A stretch of 64,000 nt of DNA from Burkholderiales bacterium 39-55-53 (lineage in GTDB: Bacteria > Pseudomonadota > Gammaproteobacteria > Burkholderiales > Burkholderiaceae_C): contig NCJK01000001.1 of assembly GCA_002282445.1 (NCBI GenBank), positions 620,001-684,000 of the forward strand. The letters run 5' to 3'. This document shows, one piece after another, positions 1 to 64,000 of the stretch. Under the pieces are notes generated by a model. The model had not been told where the DNA came from, did not search any database, and worked only from the letters and a program-made list of their open reading frames with translations. Numbering within the stretch: the first letter of the stretch is position 1; every line of letters starts with the position of its first letter. A program made the position numbers and the translations under genes.

Positions 1-805
1 GTAAAAACGGCAGGATAGACGCCAAGTCAATCAGGCCGCTGAAAGAAGTACCAAACTTCCATCGCGCACGCATAGGATGCGCCACATTGTGTTCAGCGGA
101 CGAATACATGCGTAAGGCGTATTCAATGCTGAACAAGGTGAAAGCAATGGCATCCAAAATGAAAAAATGAGTTTCAAAATCAGCTCGGATGCTATCGACC
201 GACTCAAACACAATCGACAGGGTAGACAACGCGATCCAGAAGATCAAAAACAGATCCACCATCAAAGGCAGGCCATCGCGCTTGTCGTCTGAAGGGAACA
301 TCAGGGCATGCACTTTTTGGCGACGCGTCATGCCAGCAGTCTCGCGCCTGAAGTTTTCAAAGGCAGGCAGCAATGTAGAAGTGACTTTGAACACCCTCAA
401 CAAACGCAAGGCTCTGAGCAAACGCAAATCAAGGCTGACAAAGCTGGCCAAGTAAAACGGCAAGATAGCCAACAAGTCGATGATGGCGTAGCGGCTACTC
501 ACATAACTGAGGCGCGCAAAGCGCGACTTAGCAAACTCGGGGTCGGAAGGTGCAGTAAACCAGCGCAGCAAGTATTCGATGGTGAACACAATGACCGACA
601 AGGTTTCAAACGCATTAAGTTGCGTGGCATAGGCCAACTCAAACGCATCAGCGGTTTCCAACACCATGGCGACCATATTGAGCAAGATCAACGAGGTAGA
701 CCAACGACTCACGGTGGCGTGCAAACCATCGGGGTTATGTTCGTTGAACAGCAGATCAAAGACGCGCTGTCGCCACAGTTTTTTGCTCGGTTCAAGTGTT
801 TGCAT
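1..805 (-). CDS. Voltage-sensor ion-transport protein, partial (C-terminus beyond window)
   Basis: An open frame runs from an ATG at 803-805 off the left edge of the window without a stop (268 codons). The start is preceded by a GGGAGAA ribosome binding site. The translation shows a full voltage-sensor domain: S1 around SLILLNMVAMVLE, S2 with FTIEYLLRWF, S3 with IIDLLAILPFYL, and S4 with RLLRALRLLRVFK, with basic residues every third position. After a linker of roughly 35 residues, a second set of helices begins that looks like S1, S2 (FTLFSIEYALRMY) and S3 (LIDLASILPFL) of another voltage sensor. No pore pair is visible between the two. The pore, if any, should lie outside the window. It is downstream of, and probably cotranscribed with, the channel gene at 841-1638. 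The ion carried is unknown. Confidence 0.75.
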   Translation of the reverse strand, partial: MQTLEPSKKLWRQRVFDLLFNEHNPDGLHATVSRWSTSLILLNMVAMVLETADAFELAYATQLNAFETLSVIVFTIEYLLRWFTAPSDPEFAKSRFARLSYVSSRYAIIDLLAILPFYLASFVSLDLRLLRALRLLRVFKVTSTLLPAFENFRRETAGMTRRQKVHALMFPSDDKRDGLPLMVDLFLIFWIALSTLSIVFESVDSIRADFETHFFILDAIAFTLFSIEYALRMYSSAEHNVAHPMRARWKFGTSFSGLIDLASILPFL

Positions 806-840
806 TAAAACTTCTCCCAATATTTTTTCGTGTGCTGAGC

Positions 841-1638
841 TCAGTCTTTGAGCTGCTGCTTGATGTCTTTGACCTCAATCAACAACCGATCTAATCGCTC
901 GCGCAAGCCATCGCGCTCTGCGCGTGCAGCGGCTTCGGCTTCATGGTTGCTGGCATCCACGATGACGGCAATGAAGAGGTTCAAGATCACGAAAGTCGAA
1001 ATCAGGATAAAGATGACGAAGAAGATCCACGCGTAGGGAAACACTTCCATGATGGGGCGTGCCACACTGTCGGACCAGCCGTCACCCGTCATCACTTGGA
1101 ACAAGGTGTACAGGCTCAGGCCCAAAGTTCCAAATGTCTCTGGAAAGTCTTGGGCAAACAAGTTGGTGGCCAACACGCCAGACACGTAAAAGATTAAACC
1201 CATCACCATGCCCACCGAGCTCAGGCCGGGAATCGCAGCAAACAAACCTGCAATGACTTTTTGCAAGCTAGGCACTTTGGTGAATAGGCGAAGGACCCGC
1301 AACACGCGCAAAGCACGCATCACGGCAAACGGACCAGATGCTGGAACCAGTGCAATGGCAATGACGATAAAGTCAAACACCGACCACGGGTCTTTGAAAA
1401 AACTCAAGCGTCTGACAAATAGCAAAGCGGCAATCTCGGCAACAAAGATGAACAAAATGATTTCATCTGCCAACGTGAGCCATGTGCCGTACTCAGCCAC
1501 CATGCTGGGGCTGGTTTCCAAGCCCATCAACGCGGCGTTGAGAAGGATTAAGCCAATCAGAAACAGTTGTACTTTTCTGTGCATCACAACGGCTTGAACG
1601 GCTTGACGCCATGGGCTGAGTCCGTGTTTGGAAGTCAT
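841..1638 (-). CDS. Voltage-gated cation channel, BacNav/NaChBac-like
   Basis: The 265-residue protein has the plan of one-domain bacterial voltage-gated channels, which work as tetramers in the inner membrane. S1 to S3 lie near residues 24-42, 55-76 and 85-100. S4 carries R108, R111, R114, R117 and K121. S5 is about 124-155, the pore loop has TLFQVMTGDGWS with the filter at 184-189, and S6 is about 202-228. The C-terminal 229-263 is charged with heptad spacing and is likely the coiled coil that joins subunits. The filter differs from the NaChBac TLESWS: Glu is replaced by Asp186 and Ser by Gly187. Selectivity for sodium or calcium cannot be decided from sequence. The start has an AAAGGA ribosome binding site. 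The gene at 1-805 follows after 35 bases. Confidence 0.85.
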   Translation of the reverse strand: MTSKHGLSPWRQAVQAVVMHRKVQLFLIGLILLNAALMGLETSPSMVAEYGTWLTLADEIILFIFVAEIAALLFVRRLSFFKDPWSVFDFIVIAIALVPASGPFAVMRALRVLRVLRLFTKVPSLQKVIAGLFAAIPGLSSVGMVMGLIFYVSGVLATNLFAQDFPETFGTLGLSLYTLFQVMTGDGWSDSVARPIMEVFPYAWIFFVIFILISTFVILNLFIAVIVDASNHEAEAAARAERDGLRERLDRLLIEVKDIKQQLKD

Positions 1639-1733
1639 CAGTATTCCTTTGAATTTTTAAGGCATTTTAGAGACCAGTCACCTGAGTGAACCCCCAGCAA
1701 CCTTTGGTTTTCATTTGCGTTTAAGGTAGAGGG

Positions 1734-2348
1734 ATGACACATTTTTACGAACCCAAGAACGGCCACGGCCTACCCCACGACCCCTTCAACGCCATTGTTG
1801 GCCCCCGCCCTATCGGCTGGGTGTCTACGCGAAGCAATGATGGGGTGTTGAACCTTGCGCCCTACAGCTTCTTCACCGCGTTCAACTACATCCCGCCCAT
1901 CATTGGTTTTTCTAGCACGGGCCCCAAAGACTCTTTGCGCAACGTGCAAGAAAACGGCATGTTTGTGTGGAACCTTGTCACGCGCCCTTTGGCCGAAGCC
2001 ATGAACCAAACCTGCGCGCCCGTGGGCCCCGAGGTGAATGAGTTTGAATTGGCCGGTTTGAAAACTGCGCCTTCACGCGTCGTGGATGTGCCGCGTGTGG
2101 CCGACAGCCCTGTGTCGTTTGAATGCCGCAGCACACAAATCATCCAGCTCGAAGGGCTGGACAAACAAAAAGTGCCCACATGGTTGGTGCTGGGTGAAGT
2201 GGTGGGTGTGCACATTGCCAGCCACTTGCTCAAAGACGGTGTGTACGACACCGCTAACGCGGGTCACATTTTGCGTGGCGGCGGTCCGGCTGATTACTTC
2301 AGCATTGGGCCCGAGCAACTGTTCAGAATGTCACGGCCACAGGCATAA
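1734..2348 (+). CDS. Flavin reductase family protein (FMN-binding split barrel)
   Basis: The 204-residue protein resembles the DIM6/NTAB flavin reductase-like family, cytoplasmic split-barrel proteins that bind FMN and reduce it or use it with a partner oxygenase. Typical features are the N-terminal IVGPRPIGWVST segment, the APYSFF stretch near residue 42, and the FSSTGPKDSL and NVQENGMFVWNL segments that line the flavin site. Length is normal for the single-domain family. It is a lone gene in front of convergent katG, whose terminator overlaps its stop codon. The substrate or partner enzyme is not evident. Confidence 0.82.
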   Translation: MTHFYEPKNGHGLPHDPFNAIVGPRPIGWVSTRSNDGVLNLAPYSFFTAFNYIPPIIGFSSTGPKDSLRNVQENGMFVWNLVTRPLAEAMNQTCAPVGPEVNEFELAGLKTAPSRVVDVPRVADSPVSFECRSTQIIQLEGLDKQKVPTWLVLGEVVGVHIASHLLKDGVYDTANAGHILRGGGPADYFSIGPEQLFRMSRPQA

Positions 2349-2382
2349 AAAAAAGCGACATCGGTGGATCACCGATGTCGCT
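2347..2382 (-). terminator. Rho-independent terminator of katG
   Basis: A perfect 13-base-pair inverted repeat (arms 2354-2366 and 2370-2382, loop GAT) is followed on the minus strand by eight T residues (complement of 2347-2354). It terminates katG. The A run overlaps the TAA stop of the convergent flavin reductase gene, so the two genes share this stretch. On the plus strand no T run follows. Confidence 0.9.
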
Positions 2383-2413
2383 CCAACCGTTGCATCAACG
2401 GCTTAACTCACGC

Positions 2414-4603
<2,190 letters not shown>

Positions 4604-4697
4604 TTAATAAACCAATATCAACCAATTCATTCTGGCTATGACGACAATTGGCATTGCGATTGAAGCTAGCCACGCTGAGCAAACTATCAAATAACTA

Positions 4698-5192
4698 ATG
4701 AATCTTCCAAGTCATCAACTCACCATGACGGTTCTCATGACACCGGACATGGCAAACTTTTCAGGCAACGTCCACGGCGGAACAATTCTGAAGTTTTTAG
4801 ATCAAGTGGCATATGCATGCGCAAGTCGTTATTCCGGGCGCTATGTTGTCACCTTGTCTGTTGACCAAGTCATCTTTCGACAACCTATTCATGTCGGAGA
4901 GTTAGTCACCTTTCTGGCGGCAGTGAACCACACAGGCACTTCCTCCATGGAAGTTGGCATCAAAGTGATTGCCGAAAACATACAAACACATGAGGCACGT
5001 CATGCAAATAGTTGCTTCTTTACGATGGTGGCAGTGGACGACCATCGCAAACCTGTAGCTGTGACACCTATCAAACCATCCAATGAAGTAGAAGTTCGAC
5101 GCCATGCTGCAGCCGATGTTCGAAAGAAACTCAGACAGGAGTTTTCAAAACAATTCGAGGCATTGAAGGAATCTGCTGCATACAAAGCCTAA
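4698..5192 (+). CDS. Acyl-CoA thioesterase, hotdog fold (YciA/BACH type)
   Basis: The 164-residue protein fits the hexameric acyl-CoA thioesterases that hydrolyse acyl-CoA to free acid and CoA. The N-terminal DMANFSGNVHGGTILKFLDQVAYACASRY is the classic hotdog helix with the NVHGG loop. The VDQVIFRQPIHVGELV strand follows. The C-terminal ADVRKKLRQEF helix is typical of this subfamily. It stands alone between katG, which is divergent, and the convergent cytochrome peroxidase gene. Acyl-chain preference cannot be read from the sequence. Confidence 0.88.
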   Translation: MNLPSHQLTMTVLMTPDMANFSGNVHGGTILKFLDQVAYACASRYSGRYVVTLSVDQVIFRQPIHVGELVTFLAAVNHTGTSSMEVGIKVIAENIQTHEARHANSCFFTMVAVDDHRKPVAVTPIKPSNEVEVRRHAAADVRKKLRQEFSKQFEALKESAAYKA

Positions 5193-5200
5193 TCACAATT

Positions 5201-5228
5201 AAAAAAAAGGCCGCACTTGCGTGCGGCC
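5201..5228 (-). terminator. Terminator of the cytochrome c peroxidase gene
   Basis: An 8-base-pair perfect GC-rich stem (5209-5216 with 5221-5228, loop TTGC) is followed on the minus strand by eight T residues. It lies in the 65-base gap between two convergent genes and reads as a terminator for the minus-strand gene. On the plus strand no T run follows the stem, so it is only a weak stop for the thioesterase gene. Confidence 0.85.
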
Positions 5229-5257
5229 CAACGATGAATTCTTATTTTTAAATCGAC

Positions 5258-6265
5258 TTATTTGCCAAATGGATCAGGACGTGGGGTGATGTCCGACGAA
5301 GGTGGCAACTGTGGCAACTTAAAGCTAGGTTGCTCACCAGTCAAGCTGATCATGAAGGCCACCAATTTGGCATTCTCATCAGCTGTGAACTTGCGGCCCA
5401 GTTGCAAACGGCCCATCACATCCACCGCTTCCGACAAGGTGGCAGCTTCGCCATCATGGAAGTAGGGGTAGGTCAGCTCGACGTTACGCAAAGTTGGCAC
5501 TTTGAAGTTGAAGCGGTCGGCATCTTTGCCTGTCACAGCCGAGCGACCATCGTTGGTGTTGCCTTTGTAGGGCTCAACCAAACCCATTTTTTGGAACGAG
5601 TTACCACCCACGGCTGGGCCGTTATGACAGCCCGAACAACCTGCTTCTTTGAACAGTTTGTAGCCAGCCAACTCTTGGTCATTCAAGGCTTTTTTGTCTC
5701 CTGCCAACCATTTGTCAAAGCGTGAATTCGGCGTGACCAATGTTTCTTCAAAGGCCGCAATCGATGCAGTGACCTTGTCGATGTCGATCTTGTCTGTACC
5801 AAACACTTTCTTGAACTCACTCACGTAGCCGGGGATGGACTGCAAGATGTGAACCGACAAAGCGTGGTTCGAAGCCATCTCACCGGGGTTGGCGATAGGG
5901 CCACCGGCTTGCTCTTTCAAGTCAGCAGCACGGCCGTCCCAGAACTGGGCGACGTTGAGGCTGGAGTTCAGCACCGTTGGCGAGTTGATGGGGCCTTTTT
6001 GCCAGTTGTGACCAATCGACGTTTTCAAGTTGTCAGTGCCGCCCATCGACAGGTTATGGCAAGAGTTACAAGAAATAAAACCCGACTTCGACAAACGGGT
6101 GTCAAAGAACAATTTCTTACCCAGTTCTGCCATGGCTGGATTGGCCACCTTGGCGGGTTTGATCGCTGAAATCGGCTCTTTGCTTGGCGCCTCAGCTTGC
6201 ACCAACGAATACATAGGCAGCCCAATCAACAAGGCAACCCCCAAAACTGTTAAACGCTTCAACAT
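5258..6265 (-). CDS. Di-heme cytochrome c peroxidase (CcpA/MauG family)
   Basis: The protein of about 335 residues is a periplasmic di-heme peroxidase that reduces hydrogen peroxide with electrons from small cytochromes. A signal peptide (KRLTVLGVALLIGLPMYSLVQA) is followed by two heme motifs: CNSCH near residue 66 and CSGCH near residue 210. The usual FFDTRLS and PTLRNVELTYPYFHDG segments are present. I chose the ATG at 6263-6265, eight bases after GGAG, over an upstream in-frame GTG at 6272-6274. The gene is divergent from oxyR, which suggests peroxide-responsive control. Confidence 0.93.
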   Translation of the reverse strand: MLKRLTVLGVALLIGLPMYSLVQAEAPSKEPISAIKPAKVANPAMAELGKKLFFDTRLSKSGFISCNSCHNLSMGGTDNLKTSIGHNWQKGPINSPTVLNSSLNVAQFWDGRAADLKEQAGGPIANPGEMASNHALSVHILQSIPGYVSEFKKVFGTDKIDIDKVTASIAAFEETLVTPNSRFDKWLAGDKKALNDQELAGYKLFKEAGCSGCHNGPAVGGNSFQKMGLVEPYKGNTNDGRSAVTGKDADRFNFKVPTLRNVELTYPYFHDGEAATLSEAVDVMGRLQLGRKFTADENAKLVAFMISLTGEQPSFKLPQLPPSSDITPRPDPFGK

Positions 6266-6361
6266 GACTAACACTCCTTCAATTTGTCGAAAAAATCACT
6301 TTGATGGGGTGATGTTGCGTTTCCTAGGATTTTCCTTATTGACCAAAATCAAAAACTCGCT

Positions 6362-6398
6362 TATTCACGCCGCTATGACAACTATAGATTTTTCCAAT
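6362..6398. promoter_or_regulatory. Candidate OxyR binding site
   Basis: In the 197-base region between the divergent peroxidase and oxyR genes, CTAT at 6373-6376 and ATAG at 6384-6387 are exactly seven bases apart, the spacing of the two central elements of the four-part OxyR site (ATAG-N7-CTAT-N7-ATAG-N7-CTAT). The outer elements are degenerate: TATT at 6362 and CAAT at 6395. The right half also has the T following ATAG by two bases that is typical of OxyR sites. It is a pattern match only. Confidence 0.45.
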
Positions 6399-6462
6399 AA
6401 CCACAAGGCGCTTTAGGTGCGTATGGTTAACGCTGTTTCTTTCTGGACTCTCGCACCCCACC

Positions 6463-7344
6463 ATGACACTCACTGAACTACGTTATCTAGTTGCACTGGC
6501 CCAAGAAGGCAGCTTTAGTCGCGCTGCCGAAGTTTGTGCGGTCAGCCAACCCACACTCAGCCAAAGCATTGCTCGCCTTGAAAGTGAACTGGGCATTCCG
6601 CTGTTTGAGCGTGGCATTGGTTTTGTCAGCCCTAGCGAAGCTGGTGCGCGCATCGTGGCGCAAGCACGGGTGGTGATGGACGAAGTAGCCAAAGTCAAAA
6701 CGCTCGCGCAATCGGGGCAAGACAGCTTGTCTGGCACTTTGCGCATTGGTTTGATACACACTGTTGCGCCATATTTGTTGCCACGTTTGATTAAGCACCT
6801 CACACACACAGCACCCAATATGCCGCTGGCGATTGAAGAAAACATGACGGCTAACTTGGCCACCATGCTGCGCGATAACCAAATTGATGTGGCTGTGTTG
6901 GCGCTGCCATTTGATGCACCGGGCATGCTCACGCGGCATTTGTATGACGAGCCTTTCAAGGTCATCGTGCCGCACAAACATGCGTGGTGCAACCGTAGCT
7001 CAATTGACGCCAGTGACATGGACGGCCAAGAGCTTTTGCTGCTCAAAGGCGGCAATTGCTTTAGAGACCAAGTGCTGGAAGCGTGCCCTAAAGTCAGTGC
7101 GCCCGATTCAGATGCGCAACTGGGTCATTCGTTGGAGACCATCCGCAGCATGGTGGCCACGGGCTTGGGCATTTCGGTGTTGCCCGAAAGCGCTACCTTG
7201 CCGCCTTACTCTAACGACATGATCCATGTGTTGCCGTTTTCTGAGCCTGCGCCTTATCGGCGCATAGGCTTGGCTTGGCGCGTCGGTTTTGTGCGCCCTA
7301 AGGTCATTGATGTGCTGGCTGAAGCTGCACAGCCTGAGGCTTAG
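6463..7344 (+). CDS. oxyR: Hydrogen-peroxide-sensing LysR regulator OxyR
   Basis: The 293-residue LysR-type protein has an N-terminal winged helix (residues 1-60, with SFSRAAEVCAVSQPTLSQSIARLE as the helix-turn-helix) and a periplasmic-binding-like sensor domain. Cys199 and Cys208 in GGNCFRDQVLEACP occupy the positions of the redox-active pair of E. coli OxyR and keep the same spacing. This supports OxyR rather than a generic LysR protein. It is divergent from the cytochrome c peroxidase gene and close to katG, both plausible targets. Confidence 0.95.
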   Translation: MTLTELRYLVALAQEGSFSRAAEVCAVSQPTLSQSIARLESELGIPLFERGIGFVSPSEAGARIVAQARVVMDEVAKVKTLAQSGQDSLSGTLRIGLIHTVAPYLLPRLIKHLTHTAPNMPLAIEENMTANLATMLRDNQIDVAVLALPFDAPGMLTRHLYDEPFKVIVPHKHAWCNRSSIDASDMDGQELLLLKGGNCFRDQVLEACPKVSAPDSDAQLGHSLETIRSMVATGLGISVLPESATLPPYSNDMIHVLPFSEPAPYRRIGLAWRVGFVRPKVIDVLAEAAQPEA

Positions 7345-7364
7345 CAGCTAGCGCACACGCAGGG

Positions 7365-8231
7365 CTAGATGGTGTGGAGCCAAGCCATCACGTCTTGCTC
7401 TAGACGTGCTTGGTCTTCAAACACCTCATGCGTGCCCGCCACCGGCATGAGCTGAGCCAAGGGCTGCGATTGCAGCAGCATGTGGGCGCAATGCATGGGC
7501 ACGACATCATCATCTGTGCCGTGCACCAGCAATATGGGGCAATGCACATGCTGCAAGCGGCTGATGGGAGCAATGTCGTTGAAGCGATGGCCAATGACAT
7601 GTTCGATGTAGCGGTTCACGCCCCAACCCAAAGGCCAAAACGGCAAACGGTAGCGGCCTAACCAGCGGCGCATGACTTGCTCAGGATGCGCGAATGCCGA
7701 GATGCTGACCACCGCGCTCACATCGCGCCGCCTTGACGCACTCAAGATGCAAGCGGCTGCGCCTAACGAATGGCCCATCAACAACCGAGGTGCTGGTGTG
7801 GCACTGTCGGTGGGTACTTGGGTGGCTAGCCATGCAAGCGCGGCGTCTATGTCTTCGGCAAAGCGGGGCAATGAGCTGTAGTCGTCTGCGTCGCTCAACC
7901 CGTGACTGCGTGCATCAGGCAGCAACACATGCCAGCCCTGTGCGTGCAAAAGCTGCGCAGCCGACATGAGGTTGCTGGCATTGCCGCCCCAGCCGTGCAT
8001 GAGCACCGCGCAAGCGCCCTTGCCTACTTGCGGCTGCGGCCACCACCACGCATTAAGCTGACGGCCACGCACAGTGGGCACAAACACAGCATGCAACCCC
8101 TGCGCCAACGCATCCGCATTGAGCGGGTGTGGCATACGTTCGGGCGTGAGTTCACGCCGCAACCAACGCAGCGCCAGCCAAATGACAAGGGCTGCAATGG
8201 CCAAGACGGCCAACGCGTTCAAGACGCTCAA
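7365..8231 (-). CDS. Alpha/beta hydrolase with N-terminal membrane anchor
   Basis: The 288-residue protein begins with one hydrophobic segment (about residues 4-22) followed by an alpha/beta hydrolase fold. LMHGWGGNA forms the oxyanion-hole region, GHSLGAA holds the nucleophile Ser, and HGTDDDVVP and GTHEVFE carry the likely acid and His. The substrate is unknown. The start codon is TTG at 8229-8231, overlapping the stop of the upstream gene by four bases (TTGA), so it is translationally coupled with 8228-8743. An ATG start further inside would remove the membrane anchor. Confidence 0.8.
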   Translation of the reverse strand: MSVLNALAVLAIAALVIWLALRWLRRELTPERMPHPLNADALAQGLHAVFVPTVRGRQLNAWWWPQPQVGKGACAVLMHGWGGNASNLMSAAQLLHAQGWHVLLPDARSHGLSDADDYSSLPRFAEDIDAALAWLATQVPTDSATPAPRLLMGHSLGAAACILSASRRRDVSAVVSISAFAHPEQVMRRWLGRYRLPFWPLGWGVNRYIEHVIGHRFNDIAPISRLQHVHCPILLVHGTDDDVVPMHCAHMLLQSQPLAQLMPVAGTHEVFEDQARLEQDVMAWLHTI

Positions 8232-8743
8232 GGTGTGGTGATGCCGAGTGCAGTTTTCAGCTCAGCCGCTGTGCGCACATAAGCAATGCTGCTGACGCGG
8301 CCACCCTCTAAGCGAATGAGGGTGATGGCGTCTTCTTGACGTGGCCAGTCGGCCAACTGCTTGTCATCCAAATTCACGCCCACGGCAAAGGGCTGCTCGC
8401 GCAACGCGGGCAAGGCAAAGGTGCGGGTGACAAAGCCAGGCATGCGGCTCATGTCGGCCACATACACCGCTTGGCGCGACTCTAAAAAGCCTTTGGCTTG
8501 TGCGCCCAACACTTCCATCACTAAATTGGATGGCTTGCGGCCTGCGGCAAACACCACAAGGCGGGTGTCTGATTTGACGCCCCAAGGCTGGGTGTGTTGG
8601 TCTTGCAGAGTGAGTGCGGGCAATGGCTGCTCTAGCACCACAGGCGCTGCAAACGCAACGCTGGCGGACATGAGCAAGGCAGAGAGAAGGTAGGTAGGTT
8701 GTTTCATGCGGTGCATGCTACGCAGCTTTTGCTGCAAACGCAT
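8228..8743 (-). CDS. Predicted periplasmic protein, thioredoxin-like fold possible
   Basis: I do not recognise a defined family. The protein has an N-terminal signal peptide (MKQPTYLLSALLMSASVAFA, ending before APVV), so it is exported. The mature part of about 135 residues has an alternating pattern (LPALTLQDQHTQPWG, TRLVVFAAG, AVGVNLDDKQLADWP, AITLIRLEGGRVSSIAYV) that resembles peroxiredoxin or YtfJ-like folds but lacks a CxxC motif. The long frame starts at 8743. The ATG at 8705-8707, exactly before the signal peptide, is an equally good start; neither has a clear ribosome binding site. It overlaps the hydrolase gene by four bases. Confidence 0.6.
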   Translation of the reverse strand: MRLQQKLRSMHRMKQPTYLLSALLMSASVAFAAPVVLEQPLPALTLQDQHTQPWGVKSDTRLVVFAAGRKPSNLVMEVLGAQAKGFLESRQAVYVADMSRMPGFVTRTFALPALREQPFAVGVNLDDKQLADWPRQEDAITLIRLEGGRVSSIAYVRTAAELKTALGITTP

Positions 8744-8854
8744 GACTTAAATCAGTGGCCTTCATAGGTTAAGGCTAACAATAGCTTTGATAAAACAAAA
8801 ACCTCAAACGATATACGGGAACTATCATTCAAAGCATCCAAAAAGGAGAAAGCC

Positions 8855-9784
8855 ATGAGTACCTTGCTCAACCACCAAGTCCCTTGGGGCCATTTATTGA
8901 ATCAACACGCACGCAGCCATCCCAAAGTTTTGTTGGGCATGTTGATTTCGGCTGCAGGCTTGTTGGCTTTGTTTGTGCAAGGCCAAGTTTGGTTGGCATC
9001 GGCCACACAAAGTGAGTTTGTGCGCTGGGCTTTGTGGGGCGGCACAGCTGGCTTTTTAGCCACGACCTTGGGTGCCTTGCCAGCCTTTATTTTGAAAGGC
9101 CTCAAACAAAAACACGAAGACGCCATGCTCGGCATGGCCGCCGGCATGATGTTGGCATCGGCTGCGTTTTCGTTGTTGTTACCGGGCATTGAAGCAGGAA
9201 CCACCATCGCGGGCTCGCCCTTGGCAGGTGCTGCCTTGGTGGTAGCGGGCATGGCCATGGGTGTGATGTTGATGTTGGGCTTGGATGCCTTCACCCCACA
9301 CGAACACACCCAAACCGGCCCCTGCGGCCCTGGCCATGAGCGCTGCGACCGCATTTGGTTGTTTGTGATGGCCATCGCCATTCACAACTTGCCCGAGGGC
9401 ATGGCCGTGGGCGTGGGCTTTGCCCAAGGCGATTTGTCTGTGGGCTTGCCATTGGCCACCGCCATTGCTTTGCAAGACATTCCCGAAGGTTTGGCCGTGG
9501 CCATGACCTTGCGTGCCATTGGCACACCGGTTTGGAAAGCCGTTGGCATTGCTGCGATTGGCGGACTGCTTGAACCTGTGGGTGCACTCATCGGCGTAAG
9601 CTTGGTGGGTAGTTCGGCCATGGCCTACCCCGTAGGTTTAGGCTTGGCTGCAGGTGCTATGTTATTTGTGGTGTCGCATGAAGTGATTCCAGAAACACAC
9701 CGCAACGGCCACCAAACCACAGCCACACTTGGCCTCATGGCCGGATTTGCCTTGATGATGGTGCTTGACACCAGCATGGGCTGA
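8855..9784 (+). CDS. ZIP family divalent metal transporter
   Basis: The 309-residue inner-membrane protein shows the ZIP metal-site helices HNLPEGMAVGVGF and LQDIPEGLAVAMTL, and SHEVIPETH near the C-terminus. About eight transmembrane segments are visible. A cytoplasmic-type loop with His and Cys (FTPHEHTQTGPCGPGHERCD) lies in the middle and may bind metal. Zinc or iron import is the usual role. The start has an AAAGGAG ribosome binding site. dps follows after 31 bases in the same direction, so metal import and iron storage may be co-expressed. Confidence 0.9.
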   Translation: MSTLLNHQVPWGHLLNQHARSHPKVLLGMLISAAGLLALFVQGQVWLASATQSEFVRWALWGGTAGFLATTLGALPAFILKGLKQKHEDAMLGMAAGMMLASAAFSLLLPGIEAGTTIAGSPLAGAALVVAGMAMGVMLMLGLDAFTPHEHTQTGPCGPGHERCDRIWLFVMAIAIHNLPEGMAVGVGFAQGDLSVGLPLATAIALQDIPEGLAVAMTLRAIGTPVWKAVGIAAIGGLLEPVGALIGVSLVGSSAMAYPVGLGLAAGAMLFVVSHEVIPETHRNGHQTTATLGLMAGFALMMVLDTSMG

Positions 9785-9815
9785 CACTGTTTTATCAATC
9801 CCGAAAGGACGCATC

Positions 9816-10289
9816 ATGAAAATCGACATTGGCATCTCTGAAAGCAACCGCCAAGCCATCACCGACGGTTTGAGCCACTTGTTGGCCGACACCTACACGC
9901 TGTACATGACCACGCACAACTTCCATTGGAACGTGTCTGGCCCCATGTTCAACAGCTTGCACAACATGTTCATGCTGCAATACACCGAGCTGTGGAATGC
10001 GGTAGACCCTATTGCTGAGCGCATCCGCTCACTCGGCCACCCTGCACCCGGCTCTTACGCGCAGTTTGCCAAACTCAGCTCGTTGCCCGACGCGCCAGCC
10101 AAACCGCCTAAAGCCATGGAGATGGTGGCCATTCTTGCGCAAGGCCACGAAGCCGTCGCACGCACAGCACGCGGTTTGTATGAAGTGGTGGGCGAAGCAC
10201 ACGACGAGCCCACTGCCGACTTACTGACCCAACGCATTGGTGTGCACGAGCAAACCGCGTGGATGCTGCGCAGCATGCTCGAAGAGTAA
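9816..10289 (+). CDS. dps: Dps ferritin-like DNA-protection protein
   Basis: The 157-residue protein is a dodecameric mini-ferritin that oxidises iron with peroxide and stores it. The ferroxidase segment is HNFHWNVSGPMFNSLHNMFMLQYTELW followed by VDPIAERIRSLG, with conserved His, Asp and Glu residues. I chose the ATG at 9816 because AAAGGA stands eight bases before it; an in-frame upstream start would overlap the ZIP gene. The N-terminus is short, with few lysines, so DNA binding through a basic tail is not obvious. It follows the ZIP gene and faces the methyltransferase gene convergently. Confidence 0.93.
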   Translation: MKIDIGISESNRQAITDGLSHLLADTYTLYMTTHNFHWNVSGPMFNSLHNMFMLQYTELWNAVDPIAERIRSLGHPAPGSYAQFAKLSSLPDAPAKPPKAMEMVAILAQGHEAVARTARGLYEVVGEAHDEPTADLLTQRIGVHEQTAWMLRSMLEE

Positions 10290-10305
10290 CTGCGCCAGCG
10301 AGCGC

Positions 10306-11040
10306 CTATGCGTGTCGGCGTAACAGCCGCACATGCATGGGCCGCACAAACGAAGCGCCTGTTGCTGTGCAATGCGGCTCAAACGCAGCTTGCACGCGTG
10401 CGGTGATGGCTTCGTCAATGCCGTGGTCGGCAAACGTGGGATACAGCATGCGTTTGGCAAACTCATCAAAGTTGGCGTAATGCACAGCTTGTGCAAATCG
10501 GTATTCGGCCACTTGCTGCCAATGCTCGCCTTTGGCAATTGCGCGGTCTAGCGCGGCTTGTGCGGCGGGACGCACCACACCTTCGTCGTTGTAGATGCGC
10601 ACGATGTCATTCAATGCGCCGCCATAAATGGGCTCTGACACATAAAACAAACTGCCGGGGCGCAACACACGCGCCACTTCGCTCAGTGCACGGTCAAGCA
10701 AATCAAGCGGCACGTGGTGCAGCGACTTGAGCATGAGTGCGAGTTCAAACGAGGCATCACCAAACGGCACGTCTTGCGCGCCTGCGGCTACAAACGTCAC
10801 GCCTGCGGGCGCACGGGCTAGGTTCTTGGCGTGCTGCACAGCATCCACCTCTAAGCCGGTGACGGTGCACTGCGCATGGCGCTGCACCAAGCCACACGAC
10901 AAACGGGCGTTGCCGCAGCCCAGCTCGATGATGGCTTGGGCTTGCAGCGGCTGACCTTGTGCGGCCACCATCTGGGCCAACACGTCTAACTCGTCACCCG
11001 CCAGTGGCAACTGGTCGGGATCAAAACTCAGCTGGGTCAC
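10306..11040 (-). CDS. Class I SAM-dependent methyltransferase
   Basis: The 244-residue protein has the methyltransferase signature ELGCGNARLSCGL (motif I), GLEVDAVQHAKNLA with the acidic residue that holds the ribose, and DASFELALMLKSLHHVP (motif IV). This is the layout of small-molecule methyltransferases of the Methyltransf_11/25 type. The substrate is unknown. The start is GTG at 11038-11040, overlapping the stop of the thioesterase gene (GTGA), so the two are translationally coupled. Confidence 0.85.
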   Translation of the reverse strand: MTQLSFDPDQLPLAGDELDVLAQMVAAQGQPLQAQAIIELGCGNARLSCGLVQRHAQCTVTGLEVDAVQHAKNLARAPAGVTFVAAGAQDVPFGDASFELALMLKSLHHVPLDLLDRALSEVARVLRPGSLFYVSEPIYGGALNDIVRIYNDEGVVRPAAQAALDRAIAKGEHWQQVAEYRFAQAVHYANFDEFAKRMLYPTFADHGIDEAITARVQAAFEPHCTATGASFVRPMHVRLLRRHA

Positions 11041-11498
11041 TGGCCAAAGCTTTCTGGCATTTGCACTGCCACCACTTCGCCACGCGCTGTGGCGACGTCG
11101 CCTGAATAGACCGTGGCTTCCACCACCACTTTGCGGCCCTTGATTTCTTTGATGCGACCACGGATGACCAGCTCGCCCTCTAGCGGTGTGGGCTTTAAAA
11201 AGTCCACATGCAATGAGCCGGTGACAAAACGGAACGCAGGCAGCGAGTCATGGCTGCGGCCTTCTTGCTTGTACATGGCGGCCGAGGCTGTGCCTGTGCA
11301 ATGGCAGTCAATGAGCGACGCGATCAAGCCGCCATAGGCATAGCCGGGCACTGAGGTGTGATACGGCTCGGGCTTGAAACGGGTGACGGTTTCATCGCCG
11401 TCCCACACGGTTTTGATTTGGTGGCCATGCTCGTTGAGGTGGCCGCAGCCATAGCAATGCGCCACGTTCTCGGGGTAGTGGTCTTGAAAAGCGTCCAT
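11037..11498 (-). CDS. PaaI-type thioesterase, hotdog fold
   Basis: The 153-residue protein is a hotdog-fold protein of the PaaI/4HBT group, which cleaves acyl-CoA thioesters. It contains VPGYAYGGLIASLIDCHCTGTA, the substrate helix of the fold, and the typical LHVDFLKPTPLEGELVIRGR strand. The N-terminus NVAHCYGCGHLNEHG has two Cys and several His and may bind a metal; such CxxCG starts occur in some members. The start has a good CAGGAG ribosome binding site. Confidence 0.82.
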   Translation of the reverse strand: MDAFQDHYPENVAHCYGCGHLNEHGHQIKTVWDGDETVTRFKPEPYHTSVPGYAYGGLIASLIDCHCTGTASAAMYKQEGRSHDSLPAFRFVTGSLHVDFLKPTPLEGELVIRGRIKEIKGRKVVVEATVYSGDVATARGEVVAVQMPESFGQ

Positions 11499-11522
11499 GT
11501 TTGTCTCCTGTGGGTGTTGTGT

Positions 11523-11945
11523 TTATTGTGGGGCCACCATGGGCCAGCCTTTGGCGGCCCATTGGCTCATGCCGCCATCGACAAAGCGAATGTTTTCGTA
11601 GCCTTCTTGCTTGAGCTTCTTCAACGTTGCCTGCGAGCGGTTTTGTGTATTGCAAATCAGCAGCACGGGCTGGTCGGGGTTCTTAGGCAACAAGCTTTGC
11701 TTTTTCGGCAGCTCGCTCATCGGCAGCAACACTGCGCCTGCGGCCACGCCGGTTTTGTGTTCACGCGTTTCGCGAATGTCCACCAACATGACTTTGCCCG
11801 CCTCGTGGTCGGCACGGGCTTGCTCTAGCGTCACGCGGTCTGCGGGGTTGACGGGCTCTGAACAACCCGTGTTCAGGGCAGCAGCGCACAGTGCCAATAA
11901 GGCCACGCTCACGCAGCGGGACGCTTTGGTTTTCAAAACATTCAT
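11523..11945 (-). CDS. Rhodanese-domain lipoprotein
   Basis: The 140-residue protein begins with a lipoprotein signal: a hydrophobic stretch ending in LNTGC, so it should be anchored to a membrane facing the periplasm. The rest is one rhodanese domain. The catalytic loop CNTQNRSQ starts with the sulfur-carrying Cys. The ARADHEAGKVMLVDIRE segment is the typical front of the domain. Role: transfer of sulfane sulfur or redox work in the periplasm. It lies in a minus-strand run with a second rhodanese gene and a TlpA-like protein. Confidence 0.88.
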   Translation of the reverse strand: MNVLKTKASRCVSVALLALCAAALNTGCSEPVNPADRVTLEQARADHEAGKVMLVDIRETREHKTGVAAGAVLLPMSELPKKQSLLPKNPDQPVLLICNTQNRSQATLKKLKQEGYENIRFVDGGMSQWAAKGWPMVAPQ

Positions 11946-11960
11946 CTCTACAACTCCAGA

Positions 11961-12527
11961 TTAGGGAACCACATAGCAAGTGGTGTTGGCCATCCACATG
12001 TCATCGGGCGTGATGCAGTGTTGGTAGTATTTTTCGCGTTTGAAATCAGACAAAAAGTAAGAGCGGTACACCAACTGGTTTTTCAGCACCAAGCTCACAT
12101 TGCGGGCGATCTTGCAGCGGTGGTTGATGGCGCACTCGCGCAGCTCTTGCACGTCCTCGTAGAAGTGAACGCTAAAGCGACCTTCTTTGGGGCCCAAGTC
12201 TTTGTCCACGATGAGCAAACACACGGGGTTGCTGATGCTTTGCAGCTTGTCTTGGCCAGCAAGGTAATTAAGCTCGGCCACCAACACCTTTTGAAACCAA
12301 GGGGCCACCATGCCATCGCAGTCATACAGATCGCGCTTCTTGTGCACATAGGCGGGATCGGCCACGGGCTCTAGCTCGTCGGTCAAGGTCAACATGGGCT
12401 CTGCACCTGAACGCACCACACCATCAAGCACCACATGCACGGGCTTGGCGTCAAAGCAAGCCGTCAGCAGCGTCAACGCGGCAATGCTCACCCCTAGCCA
12501 AATGCGATTTAGCACACGTTGCCCCAT
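11961..12527 (-). CDS. Hypothetical lipoprotein with conserved cysteines
   Basis: I do not recognise the family. The ATG at 12525-12527 begins a lipoprotein-type signal (RIWLGVSIAALTLLTAC), with Cys20 or so as the lipid-bearing residue. The mature part of about 168 residues has further Cys residues (LYDCDG, PVCLLIV, RECAINHRCK, HCITPDD, TTCYVV), which suggests disulfides in the periplasm. The frame is open further upstream, but only this start places the signal peptide at the N-terminus. It overlaps the rhodanese gene by 19 bases. Confidence 0.62.
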   Translation of the reverse strand: MGQRVLNRIWLGVSIAALTLLTACFDAKPVHVVLDGVVRSGAEPMLTLTDELEPVADPAYVHKKRDLYDCDGMVAPWFQKVLVAELNYLAGQDKLQSISNPVCLLIVDKDLGPKEGRFSVHFYEDVQELRECAINHRCKIARNVSLVLKNQLVYRSYFLSDFKREKYYQHCITPDDMWMANTTCYVVP

Positions 12528-12853
12528 GTGCCTGCGTTGTGAACCTTTTTGAAGCCTTTGGATTTGAGCATCATCTTGGCCATGCCGCTGCGCGAGCCGC
12601 TGGCACAAAACAACACCACATCGCGGTCTTTGGGCAACTCGGCCGAACGCGATGGCAACTCGTTCAACGGGATGTTGATGCTGCCGGGCGCATTGCCCAT
12701 CGAGAACTCACCCGCCGAGCGCACATCCACAAACACCGCGCCGTTTTGGCGCAACTCGGGCAGCATGCGCACCACTTGCTTGGCGGCCCACCACTTGTAG
12801 CCAAACCACAAGGCCAAGGCCAATATCGGCCAGTACTGTTCAATAAAACTCAT
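12509..12853 (-). CDS. Membrane-anchored rhodanese-like protein
   Basis: The 114-residue protein has one N-terminal transmembrane segment (YWPILALALWFGYKWWAA) and a compact rhodanese domain. GAVFVDVRSAGEFSMGNAPGSINIPLNEL leads to the active loop CASGSRSGMA, where Cys is the sulfur acceptor. The length suits single-domain membrane rhodaneses such as YgaP-like or GlpE-like proteins. The start has a CAGGAGAG ribosome binding site. It overlaps the lipoprotein gene downstream, so both are probably made from one message. Confidence 0.88.
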   Translation of the reverse strand: MSFIEQYWPILALALWFGYKWWAAKQVVRMLPELRQNGAVFVDVRSAGEFSMGNAPGSINIPLNELPSRSAELPKDRDVVLFCASGSRSGMAKMMLKSKGFKKVHNAGTWGNVC

Positions 12854-12898
12854 TCCACTCTCTCCTGTTTATCTATTCATTTCAAACCGTCACACCAC

Positions 12899-13441
12899 TC
12901 AAAGCCAGCGGCTGATGAGTGCCACATCTTCTGCAAACATTTGGCCACGCTCGGCCTGCAACAACTTACCCGTGGGCGAACACACCAACGTGATGGGCAG
13001 CCCGCGAGGTTTGGGCAGCGCCTTTTGAAACTCTGGCGTCACCCAAGCCGCAGGAAAGCTGTAGCGCCTTTTCTCCAAATACGCGCTGGCATCGGCTGCC
13101 TTTTTGTCAATCGACAAGGTCAACATAGACAAGCCGCGATCTTTGTAGGCCAGCCAAAGCTTTTGCATCTCTGGACTTTGCAATGCACAAAACGGGCACG
13201 TGCTAGACCACCAATACAGCACCCACACACGCGATGCAGTCTGAGAAGCCATGGAAAAAGTCTGCCCGTCCAACAGCTGCACATCGGGCACTTTGAGCAT
13301 GGTTCCCAACGCAGGCAATTCAGGCGCAACACGTTCTAGACTGGCGGCACTCTGCGGTGCGGCGGGCTGCGCCCAAGCGTGGCTGGTGGCCAATGCGGCA
13401 GAGGCCAACAAAAAATCACGTCTGTGTTTAATTGCGTTCAT
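12899..13441 (-). CDS. TlpA-like thiol-disulfide protein with Tat-type signal
   Basis: The protein of about 180 residues has an N-terminal KHRRDFLLASAALATSHAWA stretch, a twin-arginine (Tat) export signal, followed by a thioredoxin-like domain. The active site is STCPFCALQSPE, and the fold signatures RGLPITLVCSPTGKLL and YKDRGLSMLTLSID match the TlpA/ResA group, which reduce disulfides in the periplasm. The ATG at 13439-13441 was chosen; a GTG at 13454-13456 is possible. Export through Tat is unusual for this group and implies folding before export. Confidence 0.82.
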   Translation of the reverse strand: MNAIKHRRDFLLASAALATSHAWAQPAAPQSAASLERVAPELPALGTMLKVPDVQLLDGQTFSMASQTASRVWVLYWWSSTCPFCALQSPEMQKLWLAYKDRGLSMLTLSIDKKAADASAYLEKRRYSFPAAWVTPEFQKALPKPRGLPITLVCSPTGKLLQAERGQMFAEDVALISRWL

Positions 13442-13542
13442 GCTTATATTTTGCACCTCAGTCGTTGTTTTGGTGCTTGATTTCCCAAAAATTAGCCCTA
13501 TATGCAGCTGATACTTTGGTTTATTCGTGCAGAAAGTCTTTC

Positions 13543-13980
13543 ATGTCTACCCATATTGTTTGCCCCCATTGCCACAGCACCAACCGCGTGCCCACAGAAA
13601 AACTTGACGGCAGCGCCGAGCTGTCATGCGGCAAATGCCACAAGCCCTTGTTTGACCAACACCCCGCCGCGCTCAACACCGCAGGGCTGAACGCCCAAAT
13701 TGCCAAGAGCGATGTGCCCGTGGTGGTGGACTTTTGGGCCCCGTGGTGCGGCCCCTGCCGCATGATGGCCCCCGAATACGAAAAAGCCTGCGCCACGCTA
13801 GAGCCCAAAGCCCGACTGGTGAAGGTAGACACCGAAGCCCACCAAGACGCGGGCGCGCAGCACAACATCCGCAGCATCCCCACGCTGGCCATCTTCAAGG
13901 GTGGGCGCGAAGTGGCGCGTGTGTCGGGTGCGCGATCAGCGGCTGATTTGGTGAAGTGGGTGAATAGCCATATTGGGTGA
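13543..13980 (+). CDS. trxC: Thioredoxin 2 with N-terminal zinc motif
   Basis: The 145-residue protein is TrxC: an N-terminal zinc-binding part with CPHC (Cys7, Cys10) and CGKC (Cys29, Cys32), then a thioredoxin domain with WAPWCGPCRMM (Cys69, Cys72) and the cis-Pro loop RSIPTLAIFKGG. It reduces cytoplasmic disulfides. In other proteobacteria trxC belongs to the OxyR regulon, in line with the oxidative-stress genes to the left. The frame extends upstream, but the ATG at 13543 gives the canonical N-terminus. It is divergent from the TlpA-like gene. Confidence 0.94.
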   Translation: MSTHIVCPHCHSTNRVPTEKLDGSAELSCGKCHKPLFDQHPAALNTAGLNAQIAKSDVPVVVDFWAPWCGPCRMMAPEYEKACATLEPKARLVKVDTEAHQDAGAQHNIRSIPTLAIFKGGREVARVSGARSAADLVKWVNSHIG

Positions 13981-14237
13981 GTTTGCGCGGCACGTGCTTG
14001 CAGTCGCACCCTTGATAAGGGGGCGACTTGAGTTGGCTTTAAGGACTCAGTGAATGTGAAGCGGAACCTGTCGGGGCATATGAGAAGCTGGGCTTCAATG
14101 CCTTTAACGCAGCTTAGTCACCTGCGGAGCCGGGTGAGTGTGGGGATATTGAGCGACGCTCAGCATTACAAAATACTTATATTTAGCTTTTAGCTCAGCA
14201 AGATACACCTTGATTAATTGGTTTGAACAACAAACCA

Positions 14238-15182
14238 TCAATACAACTTTTTGCATCGACTGAAAATACTATCCACATGATCGCGAAAAATTAATGCATC
14301 ATTTATTGAAACATTTGAATTTAGTTGATCTGCGTTCAATTGGCCACCAATCAACAACTCCAAATTTCTTCTAGCGACACGTTTTGATTGCTCTGCGATT
14401 TGTTCTGAATCTATATCAACTAAACACTGCAAGCCAGCTATAGAAAAATACTGTAAGCGACCATCTAAATCACGTCCATAAGAAAACAATATATCTGCAA
14501 AACTCATATATGTCATTTCCTCTCTTGCTGCTCGAACAATATCAATTAGTGGAGGGCATTTCGTTGATAGTGCGATATAAAAAATTACGTCTCGTCGGTC
14601 ACCAAAAAATCCGAACGGAGTGCCTTTGCTAAATTTACTCAACGCACCCAATGCCATAGCTAACACTGAAAGTGCAGCGCTGATGCCGCTACTAAGCCAA
14701 GAACCACCTGACGAAGAATTTTCTGCTTTCGATTCGTCAAATACACCTAGCACTTCGTCACTACGGACAAGAATTTTGGGATTGATCTTTTCTGCTTCGG
14801 TTTTAATTAATGTTGAAATTGAAAATGACTCACCTTGAAAAATTTTTGGGACAGTAACGATAAGTTTGTCATCCGTTTTCTTTGAGTCAACAATTAGCCC
14901 ACTCAAATTCTCAACAGTCGCAGCAACCAGAACCCCCGCAGGAACAGAGAACTCGATGCGAATAGCAGTCAATGTCTTTTTTCCAGTATTTGAAATTTTT
15001 ATTGATGTCACTTGCTGCTGCAATCCGTCAACACCAATTTGTGGGCCAGCTGAATACGTATATCGAAGCTCTGCCTTCGACTCAAAAAACACCTCATAAA
15101 ACTTCGGAACAAGCGTAAAAAGTCCCGCAATCACGGCCGGGACAATTGCATACAGCAACACATGTTTAATTTCAATTTTCAT
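14238..15182 (-). CDS. AT-rich orphan membrane protein of unknown function
   Basis: I recognise no family. The 314-residue protein has one N-terminal transmembrane segment (residues about 8-28, LLYAIVPAVIAGLFTLVP), a beta-rich extracytoplasmic or cytosolic part (LRYTYSAG, VTSIKISNTGKKTLTAIRIEFSVP, a motif like those in adhesin or immunoglobulin-like repeats), a second hydrophobic segment (ISAALSVLAMALGAL, about 170-185), then a helical C-terminal part. Base composition is markedly richer in A and T than the neighbours, a sign of transfer. The start has an AAGGA ribosome binding site. No mobile-element genes are next to it. Confidence 0.7.
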   Translation of the reverse strand: MKIEIKHVLLYAIVPAVIAGLFTLVPKFYEVFFESKAELRYTYSAGPQIGVDGLQQQVTSIKISNTGKKTLTAIRIEFSVPAGVLVAATVENLSGLIVDSKKTDDKLIVTVPKIFQGESFSISTLIKTEAEKINPKILVRSDEVLGVFDESKAENSSSGGSWLSSGISAALSVLAMALGALSKFSKGTPFGFFGDRRDVIFYIALSTKCPPLIDIVRAAREEMTYMSFADILFSYGRDLDGRLQYFSIAGLQCLVDIDSEQIAEQSKRVARRNLELLIGGQLNADQLNSNVSINDALIFRDHVDSIFSRCKKLY

Positions 15183-15258
15183 AATAATCCTTAATAAAAC
15201 ACAAGGTCGTAACGTAAAAAACTTTGCTGTAATTCATCAGTTTCTCTAATACAAAACA

Positions 15259-15510
15259 TCAAAAACACTCCCCCCGAAACAAAGCCCACTCCTCACACAC
15301 CTTGCCCGAGGGCAATTTGCACATGCCAAATTCACCTTGCGGCGTGCGTTTGATGGTCAACTTCCCGCCTGCGTTGATGCAGTGCACCGACGCGGGGTTG
15401 GCCATTTCGGTGGCGGGCTTGATAGCGGGTTCAGACGGGGTGCAGGCGCTGGTGGCTAGGGCGATGGCGATAGCGGTGGTGAATGGGGTGGCAATTTGCG
15501 GCAGATGCAT
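15259..15510 (-). CDS. Small DUF333 lipoprotein
   Basis: The 83-residue protein has a signal peptide ending in a lipobox-like LATSAC, then a DUF333 domain: ANPASVHCINAGGKLTIKRTPQGEFGMCKLPSGKVCEEWALFRGEC. Four Cys residues likely form disulfides. DUF333 proteins are small periplasmic lipoproteins without a firm function. It stands alone between the AT-rich gene and recC. Confidence 0.85.
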   Translation of the reverse strand: MHLPQIATPFTTAIAIALATSACTPSEPAIKPATEMANPASVHCINAGGKLTIKRTPQGEFGMCKLPSGKVCEEWALFRGECF

Positions 15511-15667
15511 GTCAATTAACCGTCATGTATTCTTTTTTAAAACTATCGCTAATTTTATTGTGTTGGTTTATCGACAATCGGCAGGCTCATGGTTTGCGCC
15601 CAGCCATCCAGTATGCTCACTGGCTCACGCAAATATTTAGCCCCTTTTTTCGCCCGTTCTGCCCCAC

Positions 15668-18600
15668 ATGTCTAGCCCCCACGCCACCGGTTTTATGGTG
15701 CTTCATAGCAACCAGCTAGAGGGCCTGCGCGAGTTGGCGGTGCAGTTCATCCGCAACCACCCGCTGCCCGTGCTCGCGCCCGAGGTGTTGCTGGTGCAAA
15801 GCAACGGCATGAAGCATTGGCTAGAGCTGGCTTTGGCCAAAGACCTAGGCATTTGCGCGGCCACGCAGGTGGAGCTGCCGTCTGCCAAGCTGTGGCAGAT
15901 TTACCGCGCCGTGCTAGGCCCCAGCAATGTGCCCGCACACATGCCGCTGGACAAGTCGCCACTGGTGTGGCGCATCATGCGTTTGCTCCCCAGTTTGTTG
16001 GCCAAGCCCAGCTTTGCGCCACTGAAAAACTACCTAGGCCAAGCCGAGGCTGAAGCGTCGCCCATGAACCGCCGCGCGTATCAACTGGCCGCGCAACTGG
16101 CTGACGTGCTGGACGGCTACCAAAACTACCGCGCCGATTGGCTAGAAGACTGGGCCAATCACAAAGACACACTGCGCACCCAAGCTGGCATGGCCACACC
16201 CCTGCCCGCCGCACAAAGCTGGCAGCCCGAGCTGTGGCGCGATTTGCTAGACGACCTTGCGGCTGATGCCGAGGTGAAGGCTGAGCTGCAACACAGCTTC
16301 AGCTCTCGCGCCAAAGTGCACGAGGCCTTCATGGCCAAGATGGCCACATTGCCCGAGGGCCAACGCCCTGCGGGTGTGCCGCACCGCATCATGGTGTTTG
16401 GCGTGACGTCGCTGCCCATGCAAACCGTGCAGGCGCTGGCCGCTTTGGGCCGCGTGTGCCAAGTGCTCATGCTGGTGCAAAACCCCTGTCAGCACTACTG
16501 GGGCCATGTGGTGGAAAGCCGCGTGCCATTGGCCAAGTTGTCTAAGCAACGCCAAGCGCACAAAGCCGGTTTGCCCGTGCCACAAGACGATGGCTCGCTG
16601 AGCGAAGCCGATCAATACAAGCTGCACACCGACACGCACCCCCTGCTGGCCGCATGGGGCAAACATGGCCGCGACTACTTGCACTTGCTCGATGGCTTTG
16701 ACGATGTGGACCAATACAAAGGCCAGTTCAACCGCGTGGATGTGTTTGTCGACCCCGCAGACACAGCCGCCGACGAAGGCCGCAAGCCCACGATGCTGGA
16801 GCACTTGCAGTCGTCCCTGCTCAACCTTGCGCCACTGCCCGACCACTTAACCAACGTGCCCGCAGACGACACCAGCGTGCGCTTTGTGCAAACGCACTCG
16901 GCCCAGCGCGAGGTAGAAGTGCTGCATGACCGACTGCTGGCGTGGCTAGATGCAGACCCCACGCTCAAGCCTGCGGACATCATGGTGATGGTCCCTGACA
17001 TGGCCAACTTTGCGCCGCACATCCATGCGGTGTTTGGGCGCTTCGCCAGCAACGACCCACGCCACCTGCCCTACACCGTGGCCGACACCACGCCGCGTAC
17101 TGAGCCGCTGGTGCAGGCCCTTGACACCCTGCTGCAACTGCCCCAACTGCGCGTCACACGCGTGGAGTGGCAAAGCCTGTTTGAAGTGGCTGCCGTGCGC
17201 GAACGCTTTGGCCTAGAAGAACACGATGTGGCCCAGCTCGACACCTGGCTGGCCGATGCTGGCGTGCGCTGGGGCCTAGACGCGCCACACCGCAAGCCGT
17301 GGGGCATTGCGCCCGACATGGCCGACGCCAATCAAAACAGTTGGCTGTTTGGCATCGAGCGTTTGCTTCTGGGCTACGCCACGGGTGCGAGTGACGACCT
17401 TGCCACACCGTGGGCCGTCACACTGCCGCAAGCAGGCGTGGGCGGGCTAGACGCACGCGTGGTCGATGGCCTGTTGCAATGGCTGCGCCACACACACATT
17501 ACGCTGATCAAACTGCGCCAAGAACACACACCTACCGAATGGGTGGCGGTGTTGCAGCAACTGGTGGCTTTGTTCTTTAAGCCCAGCGAAGAAGCAGATG
17601 AGCGTTTGATCGAGCGCGTGATGGCCCCGCTAGAAACATGGCTGGCCGAATGCCAACTGGCCCGACTCGACAGCCCGCTGCCGCTGGTGGTGGTACGCGA
17701 ACACTGGATGGCCCAGCTGCAACAGCCTGCCATGCAACGCCGCTTTTTTGGCGGTGGCGTGCAGTTCGCCACGCTCATGCCCATGCGCTCCATCCCGTTC
17801 AAGTGCGTGTGCTTGATGGGCATGAACGATGGCGACTACCCACGCAGCCAAACCCCACGCGACTTTGATTTGATGAGCGACGCCGCACACGCAGGCAGCA
17901 CCCAATCACACTGGCGCGCAGGCGACCGCTCGCGCCGCGAAGACGACCGCTATTTGTTTTTAGAAGCGTTGCTGTCCGCACGCGACAAGCTCTACATCAG
18001 CTGGCAAGGCCGACGCACAACAGACCATGAAATCAAACCACCGTCGGTGTTGGTGGCGCAACTGATGGACTACCTCAATGCGGTGTGGACGCAGCGCAAT
18101 GACAAAGGCGAGCCAACGCTTGCGTGCGTTGCACCGCTGCAGCCGCTGCAAGCGTTCTCACCCAAGTACTTCACGCAAGACTCCACGTTCCAAACCTATG
18201 CGGATGATTGGCAGCGTGCGTTGTTGTCATCCAATACTTCGTCTGCACCAATTACTCCAAGCGAAGCAGCACCCACCGAACTGACGCTGCAACATTTGCA
18301 GCGCTTGCTGCGTCAACCGGTGGAAGTGTTTTTGGTGGACCGCTTACGCCTGCGTCTAGACCAACCCGAAGAAGCCGCCGAGGAAGAAGAGCCTTTCTCG
18401 CTCGACGGTTTAGAAAAATACAAACTCAACCAACGCATTGCGCAGGCTGAAGATGCGCAGCAAGCCATTGACCAACTGCGTCTGAGTGGCCAACTGGCCA
18501 TGGCCGGTTTTGGCGAAGCGCAGCAACACCTGTTTGAGAACGACCGAGAAAAACTGCGCGAGCAACTGGATGTGTTGTTGCCCAAGTGGCCCAAGCACTT

Positions 18601-19231
18601 GAGCGTGCAATCTGCCCACTGGCAACTGGGCCACACGCATCTGAGTGCCGAGTGGGCCAATGGCCAAACCATGTGGCACACCAACGGCAAAGCGCATGAC
18701 GCTGGGCAGCAGTGGCTGCAAGTGGCGCTGCGCCCAGGCGCGGTGACCGAAGGCAAAAAAGAAAACCAAGTCGCCCGCATCGACACACTCAGCCAACTGT
18801 GGCTGCACCACTTGGCCGCTTGCGCCAGTGGCACGCCCACCACCAGCGTGCAAATTGGTTTTGATGCGGCCATCGAACTCAAGCCCATCAATGCAGAACA
18901 AGCGCAAGAACATTTGCAAGACCTGTGCAGTGCCTATCTAGAAGCATGGGCGCAGCCCCTGCCCGTGGCCGCCAAAACCGCCTGCGCGTTTGTGATGGGT
19001 GTGTTCGGCGGCAGCAAAGATGCAATGGGCAAAGCGCAAGCAGCGTTTGAAGGCGGCTTTGGCAAGAGCGGCGAATACACAGGCTCGCCCGCCTTGCAAC
19101 GCGTGTTCACGAGTTTTGAAGATTTGGAAGCAGACCTGAACCATTGGGCCACTCGCTTGTACGAACCCATGTTCAAAGCCGCCAAGGTGATTCACCTGAA
19201 TGCCGACCACGCCGAGGAGGCTGACGCATGA
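15668..19231 (+). CDS. recC: Exodeoxyribonuclease V subunit gamma RecC
   Basis: The 1187-residue protein matches RecC in length and in the start of the mature sequence (MVLHSNQLEGLRELAVQFIRNHPLPVLAPEVLLVQSNGMKHWLELALAKDLGI is RecC-like). RecC is the scaffold of RecBCD and recognises Chi sites during double-strand break repair. It contains MPMRSIPFKCVCLMGMNDGDYPR, a conserved helicase-like motif. recB begins four bases before its stop (ATGA overlap), so both subunits are translated in a coupled manner. recD is not next to recB but about 6 kb downstream. Confidence 0.95.
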   Translation: MSSPHATGFMVLHSNQLEGLRELAVQFIRNHPLPVLAPEVLLVQSNGMKHWLELALAKDLGICAATQVELPSAKLWQIYRAVLGPSNVPAHMPLDKSPLVWRIMRLLPSLLAKPSFAPLKNYLGQAEAEASPMNRRAYQLAAQLADVLDGYQNYRADWLEDWANHKDTLRTQAGMATPLPAAQSWQPELWRDLLDDLAADAEVKAELQHSFSSRAKVHEAFMAKMATLPEGQRPAGVPHRIMVFGVTSLPMQTVQALAALGRVCQVLMLVQNPCQHYWGHVVESRVPLAKLSKQRQAHKAGLPVPQDDGSLSEADQYKLHTDTHPLLAAWGKHGRDYLHLLDGFDDVDQYKGQFNRVDVFVDPADTAADEGRKPTMLEHLQSSLLNLAPLPDHLTNVPADDTSVRFVQTHSAQREVEVLHDRLLAWLDADPTLKPADIMVMVPDMANFAPHIHAVFGRFASNDPRHLPYTVADTTPRTEPLVQALDTLLQLPQLRVTRVEWQSLFEVAAVRERFGLEEHDVAQLDTWLADAGVRWGLDAPHRKPWGIAPDMADANQNSWLFGIERLLLGYATGASDDLATPWAVTLPQAGVGGLDARVVDGLLQWLRHTHITLIKLRQEHTPTEWVAVLQQLVALFFKPSEEADERLIERVMAPLETWLAECQLARLDSPLPLVVVREHWMAQLQQPAMQRRFFGGGVQFATLMPMRSIPFKCVCLMGMNDGDYPRSQTPRDFDLMSDAAHAGSTQSHWRAGDRSRREDDRYLFLEALLSARDKLYISWQGRRTTDHEIKPPSVLVAQLMDYLNAVWTQRNDKGEPTLACVAPLQPLQAFSPKYFTQDSTFQTYADDWQRALLSSNTSSAPITPSEAAPTELTLQHLQRLLRQPVEVFLVDRLRLRLDQPEEAAEEEEPFSLDGLEKYKLNQRIAQAEDAQQAIDQLRLSGQLAMAGFGEAQQHLFENDREKLREQLDVLLPKWPKHLSVQSAHWQLGHTHLSAEWANGQTMWHTNGKAHDAGQQWLQVALRPGAVTEGKKENQVARIDTLSQLWLHHLAACASGTPTTSVQIGFDAAIELKPINAEQAQEHLQDLCSAYLEAWAQPLPVAAKTACAFVMGVFGGSKDAMGKAQAAFEGGFGKSGEYTGSPALQRVFTSFEDLEADLNHWATRLYEPMFKAAKVIHLNADHAEEADA

Positions 19232-22200
19232 AAGCCCTCAACGCACACACCCTGCCGCTGAACGGCCGCCAAGTGATAGAGGCCAGCGCAGGCACGGGCA
19301 AAACATGGACACTCGCTGCGCTGTACCTGCGCCTGGTGCTGGGCCACGAACGCACAGAGACTTTGCTGCCCCCGCAAATTTTGGTGATGACGTTTACCGA
19401 CGCCGCCACCGCCGAGCTGCGCGAACGCATTCGCACACGGCTGAGCCAAGCCGCCACTTACTTTGACTTGAGCGCGCAAGGCCGCGACTACCCCGCCTCA
19501 CTAAAAGTAGATGAGTTTTTAGAAACACTGCGCGACAGTTTTGACGAAGCGCTTTGGCCACGCTGCGCTTTGCAGCTCAACTGCGCGGCTGAGTGGATGG
19601 ACGATGCGGCCATCTACACCATTCACGGTTGGTCGCGCCGCATGCTCACGCAGCACGCGCTAGAGAGCCACAACCTGTTTGAACAAACGCGACTTGAGAA
19701 CGCCGACCAACTCAAGCTCACGCTGGTGCAAGACTATTGGCGCGAATGGTTTTACCCACTCAGCGGCGACACGCTGCAACACATCACCCCCCTCATCGGC
19801 CAAGACCCAGCCAAGCTGCTGAAAACCTTGAGCGAGATGTGGAAGGAACAAGAACGCAAACCACGCGAAGTGGTTGCACCCGACATCACACCCACACAAG
19901 CGATTGACACGCACATGGCGTGGCAGGCACAAGTAGAAGCTGCGGCACTTGCTGCGCGTGAGGCATGGAGTGATGCAGTGTTGCAAGCACTGCAAGAAGC
20001 GGGCGCACAGAAAAAGATCAAAGGCTTGCGTGCCGACTACTTTGCCAACTGGCTCAAAGCGCTGCAAGCGTGGGCCACGCAAAGTGCGAAGGCGCAAGTC
20101 AGCAAAGAAGAATTCAAAGTACTAGAGCGCTTCACCACCCAAGCCCTGCAAGACAAAGGCTGGGCCGAGGCTGAGGGCTTTGCTTTCTTCGCAGCGATGC
20201 AAACCTATGTTGAATTGTTTAGCGTCAAGCCAAACACCGACAAACACATTGCCCTGCACGCCGCACACGCGGTGGGCGAAGCCTACAAAGCCGCCAAAAC
20301 ACAACGTGCCGCGTTTGACTTTTCGGACCTGTTGCAAAACCTGCATCACGCGGTGATGGCCGACGATGGCCGATTGGCCACCGCCATTCGCCAGCAATAC
20401 CCCGTGGCTTTGGTAGACGAGTTTCAAGACACCGACCCTTGGCAGTACGGCACGCTCAACCGCATCTATGCGCCAGACGCTTGCAACGAAAGCAACGCGC
20501 TGGTGATGATTGGTGACCCCAAGCAAGCCATCTACAGCTTTCGTGGCGCAGACTTGGGCACGTACTTGCAAGCGCGCAACGATGCGCAAGTCACGAATGA
20601 CGACGCACTACACACCCTCACCGGCAACCACCGCTCCAGCGTGGGCTTGGTTAAAGCGGTGAACCATGTGTTCATGCAAACCGAACAGCCGTTTGCATCG
20701 ACACAAGGCGAGATTGAGTTTGTGGAAGTGTCAGCCCAAGGCAAAGAGCCTGCGCTGGTGGTGAACGGCGAAGAGTGCCCACCCTTCACCGTGTGGCAAA
20801 TGCACCCGCAAGGTGATAACGAAGTAGTGAGTAGCACCAGCTACTTGCACCACACCGCACAAGTGTTTGCCGACCAAATGGCAGACCTGCTGAACAAAGG
20901 CGCAGCCACCCCAGGCGACATGGCCGTGCTGGTGCGTAGCCAAAAGCAAGCCGATGCGGTGCGTCACGCTTTGCGTGCGCGACTCATTCCTAGTGTGTAT
21001 TTGTCGGACCACACCAGCGTGTACCAATCGACCGAGGCCACCGACTTGTGGCGCTTGTTGCGTGCGGTGGCTTCGCCCCGCCAAACAGGCTGGGTGCGTG
21101 CTGCAGTGGGCAGCCGCTTATGGGCACTGGACTTGCACGAGGTGCTGGCAACGACACAAGACGAGGCCCAATGGGAGCAACTGCTAGAACAATTCCACCA
21201 ATGGCACGGCTTGTGGCAACAACACGGCGTGCTGCCCATGCTGCACCAGTGGCTGCACAACCAACATGTGGCACAGCGCATGTTGGCGCAGCCCGATGGT
21301 GAACGCCGTCTGAGTAACCTGCTGCACTTGGGTGAGCTGCTGCAACACGCCGAGCAAAGCCTGCAAGGCGAGCACGCGCTGGTGCGCCACCTAGGCGAAC
21401 AAATTCAAAGCCAACACCACGACAGCGATGCACAACAAGCGCGCCTAGAAACCGATGCCTTGTGCGTGAAAGTCATCACGTATCACAAGAGCAAGGGATT
21501 GCAATACCCGCTGGTGTTTGTGCCGTTTGCAGGCGCGTTTGCGGTGGAGAAAAAAGCCAAGACCAACTTCGCCCAAGAAGACGAAGGCGAGGACGATAGC
21601 GACCCCACCGCCACCTCGGTGGAAGAAGACATGCGCTTGTTGTACGTGGCCCTCACCCGTGCGCAACGTGGTTTGTGGATGGGCGTGGCCGAAACCAAAA
21701 ATGATTTGAGCAAGGCCACCACCAAGAGCGATTTGAAGCTGAGTGCCTTGTCGCAATTGCTGATGCGCAAAGAGCGCGGTGATTTAGCTAACCAGTTGCA
21801 CGCCTTGTGGGGCACGTGTGACCACATCCAAGTGGCCGACTTGCCAGAGTTGCAAGGCATTCGCTACCAAGCACCAGCGGTTATTAGCACACCCAAAGAT
21901 GCGCTCACACCCACACGCACCCACCACAGCCTGTGGTGGACTGCGAGCTTCAGTGCCATCACACGTGGGCTGGTGTCTGAATCGAAACGCGACGAAGCGG
22001 TGGCCGATGCCATCACAGACGCAAGCTCGGATGCACAGCCCTATGCAGGGGCTGCAGCCGCACCAGAGCCCGAGAGCATCAGCGCATGGCAAAGCTTCCC
22101 CGCGGGTGCGCGCTACGGCACGCTGCTGCACGATTTGTTGGAATGGCTGTCGCAAAACAATTGGCCTGTGGCGAATGACAACGCGCCCGAGTGGGCCAAG

Positions 22201-22833
22201 CAAGCGTGGGCCAATTTGCTAGAACGCAAAGCCAGCTGGTTGCAGCTCGACGATGCACCGCGCGCTCAACTAGAACCATGGCTGCAAGCCGTGGTGCAAA
22301 CGCCGCTGCCTTTGCACGAGCTGAACGCTGCGCCTTTGACACTGCGCGACCTGAGCACCGAACACATGTGGCCCGAGATGGAATTCAACCTAGAAGTGAG
22401 CCACGTCAGCGCCACTGCGCTAGACCAACTCATTCAAAGCCATGTGTTTGAAGGCACACCACGCCCTGCGCTGCAAGCGCGTGTGATGCAAGGCATGCTC
22501 ACCGGCTCGATGGACTTGGTGTTGCAGCACGATGGCCGCTATTGGGTGGTGGACTACAAATCGAACAAACTGCCTAGCTACGACAGCGCCACTTTGCAAG
22601 ACGCGGTGCTGCACAAACGCTACGAGGTGCAATACGTGCTGTACACCTTGGCGCTGCACCGCTTACTCAAAGTGCGCCTACCCGGCTACGACTACGCCCA
22701 ACACATGGGTGGCGCGGTGTACATGTTCTTGCGTGGCATTCATGCCGAAGGTGCGGGTGTGCATTTGCAGCGCCCACCGCAGGCGCTGATTGAGGATTTG
22801 GATGCATTGTTCACAGGTGCCAATCTTGGTTGA
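19228..22833 (+). CDS. recB: Exodeoxyribonuclease V subunit beta RecB
   Basis: The 1201-residue protein is RecB, the 3'-5' helicase and nuclease subunit of RecBCD. The UvrD-like helicase has the Walker A box EASAGTGKTWTLAALY near residues 18-32, LVDEFQDTDPWQY (motif II), IGDPKQAIYSFRGAD (motif III), and VTYHKSKGLQYPLVFVP (motif V region). The C-terminal nuclease motif GSMDLVLQ...DYKSNKLP lies near residues 1093-1115, with the catalytic Asp and Lys. The stop codon falls inside an 11-base-pair inverted repeat. Confidence 0.96.
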   Translation: MKALNAHTLPLNGRQVIEASAGTGKTWTLAALYLRLVLGHERTETLLPPQILVMTFTDAATAELRERIRTRLSQAATYFDLSAQGRDYPASLKVDEFLETLRDSFDEALWPRCALQLNCAAEWMDDAAIYTIHGWSRRMLTQHALESHNLFEQTRLENADQLKLTLVQDYWREWFYPLSGDTLQHITPLIGQDPAKLLKTLSEMWKEQERKPREVVAPDITPTQAIDTHMAWQAQVEAAALAAREAWSDAVLQALQEAGAQKKIKGLRADYFANWLKALQAWATQSAKAQVSKEEFKVLERFTTQALQDKGWAEAEGFAFFAAMQTYVELFSVKPNTDKHIALHAAHAVGEAYKAAKTQRAAFDFSDLLQNLHHAVMADDGRLATAIRQQYPVALVDEFQDTDPWQYGTLNRIYAPDACNESNALVMIGDPKQAIYSFRGADLGTYLQARNDAQVTNDDALHTLTGNHRSSVGLVKAVNHVFMQTEQPFASTQGEIEFVEVSAQGKEPALVVNGEECPPFTVWQMHPQGDNEVVSSTSYLHHTAQVFADQMADLLNKGAATPGDMAVLVRSQKQADAVRHALRARLIPSVYLSDHTSVYQSTEATDLWRLLRAVASPRQTGWVRAAVGSRLWALDLHEVLATTQDEAQWEQLLEQFHQWHGLWQQHGVLPMLHQWLHNQHVAQRMLAQPDGERRLSNLLHLGELLQHAEQSLQGEHALVRHLGEQIQSQHHDSDAQQARLETDALCVKVITYHKSKGLQYPLVFVPFAGAFAVEKKAKTNFAQEDEGEDDSDPTATSVEEDMRLLYVALTRAQRGLWMGVAETKNDLSKATTKSDLKLSALSQLLMRKERGDLANQLHALWGTCDHIQVADLPELQGIRYQAPAVISTPKDALTPTRTHHSLWWTASFSAITRGLVSESKRDEAVADAITDASSDAQPYAGAAAAPEPESISAWQSFPAGARYGTLLHDLLEWLSQNNWPVANDNAPEWAKQAWANLLERKASWLQLDDAPRAQLEPWLQAVVQTPLPLHELNAAPLTLRDLSTEHMWPEMEFNLEVSHVSATALDQLIQSHVFEGTPRPALQARVMQGMLTGSMDLVLQHDGRYWVVDYKSNKLPSYDSATLQDAVLHKRYEVQYVLYTLALHRLLKVRLPGYDYAQHMGGAVYMFLRGIHAEGAGVHLQRPPQALIEDLDALFTGANLG

Positions 22834-22842
22834 TTGGCACCT
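22815..22842 (+). terminator. Hairpin at the recB stop codon
   Basis: A perfect 11-base-pair stem (22815-22825 with 22832-22842, loop TTGGTT) spans the TGA stop of recB. No T run follows, so it is at most a weak terminator or an RNA-stability element. It marks the point where recB is cut off from recD. Confidence 0.4.
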
Positions 22843-22869
22843 ATCCTTAAGGCTAAATGCAATACCGAA

Positions 22870-23547
22870 TTAAGCCTCGATGTAGCAATTCATTCGTGTG
22901 AGCGTGGCATCGACCCATGAGCGGTCGTAGGTGCCATCGCCAATTTCTGCGACCATTTTTTCCTCGATTTTTTGTTTTTGATGAGCAGCATTGAGCAACG
23001 CTTGCGCATCGTCAAATGGCACACACAATAATCCATCACCATCACCAATAACCAAGTCACCCGGTTCAATCACCATGCCATCGATGGCAATCGGCACGTT
23101 GATTTCACCGGGACCATCTTTGTAAGGGCCACGATGTGTAACACCCGCCGCAAAAACGGGGAAATTCATGCTTCGAATTTCTTCTGAGTCGCGGATTGCG
23201 CCGTTAATGACCATGCCAGCAACTTTCTTCAAAATTGCATCACCCACCATTATTTCGCCAATCAACGAGTTGGTCAGATCGCCCCCTGCATCAACAACGA
23301 TGACATCCCCCGGCTTGGCTAGCATGAGTGCTTTCAAAATCATGAGGTTGTCGCCCGGACGGGTTTTTACAGTCAAAGCTGGTCCAGCCATGCGACCACC
23401 GGCATGCATAGGGCGCAGACGTGCACCGCCCGATGCCATGCGTGACATACAGTCACTCACATTGGCAACGGGCACGTCCAAGAACTCTTTAGCGAGTTCA
23501 AGGTCAACCGCACGTTTGCGTTTCAATATTCGAAGTCCGTATGTCAT
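22870..23547 (-). CDS. RraA-like / HMG aldolase family protein
   Basis: The 225-residue protein belongs to the RraA/MenG-like fold. In this family 4-hydroxy-4-methyl-2-oxoglutarate aldolase (protocatechuate pathways) and oxaloacetate decarboxylase activities are known. Signature segments are VANVSDCMSR, ALTVKTRPGDNLMILKAL, KPGDVIVVDAGGD, the metal and substrate motif GAIRDSEEIR, and GDLVIGDGDGLLCVP. The neighbours, a carboxylate receptor and a dehydrogenase, favour an aldolase role over RNase E control, but this is inference. I took the ATG at 23545-23547; an upstream TTG overlaps the receptor gene. Confidence 0.8.
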   Translation of the reverse strand: MTYGLRILKRKRAVDLELAKEFLDVPVANVSDCMSRMASGGARLRPMHAGGRMAGPALTVKTRPGDNLMILKALMLAKPGDVIVVDAGGDLTNSLIGEIMVGDAILKKVAGMVINGAIRDSEEIRSMNFPVFAAGVTHRGPYKDGPGEINVPIAIDGMVIEPGDLVIGDGDGLLCVPFDDAQALLNAAHQKQKIEEKMVAEIGDGTYDRSWVDATLTRMNCYIEA

Positions 23548-23552
23548 GTCGA

Positions 23553-24521
23553 TCAATCCAGCTTGATGTTGTTTTTCTGAATAAGGGGAGCCAGACGGTT
23601 GCGGTCTGCTGCATAAGCATCGCCCATTTGCTTGGCTGTACCGCCCACAATTTCGCCACCAGAGTCGGTAATTTTTTGCTTCACATCGACCTGCGTCAGC
23701 AATTCAGTGATCACAGCATTCCATTTATCCACGATAGGTTTAGGTGTACCAGCGGGTGTCATCAAGCCCCAGACACTTGCCAACTCAACGCCTTTTACAC
23801 CCGCTTCTGCATAGGTAGGCACGTTTTTTAAAACGGTAGAACGTTGGCCCGATGTGACGCCAAGTGCACGCACTTTTCCGCCCTCAATGTGGCTTTGCAT
23901 GGTAGGCACTGTTCCCATATACAAGTCAGTCTGACCGCCAATCAAGTCTGGCAATGCTTGCGCCACACCTTTGTAAGGCACATGCGTGAAGTCCACACCC
24001 GATGAACCCTCCCAGAGTTGTAAGACCATGTGTGCCACGGTGCCAGTTCCAGGCGTGGCAAAGGTCACTTGACCCGATTTAGTTTTTGCTGCTGCCACAA
24101 CATCGGCCAAAGTTTTATAGGGCGAGTCAGCCCTCACCACCAGTACTTGAGCCCCTTTAGAAATCATGCCCAAGGGTTCTAAGTCCTTGACTGGGTCGTA
24201 GTTGAGCTTTTTATAAAGCAGTGGATTGAGCACCACGTTGTCCGTCTGTGCCATGACCAAGGTGTAGCCATCAGGTTTTGATTTCGCCACCGTTTCCAGC
24301 GCCAAGTTACCGCCTGCGCCGGGTTTGTTTTCCACCACAATGGTCCAACCATATTTCACATTGACCGCATTAGAAATCATGCGCGTCAAATTGTCTGTTC
24401 CTCCGCCTGCAGGAAACGGCACCACAATTTTGATGGGTTTGTCTGGATATGTTTGTGCTGTGACGGCCGCCGCACAAGCTGCAATACCAACTGCAACCGC
24501 TATTTTTTTTATGAATTTCAT
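23553..24521 (-). CDS. Bug-type tripartite tricarboxylate receptor (TctC family)
   Basis: The 322-residue periplasmic binding protein has a signal peptide (MKFIKKIAVAVGIAACAAAVTAQ) and the family signature YPDKPIKIVVPFPAGGGTDNLTR, VVENKPGAGG and THVPYKGVAQALPDLIGGQ. Bug receptors bind organic acids for uptake or signalling; the ligand here is unknown. Membrane subunits TctA and TctB are absent nearby, a common finding for this expanded family. The start has a CAGGAGA ribosome binding site. It lies in an operon between the dehydrogenase gene and the RraA-like gene. Confidence 0.92.
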   Translation of the reverse strand: MKFIKKIAVAVGIAACAAAVTAQTYPDKPIKIVVPFPAGGGTDNLTRMISNAVNVKYGWTIVVENKPGAGGNLALETVAKSKPDGYTLVMAQTDNVVLNPLLYKKLNYDPVKDLEPLGMISKGAQVLVVRADSPYKTLADVVAAAKTKSGQVTFATPGTGTVAHMVLQLWEGSSGVDFTHVPYKGVAQALPDLIGGQTDLYMGTVPTMQSHIEGGKVRALGVTSGQRSTVLKNVPTYAEAGVKGVELASVWGLMTPAGTPKPIVDKWNAVITELLTQVDVKQKITDSGGEIVGGTAKQMGDAYAADRNRLAPLIQKNNIKLD

Positions 24522-24535
24522 TCGTGTCTCCTGGT

Positions 24536-25456
24536 TTATTTAATTAACTCAACTGCTAACAACTCATTTCTTAAACGTTCGTGCAAAGTGCCAGTCGCGT
24601 CGGGCTTCGCAGACTCGGCTAACCATGCCAAAGCAGATTCAATTCCTTTGTCTGTAAACGGGAATTGAATGTGACGATTCGCAGTACGTGCAAAGAGCAA
24701 CTCCACCGAATGCGTCACCAGTGGCAAAACACCCGCCTGCTCCATTTGGCGCTGCGCCTCTACTACTTCTTTATGCCGCCTTGCTGAATGTTCAATATGG
24801 GTGCAAACCATTGACTCCATCATGGCTCGCAGTGAACCTTGATCGACGTCAGACAAAATTTCATGGATCTGATTTCTCAGTCCGCGTTTCTCAGCCATCA
24901 GCAGGCATTCCACCGTAAGCGCTTCTAAACCTTTGGTGAAGATGCTTCTTAGTAACTTGAGTGAGGCGGCATCCCCGGGCTTGTCACCAACGACCTGAAT
25001 CGGAGTTCCCAATTTTTTGAAAATTTGTGCAACATCTGCAGCCTTTTCGCCTGCGCATAACAAGGGTGTTTTTGCCCCATGCAAGTTGACTGCACCCGTG
25101 ATTGCCACATCGACAAAATTCACATGATGCATTTGCGATAAATCACTGGCTTTTTCCATGTCGCTCGGGTCAGCCGTTGTCATGTCGACGAACATGGCAT
25201 TGGCATGAAGGTGCGGCATCGTCAACTCAGCGACTTCATAGGCTACCGTGCCAAATACGGCACTGACCACTAAATCGGCTTCGGACAACCACTGGCCGGG
25301 TCTCTCATGCACACTTGCCCCGATTGATTGAGCAAACGCATGAAGCTCTGGACTAGGCTTTGCATCCCAAATCCATGCCACGTTCATACCGTTTGCGGCA
25401 AATGCTTCACTGAAGCTTCTGCCCACCATTCCTCCGCCTATGAGTGCAATTTTCAC
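24536..25456 (-). CDS. NAD(P)-dependent hydroxyacid dehydrogenase (beta-HAD, DUF1932 type)
   Basis: The protein of about 306 residues starts with a Rossmann motif KIALIGGGMVGRSFSEAFAANG and continues like 3-hydroxyisobutyrate and 6-phosphogluconate dehydrogenases (FVDMTTADPSDM, AAITGAVNLHGAKTPLLCAGE-like segment, KLLRSIFTKGLEALTVECL as the helix with the catalytic Lys). The C-terminal part resembles DUF1932. The natural start is probably GTG at 25454-25456, six bases after AAGGTG, because the frame has no ATG near the fold start. It is the first gene of the operon and is divergent from the GntR gene. Confidence 0.8.
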   Translation of the reverse strand: MKIALIGGGMVGRSFSEAFAANGMNVAWIWDAKPSPELHAFAQSIGASVHERPGQWLSEADLVVSAVFGTVAYEVAELTMPHLHANAMFVDMTTADPSDMEKASDLSQMHHVNFVDVAITGAVNLHGAKTPLLCAGEKAADVAQIFKKLGTPIQVVGDKPGDAASLKLLRSIFTKGLEALTVECLLMAEKRGLRNQIHEILSDVDQGSLRAMMESMVCTHIEHSARRHKEVVEAQRQMEQAGVLPLVTHSVELLFARTANRHIQFPFTDKGIESALAWLAESAKPDATGTLHERLRNELLAVELIK

Positions 25457-25643
25457 TTTTATCACCTTCTCTTGATGGAGAAAATATACAAGAAAAATAC
25501 AATAATAAAACAATTAAAATACAAATATCGGGTTTACACCTACATTTAAGTGCTTTTTAGAACACAAAAAGAACAATTATGATTTCACTAAGGTTTAGAC
25601 TTCCACCTCGGTTCTACAATGAACTAATGGAGACAAAAGACAC

Positions 25644-26312
25644 ATGAAGGGTTCAGACAAGGCGTACGAAATCATCCGCGCTCGATTGGTAGGGGGGCAT
25701 TACTCGCCTGGCGCCCAACTCAAAGAGGAGCCTTTAGCGCGTGAATTAGGACTCAGTCGAACGCCTGTGAGATCTGCGCTTAAAAGGCTTGTAGAAGACG
25801 GCTTGGCCAGTGCCGACAGCAAACAAGGCATCCATGCGTCAGAGTGGACCGAGTTCGACATTGAAGAAACGTTTCAACTGCGTATGCTCTTAGAACCGTA
25901 TGCGTCAAGCTTGGCTGCTACGCGTGGCGATGAGACGCTCTCCTCTCGACTTCATGCTTCAAATGCCTCCATGAAGAAAGCCATCGAAGCCAACGACATT
26001 GAGGCGATTCAAATCGCTAACCGTGATTTTCATAACGCACTGATCGAAGTCAGTGGCTCACCCCGATTGCGCGGCATTCTTAAGACGATGATTGACATGC
26101 CCATCATCGTTCGTTCTTTTCATTTATCTAGCACCGCAGAAAATTGGCAAAGTCTTCACCACCATGAAGAACTAACGCTGGCAATTGATGCACATGATGG
26201 TGATTTAGCCAAACAAGTGATGCATTTGCACCTGCGAATCGCCTACCTTCGCTTCATGGCAAATCGCAACTCTTATCAAGAGGCGGCTCACGCTAATAAG
26301 CGCAGTGGCTGA
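25644..26312 (+). CDS. GntR-family (FCD) transcriptional regulator
   Basis: The 222-residue protein has an N-terminal winged helix (KEEPLARELGLSRTPVRSALKRLVEDGLA, about residues 29-58) and a C-terminal all-helical FCD ligand domain with the metal-binding His and Asp pattern (DFHNALIEVSGSPRL, SLHHHEELTLAIDAHD, MHLHLRIA). It is divergent from the operon with dehydrogenase, receptor and RraA-like protein, so it most likely represses it and responds to the acid or its product. The shared 187-base spacer is AT-rich. The start follows GGAG at eleven bases. Confidence 0.92.
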   Translation: MKGSDKAYEIIRARLVGGHYSPGAQLKEEPLARELGLSRTPVRSALKRLVEDGLASADSKQGIHASEWTEFDIEETFQLRMLLEPYASSLAATRGDETLSSRLHASNASMKKAIEANDIEAIQIANRDFHNALIEVSGSPRLRGILKTMIDMPIIVRSFHLSSTAENWQSLHHHEELTLAIDAHDGDLAKQVMHLHLRIAYLRFMANRNSYQEAAHANKRSG

Positions 26313-26384
26313 ATAAACAGCCAAGTAATTGAAGAAACATCCTTCGCTGCAAGCGCGTGTGATGCACTTGCAGGCGTCTAAAAA

Positions 26385-26666
26385 TTAAGACATGCGCCCG
26401 ATGGCGCAGCTCACAAATGACTTGGCGTTGGTCAAGCCCGCTTCTATGCCGGCGACGCTGCCGTGCTCGGGGTAGCCCATGGATTTGAGTTTGGCAATCA
26501 AGGGCTCGCGCAACGATTCATCTGCTGTGACGCTGATGAGTTGTTGTTCACGGTCGATCACGATGTTTGAAACACCGTCCATGCTTTCCAAACCTTTGAC
26601 GATGGACTTTTCACAGCCACCGCATTTGATGTTTTCCACATGCACTTGAATTTGATTGACAGTCAT
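26385..26666 (-). CDS. Heavy-metal-associated (HMA) domain protein
   Basis: The 93-residue protein has one HMA fold with the metal-binding motif IKCGGCEKSI. It starts as an ordinary copper chaperone. After residue 70 the family domain ends, and a short tail (EAGLTNAKSFVSCAIGRMS) follows that carries one more Cys. The role is likely copper or other soft-metal binding and delivery. The ribosome binding site is AAGGAG. It lies 12 bases after the DUF4395 gene, so the two are cotranscribed. Confidence 0.86.
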   Translation of the reverse strand: MTVNQIQVHVENIKCGGCEKSIVKGLESMDGVSNIVIDREQQLISVTADESLREPLIAKLKSMGYPEHGSVAGIEAGLTNAKSFVSCAIGRMS

Positions 26667-26678
26667 ACGAACTCCTTT

Positions 26679-27452
26679 TTACTGACACCCATTGTGTAAC
26701 TTCCATTGCTGCTCATGCCCAATTTTCTTCGCAAATTCGGGCACGCGGCAGCGCTCTTGCTCGGCGGGGTCGATGGCGTGATGCATGCCATGCTCCATCG
26801 CGTGGTCAGCATGACCGCCTTGCTCTGCCATGCCGTGCGCCAATGGGTTTTGCCCCACCCAACGCGCGGCCAACACAACCAGCACTGCAAACACCAACAG
26901 CACGCCCATTTGCCACCATTGGCCACCTGCACCTTTGGGGGGCGTGTAACCGCACACATTGCCAGGGCACAGCGTGACCGGATTGGGGCTGAACTTGTCG
27001 TACAGCTTGCAGCCCAAGCAAATGCCAAAGGCAGACTCAAAGAACATCAGCAGCAAACACGTGCCGCACACCAACATGTTGATGGGGCCAATCACGCCCT
27101 GCATCACGATCAAATAAAACATCAGCAAAGCCAAGCCCAGCCCGATGGACCACGCCACGCGCTTGGGCGCAGCAGCCACGTACTCGGGCTCTTGGTGGCG
27201 CACCACCCATTGCGCCACGATCAGGCTGGGTGAGAATTTTGGATTCACAAAAACTCGCAGCACAAAGTCAATCAAGAAGGCCACCACAAACACACGGGTG
27301 GGCGCAAAGTTGCCCAGCAACATGGCGTGCATGAAGGTGACCATGGCAAAGAAAAACAAAATGCCAGCCCCTGCACGTACAGCCCGTTCGTTCACCACGG
27401 GGATGTCATAGCCTGCGACGTGTTCGCCGAATTGAAAAAGTGGTTGCGTCAT
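26679..27452 (-). CDS. DUF4395 multipass membrane protein
   Basis: The 257-residue protein has about five transmembrane helices and fits DUF4395, an uncharacterised integral membrane family. Visible are RVFVVAFLIDFVLRVFVNPKFSPSL, the paired Cys motifs GICLGCKLYDKF and NPVTLCPGNVC, and a His-rich stretch (HGMAEQGGHADHAMEHGMHHAID) before the C-terminus. The Cys and His content plus the HMA neighbour suggest a link to metal or thiol chemistry. The function is unknown. The start has an AGGAA ribosome binding site. Confidence 0.82.
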   Translation of the reverse strand: MTQPLFQFGEHVAGYDIPVVNERAVRAGAGILFFFAMVTFMHAMLLGNFAPTRVFVVAFLIDFVLRVFVNPKFSPSLIVAQWVVRHQEPEYVAAAPKRVAWSIGLGLALLMFYLIVMQGVIGPINMLVCGTCLLLMFFESAFGICLGCKLYDKFSPNPVTLCPGNVCGYTPPKGAGGQWWQMGVLLVFAVLVVLAARWVGQNPLAHGMAEQGGHADHAMEHGMHHAIDPAEQERCRVPEFAKKIGHEQQWKLHNGCQ

Positions 27453-27499
27453 GGTGTATTCCTATTGAGCCGCTAGTGTGGCCTGTGTCAGCGAGAACG

Positions 27500-27519
27500 C
27501 ATATGATCCAAATCATATG
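27500..27519. promoter_or_regulatory. Crp/Fnr-type palindrome overlapping the regulator start codon
   Basis: A perfect inverted repeat has 8-base arms (27500-27507 CATATGAT and 27512-27519 ATCATATG) around CCAA. The core ATGAT-N4-ATCAT is close to the FNR consensus TTGAT-N4-ATCAA. It lies between the divergent DUF4395 and Crp/Fnr-like genes, and its right arm contains the probable ATG of the regulator. A protein bound here would block both genes, so autoregulation is likely. Confidence 0.6.
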
Positions 27520-28131
27520 AAAAAATCCACCTCAACCCTGCCATCTGCCCTGCAAAACTTGCTGCCTACCAGCCTGCATGGCTTGTGCACGGCCACTACG
27601 GTGAAAAAAGGCAGCTTGCTGTTTCAAACCGGCAAAAAGCCGCAGTGGATGTTTTTTGTGGTGGATGGCGAAGTGACACTTGAGCGCCTAAGCCAACAAG
27701 GCGACCCCGTTGTGTTGCAGCGCACGCGGCACGGCTTTGTGAGCGAGGCCAGTTTGCAATCGGCCAAATACCACTGCGATGGCCGCGCCGTGGCTAACTC
27801 GGACGTGGTGCAAATACCCATTCAAGACTTGGCCGAGGCACTGCGCAACGATGCAGATTTTTCGGCACGCTGGATCAGCATGCTCAACCAAGAAGTCAAA
27901 CGCCTGCGCTTGCAATGCGAGCGGCTGAGCCTCAAATCAGTCAAAGAGCGTGTGCGCCACCTCATCCACACCGAAGGCAAAGATGGCACATACGCCGTGA
28001 ACACGGGACTCAAGTCGCTGGCCAGCCAACTGGGGGTGACGCACGAGGCGCTGTATCGGACCTTGGCTGATTTAGAGAAAAGTGGTGAGCTGAAAAGGCA
28101 AGACGCGTCGTTGGTACTGCCTCACAACTAA
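27517..28131 (+). CDS. Crp/Fnr-family transcriptional regulator
   Basis: The protein of about 204 residues has an N-terminal cyclic-nucleotide-binding-like beta-barrel (KKGSLLFQTGKKPQWMFFVVDGEVTLERLSQQG), a long dimer helix, and a C-terminal Crp helix-turn-helix (LKSLASQLGVTHEALYRTLADLEKSGEL). The Cys cluster of FNR is absent; a few scattered Cys remain (GLCTATTV). I chose the ATG at 27517; an in-frame GTG at 27478 would add 13 residues and would move the start outside the palindrome. It probably controls the divergent metal genes and itself. Confidence 0.85.
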   Translation: MKKSTSTLPSALQNLLPTSLHGLCTATTVKKGSLLFQTGKKPQWMFFVVDGEVTLERLSQQGDPVVLQRTRHGFVSEASLQSAKYHCDGRAVANSDVVQIPIQDLAEALRNDADFSARWISMLNQEVKRLRLQCERLSLKSVKERVRHLIHTEGKDGTYAVNTGLKSLASQLGVTHEALYRTLADLEKSGELKRQDASLVLPHN

Positions 28132-28141
28132 GCAAACGCGA

Positions 28142-28465
28142 TTACTGCCAAGAACGCGTCAGCAGCTCATCCAAGGCGTCTGCAATCTCTTGCCCATGCT
28201 CGGCCAATGAGCCCACACATTCGCCCAGTTGATCGCAAGCCACCGACACCATGTCGAGCGGGTGCAACACCAATACTGCGCCGCGCACTTTGAAGCTTGG
28301 GTTCATCCGTGTACCGGCAATGCCCGCAGGCAGCACACTGCGCCGAACCAAAGGCACAACCACGCGGCGGCGATAGCCATCAAACAAAGACGACTGAACC
28401 ACCACCACATAAGGGATGGTGTCTTTCAACGGCCCTATGTTTTTGTGTAGATCGAACTGAGCCAT
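28142..28465 (-). CDS. ccdB: CcdB-family toxin
   Basis: The 107-residue protein matches CcdB: MAQFDLHKNIG, PYVVVVQSSLFDGYRRRVVVPLV, and the helical C-terminal LDMVSVACDQLGECVGSLAEHGQEIADALDELL. CcdB poisons DNA gyrase when not neutralised by CcdA; here the activity is not tested. The extreme C-terminal residues of F-plasmid CcdB (WGI), needed for toxicity, are replaced by RSWQ, with the Trp still close to the end. It overlaps ccdA by one base (TGATG), so translation is coupled. Confidence 0.92.
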   Translation of the reverse strand: MAQFDLHKNIGPLKDTIPYVVVVQSSLFDGYRRRVVVPLVRRSVLPAGIAGTRMNPSFKVRGAVLVLHPLDMVSVACDQLGECVGSLAEHGQEIADALDELLTRSWQ

Positions 28466-28722
28466 CAGAGAGTGGAGTGTTCGTCAGCGAACGAGCCAAC
28501 ATCGGCATGCAAGGCATTCCAGCACGCCACGGTTTGGTCAGCTTGTTGTTGGCGGCTTGTGCGGGCTTTTTTTTGCTCGACCACATAAGCCGTGAGCAAC
28601 TCTTCGGCAGTGGCCGATAAATTAGAGGTGTAGCTTTTCAAGTCGGTCACCAAGCTTTCGCTCAAGGTCAGATTGACTGGGCGTTTTCGTGATGCGGTCG
28701 TTGTGATGCTAGTGCGTGGCAT
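28465..28722 (-). CDS. ccdA: CcdA-family antitoxin
   Basis: The 85-residue protein starts at ATG 28720-28722, twelve bases after the GGAGG site. The frame is open further upstream, but this is the only start with a ribosome binding site and the right length for CcdA. The N-terminal part (ASRKRPVNLTLSESLVTDLKSYTSNLS) is a ribbon-helix-helix DNA-binding fold; the C-terminal part (CWNALHADVGSFADEHSTL) is the disordered arm that binds and neutralises CcdB. It is expected to bind the operator at 28742-28760 with CcdB as corepressor. Confidence 0.9.
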   Translation of the reverse strand: MPRTSITTTASRKRPVNLTLSESLVTDLKSYTSNLSATAEELLTAYVVEQKKARTSRQQQADQTVACWNALHADVGSFADEHSTL

Positions 28723-28741
28723 GGCGGCCTCCGATAAGAGT

Positions 28742-28760
28742 ATGCGCATATTATGCGCAT
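28742..28760 (-). promoter_or_regulatory. ccdAB operator and promoter
   Basis: Two copies of the self-complementary octamer ATGCGCAT lie at 28742-28749 and 28753-28760, eleven bases apart. The -10 box CATAAT (complement of 28750-28755) lies between and across them, and GTGACA (complement of 28773-28778) stands 17 bases upstream as the -35 box. CcdA-type antitoxins bind paired palindromes, so repression of the promoter by the toxin-antitoxin complex is the likely mode. Confidence 0.7.
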
Positions 28761-28798
28761 GAATTAAAAACCTGTCACCCCTAGTAAACTGGCACGGC

Positions 28799-30613
28799 AT
28801 GCCAACACCCAACACCCTCTCCCCTTTGTTGCAATCCTCATGGGCCCAAACCACCCCGCTCACAGGCTTGGACAAATCACTGGCCAACTTGCTGCACAGC
28901 AAGCAACCCAGCGATGACCCACGCCACCTGTGGCTAGCAGCCCTCACCAGCCACCAATGGGGACGTGGCCATGCGTGCCTTGACCTGTCCACTTTGCAAA
29001 CCCAAGCCTCGGCATTGCTGGGCTGGAGTGACGAACAAACCGCTGCACTGCCCGCAGACCTGCACCAAGCCGCCAGCACACTGCCGTGGACGCAGGGCGA
29101 TTCCAGCCCCTTGGTGCTGAACCAAGACAAAGACGGCACACGTTTGTATTTGCGCCGCGCATGGACCGCTGAGCAAAACATCCGTCACAACATCGCGCAG
29201 CGTTTGGCGCTGCCTTGCGACGTGCCTGCTGATTTGCAACAACGCTTGGATGCGTTGTTCACACCCGCCAGCGATGGCGAGCCCGACATGCAACGGTTGG
29301 CTTGCGAGGTGGCCGCACAAAACCGCATCACGCTCATCACCGGCGGGCCCGGCACGGGCAAGACCACCACGGTGGTGAAACTGCTCTCGCTCTTGGTGGG
29401 CACGTCTTCAAGCGAATTGCAAATTCACCTCGCTGCGCCCACGGGCAAAGCGGCGGCGCGATTGACCGAGTCGATCAGCAATGCGCTCACCAAAATGCCT
29501 GCCGATGTGCAAGCGCGCATCCCCACCCAAGCGCAAACACTGCACCGCTTGTTGCAAACCAATAGCAAAGCCACACAGGTGCACCAGTTGGCCACTGATG
29601 TGGTGGTGGTCGACGAAGCGTCGATGATTGACTTAGAGATGATGGCCCGCTTGCTGCAAGCCGTGCCGCCAACGGCGCGCTTGATCTTGCTGGGCGACAA
29701 AGACCAGCTGGCATCAGTAGAAGCAGGTGCGGTGATGTCGCAGTTGTGCACGGGCAGTTTGCTGAAAGCTCAAACCGTCACGCTCATTCACAGCCACCGC
29801 TTTGACGCCAAGAGTGGCATTGGCCAATGGGCGCGCACCGTGAACGCGGATGTGGCCGACAACACGCCCGCACTCAAAGCCCTATGGAACGCCGCGCCCG
29901 ATTGGCTGGCGACATTGCCTTTGCAACAGAGCATCGAAGGTGATGCAACAGAACCCGACGTGACCCGCCTGCAACTGACCAGCGCCAGCGACCCCAAGCT
30001 GGCCGTGGGCCTGCGCTACGGTTGGCGCAATTGGCTGGCTTTGCTAGACGCACACCGCCCTAGCAAAACAGCGCCAGCTGCACCGTGCAGCAATGCACAA
30101 GCGGTGGCGTTGCTCAAAGCCTTCACTGAATTTTGTGTGTTGTGTGCGGTGCGCGAAGGCCCGTTGGGCGTAGTGCAACTCAACGCACAAGTCGAGCACG
30201 CGCTGGGCTTGGGCCAAAGTGCTTGGTACGCGGGCCGCCCCGTGATGGTGACGCGCAACGACTACGCGCTAGAGCTGATGAACGGCGACATTGGTCTGTG
30301 CCTGCCCGGGCCTGACGGTGTGTTGCGCGTAGCCTTCCCCGCCGTGGATGGTGGCGTGCGTTGGGTCATGCCCTCACGCTTGGACAGTGTGGAAACTGTG
30401 TTTGCCATGACGGTGCACAAATCGCAGGGCTCGGAGTTCACGCATGTGTTGCTGGTGATTCCAGCACTTGAGTCGCCCGTGCTCACACGCGAGCTGGTGT
30501 ACACCGGACTCACCCGTGCGCGCCAGCGGCTGACCCTGTGGGCCCCGCAGCTGGGTGTGTTGTGGAATGGTTGTGCGCGGCGCGTGTTGCGCAGCGGTGG
30601 TTTGGGCGACTGA
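28799..30613 (+). CDS. recD: Exodeoxyribonuclease V subunit alpha RecD
   Basis: The 604-residue protein is RecD, the 5'-3' helicase of RecBCD. The superfamily 1 helicase starts with Walker A GGPGTGKTTTVVKLLSLL near residues 181-190. VVVDEASMIDLEMMARLLQA is motif II and LGDKDQLASVEAGAVMSQLC motif III. AMTVHKSQGSEFTHVLLVIP and YTGLTRARQRLTLW are the final motifs. It is separated from recC-recB by about 6 kb of unrelated genes, unlike the usual adjacent order. The zorA-like gene follows after 57 bases in the same direction. Confidence 0.95.
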   Translation: MPTPNTLSPLLQSSWAQTTPLTGLDKSLANLLHSKQPSDDPRHLWLAALTSHQWGRGHACLDLSTLQTQASALLGWSDEQTAALPADLHQAASTLPWTQGDSSPLVLNQDKDGTRLYLRRAWTAEQNIRHNIAQRLALPCDVPADLQQRLDALFTPASDGEPDMQRLACEVAAQNRITLITGGPGTGKTTTVVKLLSLLVGTSSSELQIHLAAPTGKAAARLTESISNALTKMPADVQARIPTQAQTLHRLLQTNSKATQVHQLATDVVVVDEASMIDLEMMARLLQAVPPTARLILLGDKDQLASVEAGAVMSQLCTGSLLKAQTVTLIHSHRFDAKSGIGQWARTVNADVADNTPALKALWNAAPDWLATLPLQQSIEGDATEPDVTRLQLTSASDPKLAVGLRYGWRNWLALLDAHRPSKTAPAAPCSNAQAVALLKAFTEFCVLCAVREGPLGVVQLNAQVEHALGLGQSAWYAGRPVMVTRNDYALELMNGDIGLCLPGPDGVLRVAFPAVDGGVRWVMPSRLDSVETVFAMTVHKSQGSEFTHVLLVIPALESPVLTRELVYTGLTRARQRLTLWAPQLGVLWNGCARRVLRSGGLGD

Positions 30614-30670
30614 ACAACAGCTTGCATCGCACTTGGCAAGTAGTGCCTCAGACTTGTTCACAATAGAGGC

Positions 30671-32221
30671 ATGCCTACGAATCAATACCTCGCCCAACTC
30701 GAACAGTTGGCTGTGCCACTGGCCATCGCGGCCGTGATTTTTGTGTTCTCGCTCATCAGCTTCGGCGTGTGGGCTTCGCGCATTCGCCGCGTGCGTGCCG
30801 AGGTGGTGGGGCTCGATGCCCGCCTTGGCGCACACAAGGGCAGCAGCCGCGAAGCGCTGGCTTTGGCTGAGACCAAAACCACCGACGACGAGCTGAAGTT
30901 TTTGTTGCGCGAAACCGAGGCGGGCCTGATTGACCTACCCACGCAACACGGTGTGAGCCAAGGCCCACGCAGCAGCTACAGCTTTCGCAGCCATGCCGAC
31001 ACTTGGACGGTGCGCAGCGTGCTCGGTGGCCGCATGAACTTGGCCTTGTTCGAGACCATGCCCAATTTGCTGATTGGTTTTGGTTTGATGTGCACCTTCA
31101 TCTTCTTGGCGGTGGCTTTGCAACAAGCGGGCTTGGCACTCAATGCGCTGGATGTATCGGCACGTCAACAAGACCAAGCTTTGCAGTCCCTCATTGCCAC
31201 GGCGGGTGGTAAGTTCATCACCTCCATCGCGGGCTTGTTGTGCTCGCTGGTGTGGAACTGGCGCGCCAAAGTAGCGCTGGAAAACTTGCAGTCCAGCATC
31301 GACACCCTGTGCCACACGCTGCGCAGCAAAGTGCCGGACAACGCAGCCGAAGCCAGCGTGCGCATGCAGCTGGCTTTGTTCCAAGACATCTTGGACGAGA
31401 ACCGTTCACAGGTGAGCCAACTGCGCCGCTTTGAAGGCGACTTTGCCAATGCGATTGGCGACGCCCTCTCGCGCAATATGCAACCCGCGTTTGACAAGCT
31501 GGCCCAACTGGCCGACAGCATTCAAACCTCTAGCCAAAGCTTTGGCAATGCTGGCAGCCAAGCGGCGGTCGAGCTCAGCAAAGCGGGCGAGACCTTGACC
31601 CAAGGCATCTCAACCGGCCTCGCCTCATTTGGCGATGCAGTGGGCACTTTGGCGCAAACCATTCAAAACACACGCACCACCATCACCGAGCTGGATGCAT
31701 CGTTGGCACGCGCCAGCGCCATGGGCCAAACCGGCACGCAACAACTCGAAACCTTGCTGGGTAACTTGGGCCAAACCGTGCAAACGGTGCAAGGCGCGAT
31801 GTCTGGCTTGCAAGGCACAGTCGAGCGCATTGACCAAACGGCTGAGAAGTTCAAAGATAGCGCCAACGCCATCGAAGGTGCGGTGGGCTTGCAGCGTGCT
31901 GCGGCCACAGACTTTAAAGAAGCCTTGATTCCGATGAACCAAGCCCTCGGCCAAACCGTGGACACGCTCAAACAGAGCGCGGTGTCTGCCGAAGAAGCGC
32001 TGGGCCATGTGCGCTCACATTTGCAAGACGCACAAAAAGCACTCACCGGCACAGTGGATGCACTGACCAAAGGTGTGTCGGGCTACAGCACCCAAATTTC
32101 TGACCTGCACACCAAGATGGACCAACACTTGGCCAGCGCAGTGAACCAGCTGAGCGGCAGCATCACCAACCTAGAAGAAGTGTTGGACGAGTTCATCGAC
32201 GCTTTGCCACCCAAGGCATAA
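30671..32221 (+). CDS. zorA: ZorA-like proton-channel motor protein with long coiled-coil tail
   Basis: The 516-residue protein has the plan of ZorA, the MotA/ExbB/TolQ-like subunit of the Zorya phage-defence system. A first transmembrane helix lies at about 13-34. TM2 (131-155, METMPNLLIGFGLMCTFIFLAVALQ) and TM3 (176-196, IATAGGKFITSIAGLLCSLVWNW) form the channel pair with the MotA-type PNLLIGFG pattern. From about residue 200 to the end it is a predicted cytoplasmic helix rich in A, Q, S and T, repeating in a heptad manner; this is the tail of ZorA. The E. coli protein is longer (about 700 residues from memory). It starts an operon with zorB- and zorC-like genes. Confidence 0.85.
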   Translation: MPTNQYLAQLEQLAVPLAIAAVIFVFSLISFGVWASRIRRVRAEVVGLDARLGAHKGSSREALALAETKTTDDELKFLLRETEAGLIDLPTQHGVSQGPRSSYSFRSHADTWTVRSVLGGRMNLALFETMPNLLIGFGLMCTFIFLAVALQQAGLALNALDVSARQQDQALQSLIATAGGKFITSIAGLLCSLVWNWRAKVALENLQSSIDTLCHTLRSKVPDNAAEASVRMQLALFQDILDENRSQVSQLRRFEGDFANAIGDALSRNMQPAFDKLAQLADSIQTSSQSFGNAGSQAAVELSKAGETLTQGISTGLASFGDAVGTLAQTIQNTRTTITELDASLARASAMGQTGTQQLETLLGNLGQTVQTVQGAMSGLQGTVERIDQTAEKFKDSANAIEGAVGLQRAAATDFKEALIPMNQALGQTVDTLKQSAVSAEEALGHVRSHLQDAQKALTGTVDALTKGVSGYSTQISDLHTKMDQHLASAVNQLSGSITNLEEVLDEFIDALPPKA

Positions 32222-32249
32222 AGCAGCGCAAAACAACAGCGCATAAATC

Positions 32250-33002
32250 ATGTTCATCAAAACACGCCGCAACACCGCAGCCACCAACGAGCAGGTGGAA
32301 GAGTCGGGTTACATGGCTTCGGCCAGTGACTTGATGATTGGCCTGCTGTTCATCTTCATCGTGATGGTGATGGTGCTGCTTTCACGCAAGCCCGAACAAC
32401 CGCCCGAGCCTCCCGCTGATCCACTGGCCACCGTGGTGCACACCATCGGGACCAAGCTGCAAAACGCAGGTGTGCCGGTGACGATCAACCAAGTGTCGGG
32501 CGTCATCAGCTTGCCTGCCGACACCTTGTTTGCACGCGGCAGCGCCGAGCTAGAAGGCTTGGGCGTACGCACGCTGCGCCAGTCTGCTGAGCAGCTGCAG
32601 CAGGTGCTGCCTTGCTACATCTATTCACAACGCCGCCGCCTGCCAGACGACTGCCCGCCCAACCCGCAACAGGTGGAGATTGAAACCATCCTGATTGAAG
32701 GCCACACCGACTCTGTGCCGCTGCACCGTGGCGACTACAACAACTGGCATTTGGGCCTAGACCGCGCACGTGCGGTTTACAAAGTGCTGGGTTCTGAAGG
32801 CATGCAAAGCTACCGCAACGAACGCGAGCAGCCGGTGTTTGGCATCAGCTCGTATGCGGACGAGCGCCCCAGCAGCAAAGACAACGACACACAAAACCGC
32901 CGCGTGGAGCTGCGCTTTGTGTTGGCATTCCAGCCCACCGACACCGGTGCGGCCAAAGGCCCAAGCAGCACCTTGAAGAAGATGCAAGACACGGTGCGCT
33001 GA
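32250..33002 (+). CDS. zorB: ZorB-like peptidoglycan-binding stator protein (OmpA/MotB domain)
   Basis: The 250-residue protein has a short N-terminal cytoplasmic part, one transmembrane helix (about 28-46, LMIGLLFIFIVMVMVLL), and an OmpA-like periplasmic domain (ILIEGHTDSVPLHRGDYNNWHLGLDRARAVYKVLG, then ISSYADERP and QNRRVELRF) that binds the cell wall. Asp27, at the cytoplasmic edge of the helix in MASASDLMIG, sits where MotB and ZorB carry the proton-conducting Asp. This is the ZorB plan. It starts 28 bases after zorA and ends 9 bases before the third gene, an operon. Confidence 0.87.
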   Translation: MFIKTRRNTAATNEQVEESGYMASASDLMIGLLFIFIVMVMVLLSRKPEQPPEPPADPLATVVHTIGTKLQNAGVPVTINQVSGVISLPADTLFARGSAELEGLGVRTLRQSAEQLQQVLPCYIYSQRRRLPDDCPPNPQQVEIETILIEGHTDSVPLHRGDYNNWHLGLDRARAVYKVLGSEGMQSYRNEREQPVFGISSYADERPSSKDNDTQNRRVELRFVLAFQPTDTGAAKGPSSTLKKMQDTVR

Positions 33003-33011
33003 TCCATAGCT

Positions 33012-34442
33012 ATGCAAGAGTTCTTCGCCCCCCTGCCGCAAGACTTTGACCAGCTGGCCCATGCTGCGCGCACCAAGCGCGGCGGTGGTTTTGGCAAAGA
33101 CCCAGACTTGCGCACCGTGGGCGAGCGAACCTACAGCGCGTTTGAGCGCGTGCAGTTTGCGCCCAACAGCAGCGCTCCGCGCCAGCGCGATTGGCGACAC
33201 ATCCCCTACGCGTTGTGGCTCGATGCCGAGCGCGGCCTGCACACCCACACACCGCTGACCGACCGCTACTTTGAAGTGGCTGTGCCCGAGGCGCTGACCT
33301 CACGCCGCCCGCTCAAGTGGGGTCGTGGTTTGCTGCACACCTATTTGCAGGGCTTCAACCCAGAGAACCCCGTGTTCTTAAAGTTGGCCCACACCGCACG
33401 CGCGTTCTTTTTAGACCCACGCGTGTTGGCCTCGTTGTCAGAGACCGAAGCCAATGGCTTGGAGCGCCTCATCAGCACCCTCGATGTACTAGACCCGCTC
33501 AACGGCCCCGTGCAAGTGGCCAATGACATCTTGGGTATGCCCGCCGACAAAACACTGGCGCAGTGGCAAGAGCGCCATGCGCTGACCCAAGGCTTTTGGC
33601 TGAACAACTTTTGCAAGCAAGCGTTTTTAGAAGCCTTGCAAGCGCCTGAAGAAATTCGAAGTTCCATCGGCTATGTGAAGCGCATGTGTGAATGGGCCAT
33701 GCACGACATGGGCAAGCCCACGCAACGCCTGCGCTACCCGCTGTGCCGCGACGAGTTTGCCTACAGCCTGCTCTCGCCTTGGTTTGACCGCAACCCGCCA
33801 CAAGACATCAAGAACGCGCTGCTGTCTGAGCTGCTGCGTACCTTGGGCGACCCGCGCCACAACCACGCAGGCTGGCTGGGCGTGCGCCGCGAAGCGATAG
33901 AGACGGCCAGCCGCTGGCTGACCAGCCGCACCATGGACGCGTTTTTTGAAATCTTGCGCCACACCGAAGACGACATTGGCCCCTACCGCCGCCGCTTCTG
34001 GGAAGCCTATTTCCACGCCGGTCACATCTTGGAAGCATGGATTGCCTTGGGCGAGCAAGCTGTCACAGAACTGCAAAAAATCGACCCTACTGGTGAGCTG
34101 AGCTATGCCAAGATCTTGGGCAAGATCGCGCCCAACCAATGTGTGCTGATGCTGCGCATGGGCAATATCTTGTTTTGCGACTGGAGCCACCAAGGCCGTT
34201 TGCGCGCGATTGCATACAACGCCAAGCAAGCGCCCAAGCTGTACCAAAACGAATACGAGCTGTTCCAGCTGCGTTTCCCCACCACGCTGGACTTCAACGA
34301 TGGCCAGCTGGACGACCCAGGCCTGCTGCACTACGAGTCCGAGCTGGGCGGCTGGCAGGACACGGCGCGACGCTTTATTGACCAACACCTAGGGATTCAC
34401 CTAGGCCTGGCTGACTTGATGCCAACTGACGCTCACAATTAA
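33012..34442 (+). CDS. zorC: ZorC-like EH-signature domain protein
   Basis: The 476-residue protein resembles the EH_Signature family, whose member ZorC is the DNA-associated third component of Zorya. Typical segments: GDPRHNHAGWLGVRREAIETASRWLTSRTMDAFFEIL (about 279-314), YRRRFWEAYF (325-334), and the C-terminal block with MLRMGNILFCDWSHQGRLRAIAY (380-402). The family is named for a conserved Glu and His; Glu331 and His393 are my candidates by position, unproven. It ends 138 bases before acs, and no zorD follows. Confidence 0.8.
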   Translation: MQEFFAPLPQDFDQLAHAARTKRGGGFGKDPDLRTVGERTYSAFERVQFAPNSSAPRQRDWRHIPYALWLDAERGLHTHTPLTDRYFEVAVPEALTSRRPLKWGRGLLHTYLQGFNPENPVFLKLAHTARAFFLDPRVLASLSETEANGLERLISTLDVLDPLNGPVQVANDILGMPADKTLAQWQERHALTQGFWLNNFCKQAFLEALQAPEEIRSSIGYVKRMCEWAMHDMGKPTQRLRYPLCRDEFAYSLLSPWFDRNPPQDIKNALLSELLRTLGDPRHNHAGWLGVRREAIETASRWLTSRTMDAFFEILRHTEDDIGPYRRRFWEAYFHAGHILEAWIALGEQAVTELQKIDPTGELSYAKILGKIAPNQCVLMLRMGNILFCDWSHQGRLRAIAYNAKQAPKLYQNEYELFQLRFPTTLDFNDGQLDDPGLLHYESELGGWQDTARRFIDQHLGIHLGLADLMPTDAHN

Positions 34443-34580
34443 ATTGCATACAACCCGCTTGATCTGCATCAACGACGATGCAAGGGTTTGTCATCACTGT
34501 CTAAGTCAGACCCTTGTAAGAGCCTAGCTCCACAGTTATGGGGTTTTGACAGATACCGCCATACAAGAGGAGACCGGTTC

Positions 34581-36545
34581 ATGAGTGAGATCACTATTCA
34601 CCAGCCATCAGCTGAATTCGTAAAGCAAGCCAACGTATCCGGCATGGCCGCATACGAAGCGCTGTGCAAAAAAGCTGAGACTGACTACGAAGGCTTTTGG
34701 GCCGAGCAAGCACGCGAACTGCTCAGCTGGAAGACCCCTTTCACCAAAGTGCTCGACGAGAGCAACGCACCTTTCTTCAAGTGGTTCGAAGACGGCACAT
34801 TGAACGCCTCTTACAACTGCTTGGACCGCAACATCGAAAAAGGCTTGGGCGACAAGACCGCCATCATCTTCGAAGCCGACGGCGGCGAAGTGACCAAAGC
34901 CACTTACAGCCAATTGCTGGCTAAGACATGCCAATACGCCAACGCCCTGAAATCAGTCGGCGTGAAAAAAGGCGACCGCGTGATGATCTACATCTCCATG
35001 TCGATCGAAGGCGTGGCCGCGATGCAAGCCTGTGCCCGTATCGGCGCAACCCACTCTGTGGTGTTCGGCGGCTTCTCTGCCCAATCTTTGCGTGACCGCA
35101 TCGAAGACACAGGCGCTGTGGCCATCATCACCGCTGACCAACAAGTGCGCGGTGGCAAGCACCTGCCCCTGAAAGCCATCGTCGACGAAGCCATGACTTT
35201 GGGCGGCTGCGACTCTGTGAAAAACGTGTTGGTGGTCAAGCGCACCGGTGGCGACATCGCCATGGTCGCAGGCCGCGACCAATGGTTGGCCGACTTGGCT
35301 GACAAGCAAGCCACCACTTGCGAACCAGAATGGGTGGGCGCTGAGCACCCACTGTTCTTGCTCTACACATCGGGCTCCACAGGCAAGCCAAAAGGCGTGC
35401 AACACAGCACCGGCGGCTACTTGCTGCATGCCGCATTGACCACCAAGTGGACTTTCGACTTGAAAGCCAACGACGTGTTCTGGTGTACCGCCGACATCGG
35501 TTGGGTCACAGGCCACACTTACATCACCTACGGCCCATTGGCTTTGGGCGGCACTGAGATCGTGTTTGAAGGTGTGCCTACTTACCCAGACGCTGGCCGC
35601 TTCTGGAAGATGATCCAAGACCACAAAGTCTCGATCTTCTACACAGCGCCAACAGCGATCCGTTCACTCATCAAAGCTGCTGAAGCCAACGATGCTGTGC
35701 ATCCAAAGAGCTACGACTTGTCTAGCCTGCGTTTGTTGGGTTCGGTCGGCGAGCCTATCAACCCAGCAGCTTGGGAGTGGTACTACAAGCACGTGGGCGG
35801 CAGCCGTTGCCCAATCGTCGACACCTTCTGGCAAACAGAAACCGGTGGTCACATGATCACCCCTCTGCCAGGCGTGACGCCTATGGTTCCCGGCTCTTGC
35901 ACATTGCCCTTCCCTGGCATTCAAGCTGCCATCGTGGACGAGGCAGGTAACGACATGCCTAACGGCCAAGGCGGTATCTTGGTAGTGAAGAAGCCATGGC
36001 CTTCGATGATTCGCACCATTTGGGGTGACCCAGACCGTTTCGTGAAGAGCTACTACCCAGAAGAATTCAAGGGCAAGTACTACTTGGCTGGCGACGGCGC
36101 GATCCGCGACGAAAAAACTGGCTACTTCACCATCACTGGCCGTATCGACGACGTGTTGAACGTGTCTGGCCACCGCATGGGCACGATGGAAATCGAATCT
36201 GCCTTGGTGAGCTGCACCGAGTTGGTGGCTGAAGCTGCTGTGGTGGGTCGTCCTGACGACACCACGGGCGAAGCCATCTGCGCGTTCGTGGTGCTGAAGC
36301 GTTCACGCCCCACAGGCGACGAAGCCAAAGCCATTGCCAAAATCTTGCGCGACCACGTGGGCAAAGAAATTGGCCCCATCGCCAAGCCAAAAGACATCCG
36401 CTTCGGTGACAACTTGCCCAAGACTCGCTCTGGCAAGATCATGCGCCGCTTGCTGCGCAGCTTGGCCAAGAACGAGGCGATCACACAAGACACCTCGACC
36501 TTGGAAAACCCAGCGATTCTGGACCAGCTGACAGACAACCACTGA
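34581..36545 (+). CDS. acs: Acetyl-CoA synthetase
   Basis: The 654-residue protein activates acetate with ATP and CoA. The AMP-binding signature [20 protein letters not shown] lies near residue 261. [16 protein letters not shown] and the [22 protein letters not shown] hinge follow. Near the end, [14 protein letters not shown] contains the Lys that is acetylated to inhibit the enzyme in other bacteria (about residue 617). I took the ATG at 34581, seven bases after AGGAG; an upstream in-frame ATG at 34488 lacks this support. A strong terminator follows. Confidence 0.97.
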
Positions 36546-36577
36546 TCTGGCTTACCGAATCAGCCGAAAGGCTCTGA

Positions 36578-36604
36578 AAACCCGCCAATTTGGCGGGTTT
36601 TTTT
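36578..36604 (+). terminator. Rho-independent terminator of acs
   Basis: A perfect 10-base-pair stem (36578-36587 with 36591-36600, loop ATT) runs into seven T residues (36598-36604). Confidence 0.92.
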
Positions 36605-36684
36605 ATGGCCCATCAGGGTTAATAAGGCGTTACTTACAATTGAGTTAATTTAAAATCAAACTGAAACACACCACGAGAACTGCT

Positions 36685-37041
36685 GTGCCCACCATTGCCT
36701 CACCCCTTGCTCAAGCGCACGCTGTGCCGGCTGCCAAGCCAGCACCGGCGAAAGTGAGTGTGGGCAAAGCACCGCAAGCAGCACCTGAAGCACCTGCCAA
36801 AAAGGTCGATCCCGTCCAGCAAATTCAGGCGGACAAAGAGGTGCGGGTTCAGCGGCTGAACCAGTCGCTCGATAAGAGCCAGCTCAATTACTCGTTTGAC
36901 AAGCAGTCCAGCACCTTGTCAGTCAAAGTGGTCAACAAACAATCGGGCGAGTTCAATCGCCAAATCGACTTCAGCGGTTTTCAAGCCATGGAGTTCAGCA
37001 CACACGGCTACAAAGGCCGTTATGTGGACAACGCGGCTTAA
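36685..37041 (+). CDS. FlaG-like domain protein
   Basis: The 118-residue protein has a Pro/Ala/Lys-rich, probably disordered N-terminus of about 45 residues. The C-terminal half (LNYSFDKQSSTLSVKVVNKQSGEFNRQIDF) looks like the FlaG fold of flagellar proteins, where this is the conserved core. No flagellar genes are near. The start is GTG at 36685, after a weak GAGAA. Role unknown; FlaG-like domains in flagellin-free context also occur in surface or adhesion proteins. Confidence 0.6.
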   Translation: MPTIASPLAQAHAVPAAKPAPAKVSVGKAPQAAPEAPAKKVDPVQQIQADKEVRVQRLNQSLDKSQLNYSFDKQSSTLSVKVVNKQSGEFNRQIDFSGFQAMEFSTHGYKGRYVDNAA

Positions 37042-37067
37042 TAAACCTTAAGCCGCGCCCAAGACGC

Positions 37068-37694
37068 TCAGTTCTTGTCGAGCCAGTGGCAGATAGGCTC
37101 CCACTGCTCTAAGTCTTTTTCCACTTGTGCGGGTGTGATGTCAAACATCGACAAGCCATGCGCAGCCATGTGCAAGTAGTACTGGGTGTCGCGCAGATAG
37201 CCCAGCATTGGGACATCCAAAGAAGCAGCAAACTCTTTCAAGTTTGCACAGGCAATCGTCCTCGCATCCACACGGTTACCCACTACGCCTACTTTGGTGG
37301 GCAACTTGCGCGTCAGCTGCATGAGCTCCAACAAAAAAGCATGGGTGGCTTGCATATCAAACACGCCGGGCATCAGTGGCACGATGACTTTGTCAGCACG
37401 CTGCACCAACTCCTTCAAGGCTGCGCCACCCAATCCCGCGGGCGTATCGATGACCACATGGGTCGTGCCTTTAGGCGGCTTGGCTGTGGGGACTTGTCCT
37501 GCCTCAATTTCCCAAGTCGCCACAAATGGCAGCTTGGGTGGACGCTGCTGCAACCAAAATTTTGAGGATTGCTGGGTATCGGCATCTCCCAACATGACAT
37601 GGTGACCACGGGACGCAAAGTAGCCAGCAATATTGGTGGCCAAGGTGGATTTACCTGCGCCGCCTTTTGGATTTGCAACAACGATGACTTTCAT
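37068..37694 (-). CDS. Orphan ParA/MinD-like ATPase
   Basis: The 208-residue protein has the deviant Walker A box NPKGGAGKSTLATN (residues 8-20) with the Lys that contacts the partner nucleotide, the DADTQQSS box 2, and HVVIDTPAGLGG as Walker B. This is the ParA family, which forms dimers on DNA or membranes to position cargo. There is no parB-like gene next to it. I chose ATG 37692-37694; the frame extends upstream. It is divergent from the bactofilin gene, with a 122-base AT-rich spacer. Confidence 0.9.
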   Translation of the reverse strand: MKVIVVANPKGGAGKSTLATNIAGYFASRGHHVMLGDADTQQSSKFWLQQRPPKLPFVATWEIEAGQVPTAKPPKGTTHVVIDTPAGLGGAALKELVQRADKVIVPLMPGVFDMQATHAFLLELMQLTRKLPTKVGVVGNRVDARTIACANLKEFAASLDVPMLGYLRDTQYYLHMAAHGLSMFDITPAQVEKDLEQWEPICHWLDKN

Positions 37695-37816
37695 GGGCTT
37701 TGTTTCCAAAAAGTTGAATGATGACAAAAACATACGCCAATTAGCGTATTTATTTGTTTAAATTGACAATAGCAATATAAACTATCAGCCATCGTCATTT
37801 TCTGAAAGATTCGACC

Positions 37817-38143
37817 ATGAGCGAAGGCACCAAAGACAAAAGCATTTTCATTGGCACCGGTGTGGTGTTCAAGGGCTCTATCAGTGCCCCCAACCAAGCC
37901 ATCATTTCTGGCACGGTCGAAGGTGACTTGGTTGCCAAAGATGTGTTGATTGGTGCGTCTGGCGTGGTCACAGGCACGACTGAAGCCGACTTCATCGACG
38001 TCAAAGGCGAGTTGAACCAATCGATCACCAGCAAAAATGTGCTGATTGTGCGCAACACCGGCAAGGTCACGGGCGACGTGACTTACGGCGAAATCGAAAT
38101 CGAACGTGGCGGCAAAATCAAAGGCGACATGAAGCAGGTCTAA
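37817..38143 (+). CDS. Bactofilin
   Basis: The 108-residue protein is a polymerising cytoskeletal bactofilin (DUF583) with the repeated beta-helix segments IFIGTGVVFKGSISAPNQAIISGTVEGDLVAKDVLIGASGVVTGTTEADFIDVKGELNQSI and the final GEIEIERGGKIKGDMKQV. Such proteins form membrane-linked filaments that organise stalks, cell shape or chromosome partners. In other bacteria bactofilins are linked to ParA-like ATPases, so the divergent neighbour is suggestive. A hairpin follows the gene. Confidence 0.93.
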   Translation: MSEGTKDKSIFIGTGVVFKGSISAPNQAIISGTVEGDLVAKDVLIGASGVVTGTTEADFIDVKGELNQSITSKNVLIVRNTGKVTGDVTYGEIEIERGGKIKGDMKQV

Positions 38144-38153
38144 CCCTTCTTCT

Positions 38154-38178
38154 CAGCCTTTGCACCTAGCAAAGGCTG
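38154..38178 (+). terminator. Hairpin after bactofilin gene
   Basis: A perfect 10-base-pair stem (38154-38163 with 38169-38178, loop ACCTA) starts ten bases after the stop codon. It is followed by only a short pyrimidine-rich stretch (TCGTCTTCC), so it is a weak terminator at best. It separates bactofilin from tonB. Confidence 0.5.
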
Positions 38179-38231
38179 AATCGTCTTCCTGAGGGCTGCA
38201 TACAGCGTGACATACTGCCCCTCTAAAATCA

Positions 38232-38864
38232 GTGAAACTTTCAGAGCACCCTCGTTTGTCTCACTCGTCTTCTTCGTACGCATCGCGTCAACGCTCCCCG
38301 CGCAAACACCTCACCGGCATTGGCTTGGTGATTTTGTTGCATGCGTTGCTGCTCTGGGCCATTGCTTCTGGCTTGGCTCGCAAAGTCGTCCGAATGACCG
38401 AGAACACGGTCGAAGCCGTGCTCATGACCGAAGCGCCCCCGCCTGCACCTACGCCGCCGCCCAAAGCGCCGCCCCCGCCTAAAACACCAGCGCCTCCTCC
38501 GCCTGCGCCCACCAGCACAGCACCTGCCATCACCCAAGCGCCTGCACCGCCAGCTCCCACCCCAGCGCCAGCTGCCCCCGCCATTCGTACAGGTGCTGTC
38601 ATTCAAGCCGGTGCGCACTGCGCCAAGCCCGACTATCCCAGCGCCTCGCGCCGCATGGAAGAAGAAGGCACAGTCACGCTGAAGTTTCTGATTGGCGTGG
38701 ATGGCAAAGTCATACAGGCCGACATTGAAAAATCATCGGGCTTCACCCGCTTAGACGAAGCCGCACGCAATGCGCTTTCTAAATGCCAGTTCCGCCCCGG
38801 CACGGTGGACGGCAAGCCCGAACAAAGCTGGGCCAGCATCAAATACACCTGGCGCTTGGAATAA
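38232..38864 (+). CDS. tonB: TonB-family energy transducer
   Basis: The 210-residue protein has a short cytoplasmic N-terminus, one transmembrane segment (about 27-46, HLTGIGLVILLHALLLWAIASGL) with the TonB-type His in the helix, a Pro/Ala-rich periplasmic spacer (about 65-125), and a TonB C-terminal domain (AHCAKPDYPSASRRMEEEGTVTLKFLIGVDGKV, ALSKCQFRPG). It transmits proton-motive force to outer-membrane receptors. The GTG start at 38232 lacks a clear ribosome binding site. The following exbB and two exbD genes complete the complex. Confidence 0.93.
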   Translation: MKLSEHPRLSHSSSSYASRQRSPRKHLTGIGLVILLHALLLWAIASGLARKVVRMTENTVEAVLMTEAPPPAPTPPPKAPPPPKTPAPPPPAPTSTAPAITQAPAPPAPTPAPAAPAIRTGAVIQAGAHCAKPDYPSASRRMEEEGTVTLKFLIGVDGKVIQADIEKSSGFTRLDEAARNALSKCQFRPGTVDGKPEQSWASIKYTWRLE

Positions 38865-38912
38865 GCGCTTCACCCAACACGCTCACACAAAGTTAGACAC
38901 AAGGAAATACCC

Positions 38913-39650
38913 ATGTTGCAACACACCTTCACACGCGCCGCAGCGGCACTCTCAACACTGGCCTTCAGCGCCAGCGTCATGGCTGAAGAAGTCGTGGAGA
39001 ACCCCTACGGCTTGTCAGCCCTGTGGGCCCAAGGCGATGTGGTGGCCAAGGCCACGCTGCTGATTTTGGTCATCATGAGCATGGGCAGCTGGTATGTGAT
39101 CTTCACCAAGCTGGCTGAGCAAAACCGTGTGATGCGTTTTTCTAAAACAGCGCAAGAGAACTTTTGGAACGCAGGCGATGTGCGTCAAGGCGCAGATGGT
39201 TTGGAAGCAGACAGTCCTTTCCGCTTCATCGCTGAAAAAGGTTTGGAGAGCGCGGGCAAGCACACAGGCTTGTTGGGCAACATCAACTTCAACGACTGGG
39301 TGACGATGAGCATCCAACGCGCCATGAACAACGTGCAAAGCCGCATGCAAGACGGTTTGGCGGTGTTGGCCACCGTGGGCTCCACAGCCCCGTTCGTCGG
39401 TTTGTTTGGCACGGTCTGGGGCATTTACAACGCGCTGGTGAAGATTGGTATGTCAGGCCAAGCCAGCATCGACAAAGTGGCGGGGCCTGTGGGCGAGTCG
39501 CTCATCATGACCGCCATTGGTTTGGCGGTAGCTGTGCCTGCGGTGCTGGGCTACAACTGGCTGGTGCGTCGCAACAAAGTGGCGATGGAAGAAGTGCACG
39601 CCTTTGGCGCGGACTTGCATGCGGTGTTGTTGGGTTCGGCACAGAAGTAA
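38913..39650 (+). CDS. exbB: ExbB-like proton channel subunit
   Basis: The 245-residue protein has an N-terminal signal-like segment (LSTLAFSASVMAEEVVE), then the MotA/TolQ/ExbB domain: a first transmembrane helix (ATLLILVIMSMGSWYVIFTKL), then LAVLATVGSTAPFVGLFGTVWGIYNALVKIG and ESLIMTAIGLAVAVPAVLGYNWLVRR. It forms the pentameric channel that energises TonB. Start with AAGGAA ribosome binding site. It lies 48 bases after tonB. Confidence 0.95.
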   Translation: MLQHTFTRAAAALSTLAFSASVMAEEVVENPYGLSALWAQGDVVAKATLLILVIMSMGSWYVIFTKLAEQNRVMRFSKTAQENFWNAGDVRQGADGLEADSPFRFIAEKGLESAGKHTGLLGNINFNDWVTMSIQRAMNNVQSRMQDGLAVLATVGSTAPFVGLFGTVWGIYNALVKIGMSGQASIDKVAGPVGESLIMTAIGLAVAVPAVLGYNWLVRRNKVAMEEVHAFGADLHAVLLGSAQK

Positions 39651-39653
39651 GCC

Positions 39654-40100
39654 ATGGCCATGCACCTAGGCCCCAGCGAGGGCGACGATGAACTGTTGAC
39701 CACCATCAACACCACGCCTTTGGTGGATGTGATGTTGGTGCTGCTCATCATTTTTCTCATCACCATTCCGGTGGTGACCACCTCTGTCAAAGTGGATCTG
39801 CCACAAGAGGTACAACAACCGCGCGAGACCAAACCCGACAACATCATCTTGTCGGTGAATGCGCAAGGCCAAGCCTATTTGTATGACGCGCCCGTGCGCA
39901 GCAACACAGACCTGATCAAGCAGCTGCAAAGCTTTGCTGAAAAGACGCCACAACCCGAAGTGCAAATTCGCGGCGATGCCAAGACTGACTTTGAAGCCGT
40001 GGGCCGCGTGCTGTATGCCGCGCAGGTGGCGGGGTTGACCAAGGTGAGGTTTGTCACCGACCCGCAGGGTCAATCTGCTGCTTCGCCGCAAGGGAAATAA
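39654..40100 (+). CDS. exbD: ExbD-like protein 1
   Basis: The 148-residue protein has a single transmembrane helix with the proton-conducting Asp (INTTPLVDVMLVLLIIFLITIPVVTTSVKVDLP) and a periplasmic ExbD/TolR domain (DNIILSVNAQGQAYLYD..., VQIRGDAKTDFEAVGRVLYAAQVAGLTKVRFVTDP). It starts three bases after exbB. Confidence 0.94.
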   Translation: MAMHLGPSEGDDELLTTINTTPLVDVMLVLLIIFLITIPVVTTSVKVDLPQEVQQPRETKPDNIILSVNAQGQAYLYDAPVRSNTDLIKQLQSFAEKTPQPEVQIRGDAKTDFEAVGRVLYAAQVAGLTKVRFVTDPQGQSAASPQGK

Positions 40101-40102
40101 CC

Positions 40103-40525
40103 ATGGCGATGAACCTTCAAACCCAAGACGAACCCGAAGTGATGATGGACATCAACACCACGCCGTTGATCGACGTGATGCTGGTGCTGCTGATCATGCT
40201 CATCATCACCATTCCCGTGCAGCTGCATTCGGTCAACCTCGACATGCCGCAAAGCGCCACACCGCAAACCAAGAAGCCCAACGTAGTGCGCATCGAAGTG
40301 GATGCACGCAGCGTGGTCAACTGGAACGGCAAGCCTTTGACCGACCGCGCCGCGCTCGATGCACTGCTGCTAGAGGCCAAAGCCCAAGAGCCACAGCCCG
40401 AACTGCACATCAAAGCCCAAGGCAAAGCCAAGTACGAAGCCGTAGCGGGTGTCTTGGCCAGTGCCCAGCGTCAGGGCCTGACCAAGATTGGCATCGTGGG
40501 CACGGAGCAATTTGCTGCGCCTTAA
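40103..40525 (+). CDS. exbD: ExbD-like protein 2
   Basis: The 140-residue protein is a second ExbD/TolR protein with INTTPLIDVMLVLLIMLIITIPVQLHSVNLDMP and KYEAVAGVLASAQRQGLTKIGIVG. The intramembrane Asp is kept. It starts two bases after the first exbD. Two ExbD copies with one ExbB are common in Burkholderiales; mixed stators are possible. It ends the tonB operon. Confidence 0.93.
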   Translation: MAMNLQTQDEPEVMMDINTTPLIDVMLVLLIMLIITIPVQLHSVNLDMPQSATPQTKKPNVVRIEVDARSVVNWNGKPLTDRAALDALLLEAKAQEPQPELHIKAQGKAKYEAVAGVLASAQRQGLTKIGIVGTEQFAAP

Positions 40526-40582
40526 CGCAAGCAATGTGTTCAGCTTCTCGCTAGTTCAGATCTGCACGCATTCAGACGCCAC

Positions 40583-41800
40583 TTACGCGACGATGCCCTT
40601 GTCTTTGAGCGCTTGAATCTGCGCTGCCGTCAACCCAATCTCATGCAACACCGCATCCGTGTCTTGCCCAATGTTGGGCGCATTGCGGCGGTGGCTGCCG
40701 GGGGTGCGTGACAGCTTTGGGATGATGCCTGGCACAGCCAGCGATGTGCCGTCATCCATCTGCACCTGTTGAATCATCTCGCGTGCTTGGTAATGCGGGT
40801 CAGCCGCAATGTCGGCCACGGTGTAGATGCGGCCCGCGGGCACATCGGCTTTGTCCAAAGCGTCTAGCACTTGCGCCACGGTGAGCTGCGCAGTCCACAC
40901 GCCAATGGCCGCATCAATCTCAGCCACGCGTTTCACACGACCTGCGTTGTCACCCAACGCAGGGTCGTTGCCCAAATCGTCGCGGCCCATGGTGTGCATG
41001 AGGCGTTTGAAAATGCTGTCGCCATTGCCCGCAATCAGCACATAACCGTCATCACCACAGCGGTAGGCATTGCTGGGTGCAATGCCGGGCAATGCACTGC
41101 CCGCTGCTTCGCGCACTGCGCCAAACGCGCTGTACTCAGGCAGCAAACTTTCCATGCAGTTGAAGACGGCTTCGTACAAGGCCACGTCAATCACTTGGCC
41201 TTGGCCGCTTTTCTCGCGCTCGTGCAGCGCCGTCAAAATGCCAATCACGCCATGCAACGACGCCAGCGTGTCGCCAATGCTCACACCCACACGCACGGGC
41301 ACACGGCCTGGCTCAGCGGTGAGATGACGCAAACCACTCATGGCCTCGGCCACCACACCAAAGCCTGGCTTGTCGCGATACGGCCCTGTTTGCCCATAGC
41401 CGCTGATGCGCAACATGATGAGGCGAGGATTGATAGCCAACAGTTCATCAGGGCCGAGGCCCCAGCCTTCCATCGCGCCTGGGCGAAAGTTCTCGATCAG
41501 CACATCCGCGTCTTTGGCGAGCTGACGCACGATGTCTTGTGCTTCTTTTTCCCTCAGGTCCAACGCCACCGAGCGTTTGTTGCGCGACTGCACTTGCCAC
41601 CAGACGGACGTGCCGTCTTTGAGCAAACGCCATTTACGAAGTGGGTCACCTGTCTTGGGGGTTTCAATCTTCACCACATCCGCACCGAAGTCGGCCAATG
41701 TTTTGGCGGCAAAGGGGCCCGCGATGAGCTGGCCGAGTTCGACCACACGCAAGCCATGAAGTGGGGTTTGGTTTGAGCTGAGAGATGCAGAGCTGTTCAT
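40583..41800 (-). CDS. CaiB/BaiF family CoA-transferase
   Basis: The 405-residue protein is a class III CoA-transferase (LHGLRVVELGQLIAGPFAAKTLADFGADVVKIETPKTGDPLRKW, NKRSVALDLREKEAQDIV, and SIGDTLASLHGVIGILTAL, the region of the catalytic Asp). It moves CoA between organic acids. The substrate cannot be assigned. No catabolic partner genes are adjacent. The gene stands alone, convergent with exbD. Confidence 0.9.
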   Translation of the reverse strand: MNSSASLSSNQTPLHGLRVVELGQLIAGPFAAKTLADFGADVVKIETPKTGDPLRKWRLLKDGTSVWWQVQSRNKRSVALDLREKEAQDIVRQLAKDADVLIENFRPGAMEGWGLGPDELLAINPRLIMLRISGYGQTGPYRDKPGFGVVAEAMSGLRHLTAEPGRVPVRVGVSIGDTLASLHGVIGILTALHEREKSGQGQVIDVALYEAVFNCMESLLPEYSAFGAVREAAGSALPGIAPSNAYRCGDDGYVLIAGNGDSIFKRLMHTMGRDDLGNDPALGDNAGRVKRVAEIDAAIGVWTAQLTVAQVLDALDKADVPAGRIYTVADIAADPHYQAREMIQQVQMDDGTSLAVPGIIPKLSRTPGSHRRNAPNIGQDTDAVLHEIGLTAAQIQALKDKGIVA

Positions 41801-41864
41801 GGCTAGGCATTGTGCCCATTCATGCGCGAACTGCGCATGGGCATCTTCACGCAGTTGAAAGCGT

Positions 41865-42593
41865 TCAGGGCAAGAACGCTGGGCTGAGCAAACGCAAACC
41901 CAAAGTGAACCAACGCTCTTGCTCGGGTTGGCCTATGCGGTTGCCATACGTGGTGTCGATTTGCACACGCTGAGGAACAACCCAAATGCGTAACCCAACT
42001 TGATAACGCGTCCCCATGGCCGCTTCGCCATAGGTTTCGGCGATGGCGGTGATCTGAGCATTGAGGGGCAACTCACCGCCCACACCCCATGTGGGACGGC
42101 TCACGCCTAAGCTTTGGTGTTGCACCCAGCCTGCATTGAGGTGTACAAAGCGGTCTTGCCCCAAGGGCACGGTCACAGGCACGTTGAAGAAATAGTCTTT
42201 GTCGTTGGGACGCTCAGCTGTGGCGGGCCGCATAGACACGACGCCCACAGCAGTGGAAATGCCTAACTTGCCATCGGCCACAGGCACCCAGCGCTTTTTA
42301 ACCTGCCCCACCCAGAACTGGGTTTTGCCCACATCGTCCTCGGTTTGCGCGTTGCCCCCCACCGTCCACTCCAACTCGCCGCCAAAGTTGCAGCCGGGCA
42401 TGGCCCAACGTTCAAGGGAAGTACTGCTACTTTTCATCCATGTCTCAAGCTGACACGATTTTTCGTCCACGATGTTGGCGTCGTCCGTGCTCATGGGCCG
42501 CGCGGCCTGCGCATGGCCCGCACACAACAAAGCCAGCCCCAAAGCCAGCAGCATTTGGCGCGAATGCACAAAACATGGGGGAATGCGAAACAC
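41865..42593 (-). CDS. Predicted secreted, beta-rich outer-membrane-like protein
   Basis: I do not recognise a named family. The 242-residue protein carries a signal peptide (MLLALGLALLCAGHAQA), then alternating beta segments ending in aromatic or positively charged residues (LEWTVGGN, KTQFWVGQVKKRW, KLGISTAVGVVSMR, DYFFNVPVTVPLG, YQVGLRIWVVPQRVQIDTTYGNR), and ends in hydrophobic FLP. This looks like a small outer-membrane barrel. The frame starts with GTG at 42593; the ATG at 42552-42554, directly before the signal peptide, is also possible. It is divergent from leuC. Confidence 0.6.
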   Translation of the reverse strand: MFRIPPCFVHSRQMLLALGLALLCAGHAQAARPMSTDDANIVDEKSCQLETWMKSSSTSLERWAMPGCNFGGELEWTVGGNAQTEDDVGKTQFWVGQVKKRWVPVADGKLGISTAVGVVSMRPATAERPNDKDYFFNVPVTVPLGQDRFVHLNAGWVQHQSLGVSRPTWGVGGELPLNAQITAIAETYGEAAMGTRYQVGLRIWVVPQRVQIDTTYGNRIGQPEQERWFTLGLRLLSPAFLP

Positions 42594-42719
42594 GATTGAG
42601 ATAGATCAGTAAAAAAGCGCGATGTCACGCTGAGCAAATTCTAGGAAGGCTTTATTTCGATTCGGTGAAATCGGTATGCACTCCCGCATAAAATCGTGGG
42701 CTCCACCTAAGGAAGACTC

Positions 42720-44141
42720 ATGGGACGCACCCTTTACGACAAGATTTGGGACGAGCACGTCGTCCACACCGAAGAAGATGGCACAGCCATCCTCTACATC
42801 GACCGCCATTTGGTGCACGAAGTCACCAGCCCACAAGCGTTTGAGGGCATTCGCCAAGCAGGCCGCAAGGTCTGGCGTGTCAGCTCAATCGTGGCCACCG
42901 CCGACCACAACACGCCCACCACCGGCTGGGAGCTGGGCTACGACGGCATCACCGACCCCATCAGCAAAGAACAAATCACCACGCTCGACGCCAACATGGC
43001 CGAGTTCGGCTCTGCCGCGTTCTTCCCGTTCATGTCCAAGCGCCAAGGCATCGTACACGTGATTGGCCCTGAAAACGGCGCTACCCTGCCCGGCATGACC
43101 GTGGTGTGCGGCGACAGCCACACCTCCACCCACGGCGCGTTTGGCGCGTTGGCTCACGGCATCGGCACCTCTGAGGTTGAGCACGTCATGGCCACGCAAA
43201 CCTTGTTGGCCAAAAAAGCCAAGAACATGCTCATCAAAGTCGAAGGCATGCTGGCCAAAGGCGTGACTGGCAAAGACGTGGTGCTAGCCATCATCGGCAA
43301 GATCGGCACAGCCGGCGGCACGGGCTACACCATTGAATTTGCAGGCTCTGCCATTCGCTCACTCAGCATGGAAGGCCGCATGACCGTCTGCAACATGGCC
43401 ATCGAAGGCGGCGCGCGCGCTGGTTTGGTGGCGGTGGACGACAAAACCATTGAGTACGTCAAAGGTCGTCCCCTCTCACCCACAGGCGTGGAATGGGACC
43501 AAGCCGTAGCGTATTGGAAAACCTTGCACTCTGACGCCGACGCCAAGTTTGACGCCGTGGTCGAGCTCAAAGCCGAAGACATCTTGCCGCAAGTCACTTG
43601 GGGCACGTCGCCCGAAATGGTGCTGGACATCAACGGCATCGTGCCTGACCCAGACAAAGAAAAAGACGCCAACAAGCGCGGTGCGATTGAACGCGCGTTG
43701 ACGTACATGGACTTGCAGCCAGGCAAAGCATTGAACGATTTGTTTGTCGACAAAGTGTTCATTGGCTCATGCACCAACAGCCGCATCGAAGACATGCGCG
43801 AAGCAGCAGCCGTGGTCAAGAAGCTTGGCCAAAAAGTGGCCAAGAACATCAAGCTCGCTTTGGTTGTGCCCGGCTCAGGCTTGGTCAAAGAACAAGCGGA
43901 AAAAGAAGGCTTGCACGAAATCTTCAAAGCCGCTGGCTTTGAGTGGCGTGAGCCCGGCTGCTCGATGTGTTTGGCCATGAACGCCGACCGCTTAGAGCCA
44001 GGCGAGCGCTGCGCCTCCACCAGCAACCGTAACTTCGAGGGCCGTCAAGGCAACGGTGGCCGCACGCACTTGGTCAGCCCCGCCATGGCTGCTGCTGCCG
44101 CTATTCATGGCCACTTTGTGGACGTTCGCAAGTTCGCCTAA
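42720..44141 (+). CDS. leuC: 3-isopropylmalate dehydratase large subunit
   Basis: The 473-residue protein is the Fe-S subunit of isopropylmalate isomerase in leucine synthesis. The aconitase signature [27 protein letters not shown] and the cluster ligands [12 protein letters not shown] (near residue 350) and [10 protein letters not shown] (near 413) are present. [18 protein letters not shown] ends it. The start has an AAGGA site. leuD follows 12 bases after, leuB then. Confidence 0.97.
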
Positions 44142-44153
44142 GGGATAAAAATC

Positions 44154-44798
44154 ATGCAGAAATTCACCCTCCACAAAGGCATCGTGGCCCCCATGGACCG
44201 CGAGAACGTCGACACCGACGCCATCATTCCCAAGCAGTTTTTGAAGTCCATCCGCAAGACGGGCTTTGGCCCCAACTTGTTTGACGAGTGGCGCTATTTG
44301 GACCATGGCGAGCCCGGCCAAGACCCCGCCAGCCGCAAGCCCAACCCAGACTTTGTGCTGAACCAACCCCGCTATACAGGCGCATCGGTGCTGTTGGCCC
44401 GCAAAAACTTTGGCTGCGGTTCGTCACGCGAACATGCACCTTGGGCGATTGACCAATACGGCTTCCGCGCCGTCATTGCGCCTAGCTTTGCCGACATCTT
44501 TTTTAACAACTGTTTCAAAAACGGCTTGCTGCCCATCGTGCTGCCTGAAGCCGCAATTGACCTGTTGTTCAACGAAGTGCATGCCTTCCCCGGCTATGAG
44601 TTGACGATTGACCTTGAGAACCAAGTCATCGTGCGCCCGCAAGGCGAGACCATTCCATTTGAAGTGCAAGCCTTCCGAAAGTACTGCTTGCTCAACGGCT
44701 TTGACGACATTGGCCTGACCCTGCGTCAGTCCGACAAAATCAAAGCCTTTGAAGCCGAGCGCTTGGCCACCAAGCCTTGGTTGGCTCACACGATGTAA
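44154..44798 (+). CDS. leuD: 3-isopropylmalate dehydratase small subunit
   Basis: The 214-residue protein is the partner of Leu[23 protein letters not shown] and [48 protein letters not shown] are the LeuD signatures that shape the substrate site. It is part of the leuCDB operon, 12 bases after leuC and 21 before leuB. Confidence 0.97.
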
Positions 44799-44819
44799 AC
44801 CCATTTAGAAGAACAACAC

Positions 44820-45905
44820 ATGAAAATCGCAATCCTCCCCGGCGACGGCATCGGCCCAGAAATCGTGGCCGAAGCGGTCAAGGTCTTGAACGTCCTCGAC
44901 CTCAAGTTTGAATCCGAAACAGCCTTGGTCGGCGGTGCAGCGTTTGACGCGCACGGCCACCCTTTGCCAGAAGCCACCCTCAAGTTGGCAATGGATGCTG
45001 ATGCCGTGTTGTTCGGCTCTGTGGGCGACTGGAAATACGACACCCTCGACCGCCCTCTGCGTCCTGAGCAAGCCATTTTGGGTTTGCGCAAAAACATGGG
45101 CCTGTTCGCCAACTTCCGCCCTGCCATTTGCTACGAGCAGTTGGTAGGCGCATCAAGCTTGAAACCTGAGCTGATTGCTGGCTTGGACATTTTGATCATC
45201 CGCGAACTGACCGGCGACATTTACTTTGGCCAACCGCGCGGTCGCCGCGTGGCCACCGACGGCCACTTCCCAGGTGCGGAAGAAGCGTTTGACACTATGC
45301 GCTATTCCAAGCCCGAGATCGAGCGCATTGCACACGTAGCTTTCCAAGCCGCCCGCAAGCGCAAAGCCGCAGGCACAGAAGGTCGCGTGACCAGCGTGGA
45401 CAAAGCCAACGTGCTGGAAACCTTCCAGTTCTGGAAAGACGTGGTGAGCGAAGTGGGCAAAGAGTACCCAGACATCGCCCTCGACCACATGTACGTCGAC
45501 AACGCCGCCATGCAACTGGTGAAAGAGCCCAAGCGCTTTGACGTGGTGGTGACCGGCAATATGTTTGGCGACATCTTGAGCGACGAAGCCTCCATGCTGA
45601 CTGGCTCTATCGGCATGTTGCCTTCTGCTTCTTTGAACTCAAAGAACCAAGGCTTGTACGAACCTAGCCACGGCAGCGCCCCTGACATCGCCGGCAAAGG
45701 CGTGGCCAACCCCTTGGCCACCATCCTCAGCGCCGCCATGATGTTGCGCTTTAGCTTGAACCAAGCGGCAGCGGCTGATCGCATCGAGACAGCGGTGAAA
45801 GCTGTGTTGGCCCAAGGCCTGCGCACGCCAGACATCTACAGCGAAGGCACGACCAAAGTGGGTACGGCTCAGATGGGTGATGCGGTGGTGAAGGCTTTGC
45901 GTTAA
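44820..45905 (+). CDS. leuB: 3-isopropylmalate dehydrogenase
   Basis: The 361-residue NAD-dependent dehydrogenase oxidises and decarboxylates 3-isopropylmalate. The start [22 protein letters not shown] and the catalytic [15 protein letters not shown]-type loop (here [15 protein letters not shown]), then [25 protein letters not shown], are diagnostic. A UUCG-loop terminator follows after about 20 bases, ending the operon. Confidence 0.97.
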
Positions 45906-45927
45906 TTCGCCTCCTGTTTCACCCAAG

Positions 45928-45957
45928 AAAACGCGCCTTCGGGCGCGTTTTGCTTTT
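45928..45957 (+). terminator. Terminator of leuCDB
   Basis: A 10-base-pair stem (45928-45937 with 45942-45951) has a TTCG tetraloop and is followed by GC and TTTT. It separates leuB from the asd leader region. Confidence 0.9.
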
Positions 45958-45986
45958 CTGTCAGCCTGGGTAAAGCCCCCATCTAC

Positions 45987-45992
45987 TACAAT
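45987..45992 (+). promoter_or_regulatory. Possible -10 box of the asd leader
   Basis: TACAAT stands eight bases before the leader ATG at 46000, so a transcript could begin at or near that ATG. No good -35 box is visible 17 bases upstream (GCCTGG), which lowers confidence. Confidence 0.35.
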
Positions 45993-45999
45993 GACATAC

Positions 46000-46101
46000 A
46001 TGTTTCACGCCCGCTCGCTCTCTTTGAACTTCGTTGCCCCCGCACTGGTGGCTGCGTTGGCGCGCGTGAACACCATCAAAACCACGACCATTAAGGGCTA
46101 A
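46000..46101 (+). CDS. Putative leader peptide upstream of asd
   Basis: A 33-codon ORF (ATG 46000, stop TAA 46099-46101) stands between the leuB terminator and asd. Its last codons, from position 24 on, encode NTIKTTTIKG, with four Thr, two Ile and two Lys codons in nine. These are the end products of the aspartate branch that asd feeds. An in-frame ATG at 45991 could add three codons. No ribosome binding site is visible, so it may be leaderless. It resembles thrL of E. coli in logic: low charged tRNA would stall ribosomes here. The peptide itself need not be stable. Confidence 0.55.
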   Translation: MFHARSLSLNFVAPALVAALARVNTIKTTTIKG

Positions 46102-46170
46102 ACGCTCCGGTTCGTCGTGCGCCCCCCGGCCAGACGAGCCGGGCAAACAGTCTGGTCTGGCACTGTTTTC
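46083..46170 (+). promoter_or_regulatory. Putative transcription attenuator of asd
   Basis: Segment 1 CACGAC (46083-46088, in the Thr codons) pairs with GTCGTG (46114-46119). Overlapping that strand, CCGGTTCGTC (46107-46116) can instead pair over ten bases, one of them G-U, with GACGAGCCGG (46133-46142). This pairing excludes the hairpin CCCGGC/GCCGGG (46125-46130 with 46138-46143). The last hairpin AAACAGT/ACTGTTT (46145-46151 with 46162-46168) runs into TTTTCT. So mutually exclusive antiterminator and terminator folds can be drawn. The T run is short. Confidence 0.5.
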
Positions 46171-46193
46171 TACATTTGAAAAGGCGTTGAAAA

Positions 46194-47324
46194 ATGAGCA
46201 AGTTAGTAGGTTTAGTCGGTTGGCGCGGCATGGTCGGCTCGGTGTTGATCGACCGCATGGTTCAAGAGAAGGATTTCGATCTGATCGAACCCGTGTTCTT
46301 CTCCACGTCTAACGCAGGTGGCAAAGCCCCCGCGCAAGCTAAGAACGAAACCACGCTCCAAGACGCCAACAACATTGACGCGCTGAAGCGCTGCGACATC
46401 ATCATCACCTGCCAAGGCGGCGACTACACCAAAGAGGTGTACCCCAAACTGCGCGCAGCGGGCTGGAACGGCCACTGGATTGACGCAGCCTCTAGCCTGC
46501 GCATGGCTGACGACGCCGTGATCATCTTGGACCCTGTCAACCGCAACGTCATCGACAGCGCGCTGGGCAAAGGCGGCAAAAACTGGATCGGTGGCAATTG
46601 CACCGTGAGCTTGATGCTCATGGGCTTGGGCGGCTTGTTCCAACACAACATGGTCGAGTGGGTCAGCGCCATGACTTACCAAGCGGCTTCGGGCGCGGGT
46701 GCACAAAACATGCGCGAACTGCTGAGCCAAATGGGCGCTTTGCACGATGCCGTCAAAGACGACTTGGCCAACCCCTCTTCTGCCATCTTGGACATCGACC
46801 GCAAAGTGTCGGCCACCATGCGCAGTGCTGAGTTCCCCACCAAAAACTTCCGCAACACCGCCTTGGCTGGCAGCTTGATCCCTTGGATCGACGTGCCAGT
46901 CGAACACGGCCAAAGCAAGGAAGAGTGGAAGGGCGGCGCTGAGTGCAACAAGATCTTGGGCAACCCAGCGTTCCGCACTGCAGGCTCTATCCCGATCGAC
47001 GGTTTGTGCGTGCGTATTGGCGCAATGCGCTGCCACTCACAAGGCTTGACCATCAAGCTGAAAAAAGACGTGCCGATGGACGAGATCGAAAGCATCTTGG
47101 CCAGCGCCAACGACTGGGTCAAAGTGGTGCCTAACGTGCGTGAAATCAGCGAACGTGACCTGACACCTGCAGCCGTGACCGGCACTTTGTCAGTGCCAGT
47201 GGGCCGCTTGCACAAAATGGCCATGGGCAATGACTATCTTGGCGCGTTCACCGTGGGTGACCAGCTCTTGTGGGGCGCTGCCGAGCCATTGCGCCGCATG
47301 CTGCGCATCCTCTTAGAAGCGTAA
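46194..47324 (+). CDS. asd: Aspartate-semialdehyde dehydrogenase
   Basis: The 376-residue enzyme makes aspartate semialdehyde, the branch point to Lys, Thr, Met and Ile. [23 protein letters not shown] is the NADPH-binding start, and the catalytic Cys is Cys136 in [14 protein letters not shown]. The later motif [22 protein letters not shown] holds the substrate-binding residues. Length suits the Gram-negative subfamily. The region upstream carries a possible attenuator. Confidence 0.97.
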
Positions 47325-47348
47325 TAAAACCAAGTAATATCTCTGGTT

Positions 47349-49028
47349 ATGACTCAAGTTCAACGTAACGCTTCAAGTTTGTTCCAGAGATCTGCTTTGT
47401 GGGCGGCTCTGTCACTGTCGATCTTCGGCAGTGCGCAGGCGCTCACTTTGAATCGCCCTGTTGTGCAAAGCAAGCAGGGCGAGGCTTTGCGTGCGGAAAT
47501 CGACATCAGTGAAATCACGATTGCTGAACAAGTCGAATTCCAAGCGAGCTTGGCGAGTCAAGAAATTTACAAAGCTGCCAAAATTGAATTGCCCACAAGC
47601 AATGGCTCGCCGGTTGACATTCAAGTCCAACTGTTGCGCCGAGACAACGGCAGGCCTTACCTCAAAGTCACCAGCAAACAACCCATCAATGGCAATTCGC
47701 TGGACTTGTTGATTGATTTGCGTTGGGCCACAGGCCGCATGCTGCGCGACATCAATGTGTCGTTGGATGAGGTCAGTACAAGCAAAAAAGCCAATGCCTC
47801 AGCACTTCCGGGCATAACCGCAAACAGCACGCCTAACGCCAAAGTCAATGAAAAACCGGCCACCGCTCATACTGCTAGTGGACAAATCACAGTCAAACGT
47901 GGTGACACAGCCAGCGAGTTGGCGGCCAGCAAAACACCCGATGGCGTGTCGTTAGAGCAAATGTTGGTGGCTTTGCTGCGTAGCAATCCAGACGCCTTTG
48001 TCGAGTCAAACGTCAACCGAATGAAGGCCGGCGCTTTATTGACTTTACCCACGGAACAGGAAGCCAAAGCCATTTCGCGTGACGAAGCACGTCGGGAAAT
48101 CCAGATTCAAGCCAAAGATTTTGAAGCCTACCGTGCTGAATTGGCTGCACGTGCACCCGGCGGCGTTGTTCCCAAAGCCGCTCGCGACAGCGGTGGCAAG
48201 CTTGAAGCCAAGGTACAAAACAAAAATGCCAAGGCCAACCAAGACAAGCTGACCTTGGCCAAACCCGGCAGCAAAGACGCTGCCGCAGACAAAATTGCCC
48301 AGCAACGTGAGGCCGAAGATGTGGCTAGCCGCGCTGCTGAGCTGAGCCGCAACATTGCTGAGCTCGGCAAGATTGCCGCGGCCACCGTCACCGGTGCAGG
48401 AGGCCCTGCTGATGCTGCTTCCGCCCCAGCTTCACAACCTATTGCGGCTGTGCTACCCGTTGACGTGCCTGCCAGTGCGGCAGAAGCCAACAGTGAGTGG
48501 CTTAACGAATTGCGTGACAACGCACTCACACCTATCGGCGCTGGCAGTTTGATTGGCTTGTTGGTGTTGATTGCCTTGTGGCGTCGCCATGCGTCCAAAA
48601 AAGACGCCGACAACATTGAAGGCTTGCCGCCTTTGAACGTCAAATTCAACCTCGACTTACCCGACAACGACCACCAAGAGCCAGTTGAGCGCGCCTACAT
48701 CCATGATGTCGCGACGCACATGAACGACACGCACGAGCATCCCCACGACCATGCGCACCACGCCCATGACGAGGATGATCTGCAAGAAGAGCACGCACAT
48801 CACGATGAACATGCCACTCGCCCCACCACGGAAATGCCCAACATTTCTTTGGACTTGGACGAGCCAGACACCAGCAACAGCCCTTACCAAGTCCGCATTG
48901 ACTTGGCCAACGAGCTGTGGAACTTAGGCCAATTGCACACCAGCAAAGCTTTGATGGAAGAAGTGGCCAACGAAGCCTCTGGCGCTGACAAAGAACAAGC
49001 CCTCAAGTGGCTGGCTGAACGAGGCTAA
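47349..49028 (+). CDS. fimV: FimV-like peptidoglycan-binding membrane protein, short form
   Basis: The 559-residue protein has a signal peptide, the FimV N-terminal domain (LTLNRPVVQSKQGEALRAEIDISEI), a LysM-like segment (ITVKRGDTASELAASKTPDGVSLEQMLVALLRSNPDAF), a long Ala/Lys-rich coil, one transmembrane helix (about 396-412), and the FimV C-terminal helical repeat (VRIDLANELWNLGQLHTSKALMEEVANEASG, from 512). FimV organises polar structures and pili. It is shorter than the P. aeruginosa protein. Between the helix and the last domain lies a His-rich stretch (about 456-490). Confidence 0.88.
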   Translation: MTQVQRNASSLFQRSALWAALSLSIFGSAQALTLNRPVVQSKQGEALRAEIDISEITIAEQVEFQASLASQEIYKAAKIELPTSNGSPVDIQVQLLRRDNGRPYLKVTSKQPINGNSLDLLIDLRWATGRMLRDINVSLDEVSTSKKANASALPGITANSTPNAKVNEKPATAHTASGQITVKRGDTASELAASKTPDGVSLEQMLVALLRSNPDAFVESNVNRMKAGALLTLPTEQEAKAISRDEARREIQIQAKDFEAYRAELAARAPGGVVPKAARDSGGKLEAKVQNKNAKANQDKLTLAKPGSKDAAADKIAQQREAEDVASRAAELSRNIAELGKIAAATVTGAGGPADAASAPASQPIAAVLPVDVPASAAEANSEWLNELRDNALTPIGAGSLIGLLVLIALWRRHASKKDADNIEGLPPLNVKFNLDLPDNDHQEPVERAYIHDVATHMNDTHEHPHDHAHHAHDEDDLQEEHAHHDEHATRPTTEMPNISLDLDEPDTSNSPYQVRIDLANELWNLGQLHTSKALMEEVANEASGADKEQALKWLAERG

Positions 49029-49033
49029 CCCTC

Positions 49034-49831
49034 ATGCGCATTGCGATGGGCTTGAGCTACAACGGCCAAGCCTACGAAGGCTGGCAAAGCCAGTCCTCAG
49101 GCAAAACGGTGCAAGACAAGCTTGAAAAAGCGCTGTCCAAGTTCACCCAAACCCCCGTCTCTACTTTGTGTGCCGGCCGCACCGATGCAGGTGTGCACGG
49201 CCTCATGCAAGTCATCCACTTTGACACCGAGCTCGAACGCACGCCCTACTCGTGGGTGCGTGGGACCAACCGCTATTTGCCCCTCGACATCGCTGTTCAG
49301 TGGGCGCGTGAGATGCCTCGTGAATTTCACTGCCGTGGCAGCGCCATTGCACGCCGCTATGCCTACGTGGTGCTGGAATCTGCCATTCGCCCCAGCGTCG
49401 AAGTGGGCCGCGTGGGCTGGGTGTACCGCCCGCTCAACCTCGAAGCCATGCAAAAAGCTGCGCAGTATTTGATGGGCGAACACGATTTCACCTCGTTTCG
49501 CGCCTCTAGCTGCCAAGCCCTCACGCCTGTCAAAACCATGACGCGCATCGACATCACCCGCAAAAGCTCGCAGCCTGGTTCGGCCGTGTGGCGCTTTGAG
49601 TTTGAAGCCAGCGCGTTTTTGCACCACATGATTCGCAACCTCATGGGCTGCTTTGTGAAGATTGGCAGTGGCGACAAACCGCCGGAGTGGATGGCCGAAG
49701 TGCTGGCCGCCCGCGACCGCGACGCCGCCGCCCCCACCTTCAGCCCCGATGGCTTGTATTTCTTGGGCCCCCGCTACGACGCACAGTGGGATTTGCCTGA
49801 CCGTACCCCTGCGTATGATGGATTGCCATGA
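49034..49831 (+). CDS. truA: tRNA pseudouridine synthase A
   Basis: The 265-residue enzyme converts uridines 38-40 in tRNA anticodon arms. The catalytic Asp51 is in CAGRTDAGVHGLMQVIHF, and the second motif FEFEASAFLHHMIRNLMGCFV is present. It starts 5 bases after fimV. It overlaps trpF by four bases (ATGA), so the two are coupled. Confidence 0.97.
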   Translation: MRIAMGLSYNGQAYEGWQSQSSGKTVQDKLEKALSKFTQTPVSTLCAGRTDAGVHGLMQVIHFDTELERTPYSWVRGTNRYLPLDIAVQWAREMPREFHCRGSAIARRYAYVVLESAIRPSVEVGRVGWVYRPLNLEAMQKAAQYLMGEHDFTSFRASSCQALTPVKTMTRIDITRKSSQPGSAVWRFEFEASAFLHHMIRNLMGCFVKIGSGDKPPEWMAEVLAARDRDAAAPTFSPDGLYFLGPRYDAQWDLPDRTPAYDGLP

Positions 49832-50508
49832 ACCGCACGCGTATCAAAATTTGTGGACTCACCCGTGAGCAAGACGTCGACGCCGCCGTGGCCGCAGGCG
49901 TGGACGCCATTGGTTTTGTCATGTACGCCCCCAGCCCTCGTGCTGTGACGGTGGAGCGCGCCGCCGAGCTGGCCTTGCGCCTGCCCGCCTTCGTCACGCC
50001 CGTGCTGCTGTTTGTGAACGAAACGTCTGAGGCCATTGCCCACGCCTGTGTGCAGGTGCCGGGCGCATGGCTGCAGTTCCATGGCGATGAGACACCCGAC
50101 CACTGCCGCAAGATTGCCCGCACCTTGGGCCGCCGCTGGATGCGCGCTGCACGCATACCGCTAGAAACCCCTGCGGGCGAAGAACCTTTCGACCTCTTAA
50201 AATACGCGCAAGATTACTCAGACGCCCAAGCGGTGCTGCTCGACGCACATGTCGACGGTTACGGCGGCGGCGGCAAAACATTCAATTGGTCACAGCTTCC
50301 TCAAAACGTCAACGCTCACCTCGTCTTGTCTGGTGGACTCAACGCTGCCAACGTGACCGATGGCATTCGCGCGCTGCGTAACCACGGCCATTCATTGGCA
50401 GTGGACGTGAGCTCTGGCGTGGAATCGGCCAAAGGCATCAAAGATGCGGCCAAGATCAATGAATTCGTCAGAGCCGTTCGCGCAGCAGACGCAGAACACC
50501 CGCTCTAA
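49828..50508 (+). CDS. trpF: Phosphoribosylanthranilate isomerase
   Basis: The 226-residue TIM-barrel enzyme is in tryptophan synthesis. KICGLTREQDVDAAVAAGVDAIGFV contains the catalytic Cys, and VLLDAHVDGYGGGGKTFNWSQLP the catalytic Asp and phosphate loop. LSGGLNAANV and AVDVSSGVESAKGIKD close the barrel. It overlaps truA and precedes trpB by 66 bases. Confidence 0.97.
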   Translation: MNRTRIKICGLTREQDVDAAVAAGVDAIGFVMYAPSPRAVTVERAAELALRLPAFVTPVLLFVNETSEAIAHACVQVPGAWLQFHGDETPDHCRKIARTLGRRWMRAARIPLETPAGEEPFDLLKYAQDYSDAQAVLLDAHVDGYGGGGKTFNWSQLPQNVNAHLVLSGGLNAANVTDGIRALRNHGHSLAVDVSSGVESAKGIKDAAKINEFVRAVRAADAEHPL

Positions 50509-50574
50509 GCCACCTTCCCTTTTTGTTTGAAGCACTTGAGGCAGACGCCCCAAGGCAACTATTGCAGGCAACCT

Positions 50575-51864
50575 ATGTCGAACTACCAACAACCCGACGC
50601 CAAAGGCCACTTTGGCATTTACGGCGGCAGCTTCATCAGCGAAACGCTGACCCACGCGATCGAAGAGCTCAAAGACGCGTACGCCAAATACCAGCACGAC
50701 CCGGCGTTCATCGCCGAGTTCAAAAACGAGTTGGCGCACTTTGTGGGCCGCCCTTCACCCGTGTACCACGCAGCCCGCATGAGCCGCGAAATGGGCGGCG
50801 CGCAAATCTTCTTGAAGCGTGAAGACCTGAACCACACCGGCGCACACAAGATCAACAACACCATCGGCCAAGCCATGCTCGCCAAGCGCATGGGCAAGCC
50901 CCGCGTGATCGCCGAAACCGGCGCAGGCCAACACGGCGTGGCCACCGCCACCATTTGTGCACGCTATGGTTTGGAATGCGTGGTCTACATGGGTGCAGAA
51001 GACGTCAAGCGTCAAAGCCCCAACGTGTACCGCATGAAGCTTTTAGGCGCGACTGTCGTGCCTGTGGAAAGCGGCAGCCGCACCCTCAAAGACGCGTTGA
51101 ACGAAGCCATGCGCGACTGGGTGGCCAACGTAGACAACACCTTCTACATCATCGGCACTGTGGCGGGGCCCCACCCCTACCCCATGATGGTGCGCGATTT
51201 CCAAAGCGTGATTGGCGAAGAGTGCCTCACTCAAATGCCTGAGATGTTCAAGAGCCTCAAGATGGCTGAGGAACAACCTGATGCCGTCATCGCCTGCGTG
51301 GGCGGCGGCAGCAATGCCATGGGCATCTTCTACCCCTACATCAACCACGCCAACACACGCCTGATTGGCGTGGAAGCCGCAGGCGAAGGCATGGACACCG
51401 ACCGTCACTCGTGCTCGTTGCAGCTGGGTGCGCCTGGTGTGTTGCACGGCAACCGCACCTACATCTTGCAAGACGAGAACGGGCAAATTACTGAGACGCA
51501 CAGCGTGAGCGCTGGCCTTGACTACCCCGGTGTGGGCCCCGAGCACGCATTCCTCAAAGACATTGGCCGCGCCGAATACGTGGGCGTCACCGACACAGAA
51601 GCGTTAGAAGCCTTCCACTACCTGTGCCGCACCGAGGGCATCATCCCCGCGCTGGAATCGAGCCATGCCGTGGCCTACGCCATGAAGCTGGCCAAGACCA
51701 TGAAGCCCGAGCAGTCCATCTTGGTCAACCTCTCTGGCCGTGGCGACAAAGACATTGGCACGGTGGCCGACCTGAGCAACGCAGACTTCTTCTGTCGCCC
51801 CAGCTGCCAAGGCCAAACGGTCAAGGGCGGCCCAGCCGAACAAACCATGAAATTTGTGAAGTGA
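50575..51864 (+). CDS. trpB: Tryptophan synthase beta chain
   Basis: The 429-residue protein joins indole and serine with pyridoxal phosphate. The cofactor Lys is Lys92 in [54 protein letters not shown] holds the phosphate. I chose the ATG at 50575, which gives the normal N-terminus; the frame runs upstream. trpA follows eight bases later. Confidence 0.97.
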
Positions 51865-51872
51865 ACTGCACC

Positions 51873-52682
51873 ATGAGCCGCATTGACGCCACCCTTAAAA
51901 ACCTCAAAGCCCAAGGCCGCAAAGCCCTCATCCCCTATGTGATGGCAGGCTTTCCGCAAGCCAACATCACGCCCGCCCTCATGCACGGCATGGTGGATGC
52001 AGGCGCTGACATCATCGAACTGGGCGTTCCTTTTAGCGACCCCATGGCCGACGGCGCAGTGATTCAAAAAGCAGGCGAAGCCGCGCTGCGTTTTGGCATT
52101 GGCACAGCCCAAGTGCTGGACATGGTGCGCGAGTTCCGCAAGACCGACAACACCACCCCCGTGGTGCTGATGGGCTACGCCAACCCCGTGGAGTGCTACA
52201 ACCTCAAGCACGGCGCAGATTCGTTCGTCAAAGACGCTTCTGCCGCTGGCGTGGACGGCGTGCTGATCGTCGACTACCCACCAGAGGAGTGCGAAGAGTT
52301 CGCCGCCACCCTGCGCGCGCATAGCATGGACCTGATCTTCTTGCTCGCGCCCACCAGCACCGACAAACGCATGGAGCAAGTGGCACGCATTGCCAGTGGC
52401 TATGTGTATTACGTCTCGCTCAAAGGCGTGACGGGCGCTGGCAACCTCGACACCGATGCCGTGGAAGCCATGCTGCCGCGCATTCGCCAGCATGTGCACA
52501 TTCCCGTGGGTGTCGGCTTTGGCATTCGCGATGCCGCCACCGCCACTGCCGTGGGCCGCGTGGCCGATGCCGTGGTGATTGGCAGCCGCATCATCCAGCT
52601 GCTTGAAGCCGCGCCAGCAGGCCAAGAAGTGGCTGCTGCGCATGAGTTTTTGGCGGGTATTCGCAAAGCTTTGGATGCGTGA
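51873..52682 (+). CDS. trpA: Tryptophan synthase alpha chain
   Basis: The 269-residue TIM barrel splits indole-3-glycerol phosphate. Glu49 and Asp60 in [19 protein letters not shown] are the catalytic pair. [25 protein letters not shown] and VIGSRIIQ are diagnostic for TrpA. The frame continues upstream in trpB, but the ATG at 51873 is the correct start by alignment of its N-terminus. accD follows 74 bases later. Confidence 0.97.
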
Positions 52683-52756
52683 CACGCGTCACCTGCCAAA
52701 ACTGCCCCGCCCGTTAAAATCAAGCAATTCCAAAAAGAACTGACGAAAGGCTCACC

Positions 52757-53629
52757 ATGAGTTGGCTCGAAAAACTGCTTCCCCCAAAAATTCAACACAC
52801 CGAACCGTCTGAGCGCCGTAGCGTGCCCGAAGGTGTGTGGGTCAAGTGCCCCAGCTGCGAAACCGTGCTCTACAAGAGCGACTTGCAAGCCAACCACAAC
52901 GTCTGCCCCACTTGCAGCCACCACCACCGCATGAGCGCCCGTGATCGTTTGGACATGTTCCTCGACGCCGAAGGCCGCTACGAAATCGGTCAAGAAGTGC
53001 TGCCTGTGGACGCCTTAAAGTTCAAAGACAGCCGCAAGTACCCCGAGCGCCTCAAAGAAGCCATGCAAAACACAGGCGAAACAGACGCCTTGGTGGTCAT
53101 GGGCGGTGCGGTGCACAACATCAATGTGGTGGTGGCCTGTTTTGAATTTGACTTCATGGGCGGCTCGATGGGCTCGGTCGTGGGCGAGCGCTTTGTGCGC
53201 GGCGTGCACGCTGCCATCGAACAAAAAGTACCATTCATTTGCTTCACCGCCACCGGTGGCGCACGCATGCAAGAGGGCTTGCTCTCGCTCATGCAAATGG
53301 CCAAAACCAACGCCTCGCTCACCCGCTTGGCCAAAAAAGGTTTGCCCTACATCGCTGTGTTGACCGACCCCACCATGGGCGGCGTGTCAGCCGGCTTTGC
53401 GTTTGTGGGTGACGTGGTCATCGCCGAACCCAATGCTTTGATTGGCTTTGCTGGCCCACGCGTGATTGAAAACACCGTGCGTGTGACCTTGCCACAAGGC
53501 TTCCAACGCTCAGAGTTCTTGCAAGAAAAAGGCGCCATCGACATGATTTGCGACCGCCGCGAACTGCGCAAAACCATCGCCAGCACATTAGCCATGTTGC
53601 AACGCCAACCAGCCGATGCTGTGGCTTGA
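52757..53629 (+). CDS. accD: Acetyl-CoA carboxylase carboxyltransferase subunit beta
   Basis: The 290-residue subunit transfers the carboxyl group to acetyl-CoA in fatty-acid synthesis. It begins with a zinc ribbon (Cys31, Cys34, Cys50 and Cys53 in KCPSCETV...[10 protein letters not shown]). [60 protein letters not shown] form the carboxyltransferase core. The start has a GAAAGG site. A terminator stands about 75 bases after the stop. Confidence 0.97.
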
Positions 53630-53704
53630 AATATGATGTAGCCCTTGGTTGATGCACTTTGTAGCCTTGGATGATTGCATTGGGTGCTAGGCTAAGTTGA
53701 ACGG

Positions 53705-53732
53705 GCCACCGCTGAAAAGCGGTGGCTTTTTT
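53705..53732 (+). terminator. Terminator of the trp-accD operon
   Basis: A perfect 9-base-pair stem (53705-53713 with 53718-53726, loop GAAA) is followed by six T residues at 53727-53732. Confidence 0.93.
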
Positions 53733-53743
53733 CTTGGGGCGCC

Positions 53744-54610
53744 TTAACTTGTGCGCTTGCCCCAAATCACCAGCGCAATGCCACCTAGCGTGGCCACCGA
53801 GGCCCACACAAACTGATCGGTCATCACCTCGCCCAGCAAAGCCATGCCGCCCAAGGCAGCCAGCACGGGCACGCTCAGCTGAATCGTGGCCGCTTGCGTG
53901 GCTTTAAGCGCGGGCAGCACCGAATACCAAAGCGCGTAGCCAAGGCCCGACGTGACAGCGCCTGAGGCCACCGCATAGGCCAAGCCTTCGGTATCCCAGC
54001 TTGCATCCAAAACTGCGCTGGCTTGCATCAACGCGCTCAGTGCCAAAGCCAGCACCGCCGCACGCCAAAAGTTACCCGCTGTGACCAGCGTTGGGTCACC
54101 CGCGCCTTTGCCGCGCAGCGAATACACGCCCCACGCCGCACCGGCCAACACCATCAGCGCTGCACCCAACAACGGCGGCGCAGCCAAGCCCGGCAACATC
54201 AACCCCACCAAACCTGCCAGCGCCACGACAAGGCCCAGCCACTGCAAACGCGCCAAACGCTCGCCCTGCCAAATGCCACGGCCAATCATCGTGGCCTGCA
54301 CCGAGCCAAACAACAGCAAAGCACCCGTGGCCGCACTGAGGCTGACATACGCCAACGAAAACCCCGCCGCATACACAAACAACGCCAACGCCGACCACCA
54401 GTTGCCAGCGCCCGTGCGCCCCTCACGCGCAAAGCGAACAATCAACCAAAGCACCACTGCCCCTGACACCAAGCGAATGGATGTGAACGTGGCCGCGTCA
54501 ATCGTGGTGTGCTTCAACGCCATGCGGCACAGCACCGAGTTGCCGGCGAAGGCGAGCATCGTCACAAGGATGAGGAAGGCGGTGCGTATAACAAATAAGT
54601 TTGTAGCCAT
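53744..54610 (-). CDS. EamA/DMT family transporter
   Basis: The 288-residue protein has about ten transmembrane helices in two EamA halves (FLILVTMLAFAGNSVLCRMALKHTTIDAATFTSIRLVSGAVVLW at the front; SVPVLAALGGMALLGEVMTDQFVWASVATLGGIALVIWGKR at the end), as in drug and metabolite exporters of the DMT superfamily. The substrate is unknown. It is convergent with accD and divergent from the restriction-modification genes. Confidence 0.9.
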   Translation of the reverse strand: MATNLFVIRTAFLILVTMLAFAGNSVLCRMALKHTTIDAATFTSIRLVSGAVVLWLIVRFAREGRTGAGNWWSALALFVYAAGFSLAYVSLSAATGALLLFGSVQATMIGRGIWQGERLARLQWLGLVVALAGLVGLMLPGLAAPPLLGAALMVLAGAAWGVYSLRGKGAGDPTLVTAGNFWRAAVLALALSALMQASAVLDASWDTEGLAYAVASGAVTSGLGYALWYSVLPALKATQAATIQLSVPVLAALGGMALLGEVMTDQFVWASVATLGGIALVIWGKRTS

Positions 54611-54710
54611 CAGATTCGATGATAGTCATGAGATAACCCACCCCAATAGCTTGATAAGTTCATAGTGAAATTTAAATCACACAAATACTGTATTTTTAAT
54701 CAGGGGGCCA

Positions 54711-54735
54711 CTTACCGGACAAAATGTCCGGTAAG
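54711..54735. promoter_or_regulatory. Palindromic operator of the methyltransferase gene
   Basis: A perfect inverted repeat with 11-base arms (54711-54721 and 54725-54735) around AAA reads GGACA-AAA-TGTCC in its core. It lies eight bases before the methyltransferase ATG. From memory, the related methyltransferase M.SsoII binds GGACA-AAT-TGTCC in its own promoter through an N-terminal helix-turn-helix. This match suggests autorepression. Confidence 0.65.
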
Positions 54736-54743
54736 ATTCCTAG

Positions 54744-56012
54744 ATGATTACTGCGATTTCTACTTTAGATGAGACTGCTGCACTTGAATATTTAGCTGCA
54801 GCACGCCAACACCACTCGCAAACAGCCATTGCAAAACACTTAGGCGTCAGCGAACGTCAAGTCAGACGATGGGAAGCGCGCGAATCACAGCCGCCACAGT
54901 ACGTGGGCATGGCATTACAGCGCTTACTTCCGTACCAAGCAAATCCCAAGAGCAACGCTGACTTCAAATTCATTGATTTGTTTGCAGGTATCGGAGGAAT
55001 CAGACTTGCGTTCGAATCCATCGGCGGCGAATGTGTGTTCACAAGCGAATGGGATAGCTATGCACAACGCACTTACATGGCTAACTTTGGTGGTCAACAT
55101 CCGATCAATGGCGACATAACTCAAATCGATGCCGAAGATATTCCAGACCATGATGTTTTGTTGGGAGGTTTTCCATGCCAGCCATTCTCAATTGCAGGCG
55201 TATCCAAAAAAAATGCGCTAGGCCGAGCACACGGTTTTGAAGACGAGACACAGGGCACTTTGTTTTTTGATGTTGCGCGCATCATTGACGCTAAACGCCC
55301 TAAAGCATTCATGCTTGAAAACGTCAAAAATCTACAGTCACACGACAAAGGTCGAACATTCGATGTGATTCTGAGAACACTACGAGAAGTGCTTGGATAT
55401 CAAGTTTTTTTCAAAGTGATTGATGGTGCACATTTTGTTCCACAACATCGAGAGCGAATCATCATCGTTGGTTTCAGAGACCCAGTTGAATTTAATTGGG
55501 ACATGCTTGACCTACCGCCAAAAGGTGCTCACAAACTAGGTGAGATTATTCATAAAAAATCAGGTGAACCAATCCTTGATGCTGATGGCTCTAACTTTTA
55601 TGATCATGCAAAACATAAGGTGCTAGATAAGTACACGCTTACCGACAACTTGTGGGTTTATCTTCAAAACTACAAAAAGAAACATGCAGCAGCAGGTAAC
55701 GGATTCGGGTTTGGATTGGTCACACCCGACAGTGTGACTAGGACGCTATCCGCACGCTATTACAAGGACGGATCAGAAATTTTGTTTAGCCAAGGCGCCA
55801 AGAAAAACCCGCGCCGCCTTACACCGCGTGAATGCGCGCGCCTCATGGGTTTCCCAGACACATTCAAGATACCTGTGTCTGACACCCGCGCCTATAAACA
55901 ATTCGGAAATTCTGTAGTGGTACCCGTCATGGAAGCTGTCGCTCATGCGATGAAATCATCCATCGCGCAAGCTGTCAAAAAAGATCGTCCTTTATTGAAG
56001 CGCGCGGCTTAA
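54744..56012 (+). CDS. DNA (cytosine-5) methyltransferase with N-terminal HTH (EcoRII/SsoII/Dcm group)
   Basis: The 422-residue enzyme has a helix-turn-helix at about 24-46 ([23 protein letters not shown]), absent from small methyltransferases, then the C5-methyltransferase motifs: [15 protein letters not shown] (motif I, from 76), GGFPCQPFS with catalytic Cys145 (IV), FMLENVKNL (VI), [13 protein letters not shown] (VIII) and [12 protein letters not shown] (X). The N-terminal helix-turn-helix can repress its own promoter in M.SsoII. It is followed by an EcoRII-like endonuclease; the target may be CCWGG or a close sequence (inference). Confidence 0.93.
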
Positions 56013-56024
56013 TCAAGGGTGCAA

Positions 56025-57413
56025 ATGAACGAGGATTTAGTGCAAAGTGCTGATGGGGTCTTGACCGATGACGATGTTGATTTATTGAGGCGACTTGATG
56101 CGCTTTATTCAGATGCAGACAAGATCGCAATCAAAAAGCTATCCAAGAACGATCGCTCGTGGGCTTGGCCTAAGGCTCAAAGTCACCAAGCAGGCGTATA
56201 CGTCCCACTGAGCTTTCGAGGTAATTTCTTTCCATCTGACGAAGCGCTTCCTGCGCGGGAAGATAAGCCTCATATTCGACAAACCAAAATTCGCACGCGC
56301 TGGCTTGGTTTCAAAGAAGAATTAACCGTCATGACCTATCGACGGTTTACGAACAAAGGGCCAGAAGGTCATTTAACCGTGCCGCCTCGCGAGGCGTTTG
56401 CAAACATTGAGCCTGCGTCATTTCTTGTAATTTCCAGAAAACAAGATGATCTAGGTTTTTTCTTTGAATGCTTGACGGTCGACTCGAGCTCAAGTGTTTA
56501 TGGTGTTCTAGAGCGTCAATTTGACATTCTTCCCTCGTTTCTTGATGGCCTATTTACTCCACCTACTAAAGACGAAGTCCCTGCCTATATTGCTGATGAA
56601 GTTGATCTGCTAATCAGTGAATTTATAGCTGCTGCGCATGAGGGAAGACTTTCTGAACTCATCCAGTACTACCGACAAATTCCGGACGGTCAAGCTATAA
56701 CAGCACAAGCTCAAACCGCTTGGCTTGCCGCCAATACGCAGAGAACGTTCGACCCTTTTGAGCTGAACCACCCAGGAAATGACTTACGCGAATTAACCAC
56801 GGAAATTGAATTTGCAATCTATCGAACACATGAACTTCGCTTCCGTGCAGCTCAGGCCTTAGAAATTATTTTTCGCGATGGCATTGCGCCGACAACTGAG
56901 CAGATCGTTCAGCGCGTGGTACGTCACTTCATACCTCTTTATCAGGTCATGCTCAACGCATCGCAACAACGCAAAACACGCGTAGGCGCTGGATTCGAAT
57001 CGCATATTCGACGTATGTTGGAAGCTGGGAATATTCCTTTTGCAGAACAAGCAGTCGTCAGCACGAGAAGACCGGACTTTGTTCTGCCCACCAAAGATCT
57101 ATATGTTCAGAACTCATCCGACGCTTTGGTTCTGGCGGCTAAAACAACGCTACGCGAAAGATGGAAACAAGTGCCAATGGAGCAAAGAAATTGCACAATT
57201 TTCTTGGCTACCATGGATGAAAAAGTCACTCAATCTGCTGTGAAGGAAATGGCAAACCTGCAAAACACGTTGGTTGTGCCTGAAGCGTTCAAAGCGCCGG
57301 GCACAGTGGTTGACTACGCCAAAGAAAGCAATGTATTGACTTTTAAACAATTTTTCAGAGAAGAAATTGCAGGTCGTCGCAAACCCCGATGGGTAGAACT
57401 TGGTGCGTGGTGA
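56025..57413 (+). CDS. EcoRII-like type II restriction endonuclease
   Basis: The 462-residue protein has two parts. The N-terminal half (KIAIKKLSKNDRSWAWPKAQSHQAGVYVPLSF) resembles the EcoRII effector-binding domain. The C-terminal half is the EcoRII-C nuclease: Glu near 326 in GAGFESHIRR, Asp near 353 in TRRPDFVLP, and Lys near 374 in AKTTLRERWKQVP form the PD-(D/E)XK site. It cuts DNA when unmethylated. I chose ATG 56025 (five bases after AAGGG); GTG 56019 is possible. It starts 12 bases after the methyltransferase stop. Confidence 0.92.
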   Translation: MNEDLVQSADGVLTDDDVDLLRRLDALYSDADKIAIKKLSKNDRSWAWPKAQSHQAGVYVPLSFRGNFFPSDEALPAREDKPHIRQTKIRTRWLGFKEELTVMTYRRFTNKGPEGHLTVPPREAFANIEPASFLVISRKQDDLGFFFECLTVDSSSSVYGVLERQFDILPSFLDGLFTPPTKDEVPAYIADEVDLLISEFIAAAHEGRLSELIQYYRQIPDGQAITAQAQTAWLAANTQRTFDPFELNHPGNDLRELTTEIEFAIYRTHELRFRAAQALEIIFRDGIAPTTEQIVQRVVRHFIPLYQVMLNASQQRKTRVGAGFESHIRRMLEAGNIPFAEQAVVSTRRPDFVLPTKDLYVQNSSDALVLAAKTTLRERWKQVPMEQRNCTIFLATMDEKVTQSAVKEMANLQNTLVVPEAFKAPGTVVDYAKESNVLTFKQFFREEIAGRRKPRWVELGAW

Positions 57414-57509
57414 CTGCATCCAAATTGTCAGACTAACCTTCCACTTAAAATAAGTTGTTCGCTGCTCTTCTCGTTTTGGGCAGCCCTTTACCTACTCACG
57501 TCCCTTTAG

Positions 57510-59051
57510 ATGTCTAACAACAACACCCCCGCCACGCCAGAAGCCGCTCCCGTCGACGAAAACCAACTCATTGCCGAGCGCCGCGAGAAGCTCAAGGTCA
57601 TGCGCGAGCGTCAAGCTGCGGGCCAAGGCGTTGCCTTCCCTAACGATTTCAAACCCGCGCACCACGCCGCCACTTTGCACGAGCTGCATGGCGACAAGAC
57701 TGCCGAGGTGTTGACCGAAGAAGGCCAGTTCGCCAAAGTGGCGGGCCGCATGATGCTCAAGCGCGTGATGGGCAAGGCCAGCTTTGCCACGCTGCAAGAC
57801 AGCACTGGCCGCATCCAGATTTACGTGACACGCGATGACGTGAGCGAAGAGCTGTACGCCGATTTCAAACACTGGGATTTGGGCGACATCGTGGCTTGCG
57901 AAGGCAAGCTGTTCAAAACCCGCACGGGCGAGTTGTCGATCCACGCCACCAGCATTCGCATGCTGACCAAGAGCCTGCGCCCAATGCCCGACAAGTTCCA
58001 CGGCGTGGCTGACCAAGAGATCAAATACCGCCAACGCTACGTTGATTTGATGACGGACGAAACCGCACGCAAGCGCTTTGTGGCGCGCAGCAAAGCGGTC
58101 AGCGGTATTCGCGACTTCATGGTGCAACACAACTTCCTCGAAGTTGAAACACCCATGCTGCACCCCATCCCAGGCGGCGCAAACGCCAAGCCTTTCACCA
58201 CGCACCACAACGCGCTGGACCAAGAAATGTTCTTGCGTATCGCGCCTGAGCTGTACTTGAAGCGCTTGATCGTGGGGGGCTTTGAGCGCGTGTTTGAGAT
58301 CAACCGCAACTTCCGTAACGAAGGTATCTCGGTGCGCCACAACCCCGAGTTCACCATGATGGAGTTCTACGCTGCGTATTGGAACTACCAAGACCTGATG
58401 CACTTCACCGAAGAGCTGGTGCGCGACGCCGCCATGAAGGCCGCTGGCACATTGCTGCTGACCTACGGTGGCAAAGCAGTTGACCTGAGCCAACCATTCG
58501 AGCGCTTGACGATTCGTGAAGCTATCTTGAAGCACACCGAAGCTGGCGACAACGTAGACAACACCACATGGTTGATCAACGCTTTGCAAAAGCTCGGTTT
58601 CAAAGAAGAAAAAGACAAACTCAGCACTCGCAGCTTGGCCAGCTTGCAAGTGATGTACTTTGAAGAGACCGTAGAAGACAAACTGTGGCAGCCCACTTTC
58701 ATCTGCGAGCACCCTGTGGAAATTTCACCACTGGCCCGCGCCAGCGACAGCAAGCCCGATGTAACTGAGCGCTTTGAGCTCTACATCACAGGCCGCGAGT
58801 TTGGCAACGGTTTCAGCGAGTTGAACGACGCCGAAGACCAAGCCGCACGCTTCCACGCCCAAGTGGCCGCCAAAGACAGCGGCGACGACGAAGCCATGTT
58901 CTACGACCACGACTTTGTGCGCGCCCTCGAATACGGCATGCCACCCACCGGCGGCTGCGGCATTGGCATTGACCGATTGATGATGTTGCTGACCGACAGC
59001 CCAAGCATCCGCGACGTCATTCTGTTCCCTGCCTTGCGCCGCGAAGCTTAA
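57510..59051 (+). CDS. lysS: Lysyl-tRNA synthetase, class II
   Basis: The 513-residue enzyme attaches lysine to its tRNA. It has the N-terminal OB-fold ([66 protein letters not shown]) and class II motifs: motif 1 around [19 protein letters not shown], motif 2 [26 protein letters not shown], motif 3 [26 protein letters not shown]. Expressed from a 96-base gap after the endonuclease gene. A bidirectional terminator follows. Confidence 0.97.
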
Positions 59052-59070
59052 AAAGCAGAGACCCAAAACA

Positions 59071-59106
59071 AAACGCCGCCTAGTGGATGACTAGGCGGCG
59101 TTTTTG
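59071..59106. terminator. Bidirectional terminator between lysS and the convergent gene
   Basis: Arms 59071-59083 and 59091-59103 (13 base pairs, loop TGGATGA) are flanked by TTTTT on the plus strand and, on the minus strand, by TTT-TGTTTTG. It can end both lysS and the minus-strand gene at 59132. Confidence 0.88.
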
Positions 59107-59131
59107 TTTATGCAGACTGGAATGTTCGTGC

Positions 59132-59518
59132 TCAGAAATATGTACTGAGCACAAGCCCGCCTATGCCTATAAAGGCCAACACAACAGCGCCCACCATCAA
59201 ACGCACGGTTTGACGCAAGCCACTGACGGCCGACACCAAAGCCGCGTTTTGCTCAGCCAACGCAGCCACGGTTTGGCTGAGTTGAACCTGTTGCTGCTGC
59301 AAGGCTTCGATCTGCATGGTGGCCGCGAGCAAGCGGTTTTTCAGCTCGCCCAAGCTCGGCACTTCGTCATGCGCATTGGGGGTGGCCATGCTGTGTGGCT
59401 CAGCCTCGGCTGGTTTACGCGCCATCAGATCACGCGCTTTTTCAAGCACGGTAGGCGCATGTGAAATCACATCCCCCCAAGGGATGACTTTGAGTGCGGT
59501 GAGCCAAGGAATTGCCAT
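59132..59518 (-). CDS. Small coiled-coil membrane protein, unknown function
   Basis: The 128-residue protein has a coiled coil (about 52-100, LGELKNRLLAATMQIEALQQQQVQLSQTVAALAEQNAALVSAVSGLRQ) and a C-terminal transmembrane helix (LMVGAVVLAFIGIGGLVLSTYF). I recognise no named family; such tail-anchored coils are frequent in Burkholderiales. It stands 16 bases before another small gene on the same strand. Confidence 0.7.
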   Translation of the reverse strand: MAIPWLTALKVIPWGDVISHAPTVLEKARDLMARKPAEAEPHSMATPNAHDEVPSLGELKNRLLAATMQIEALQQQQVQLSQTVAALAEQNAALVSAVSGLRQTVRLMVGAVVLAFIGIGGLVLSTYF

Positions 59519-59534
59519 GATTTAAAACTCAAGG

Positions 59535-59735
59535 TTAATTTGCGGGGGCGGGTGCTTCGCCGTCTGGGGTTTGGGTTTGGCTGTGGTCTGGCTCAGCATC
59601 CATGTCTGGGTTCTGGCCAAACTCACCATCGGGTGATGTTTTGCGGGCATCACGCTCGCGCAGCTTTTCTTCTTTTTTCTTCTTCTTGGCTAACTCGCGT
59701 TGGCGTTTTTCGTAGTTGTAATTGGGCGTTGCCAT
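59535..59735 (-). CDS. Small charged protein, unknown function
   Basis: The 66-residue protein starts MATPNYNYEKRQRELAKKKKKEEKLRERDARK, a highly basic helix, and ends in an acidic, Pro-rich tail. Proteins of this kind are common in Burkholderiales and may bind nucleic acid (inference). It is between nagZ and the coiled-coil gene, same strand. Confidence 0.7.
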   Translation of the reverse strand: MATPNYNYEKRQRELAKKKKKEEKLRERDARKTSPDGEFGQNPDMDAEPDHSQTQTPDGEAPAPAN

Positions 59736-59772
59736 GAGAGCTTTCGTGGGTGGTGGTGAACGTGCGTGCGGG

Positions 59773-60870
59773 TTAAGGCAACAAGTCCAAAGCCCGCAAG
59801 TATGCGGGGTGAGTCATCAGCGCGTCCCAAGCTAGCGGCGAAGTTTTTGGCAGCAGTGCGCGACGGCGTTGTTCGCTGGCGTCACTGGCGTGCCATTGGT
59901 TTTTGACGAGGCGTTCGGTCAAGCCTTCCAGCATCTCGTCCACCGCATGGCCGTCGCCGATGCTTTGGTTACACAAGAGCACAAGGTCGCAGCCTGCATT
60001 CAGTGCAGCCACTGCGGCTTCGGCAAAGCTGACCGAGCGGCCTTCGATGCGGCGTGCGCCTTCCATCGACAAATCGTCGCTGAAGATCGCGCCATTGAAA
60101 TGCAACTGACCACGCAAGATGTCTTGCAGCCATCGGGGCGAGAAGCCTGCGGGCAGTGCATCGACCTTGGGGTAAATGACGTGGGCGGGCATCACGCTGT
60201 TGAGCGTGGTGGTGAGCCATTGGTAAGGCAAAGCACAGTCGCCCAAGATGGCTTTAAGGCTGCGCTTGTCCACGGGGATGTCCACATGGGAATCAGCCTT
60301 CACATAGCCGTGGCCAGGAAAGTGTTTGCCGCAATTAGCCATACCCGCTAACAACAAGCCGTGCATGACGTTCTTGGCCAGCGTGGTAGCCACGCGTGGG
60401 TCGCGGTGGAATGAACGGTCACCAATCACGCCGCTCTCGCCGTGGTCGAGGTCGAGCACGGGGGTGAAGCTGAAGTCCACACCACAGGCACGCAGCTCGC
60501 TGGCCAGCACGTAGCCGCTGGCGGTGGCAGCGTCCATCGCAGCCATTGCGCCGCTGCCGTTCTTAAATTCCCCAGTGACGCCTTTTTGGTCTGTCATCCA
60601 CAGCTCGCCCAAAGCGCGCATGGGTGGGATGTGCGTGAAGCCATCGTTGCGAAAGCGTTGCACGCGCCCGCCTTCGTGGTCTACGCAAATGAGCAAGTCT
60701 TCGCGCACGGCCTTGATGTCGGCGCACAGCTGGGTGAGCTGCTGGCGGTTGGCCCAGTTGCGGCCAAACAAAATCACACCGCCTGTGAGCGGGTGCTTCA
60801 AACGCTTGCTGTCGACTGCAGTGAGCTCAGTGCCTGCGATGTCAAGAATGAGGGGGGCGTGGTGAGACAT
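59773..60870 (-). CDS. nagZ: Beta-N-acetylhexosaminidase
   Basis: The 365-residue family 3 glycosidase removes N-acetylglucosamine from cell-wall turnover products in the cytoplasm. GGVILFGRNWANRQQL, CVDHEGGRVQRFRNDGFTHIPPM, the catalytic loop NCGKHFPGHGYVKADSHVDIPVD (His/Asp pair), and the nucleophile Asp in FSDDLSMEGA are present. The ATG at 60868-60870 is used; the frame extends into acpS. It ends the operon led by rnc. Confidence 0.95.
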   Translation of the reverse strand: MSHHAPLILDIAGTELTAVDSKRLKHPLTGGVILFGRNWANRQQLTQLCADIKAVREDLLICVDHEGGRVQRFRNDGFTHIPPMRALGELWMTDQKGVTGEFKNGSGAMAAMDAATASGYVLASELRACGVDFSFTPVLDLDHGESGVIGDRSFHRDPRVATTLAKNVMHGLLLAGMANCGKHFPGHGYVKADSHVDIPVDKRSLKAILGDCALPYQWLTTTLNSVMPAHVIYPKVDALPAGFSPRWLQDILRGQLHFNGAIFSDDLSMEGARRIEGRSVSFAEAAVAALNAGCDLVLLCNQSIGDGHAVDEMLEGLTERLVKNQWHASDASEQRRRALLPKTSPLAWDALMTHPAYLRALDLLP

Positions 60871-60883
60871 AAATCGAATGTTC

Positions 60884-61282
60884 TTAGGCGGTGTGTGTTT
60901 CAACCACCACGTAACTGGTGGCGTAGTCGGACTCGTCGCTCACGCTGACGTGGGCGCTCAGCCCTTTGGCTTCAAACCATTCTTTGAGCACGCCGTGCAG
61001 CACGATGGTGGGCTGGCCGCTGGGCAGTTTGGCCACTTCGCACAAGCGCCAGGTCATGGGCATGCGCATGCCCATACCAATAGCTTTGCTGAAGGCTTCT
61101 TTAGCGGAAAAACGTGTGGCCACATAACGCACACCGCGCTCGGGCCAACGCTCGCTGCGGGCGCGGTAGGTTTTTAGCTCGTTGTCGCTCAGCACTTTTT
61201 GCGCAAAGCGTTCGCCGTGCTTTTCTAAAGACGCACGGATACGGCGAATGTCGCAAATGTCAGTGCCGATGCCGTAAATCAT
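60884..61282 (-). CDS. acpS: Holo-[acyl-carrier-protein] synthase
   Basis: The 132-residue enzyme transfers phosphopantetheine from CoA to acyl carrier protein. [34 protein letters not shown] and [21 protein letters not shown] carry the Mg-binding Asp and Glu of the family. It lies between pdxJ and nagZ. Confidence 0.96.
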
Positions 61283-61290
61283 TGATTACC

Positions 61291-62040
61291 TCAAGCCTGC
61301 GGCATGCACGCGTTGTACGCGCGAATGGTTTCTGTGTAGCCCATCTCTAGCGCGTCGGCAATCAAGGCGTGGCCAATCGACACCTCTTGCACGCCGGGCA
61401 CTGTGGTGAGGAAGGTGTGCAGGTTGTCGCGGTTCAGGTCGTGGCCGGCGTTGATGCCAAGGCCGACAGCCAAAGCGGCTTCTGCCGTGGCTTTGAATGC
61501 AGCCAACACTTCGGTTTGTTTTGGTGTACCGTAGGTCGAGGCATAAGTCTCGGTGTACAGCTCCACACGATCAGCGCCCACGGCTTTGGCCGCAGCCATC
61601 GCTTCAGGAATCGGGTCCATGAACAAGCTCACGCGCGCACCCAAAGCTTTGGCTTCGTCGATGAGGGGCTTCAAGCGCTCGGCGTCTTGCGGAAATGTCC
61701 AGCCATGGTCGCTGGTGAACTGGCCTTCGCTGTCGGGCACAAAGGTCACTTGGTGGGGGCGCACTTGGCGCACAAAGTCCATCAGGTTGTGAAACGGGTT
61801 GCCTTCGATGTTGTATTCGCGGTCGGGCCAAGCCTTGAGCAAAGCGGCCAAATCGTGCACATCGCCAGCGCGAATGTGGCGCTCGTCAGGTCGGGGGTGC
61901 ACGGTGATGCCAGCAGCGCCCGCCTCTAGGCACAGCGTGGCCGCGCGTGTGACGCTGGGAATACCCAAATGGCGCGTGTTACGCACCAAGGCCACTTTGT
62001 TGAGGTTGACCGACAGGGCTGTTTGTGTGTGTTTGGACAT
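61291..62040 (-). CDS. pdxJ: Pyridoxine 5'-phosphate synthase
   Basis: The 249-residue TIM barrel joins 3-amino-2-oxopropyl phosphate and deoxyxylulose phosphate into pyridoxine phosphate. SVNLNKVALVRNTRHLGIPSV, GITVHPRPDERHIRAGDV, HQVTFVPDSEGQFTSDHGW and LGINAGHDLNRDNL are family blocks. The ATG at 62038-62040 gives the normal start. It stands between acpS and recO, the usual order in this cluster. Confidence 0.96.
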   Translation of the reverse strand: MSKHTQTALSVNLNKVALVRNTRHLGIPSVTRAATLCLEAGAAGITVHPRPDERHIRAGDVHDLAALLKAWPDREYNIEGNPFHNLMDFVRQVRPHQVTFVPDSEGQFTSDHGWTFPQDAERLKPLIDEAKALGARVSLFMDPIPEAMAAAKAVGADRVELYTETYASTYGTPKQTEVLAAFKATAEAALAVGLGINAGHDLNRDNLHTFLTTVPGVQEVSIGHALIADALEMGYTETIRAYNACMPQA

Positions 62041-62048
62041 GGCGTAAA

Positions 62049-62816
62049 TCAAAGGGATTGCAAGTCAATCATCATCTGCCGCGTGCGCAGTGTTTGGACC
62101 CCGCAATGGTAGTGCAGCAAGGCCCGTAGCTGGCCCTGCAAGGCGTTGCGTTGCTCGGGTGGCATCTCTGCACACAAACGCAGCGTGGCGGTGAATGGCG
62201 CGTCTGTAGACAGGCTCTCGTGCAGCTGCAACCACACGCTGCCGGCTAGGCCTGTGCGGTCTTGCGCGTTGTGGGTGCGCAGGCCGCCTTCGGCCACCAG
62301 CACATACAAGGCGTCGGGCTGCAAAGGGCTAAGCGTGAGGGTTTGCGCGTTGAGCTCGGGCAAGAAACCGATGTCGCGCAAGAGCAGCAGCTCAAAGGCG
62401 CGCAGTGCGGGGGCAATCGTGCCCTCATGGCCCGAGGCTAGCACTTGCACCACTTGGCGGTACAGGTCAAACAAATTCGGGTGCGGATCGTCTCGCGCCA
62501 GCAGGCGCAGCAGCAACTCGTTGATGTAGTAGCCAGACAGCAGCGCCTCGCCCGTGGGCATGATGTGGCCGCCCACCCATTCAGCGCCCTTCAAGGTGCG
62601 AATTTCGGCGTCGCCCGAATAGCTGACGTACAGCGGCTGCAAAGGCAGCAGCACAGGGCGAAAGTTGGAGCTGGGTTTTTTCGCGCCTTTGGCCACCAAA
62701 GCCACCCGACCAAAGTGGCGGGTGAAGGTTTCCAAAATCAAGCTGGACTCGCTCCAGTCGTAGCGGTGCACCACGAACGCAGGCTCGTCCTGAATGCGGG
62801 GAATGCCCCGCGTCAT
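62049..62816 (-). CDS. recO: DNA repair protein RecO
   Basis: The 255-residue protein assists RecA loading. The N-terminal OB-fold ([37 protein letters not shown]) and the helical C-terminal part ([17 protein letters not shown]) fit RecO. The C-terminal zinc Cys residues of some homologues are not seen. I chose the ATG at 62814-62816; the longer frame would overlap era by 35 bases. Confidence 0.93.
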
Positions 62817-62832
62817 TGTGAAGGTGCTGGAT

Positions 62833-63837
62833 TTACTCGTAGCCAAAGCTACGCACCCGCGCTGCATCGTCGGCCCAACCCGAGCGCACTTTGACCCACA
62901 GCTCTAAGAACACTTTGGCGTCGTAGAGTTTTTCTAACTCAGTGCGTGCTTCCATGCCCATGCGCTTCAAGCGCTCGCCTTTGTCGCCAATGACCATGGC
63001 CTTGTGGCCATCGCGCTCGACCACGATGGTGGCGGCAATGCGCACCAAGCGCTTGACGCCTTTGGTCTTGCCCTTTTCTTCTTCGAACTTGTCGATCACG
63101 ACGGTCGAGGTGTAGGGCAATTCATCACCGGTGAGGCGGAACAATTTCTCGCGCACCATTTCGGCGGCCATGAATTTTTCGCTGCGGTCGGTCAGCTCGT
63201 CAGCGGCATACATCCACGCTTGCTCGGGCAGGTATTTTTCGGCAATGCCCAAGAGGCGCTGCACGTCTTTGTCGTTCTTGGCCGACATGGGCACGATTTC
63301 GGCAAAGGGGTGACGGTCTTGCATGGCCTGCAACCATTGCATGATCTCGGGACGGTTTTTCATGGTGTCGAGCTTGTTCGCCACCAAGATGGTGGGAATG
63401 CCGGGGGCCAAGAGTGACAACACTTTTTCGTCGGCGGAGGTAAAGCTACCTGCCTCAACCACCAAGAACACCACGTCCACATCGCCCACTGCGCCTTGCA
63501 CAGCTTTGTTGAGCGATTTGTTCAAGGCGTTGCCGTGGATGGTTTGAAAACCGGGCGTGTCCACAAACACATATTGCGCCGCGCCTTGGGTGTGCATGCC
63601 CGTGATTCGGTGGCGCGTGGTTTGTGCTTTGCGTGAGGTGATGCTGATTTTTTGGCCCACCAAAGCATTGAGCAAGGTCGACTTGCCCACGTTGGGCTTG
63701 CCCACGATGGCAATCAGGCCACAGCGTTGGTCAGCCGGAGCCACCACGGCTTGGCTGGCGACGACACGGTTGCCTTTGCTGGCGGCCAGCATGGCATCGA
63801 TGTCTTGCAAGGTTTGTTCGTTGTTAGGGGTGGTCAT
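62833..63837 (-). CDS. era: GTPase Era
   Basis: The 334-residue GTPase helps mature 16S rRNA. It has the G1 box [17 protein letters not shown] near 43-58, VFVDTPGFQ (G3), [11 protein letters not shown] (G4), and the C-terminal KH domain ([53 protein letters not shown]). It is about 30 residues longer at the N-terminus than E. coli Era. Its ATG overlaps the stop of a tiny ORF upstream. Confidence 0.96.
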
Positions 63838-63926
63838 GCTGTGGCCTCCTGACGAGCCGCCTCTAAAGAGGCCAGCGCCCCCTCGGGGGGCAGCGAATAC
63901 ACGAAGTGATGTGCGTGGGGGTTCAT
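63834..63926 (-). CDS. Tiny ORF bridging rnc and era
   Basis: A 30-codon ORF starts at ATG 63924-63926, overlapping the TGA stop of rnc (ATGA), and ends with TGA 63834-63836, overlapping the era ATG (ATGA). The peptide starts [16 protein letters not shown]. The DNA inside contains a CCCCCTCGGGGGG hairpin-like core. From memory, similar pieces with CACTTCGTGT and CCCCCGAGGGGG are dispersed in Comamonadaceae genomes, so it may be a repeat element that happens to keep the frame and couples translation. Function of the peptide unknown. Confidence 0.45.
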
Positions 63927-64000
63927 AGATTCTCTTTAATCACTTGGAGCATGGCTGCTGCGGCGGCTTGCTCTCCTGCGCGGCGCGAGCCGCCAATGCC
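63923..64000 (-). CDS. rnc: Ribonuclease III, C-terminal end (partial)
   Basis: The last 25 codons of a gene extend off the right edge: [25 protein letters not shown] then TGA. This is the final helix of the double-stranded RNA-binding domain of RNase III, which is the usual gene before era. The rest is outside the window. Confidence 0.85.

Follow-up and report, generated by a model that had tools for sequence, protein, structure and literature searches.

Zorya type I consists of ZorA, ZorB, ZorC and ZorD, type II of ZorA, ZorB and ZorE, and type III of ZorA, ZorB, ZorF and ZorG, and type I is thought to require the helicase-nuclease ZorD. The 64-kb stretch of DNA analysed here (the window) holds zorA, zorB and zorC followed by acs, with no zorD, and so raises the question of whether such a cassette is a wreck or a working system and, if it works, what does the job of ZorD.

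The zorABC cassette and its products

The open reading frames confirm the initial annotation of three tightly spaced genes on the same strand, beginning 57 bases after recD (zorA-zorB gap 28 bases, zorB-zorC gap 9 bases) and with acs as the next gene:

recC, 15668..19231, + strand: candidate partner, given for context; 1187-aa ORF immediately before recB, with tblastn matches in relatives
recB, 19228..22833, + strand: candidate partner, given for context; NCBIfam recB 915.7 bits, E 1.2e-275
recD, 28799..30613, + strand: true RecD; NCBIfam TIGR01447 (recD) 497 bits against a cut-off of 310
zorA, 30671..32221, + strand: 516 aa; MotA/ExbB-like stator protein with a long cytoplasmic tail; PADLOC ZorA1 2e-27
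zorB, 32250..33002, + strand: 250 aa; MotB/OmpA-like stator protein with Asp27 and a peptidoglycan-binding domain; PADLOC ZorB1 1.3e-53
zorC, 33012..34442, + strand: 476 aa; EH_Signature protein; PADLOC ZorC1 8.3e-62
acs, 34488..36545, + strand: ORF; conserved downstream neighbour, outside the zorABC system

The name recC was given from position and because tblastn finds the ORF in relatives, rather than from a profile search, and the downstream ORF, which we take to be acs by recognition, probably begins at an ATG some 93 bases downstream of the TTG that is listed as its start. In the window recB and recD lie about 6 kb apart, with other genes between them.

The identity of the products as Zorya-like proteins, suspected in the initial annotation, was borne out by profile searches, in which ZorA1, ZorB1 and ZorC1 were the best PADLOC matches. 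The zorC product scored 127 bits against Pfam EH_Signature (cut-off 27.5, E 1.3e-36) and the zorB product 34.3 bits against Pfam OmpA (cut-off 27.2, E 3e-08), while ZorA reached 93.9 bits against NCBIfam antiphage_ZorA_1, below its cut-off of 190. Among solved structures, a profile of 13 ZorA sequences matched PDB 8qyk_A (ZorA) over positions 8-504 (E 1.6e-10) and a ZorB profile matched PDB 8vvn_B (E 7.3e-24); the same search returned no relative of ZorC. The cassette shares with Zorya type I the ZorA, ZorB and ZorC families, the A-B-C order and the tight spacing. With types II and III it shares the ZorAB motor common to all; however, its third gene encodes an EH_Signature ZorC, and the ZorA and ZorB profiles of those types score far lower (the ZorA3 model had no match in the window's own genome).

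ZorAB proteins are kin of the MotAB and ExbBD stators. Of the three transmembrane helices that had been assigned to ZorA, a simple hydropathy threshold recovers two (residues 6-38 and 129-160) and misses one (approximately 174-195), which nevertheless lies inside the conserved ZorA core. The Asp27 singled out in ZorB is invariant in all 15 aligned ZorB sequences. Judged by sequence, ZorAB has an intact stator core, with its ion-path aspartate and its peptidoglycan-binding domain still in place, and ZorC has retained the signature of its fold family. An acidic position in ZorC, which may be the 'E' of the EH_Signature name, is Glu in 18/18 ZorC of zorABCD loci and Asp390 in 27/27 ZorD-less cassettes, the window copy included. 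This fixed Glu-to-Asp change was considered as a marker of ZorD loss and rejected, because one locus that has ZorD (L162) shares the Asp.

The search for ZorD

The absence of zorD held up both next to zorC, where the window has acs instead, and genome-wide: neither the PADLOC ZorD1 model PDLC00630 (E<=1e-3) nor a Limnohabitans ZorD protein (P0005; E<=1e-10) found a match in the window's own 2.56 Mb assembly. With P0005 at the same threshold, 27 of the 29 cassette-bearing genomes gave no ZorD match, and 14 of those 27 are at least 90% complete (13 of the 29 fall below a quality mark of >=90% complete and <=5% contaminated). As these searches used one PADLOC model and one protein, a strongly diverged ZorD could escape them.

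The two remaining genomes, G184 and G301, do hold zorD, each within a second, complete zorABCD. They could speak for a complete Zorya with its zorD at a distance, a reading that is very improbable given that these searches met no ZorD in the other 27 genomes, the window's own included; the initial annotation had asked whether such a distant zorD always accompanies the three genes in the same strain, and by these searches it does not. Because the cassette is kept alongside a full zorABCD in these two genomes, the two are not interchangeable copies. The zorABCD of G301 (locus L086), situated away from that genome's own ZorD-less cassette, is the closest relative (ZorA 36%, ZorB 54% and ZorC 38% identical) and differs in having a 945-aa SNF2 ZorD encoded directly after zorC.

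Genes near the cassette in some relatives were also considered as effectors and set aside. A 190-aa gene between zorC and acs, absent from the window, encodes a DUF4337 protein, and genes between recD and zorA encode a monomeric isocitrate dehydrogenase and an amidohydrolase, which belong to ordinary metabolism.

Elsewhere, zorD adjoins 28 of 30 evaluable zorABC loci. Two loci outside the genus Limnohabitans have zorABC without an adjacent zorD: the genome of one (L103) has no ZorD at E<=1e-8, and that of the other (L179) contains other ZorD relatives. The ZorD proteins closest to the clade (L086, L061 and L062) have SNF2 and Helicase_C domains in Pfam and no Mrr_cat nuclease domain, an absence that says little, because only 3 of 12 ZorD examined have Mrr_cat.

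Distribution, descent and selection

The placement beside recD, described from a single genome, extends well beyond it: of 84 Limnohabitans genomes, 29 carry the ZorD-less zorABC at the recD-acs locus, which leaves roughly two thirds of the genus without the cassette. In one RecD clade, each of the 23 members sampled has zorABC beside recD, as against 1 of 31 sampled rows outside that clade. A scan of genome contigs used two short peptide patterns and is no census; in the order-wide search at most four candidates were scored in many genomes, so that relatives were possibly missed. Wherever recD and zorA can both be seen (25 loci), they share one locus, with at most 58 bases between them in 18 (including the most divergent, L133) and 1.3-2.4 kb of other DNA in the remaining 7. 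On the other side, acs is as constant a neighbour as recD and is 90-97% identical in most relatives. The loci do not lie inside a defence island, and no cell-wall cluster or envelope genes were seen around them; by the initial annotation, a cell-wall setting of the homologues would have spoken against its reading.

In the ZorC tree, the ZorD-less cassettes form one clade (support 100/100) nested among zorABCD systems, with L086 as sister (100/97), so that ZorD was, most simply, lost once. Defence systems tend to be mobile and patchy in distribution. A patchy, horizontally spread distribution was not seen here: the cassette is fixed in the RecD clade, and its protein distances track those of recD (r 0.84 for ZorA, 0.81 for ZorB and 0.82 for ZorC). 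A mobile origin of the present copies was likewise rejected: plasmids gave a single distant match (29.6% identity), and the 46 viral-contig candidates included no relative.

The zor frames are full-length across the clade wherever the contig covers the gene, and zorABC is under purifying selection, like recD (median dN/dS 0.175 for zorA, 0.147 for zorB and 0.198 for zorC, compared to 0.163 for recD). That the genes are a decaying remnant of zorABCD, the 'degraded Zorya' of the initial annotation, would account for the missing ZorD; nevertheless, medians of 0.15-0.20 contradict it, as do intact frames and retention since the base of the RecD clade, leaving this reading with hardly any credit. 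Since the cassette is retained intact beside recBCD across related bacteria, we regard it as a form of type I Zorya not known before, which probably still works and does so without ZorD.

What may stand in for ZorD

The explanation that we prefer, to which we would give a probability of roughly 0.4, is that zorABC is a derived, functional and vertically kept type I Zorya in which ZorD has been lost and the DNA-destroying step is supplied in trans, with RecBCD as the leading candidate. By extension from published Zorya work, ZorAB would sense the envelope breach made by a phage, the motor would turn, and the tail would recruit and activate ZorC at the entry point; a resident enzyme acting in trans would then destroy the DNA, the job of ZorD elsewhere. 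RecBCD leads, being encoded at the same locus and capable of degrading linear DNA that enters the cell.

The more specific proposal, in which the ZorABC motor would pass phage DNA on to RecBCD as it enters, so that an ion-driven sensor in the envelope steers the cell's repair nuclease in place of ZorD, is doubtful. Against a special tie to recD stand the equal constancy of acs and the 7 of 25 loci in which recD and zorA are separated by kilobases. Clade-specific adaptation of RecB or RecD was sought and almost none found: no fixed residue differences separate the clade from the others (RecD, 23 versus 19 sequences; RecB, 16 versus 18), and the alignment columns present in the clade only, tiny gaps in the others, number four adjacent plus one more in RecD and three in RecB. 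Moreover, in E. coli MT56, deletion of each Zorya I component abolished protection (PMC11890865), so that ZorABC together with E. coli nucleases was insufficient there. This deletion result and the fixation in a clade, so unlike the usual defence system, also count against a functional variant in general.

Two further readings are possible, though both rather unlikely. Defence might need no nuclease at all: the motor would bring ZorC to the entering DNA, and DNA-bound ZorC, or an ion leak through the motor, would block infection. This would fit the continued selection on zorC despite the loss of ZorD, as well as the L103 and L179 loci. It also has a precedent, as a comparison of mechanism only, in Kiwa (KwaA, KwaB), likewise a membrane sensor with a non-cutting DNA-binding partner: in a review, KwaB is described as binding DNA without cleaving it, and ZorC and ZorD as recruits that bind the injecting DNA and degrade it (PMC12904381). 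It is, however, at odds with the failure of ZorD-less Zorya I to protect E. coli (PMC11890865). Alternatively, ZorABC may have left immunity altogether and become a housekeeping motor that helps to maintain the envelope, sense stress or handle the chromosome. Fixation at one site in the clade, inheritance together with its neighbours, a recD-like rate of evolution, the position outside defence islands and the kinship of ZorAB with the stators all agree with such domestication; yet the Zorya-specific parts (peptidoglycan-binding domain, long ZorA tail and ZorC) are all retained, no envelope genes accompany the cassette, and most of the genus does without it.

A ZorABC that is under selection across a clade without ZorD offers a natural test of ZorC acting alone and of the idea that a host nuclease could be driven by a rotary motor of immunity. 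In Limnohabitans, a common freshwater bacterium, it would represent an immune system turned component of the core genome.

The zorABC genes and their conserved features

The recBCD genes, the zorABC cassette and acs are arranged in the window as follows.

15668-19231: recC
19228-22833: recB; about 6 kb of other genes then separates it from recD
28799-30613: recD
30671-32221: zorA (PADLOC ZorA1, 2e-27)
32250-33002: zorB (PADLOC ZorB1, 1.3e-53; Pfam OmpA above cut-off)
33012-34442: zorC (PADLOC ZorC1, 8.3e-62; Pfam EH_Signature above cut-off)
next gene after zorC: acs

As the window ZorA scored 93.9 bits with the NCBIfam ZorA model, below the cut-off of 190, it is a distant ZorA. When profiles were compared to solved structures, the ZorB profile (built here) matched ZorB 8vvn_B (7.3e-24) and the ZorA profile matched ZorA 8qyk_A over positions 8-504 (1.6e-10), while nothing matched the ZorC profile. 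All 15 aligned ZorB share Asp27 and, in the peptidoglycan-binding domain, the motifs GHTD and NRRVxLR. The membrane core of ZorA is nearly invariant; its tail differs in length from protein to protein (458-520 aa for the whole protein) and ends in a conserved segment. ZorC retains His440, and an acidic position is Asp390 in 27/27 cassette proteins versus Glu in 18/18 from zorABCD loci; 15 further ZorC showed Glu in 13, Asp in L162 (a locus with ZorD) and a gap in one. This acidic residue and His440 would be the name-giving E and H of EH_Signature.

A consensus scan of the + strand of the 57-base recD-zorA gap, which is weak evidence, revealed no terminator- or promoter-like sites. A ccdB-ccdA toxin-antitoxin pair (28142-28713, minus strand; CcdB 4.8e-24, CcdA 2e-13) lies immediately upstream of recD, inside the recB-recD spacer; recB adjoins recD in many relatives. 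About 4 kb past zorC, a tonB-exbB-exbD-exbD-like cluster (38232-40525, plus strand) encodes another stator-type motor, with an ExbD match (1.2e-29) at 39654-40100; its remaining genes we take, by recognition, to be tonB, exbB and others.

Distribution, position and inheritance of the cassette

EH_Signature was detected in 28/84 Limnohabitans genomes, in 22/299 genomes sampled from the family and in 10/369 sampled from the class (own genome included in each count). All 28 Limnohabitans genomes, 16 of which reach 90% completeness with contamination of 5% or less, carry the cassette, and a cassette interrupted by a contig end (L121, genome G366) raises the genus total to 29/84. A contig scan of 23 loci returned record titles naming Limnohabitans, Comamonadaceae, Burkholderiales or Betaproteobacteria in every case.

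Across the window and 24 fetched loci, 25 in all, recD and zorA always share contig and direction, separated by at most 58 bases in 18 and by 1.27-2.43 kb in seven. The long gap holds an isocitrate dehydrogenase gene in L078 (the same gene lies 3' of recD in L134) and an amidohydrolase gene in L077 and L091, with gaps of equal length in L079, L085 and L088. In L075 (genome G080) the gap is occupied at 12757-14692 by antisense ORFs, including a PAAR-motif ORF (6.2e-09), possibly an inserted small secretion-effector cassette. On the other side, acs lies beyond zorC in 26 of the 27 fetched loci having zorC, the remaining locus ending at a contig edge, and a DUF4337 gene sits between zorC and acs in about ten. 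zorABC is thus bound to one chromosomal place, recD being one of two constant neighbours and acs the other.

In a RecD tree of 54 rows, from 77 genomes with a recD match, 23 cassette-bearing rows form one clade (SH-aLRT 97) free of cassette-free rows. The most divergent cassette locus (L133, genome G316) falls outside on a long branch, and the other 30 rows are without cassette (genomes lacking an EH_Signature match in the genus search). The zorABC frames are full-length wherever the contig spans the gene. Among 16 sequences, median pairwise dN/dS was 0.163 for recD, 0.175 for zorA, 0.147 for zorB and 0.198 for zorC, and protein distances of zorA, zorB and zorC correlated with those of recD (0.84, 0.81 and 0.82) and acs (0.76, 0.73 and 0.65), values matched by 0/2000 permutations. 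Judged by these sequence comparisons, zorABC evolves under selection and is co-inherited with the genes around it.

Absence of ZorD and relation to zorABCD loci

The own genome yielded no match to one of several PADLOC ZorD1 models (E<=1e-3) or to P0005, a 945-aa Limnohabitans ZorD (E<=1e-10) confirmed as such by PADLOC ZorD1 (1.1e-281). With P0005 as query, 5/84 genus genomes were positive; among the 29 cassette genomes, matches were confined to Limnohabitans sp. Jir61 and JirII-31, which have both a complete zorABCD and the ZorD-less cassette. Genome G327 encodes, on a 3.4 kb contig (L164), a ZorD that shares 81% identity with the ZorD of the JirII-31 zorABCD (L086); no EH_Signature match was found in this genome, perhaps owing to an assembly gap.

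A 38-protein ZorC tree groups the cassette proteins in a single clade (100/100) whose sister is ZorC of L086 (100/97), followed by zorABCD of other Comamonadaceae (L061 and L062; 97/96), with long branches on several rows that leave the deep branching order unsure. Most simply, this topology suggests that the cassette derived from zorABCD through loss of ZorD.

Among 35 fetched zor loci other than the cassette loci, 28 have zorA, zorB and a zorC-family gene with adjoining zorD (zorD broken by a contig end in L173, zorA split in two in L071), two (L103 and L179) are zorABC without adjoining zorD, and five were not evaluable (L102 and L180, contig ends; L176-L178, ZorC-like with zorAB not recognised). 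No ZorD relative was found in the L103 genome, G115 (E<=1e-8), and several occur in that of L179, G948; since both genomes have recB, neither locus is informative on a need for RecBCD. L103 (8845-13359), from another Comamonadaceae, is a very different zorABC with a ZorA-like ORF of 992 aa. The EH_Signature proteins of L176, L177 and L178 come from three genomes that belong to one family (f166). L180 (960-7673), truncated by the contig end, has a ZorA-like ORF 1468 aa long; its ZorC-like protein is short and without EH region. Pfam Mrr_cat was present in 3/12 ZorD examined (L057, L168 and, slightly under cut-off, L162) and not found in those of L086, L061, L062, L164, L163, L174, L175, L065 and L170, which contain SNF2 and Helicase_C.

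Possible effectors of ZorABC

RecBCD acts on linear DNA. The initial annotation had proposed either a degraded Zorya or a reduced system borrowing this enzyme, or another nuclease in trans, as its DNA-degrading arm. That RecBCD serves ZorABC is unlikely: the adjacency of recD and zorA is ancestral, the two are inherited in parallel and linear DNA is a known RecBCD target, but the adjacency is broken in 7/25 loci, acs is as constant a neighbour, no adaptation of RecB or RecD was found, and Zorya I without ZorD fails to protect E. coli (PMC11890865). An effector of any kind supplied in trans is conceivable, with a probability of about 0.4.

According to published work (PMC11890865; PMC12904381), ZorAB is an ion-driven motor, sensing relies on peptidoglycan binding by ZorB, and ZorC and ZorD, once recruited, degrade DNA. 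PADLOC names Zorya types I-III and covers incomplete sets by relaxed 'other' classes (PMC8565338). A ZorD-less zorABC beside recD was not found described in the accessible parts of the literature searched, nor was Zorya in Limnohabitans. As deleting any Zorya I component, ZorD among them, abolishes protection in E. coli (PMC11890865), ZorABC of Limnohabitans would use another nuclease, block infection through ZorC alone, or have left defence.
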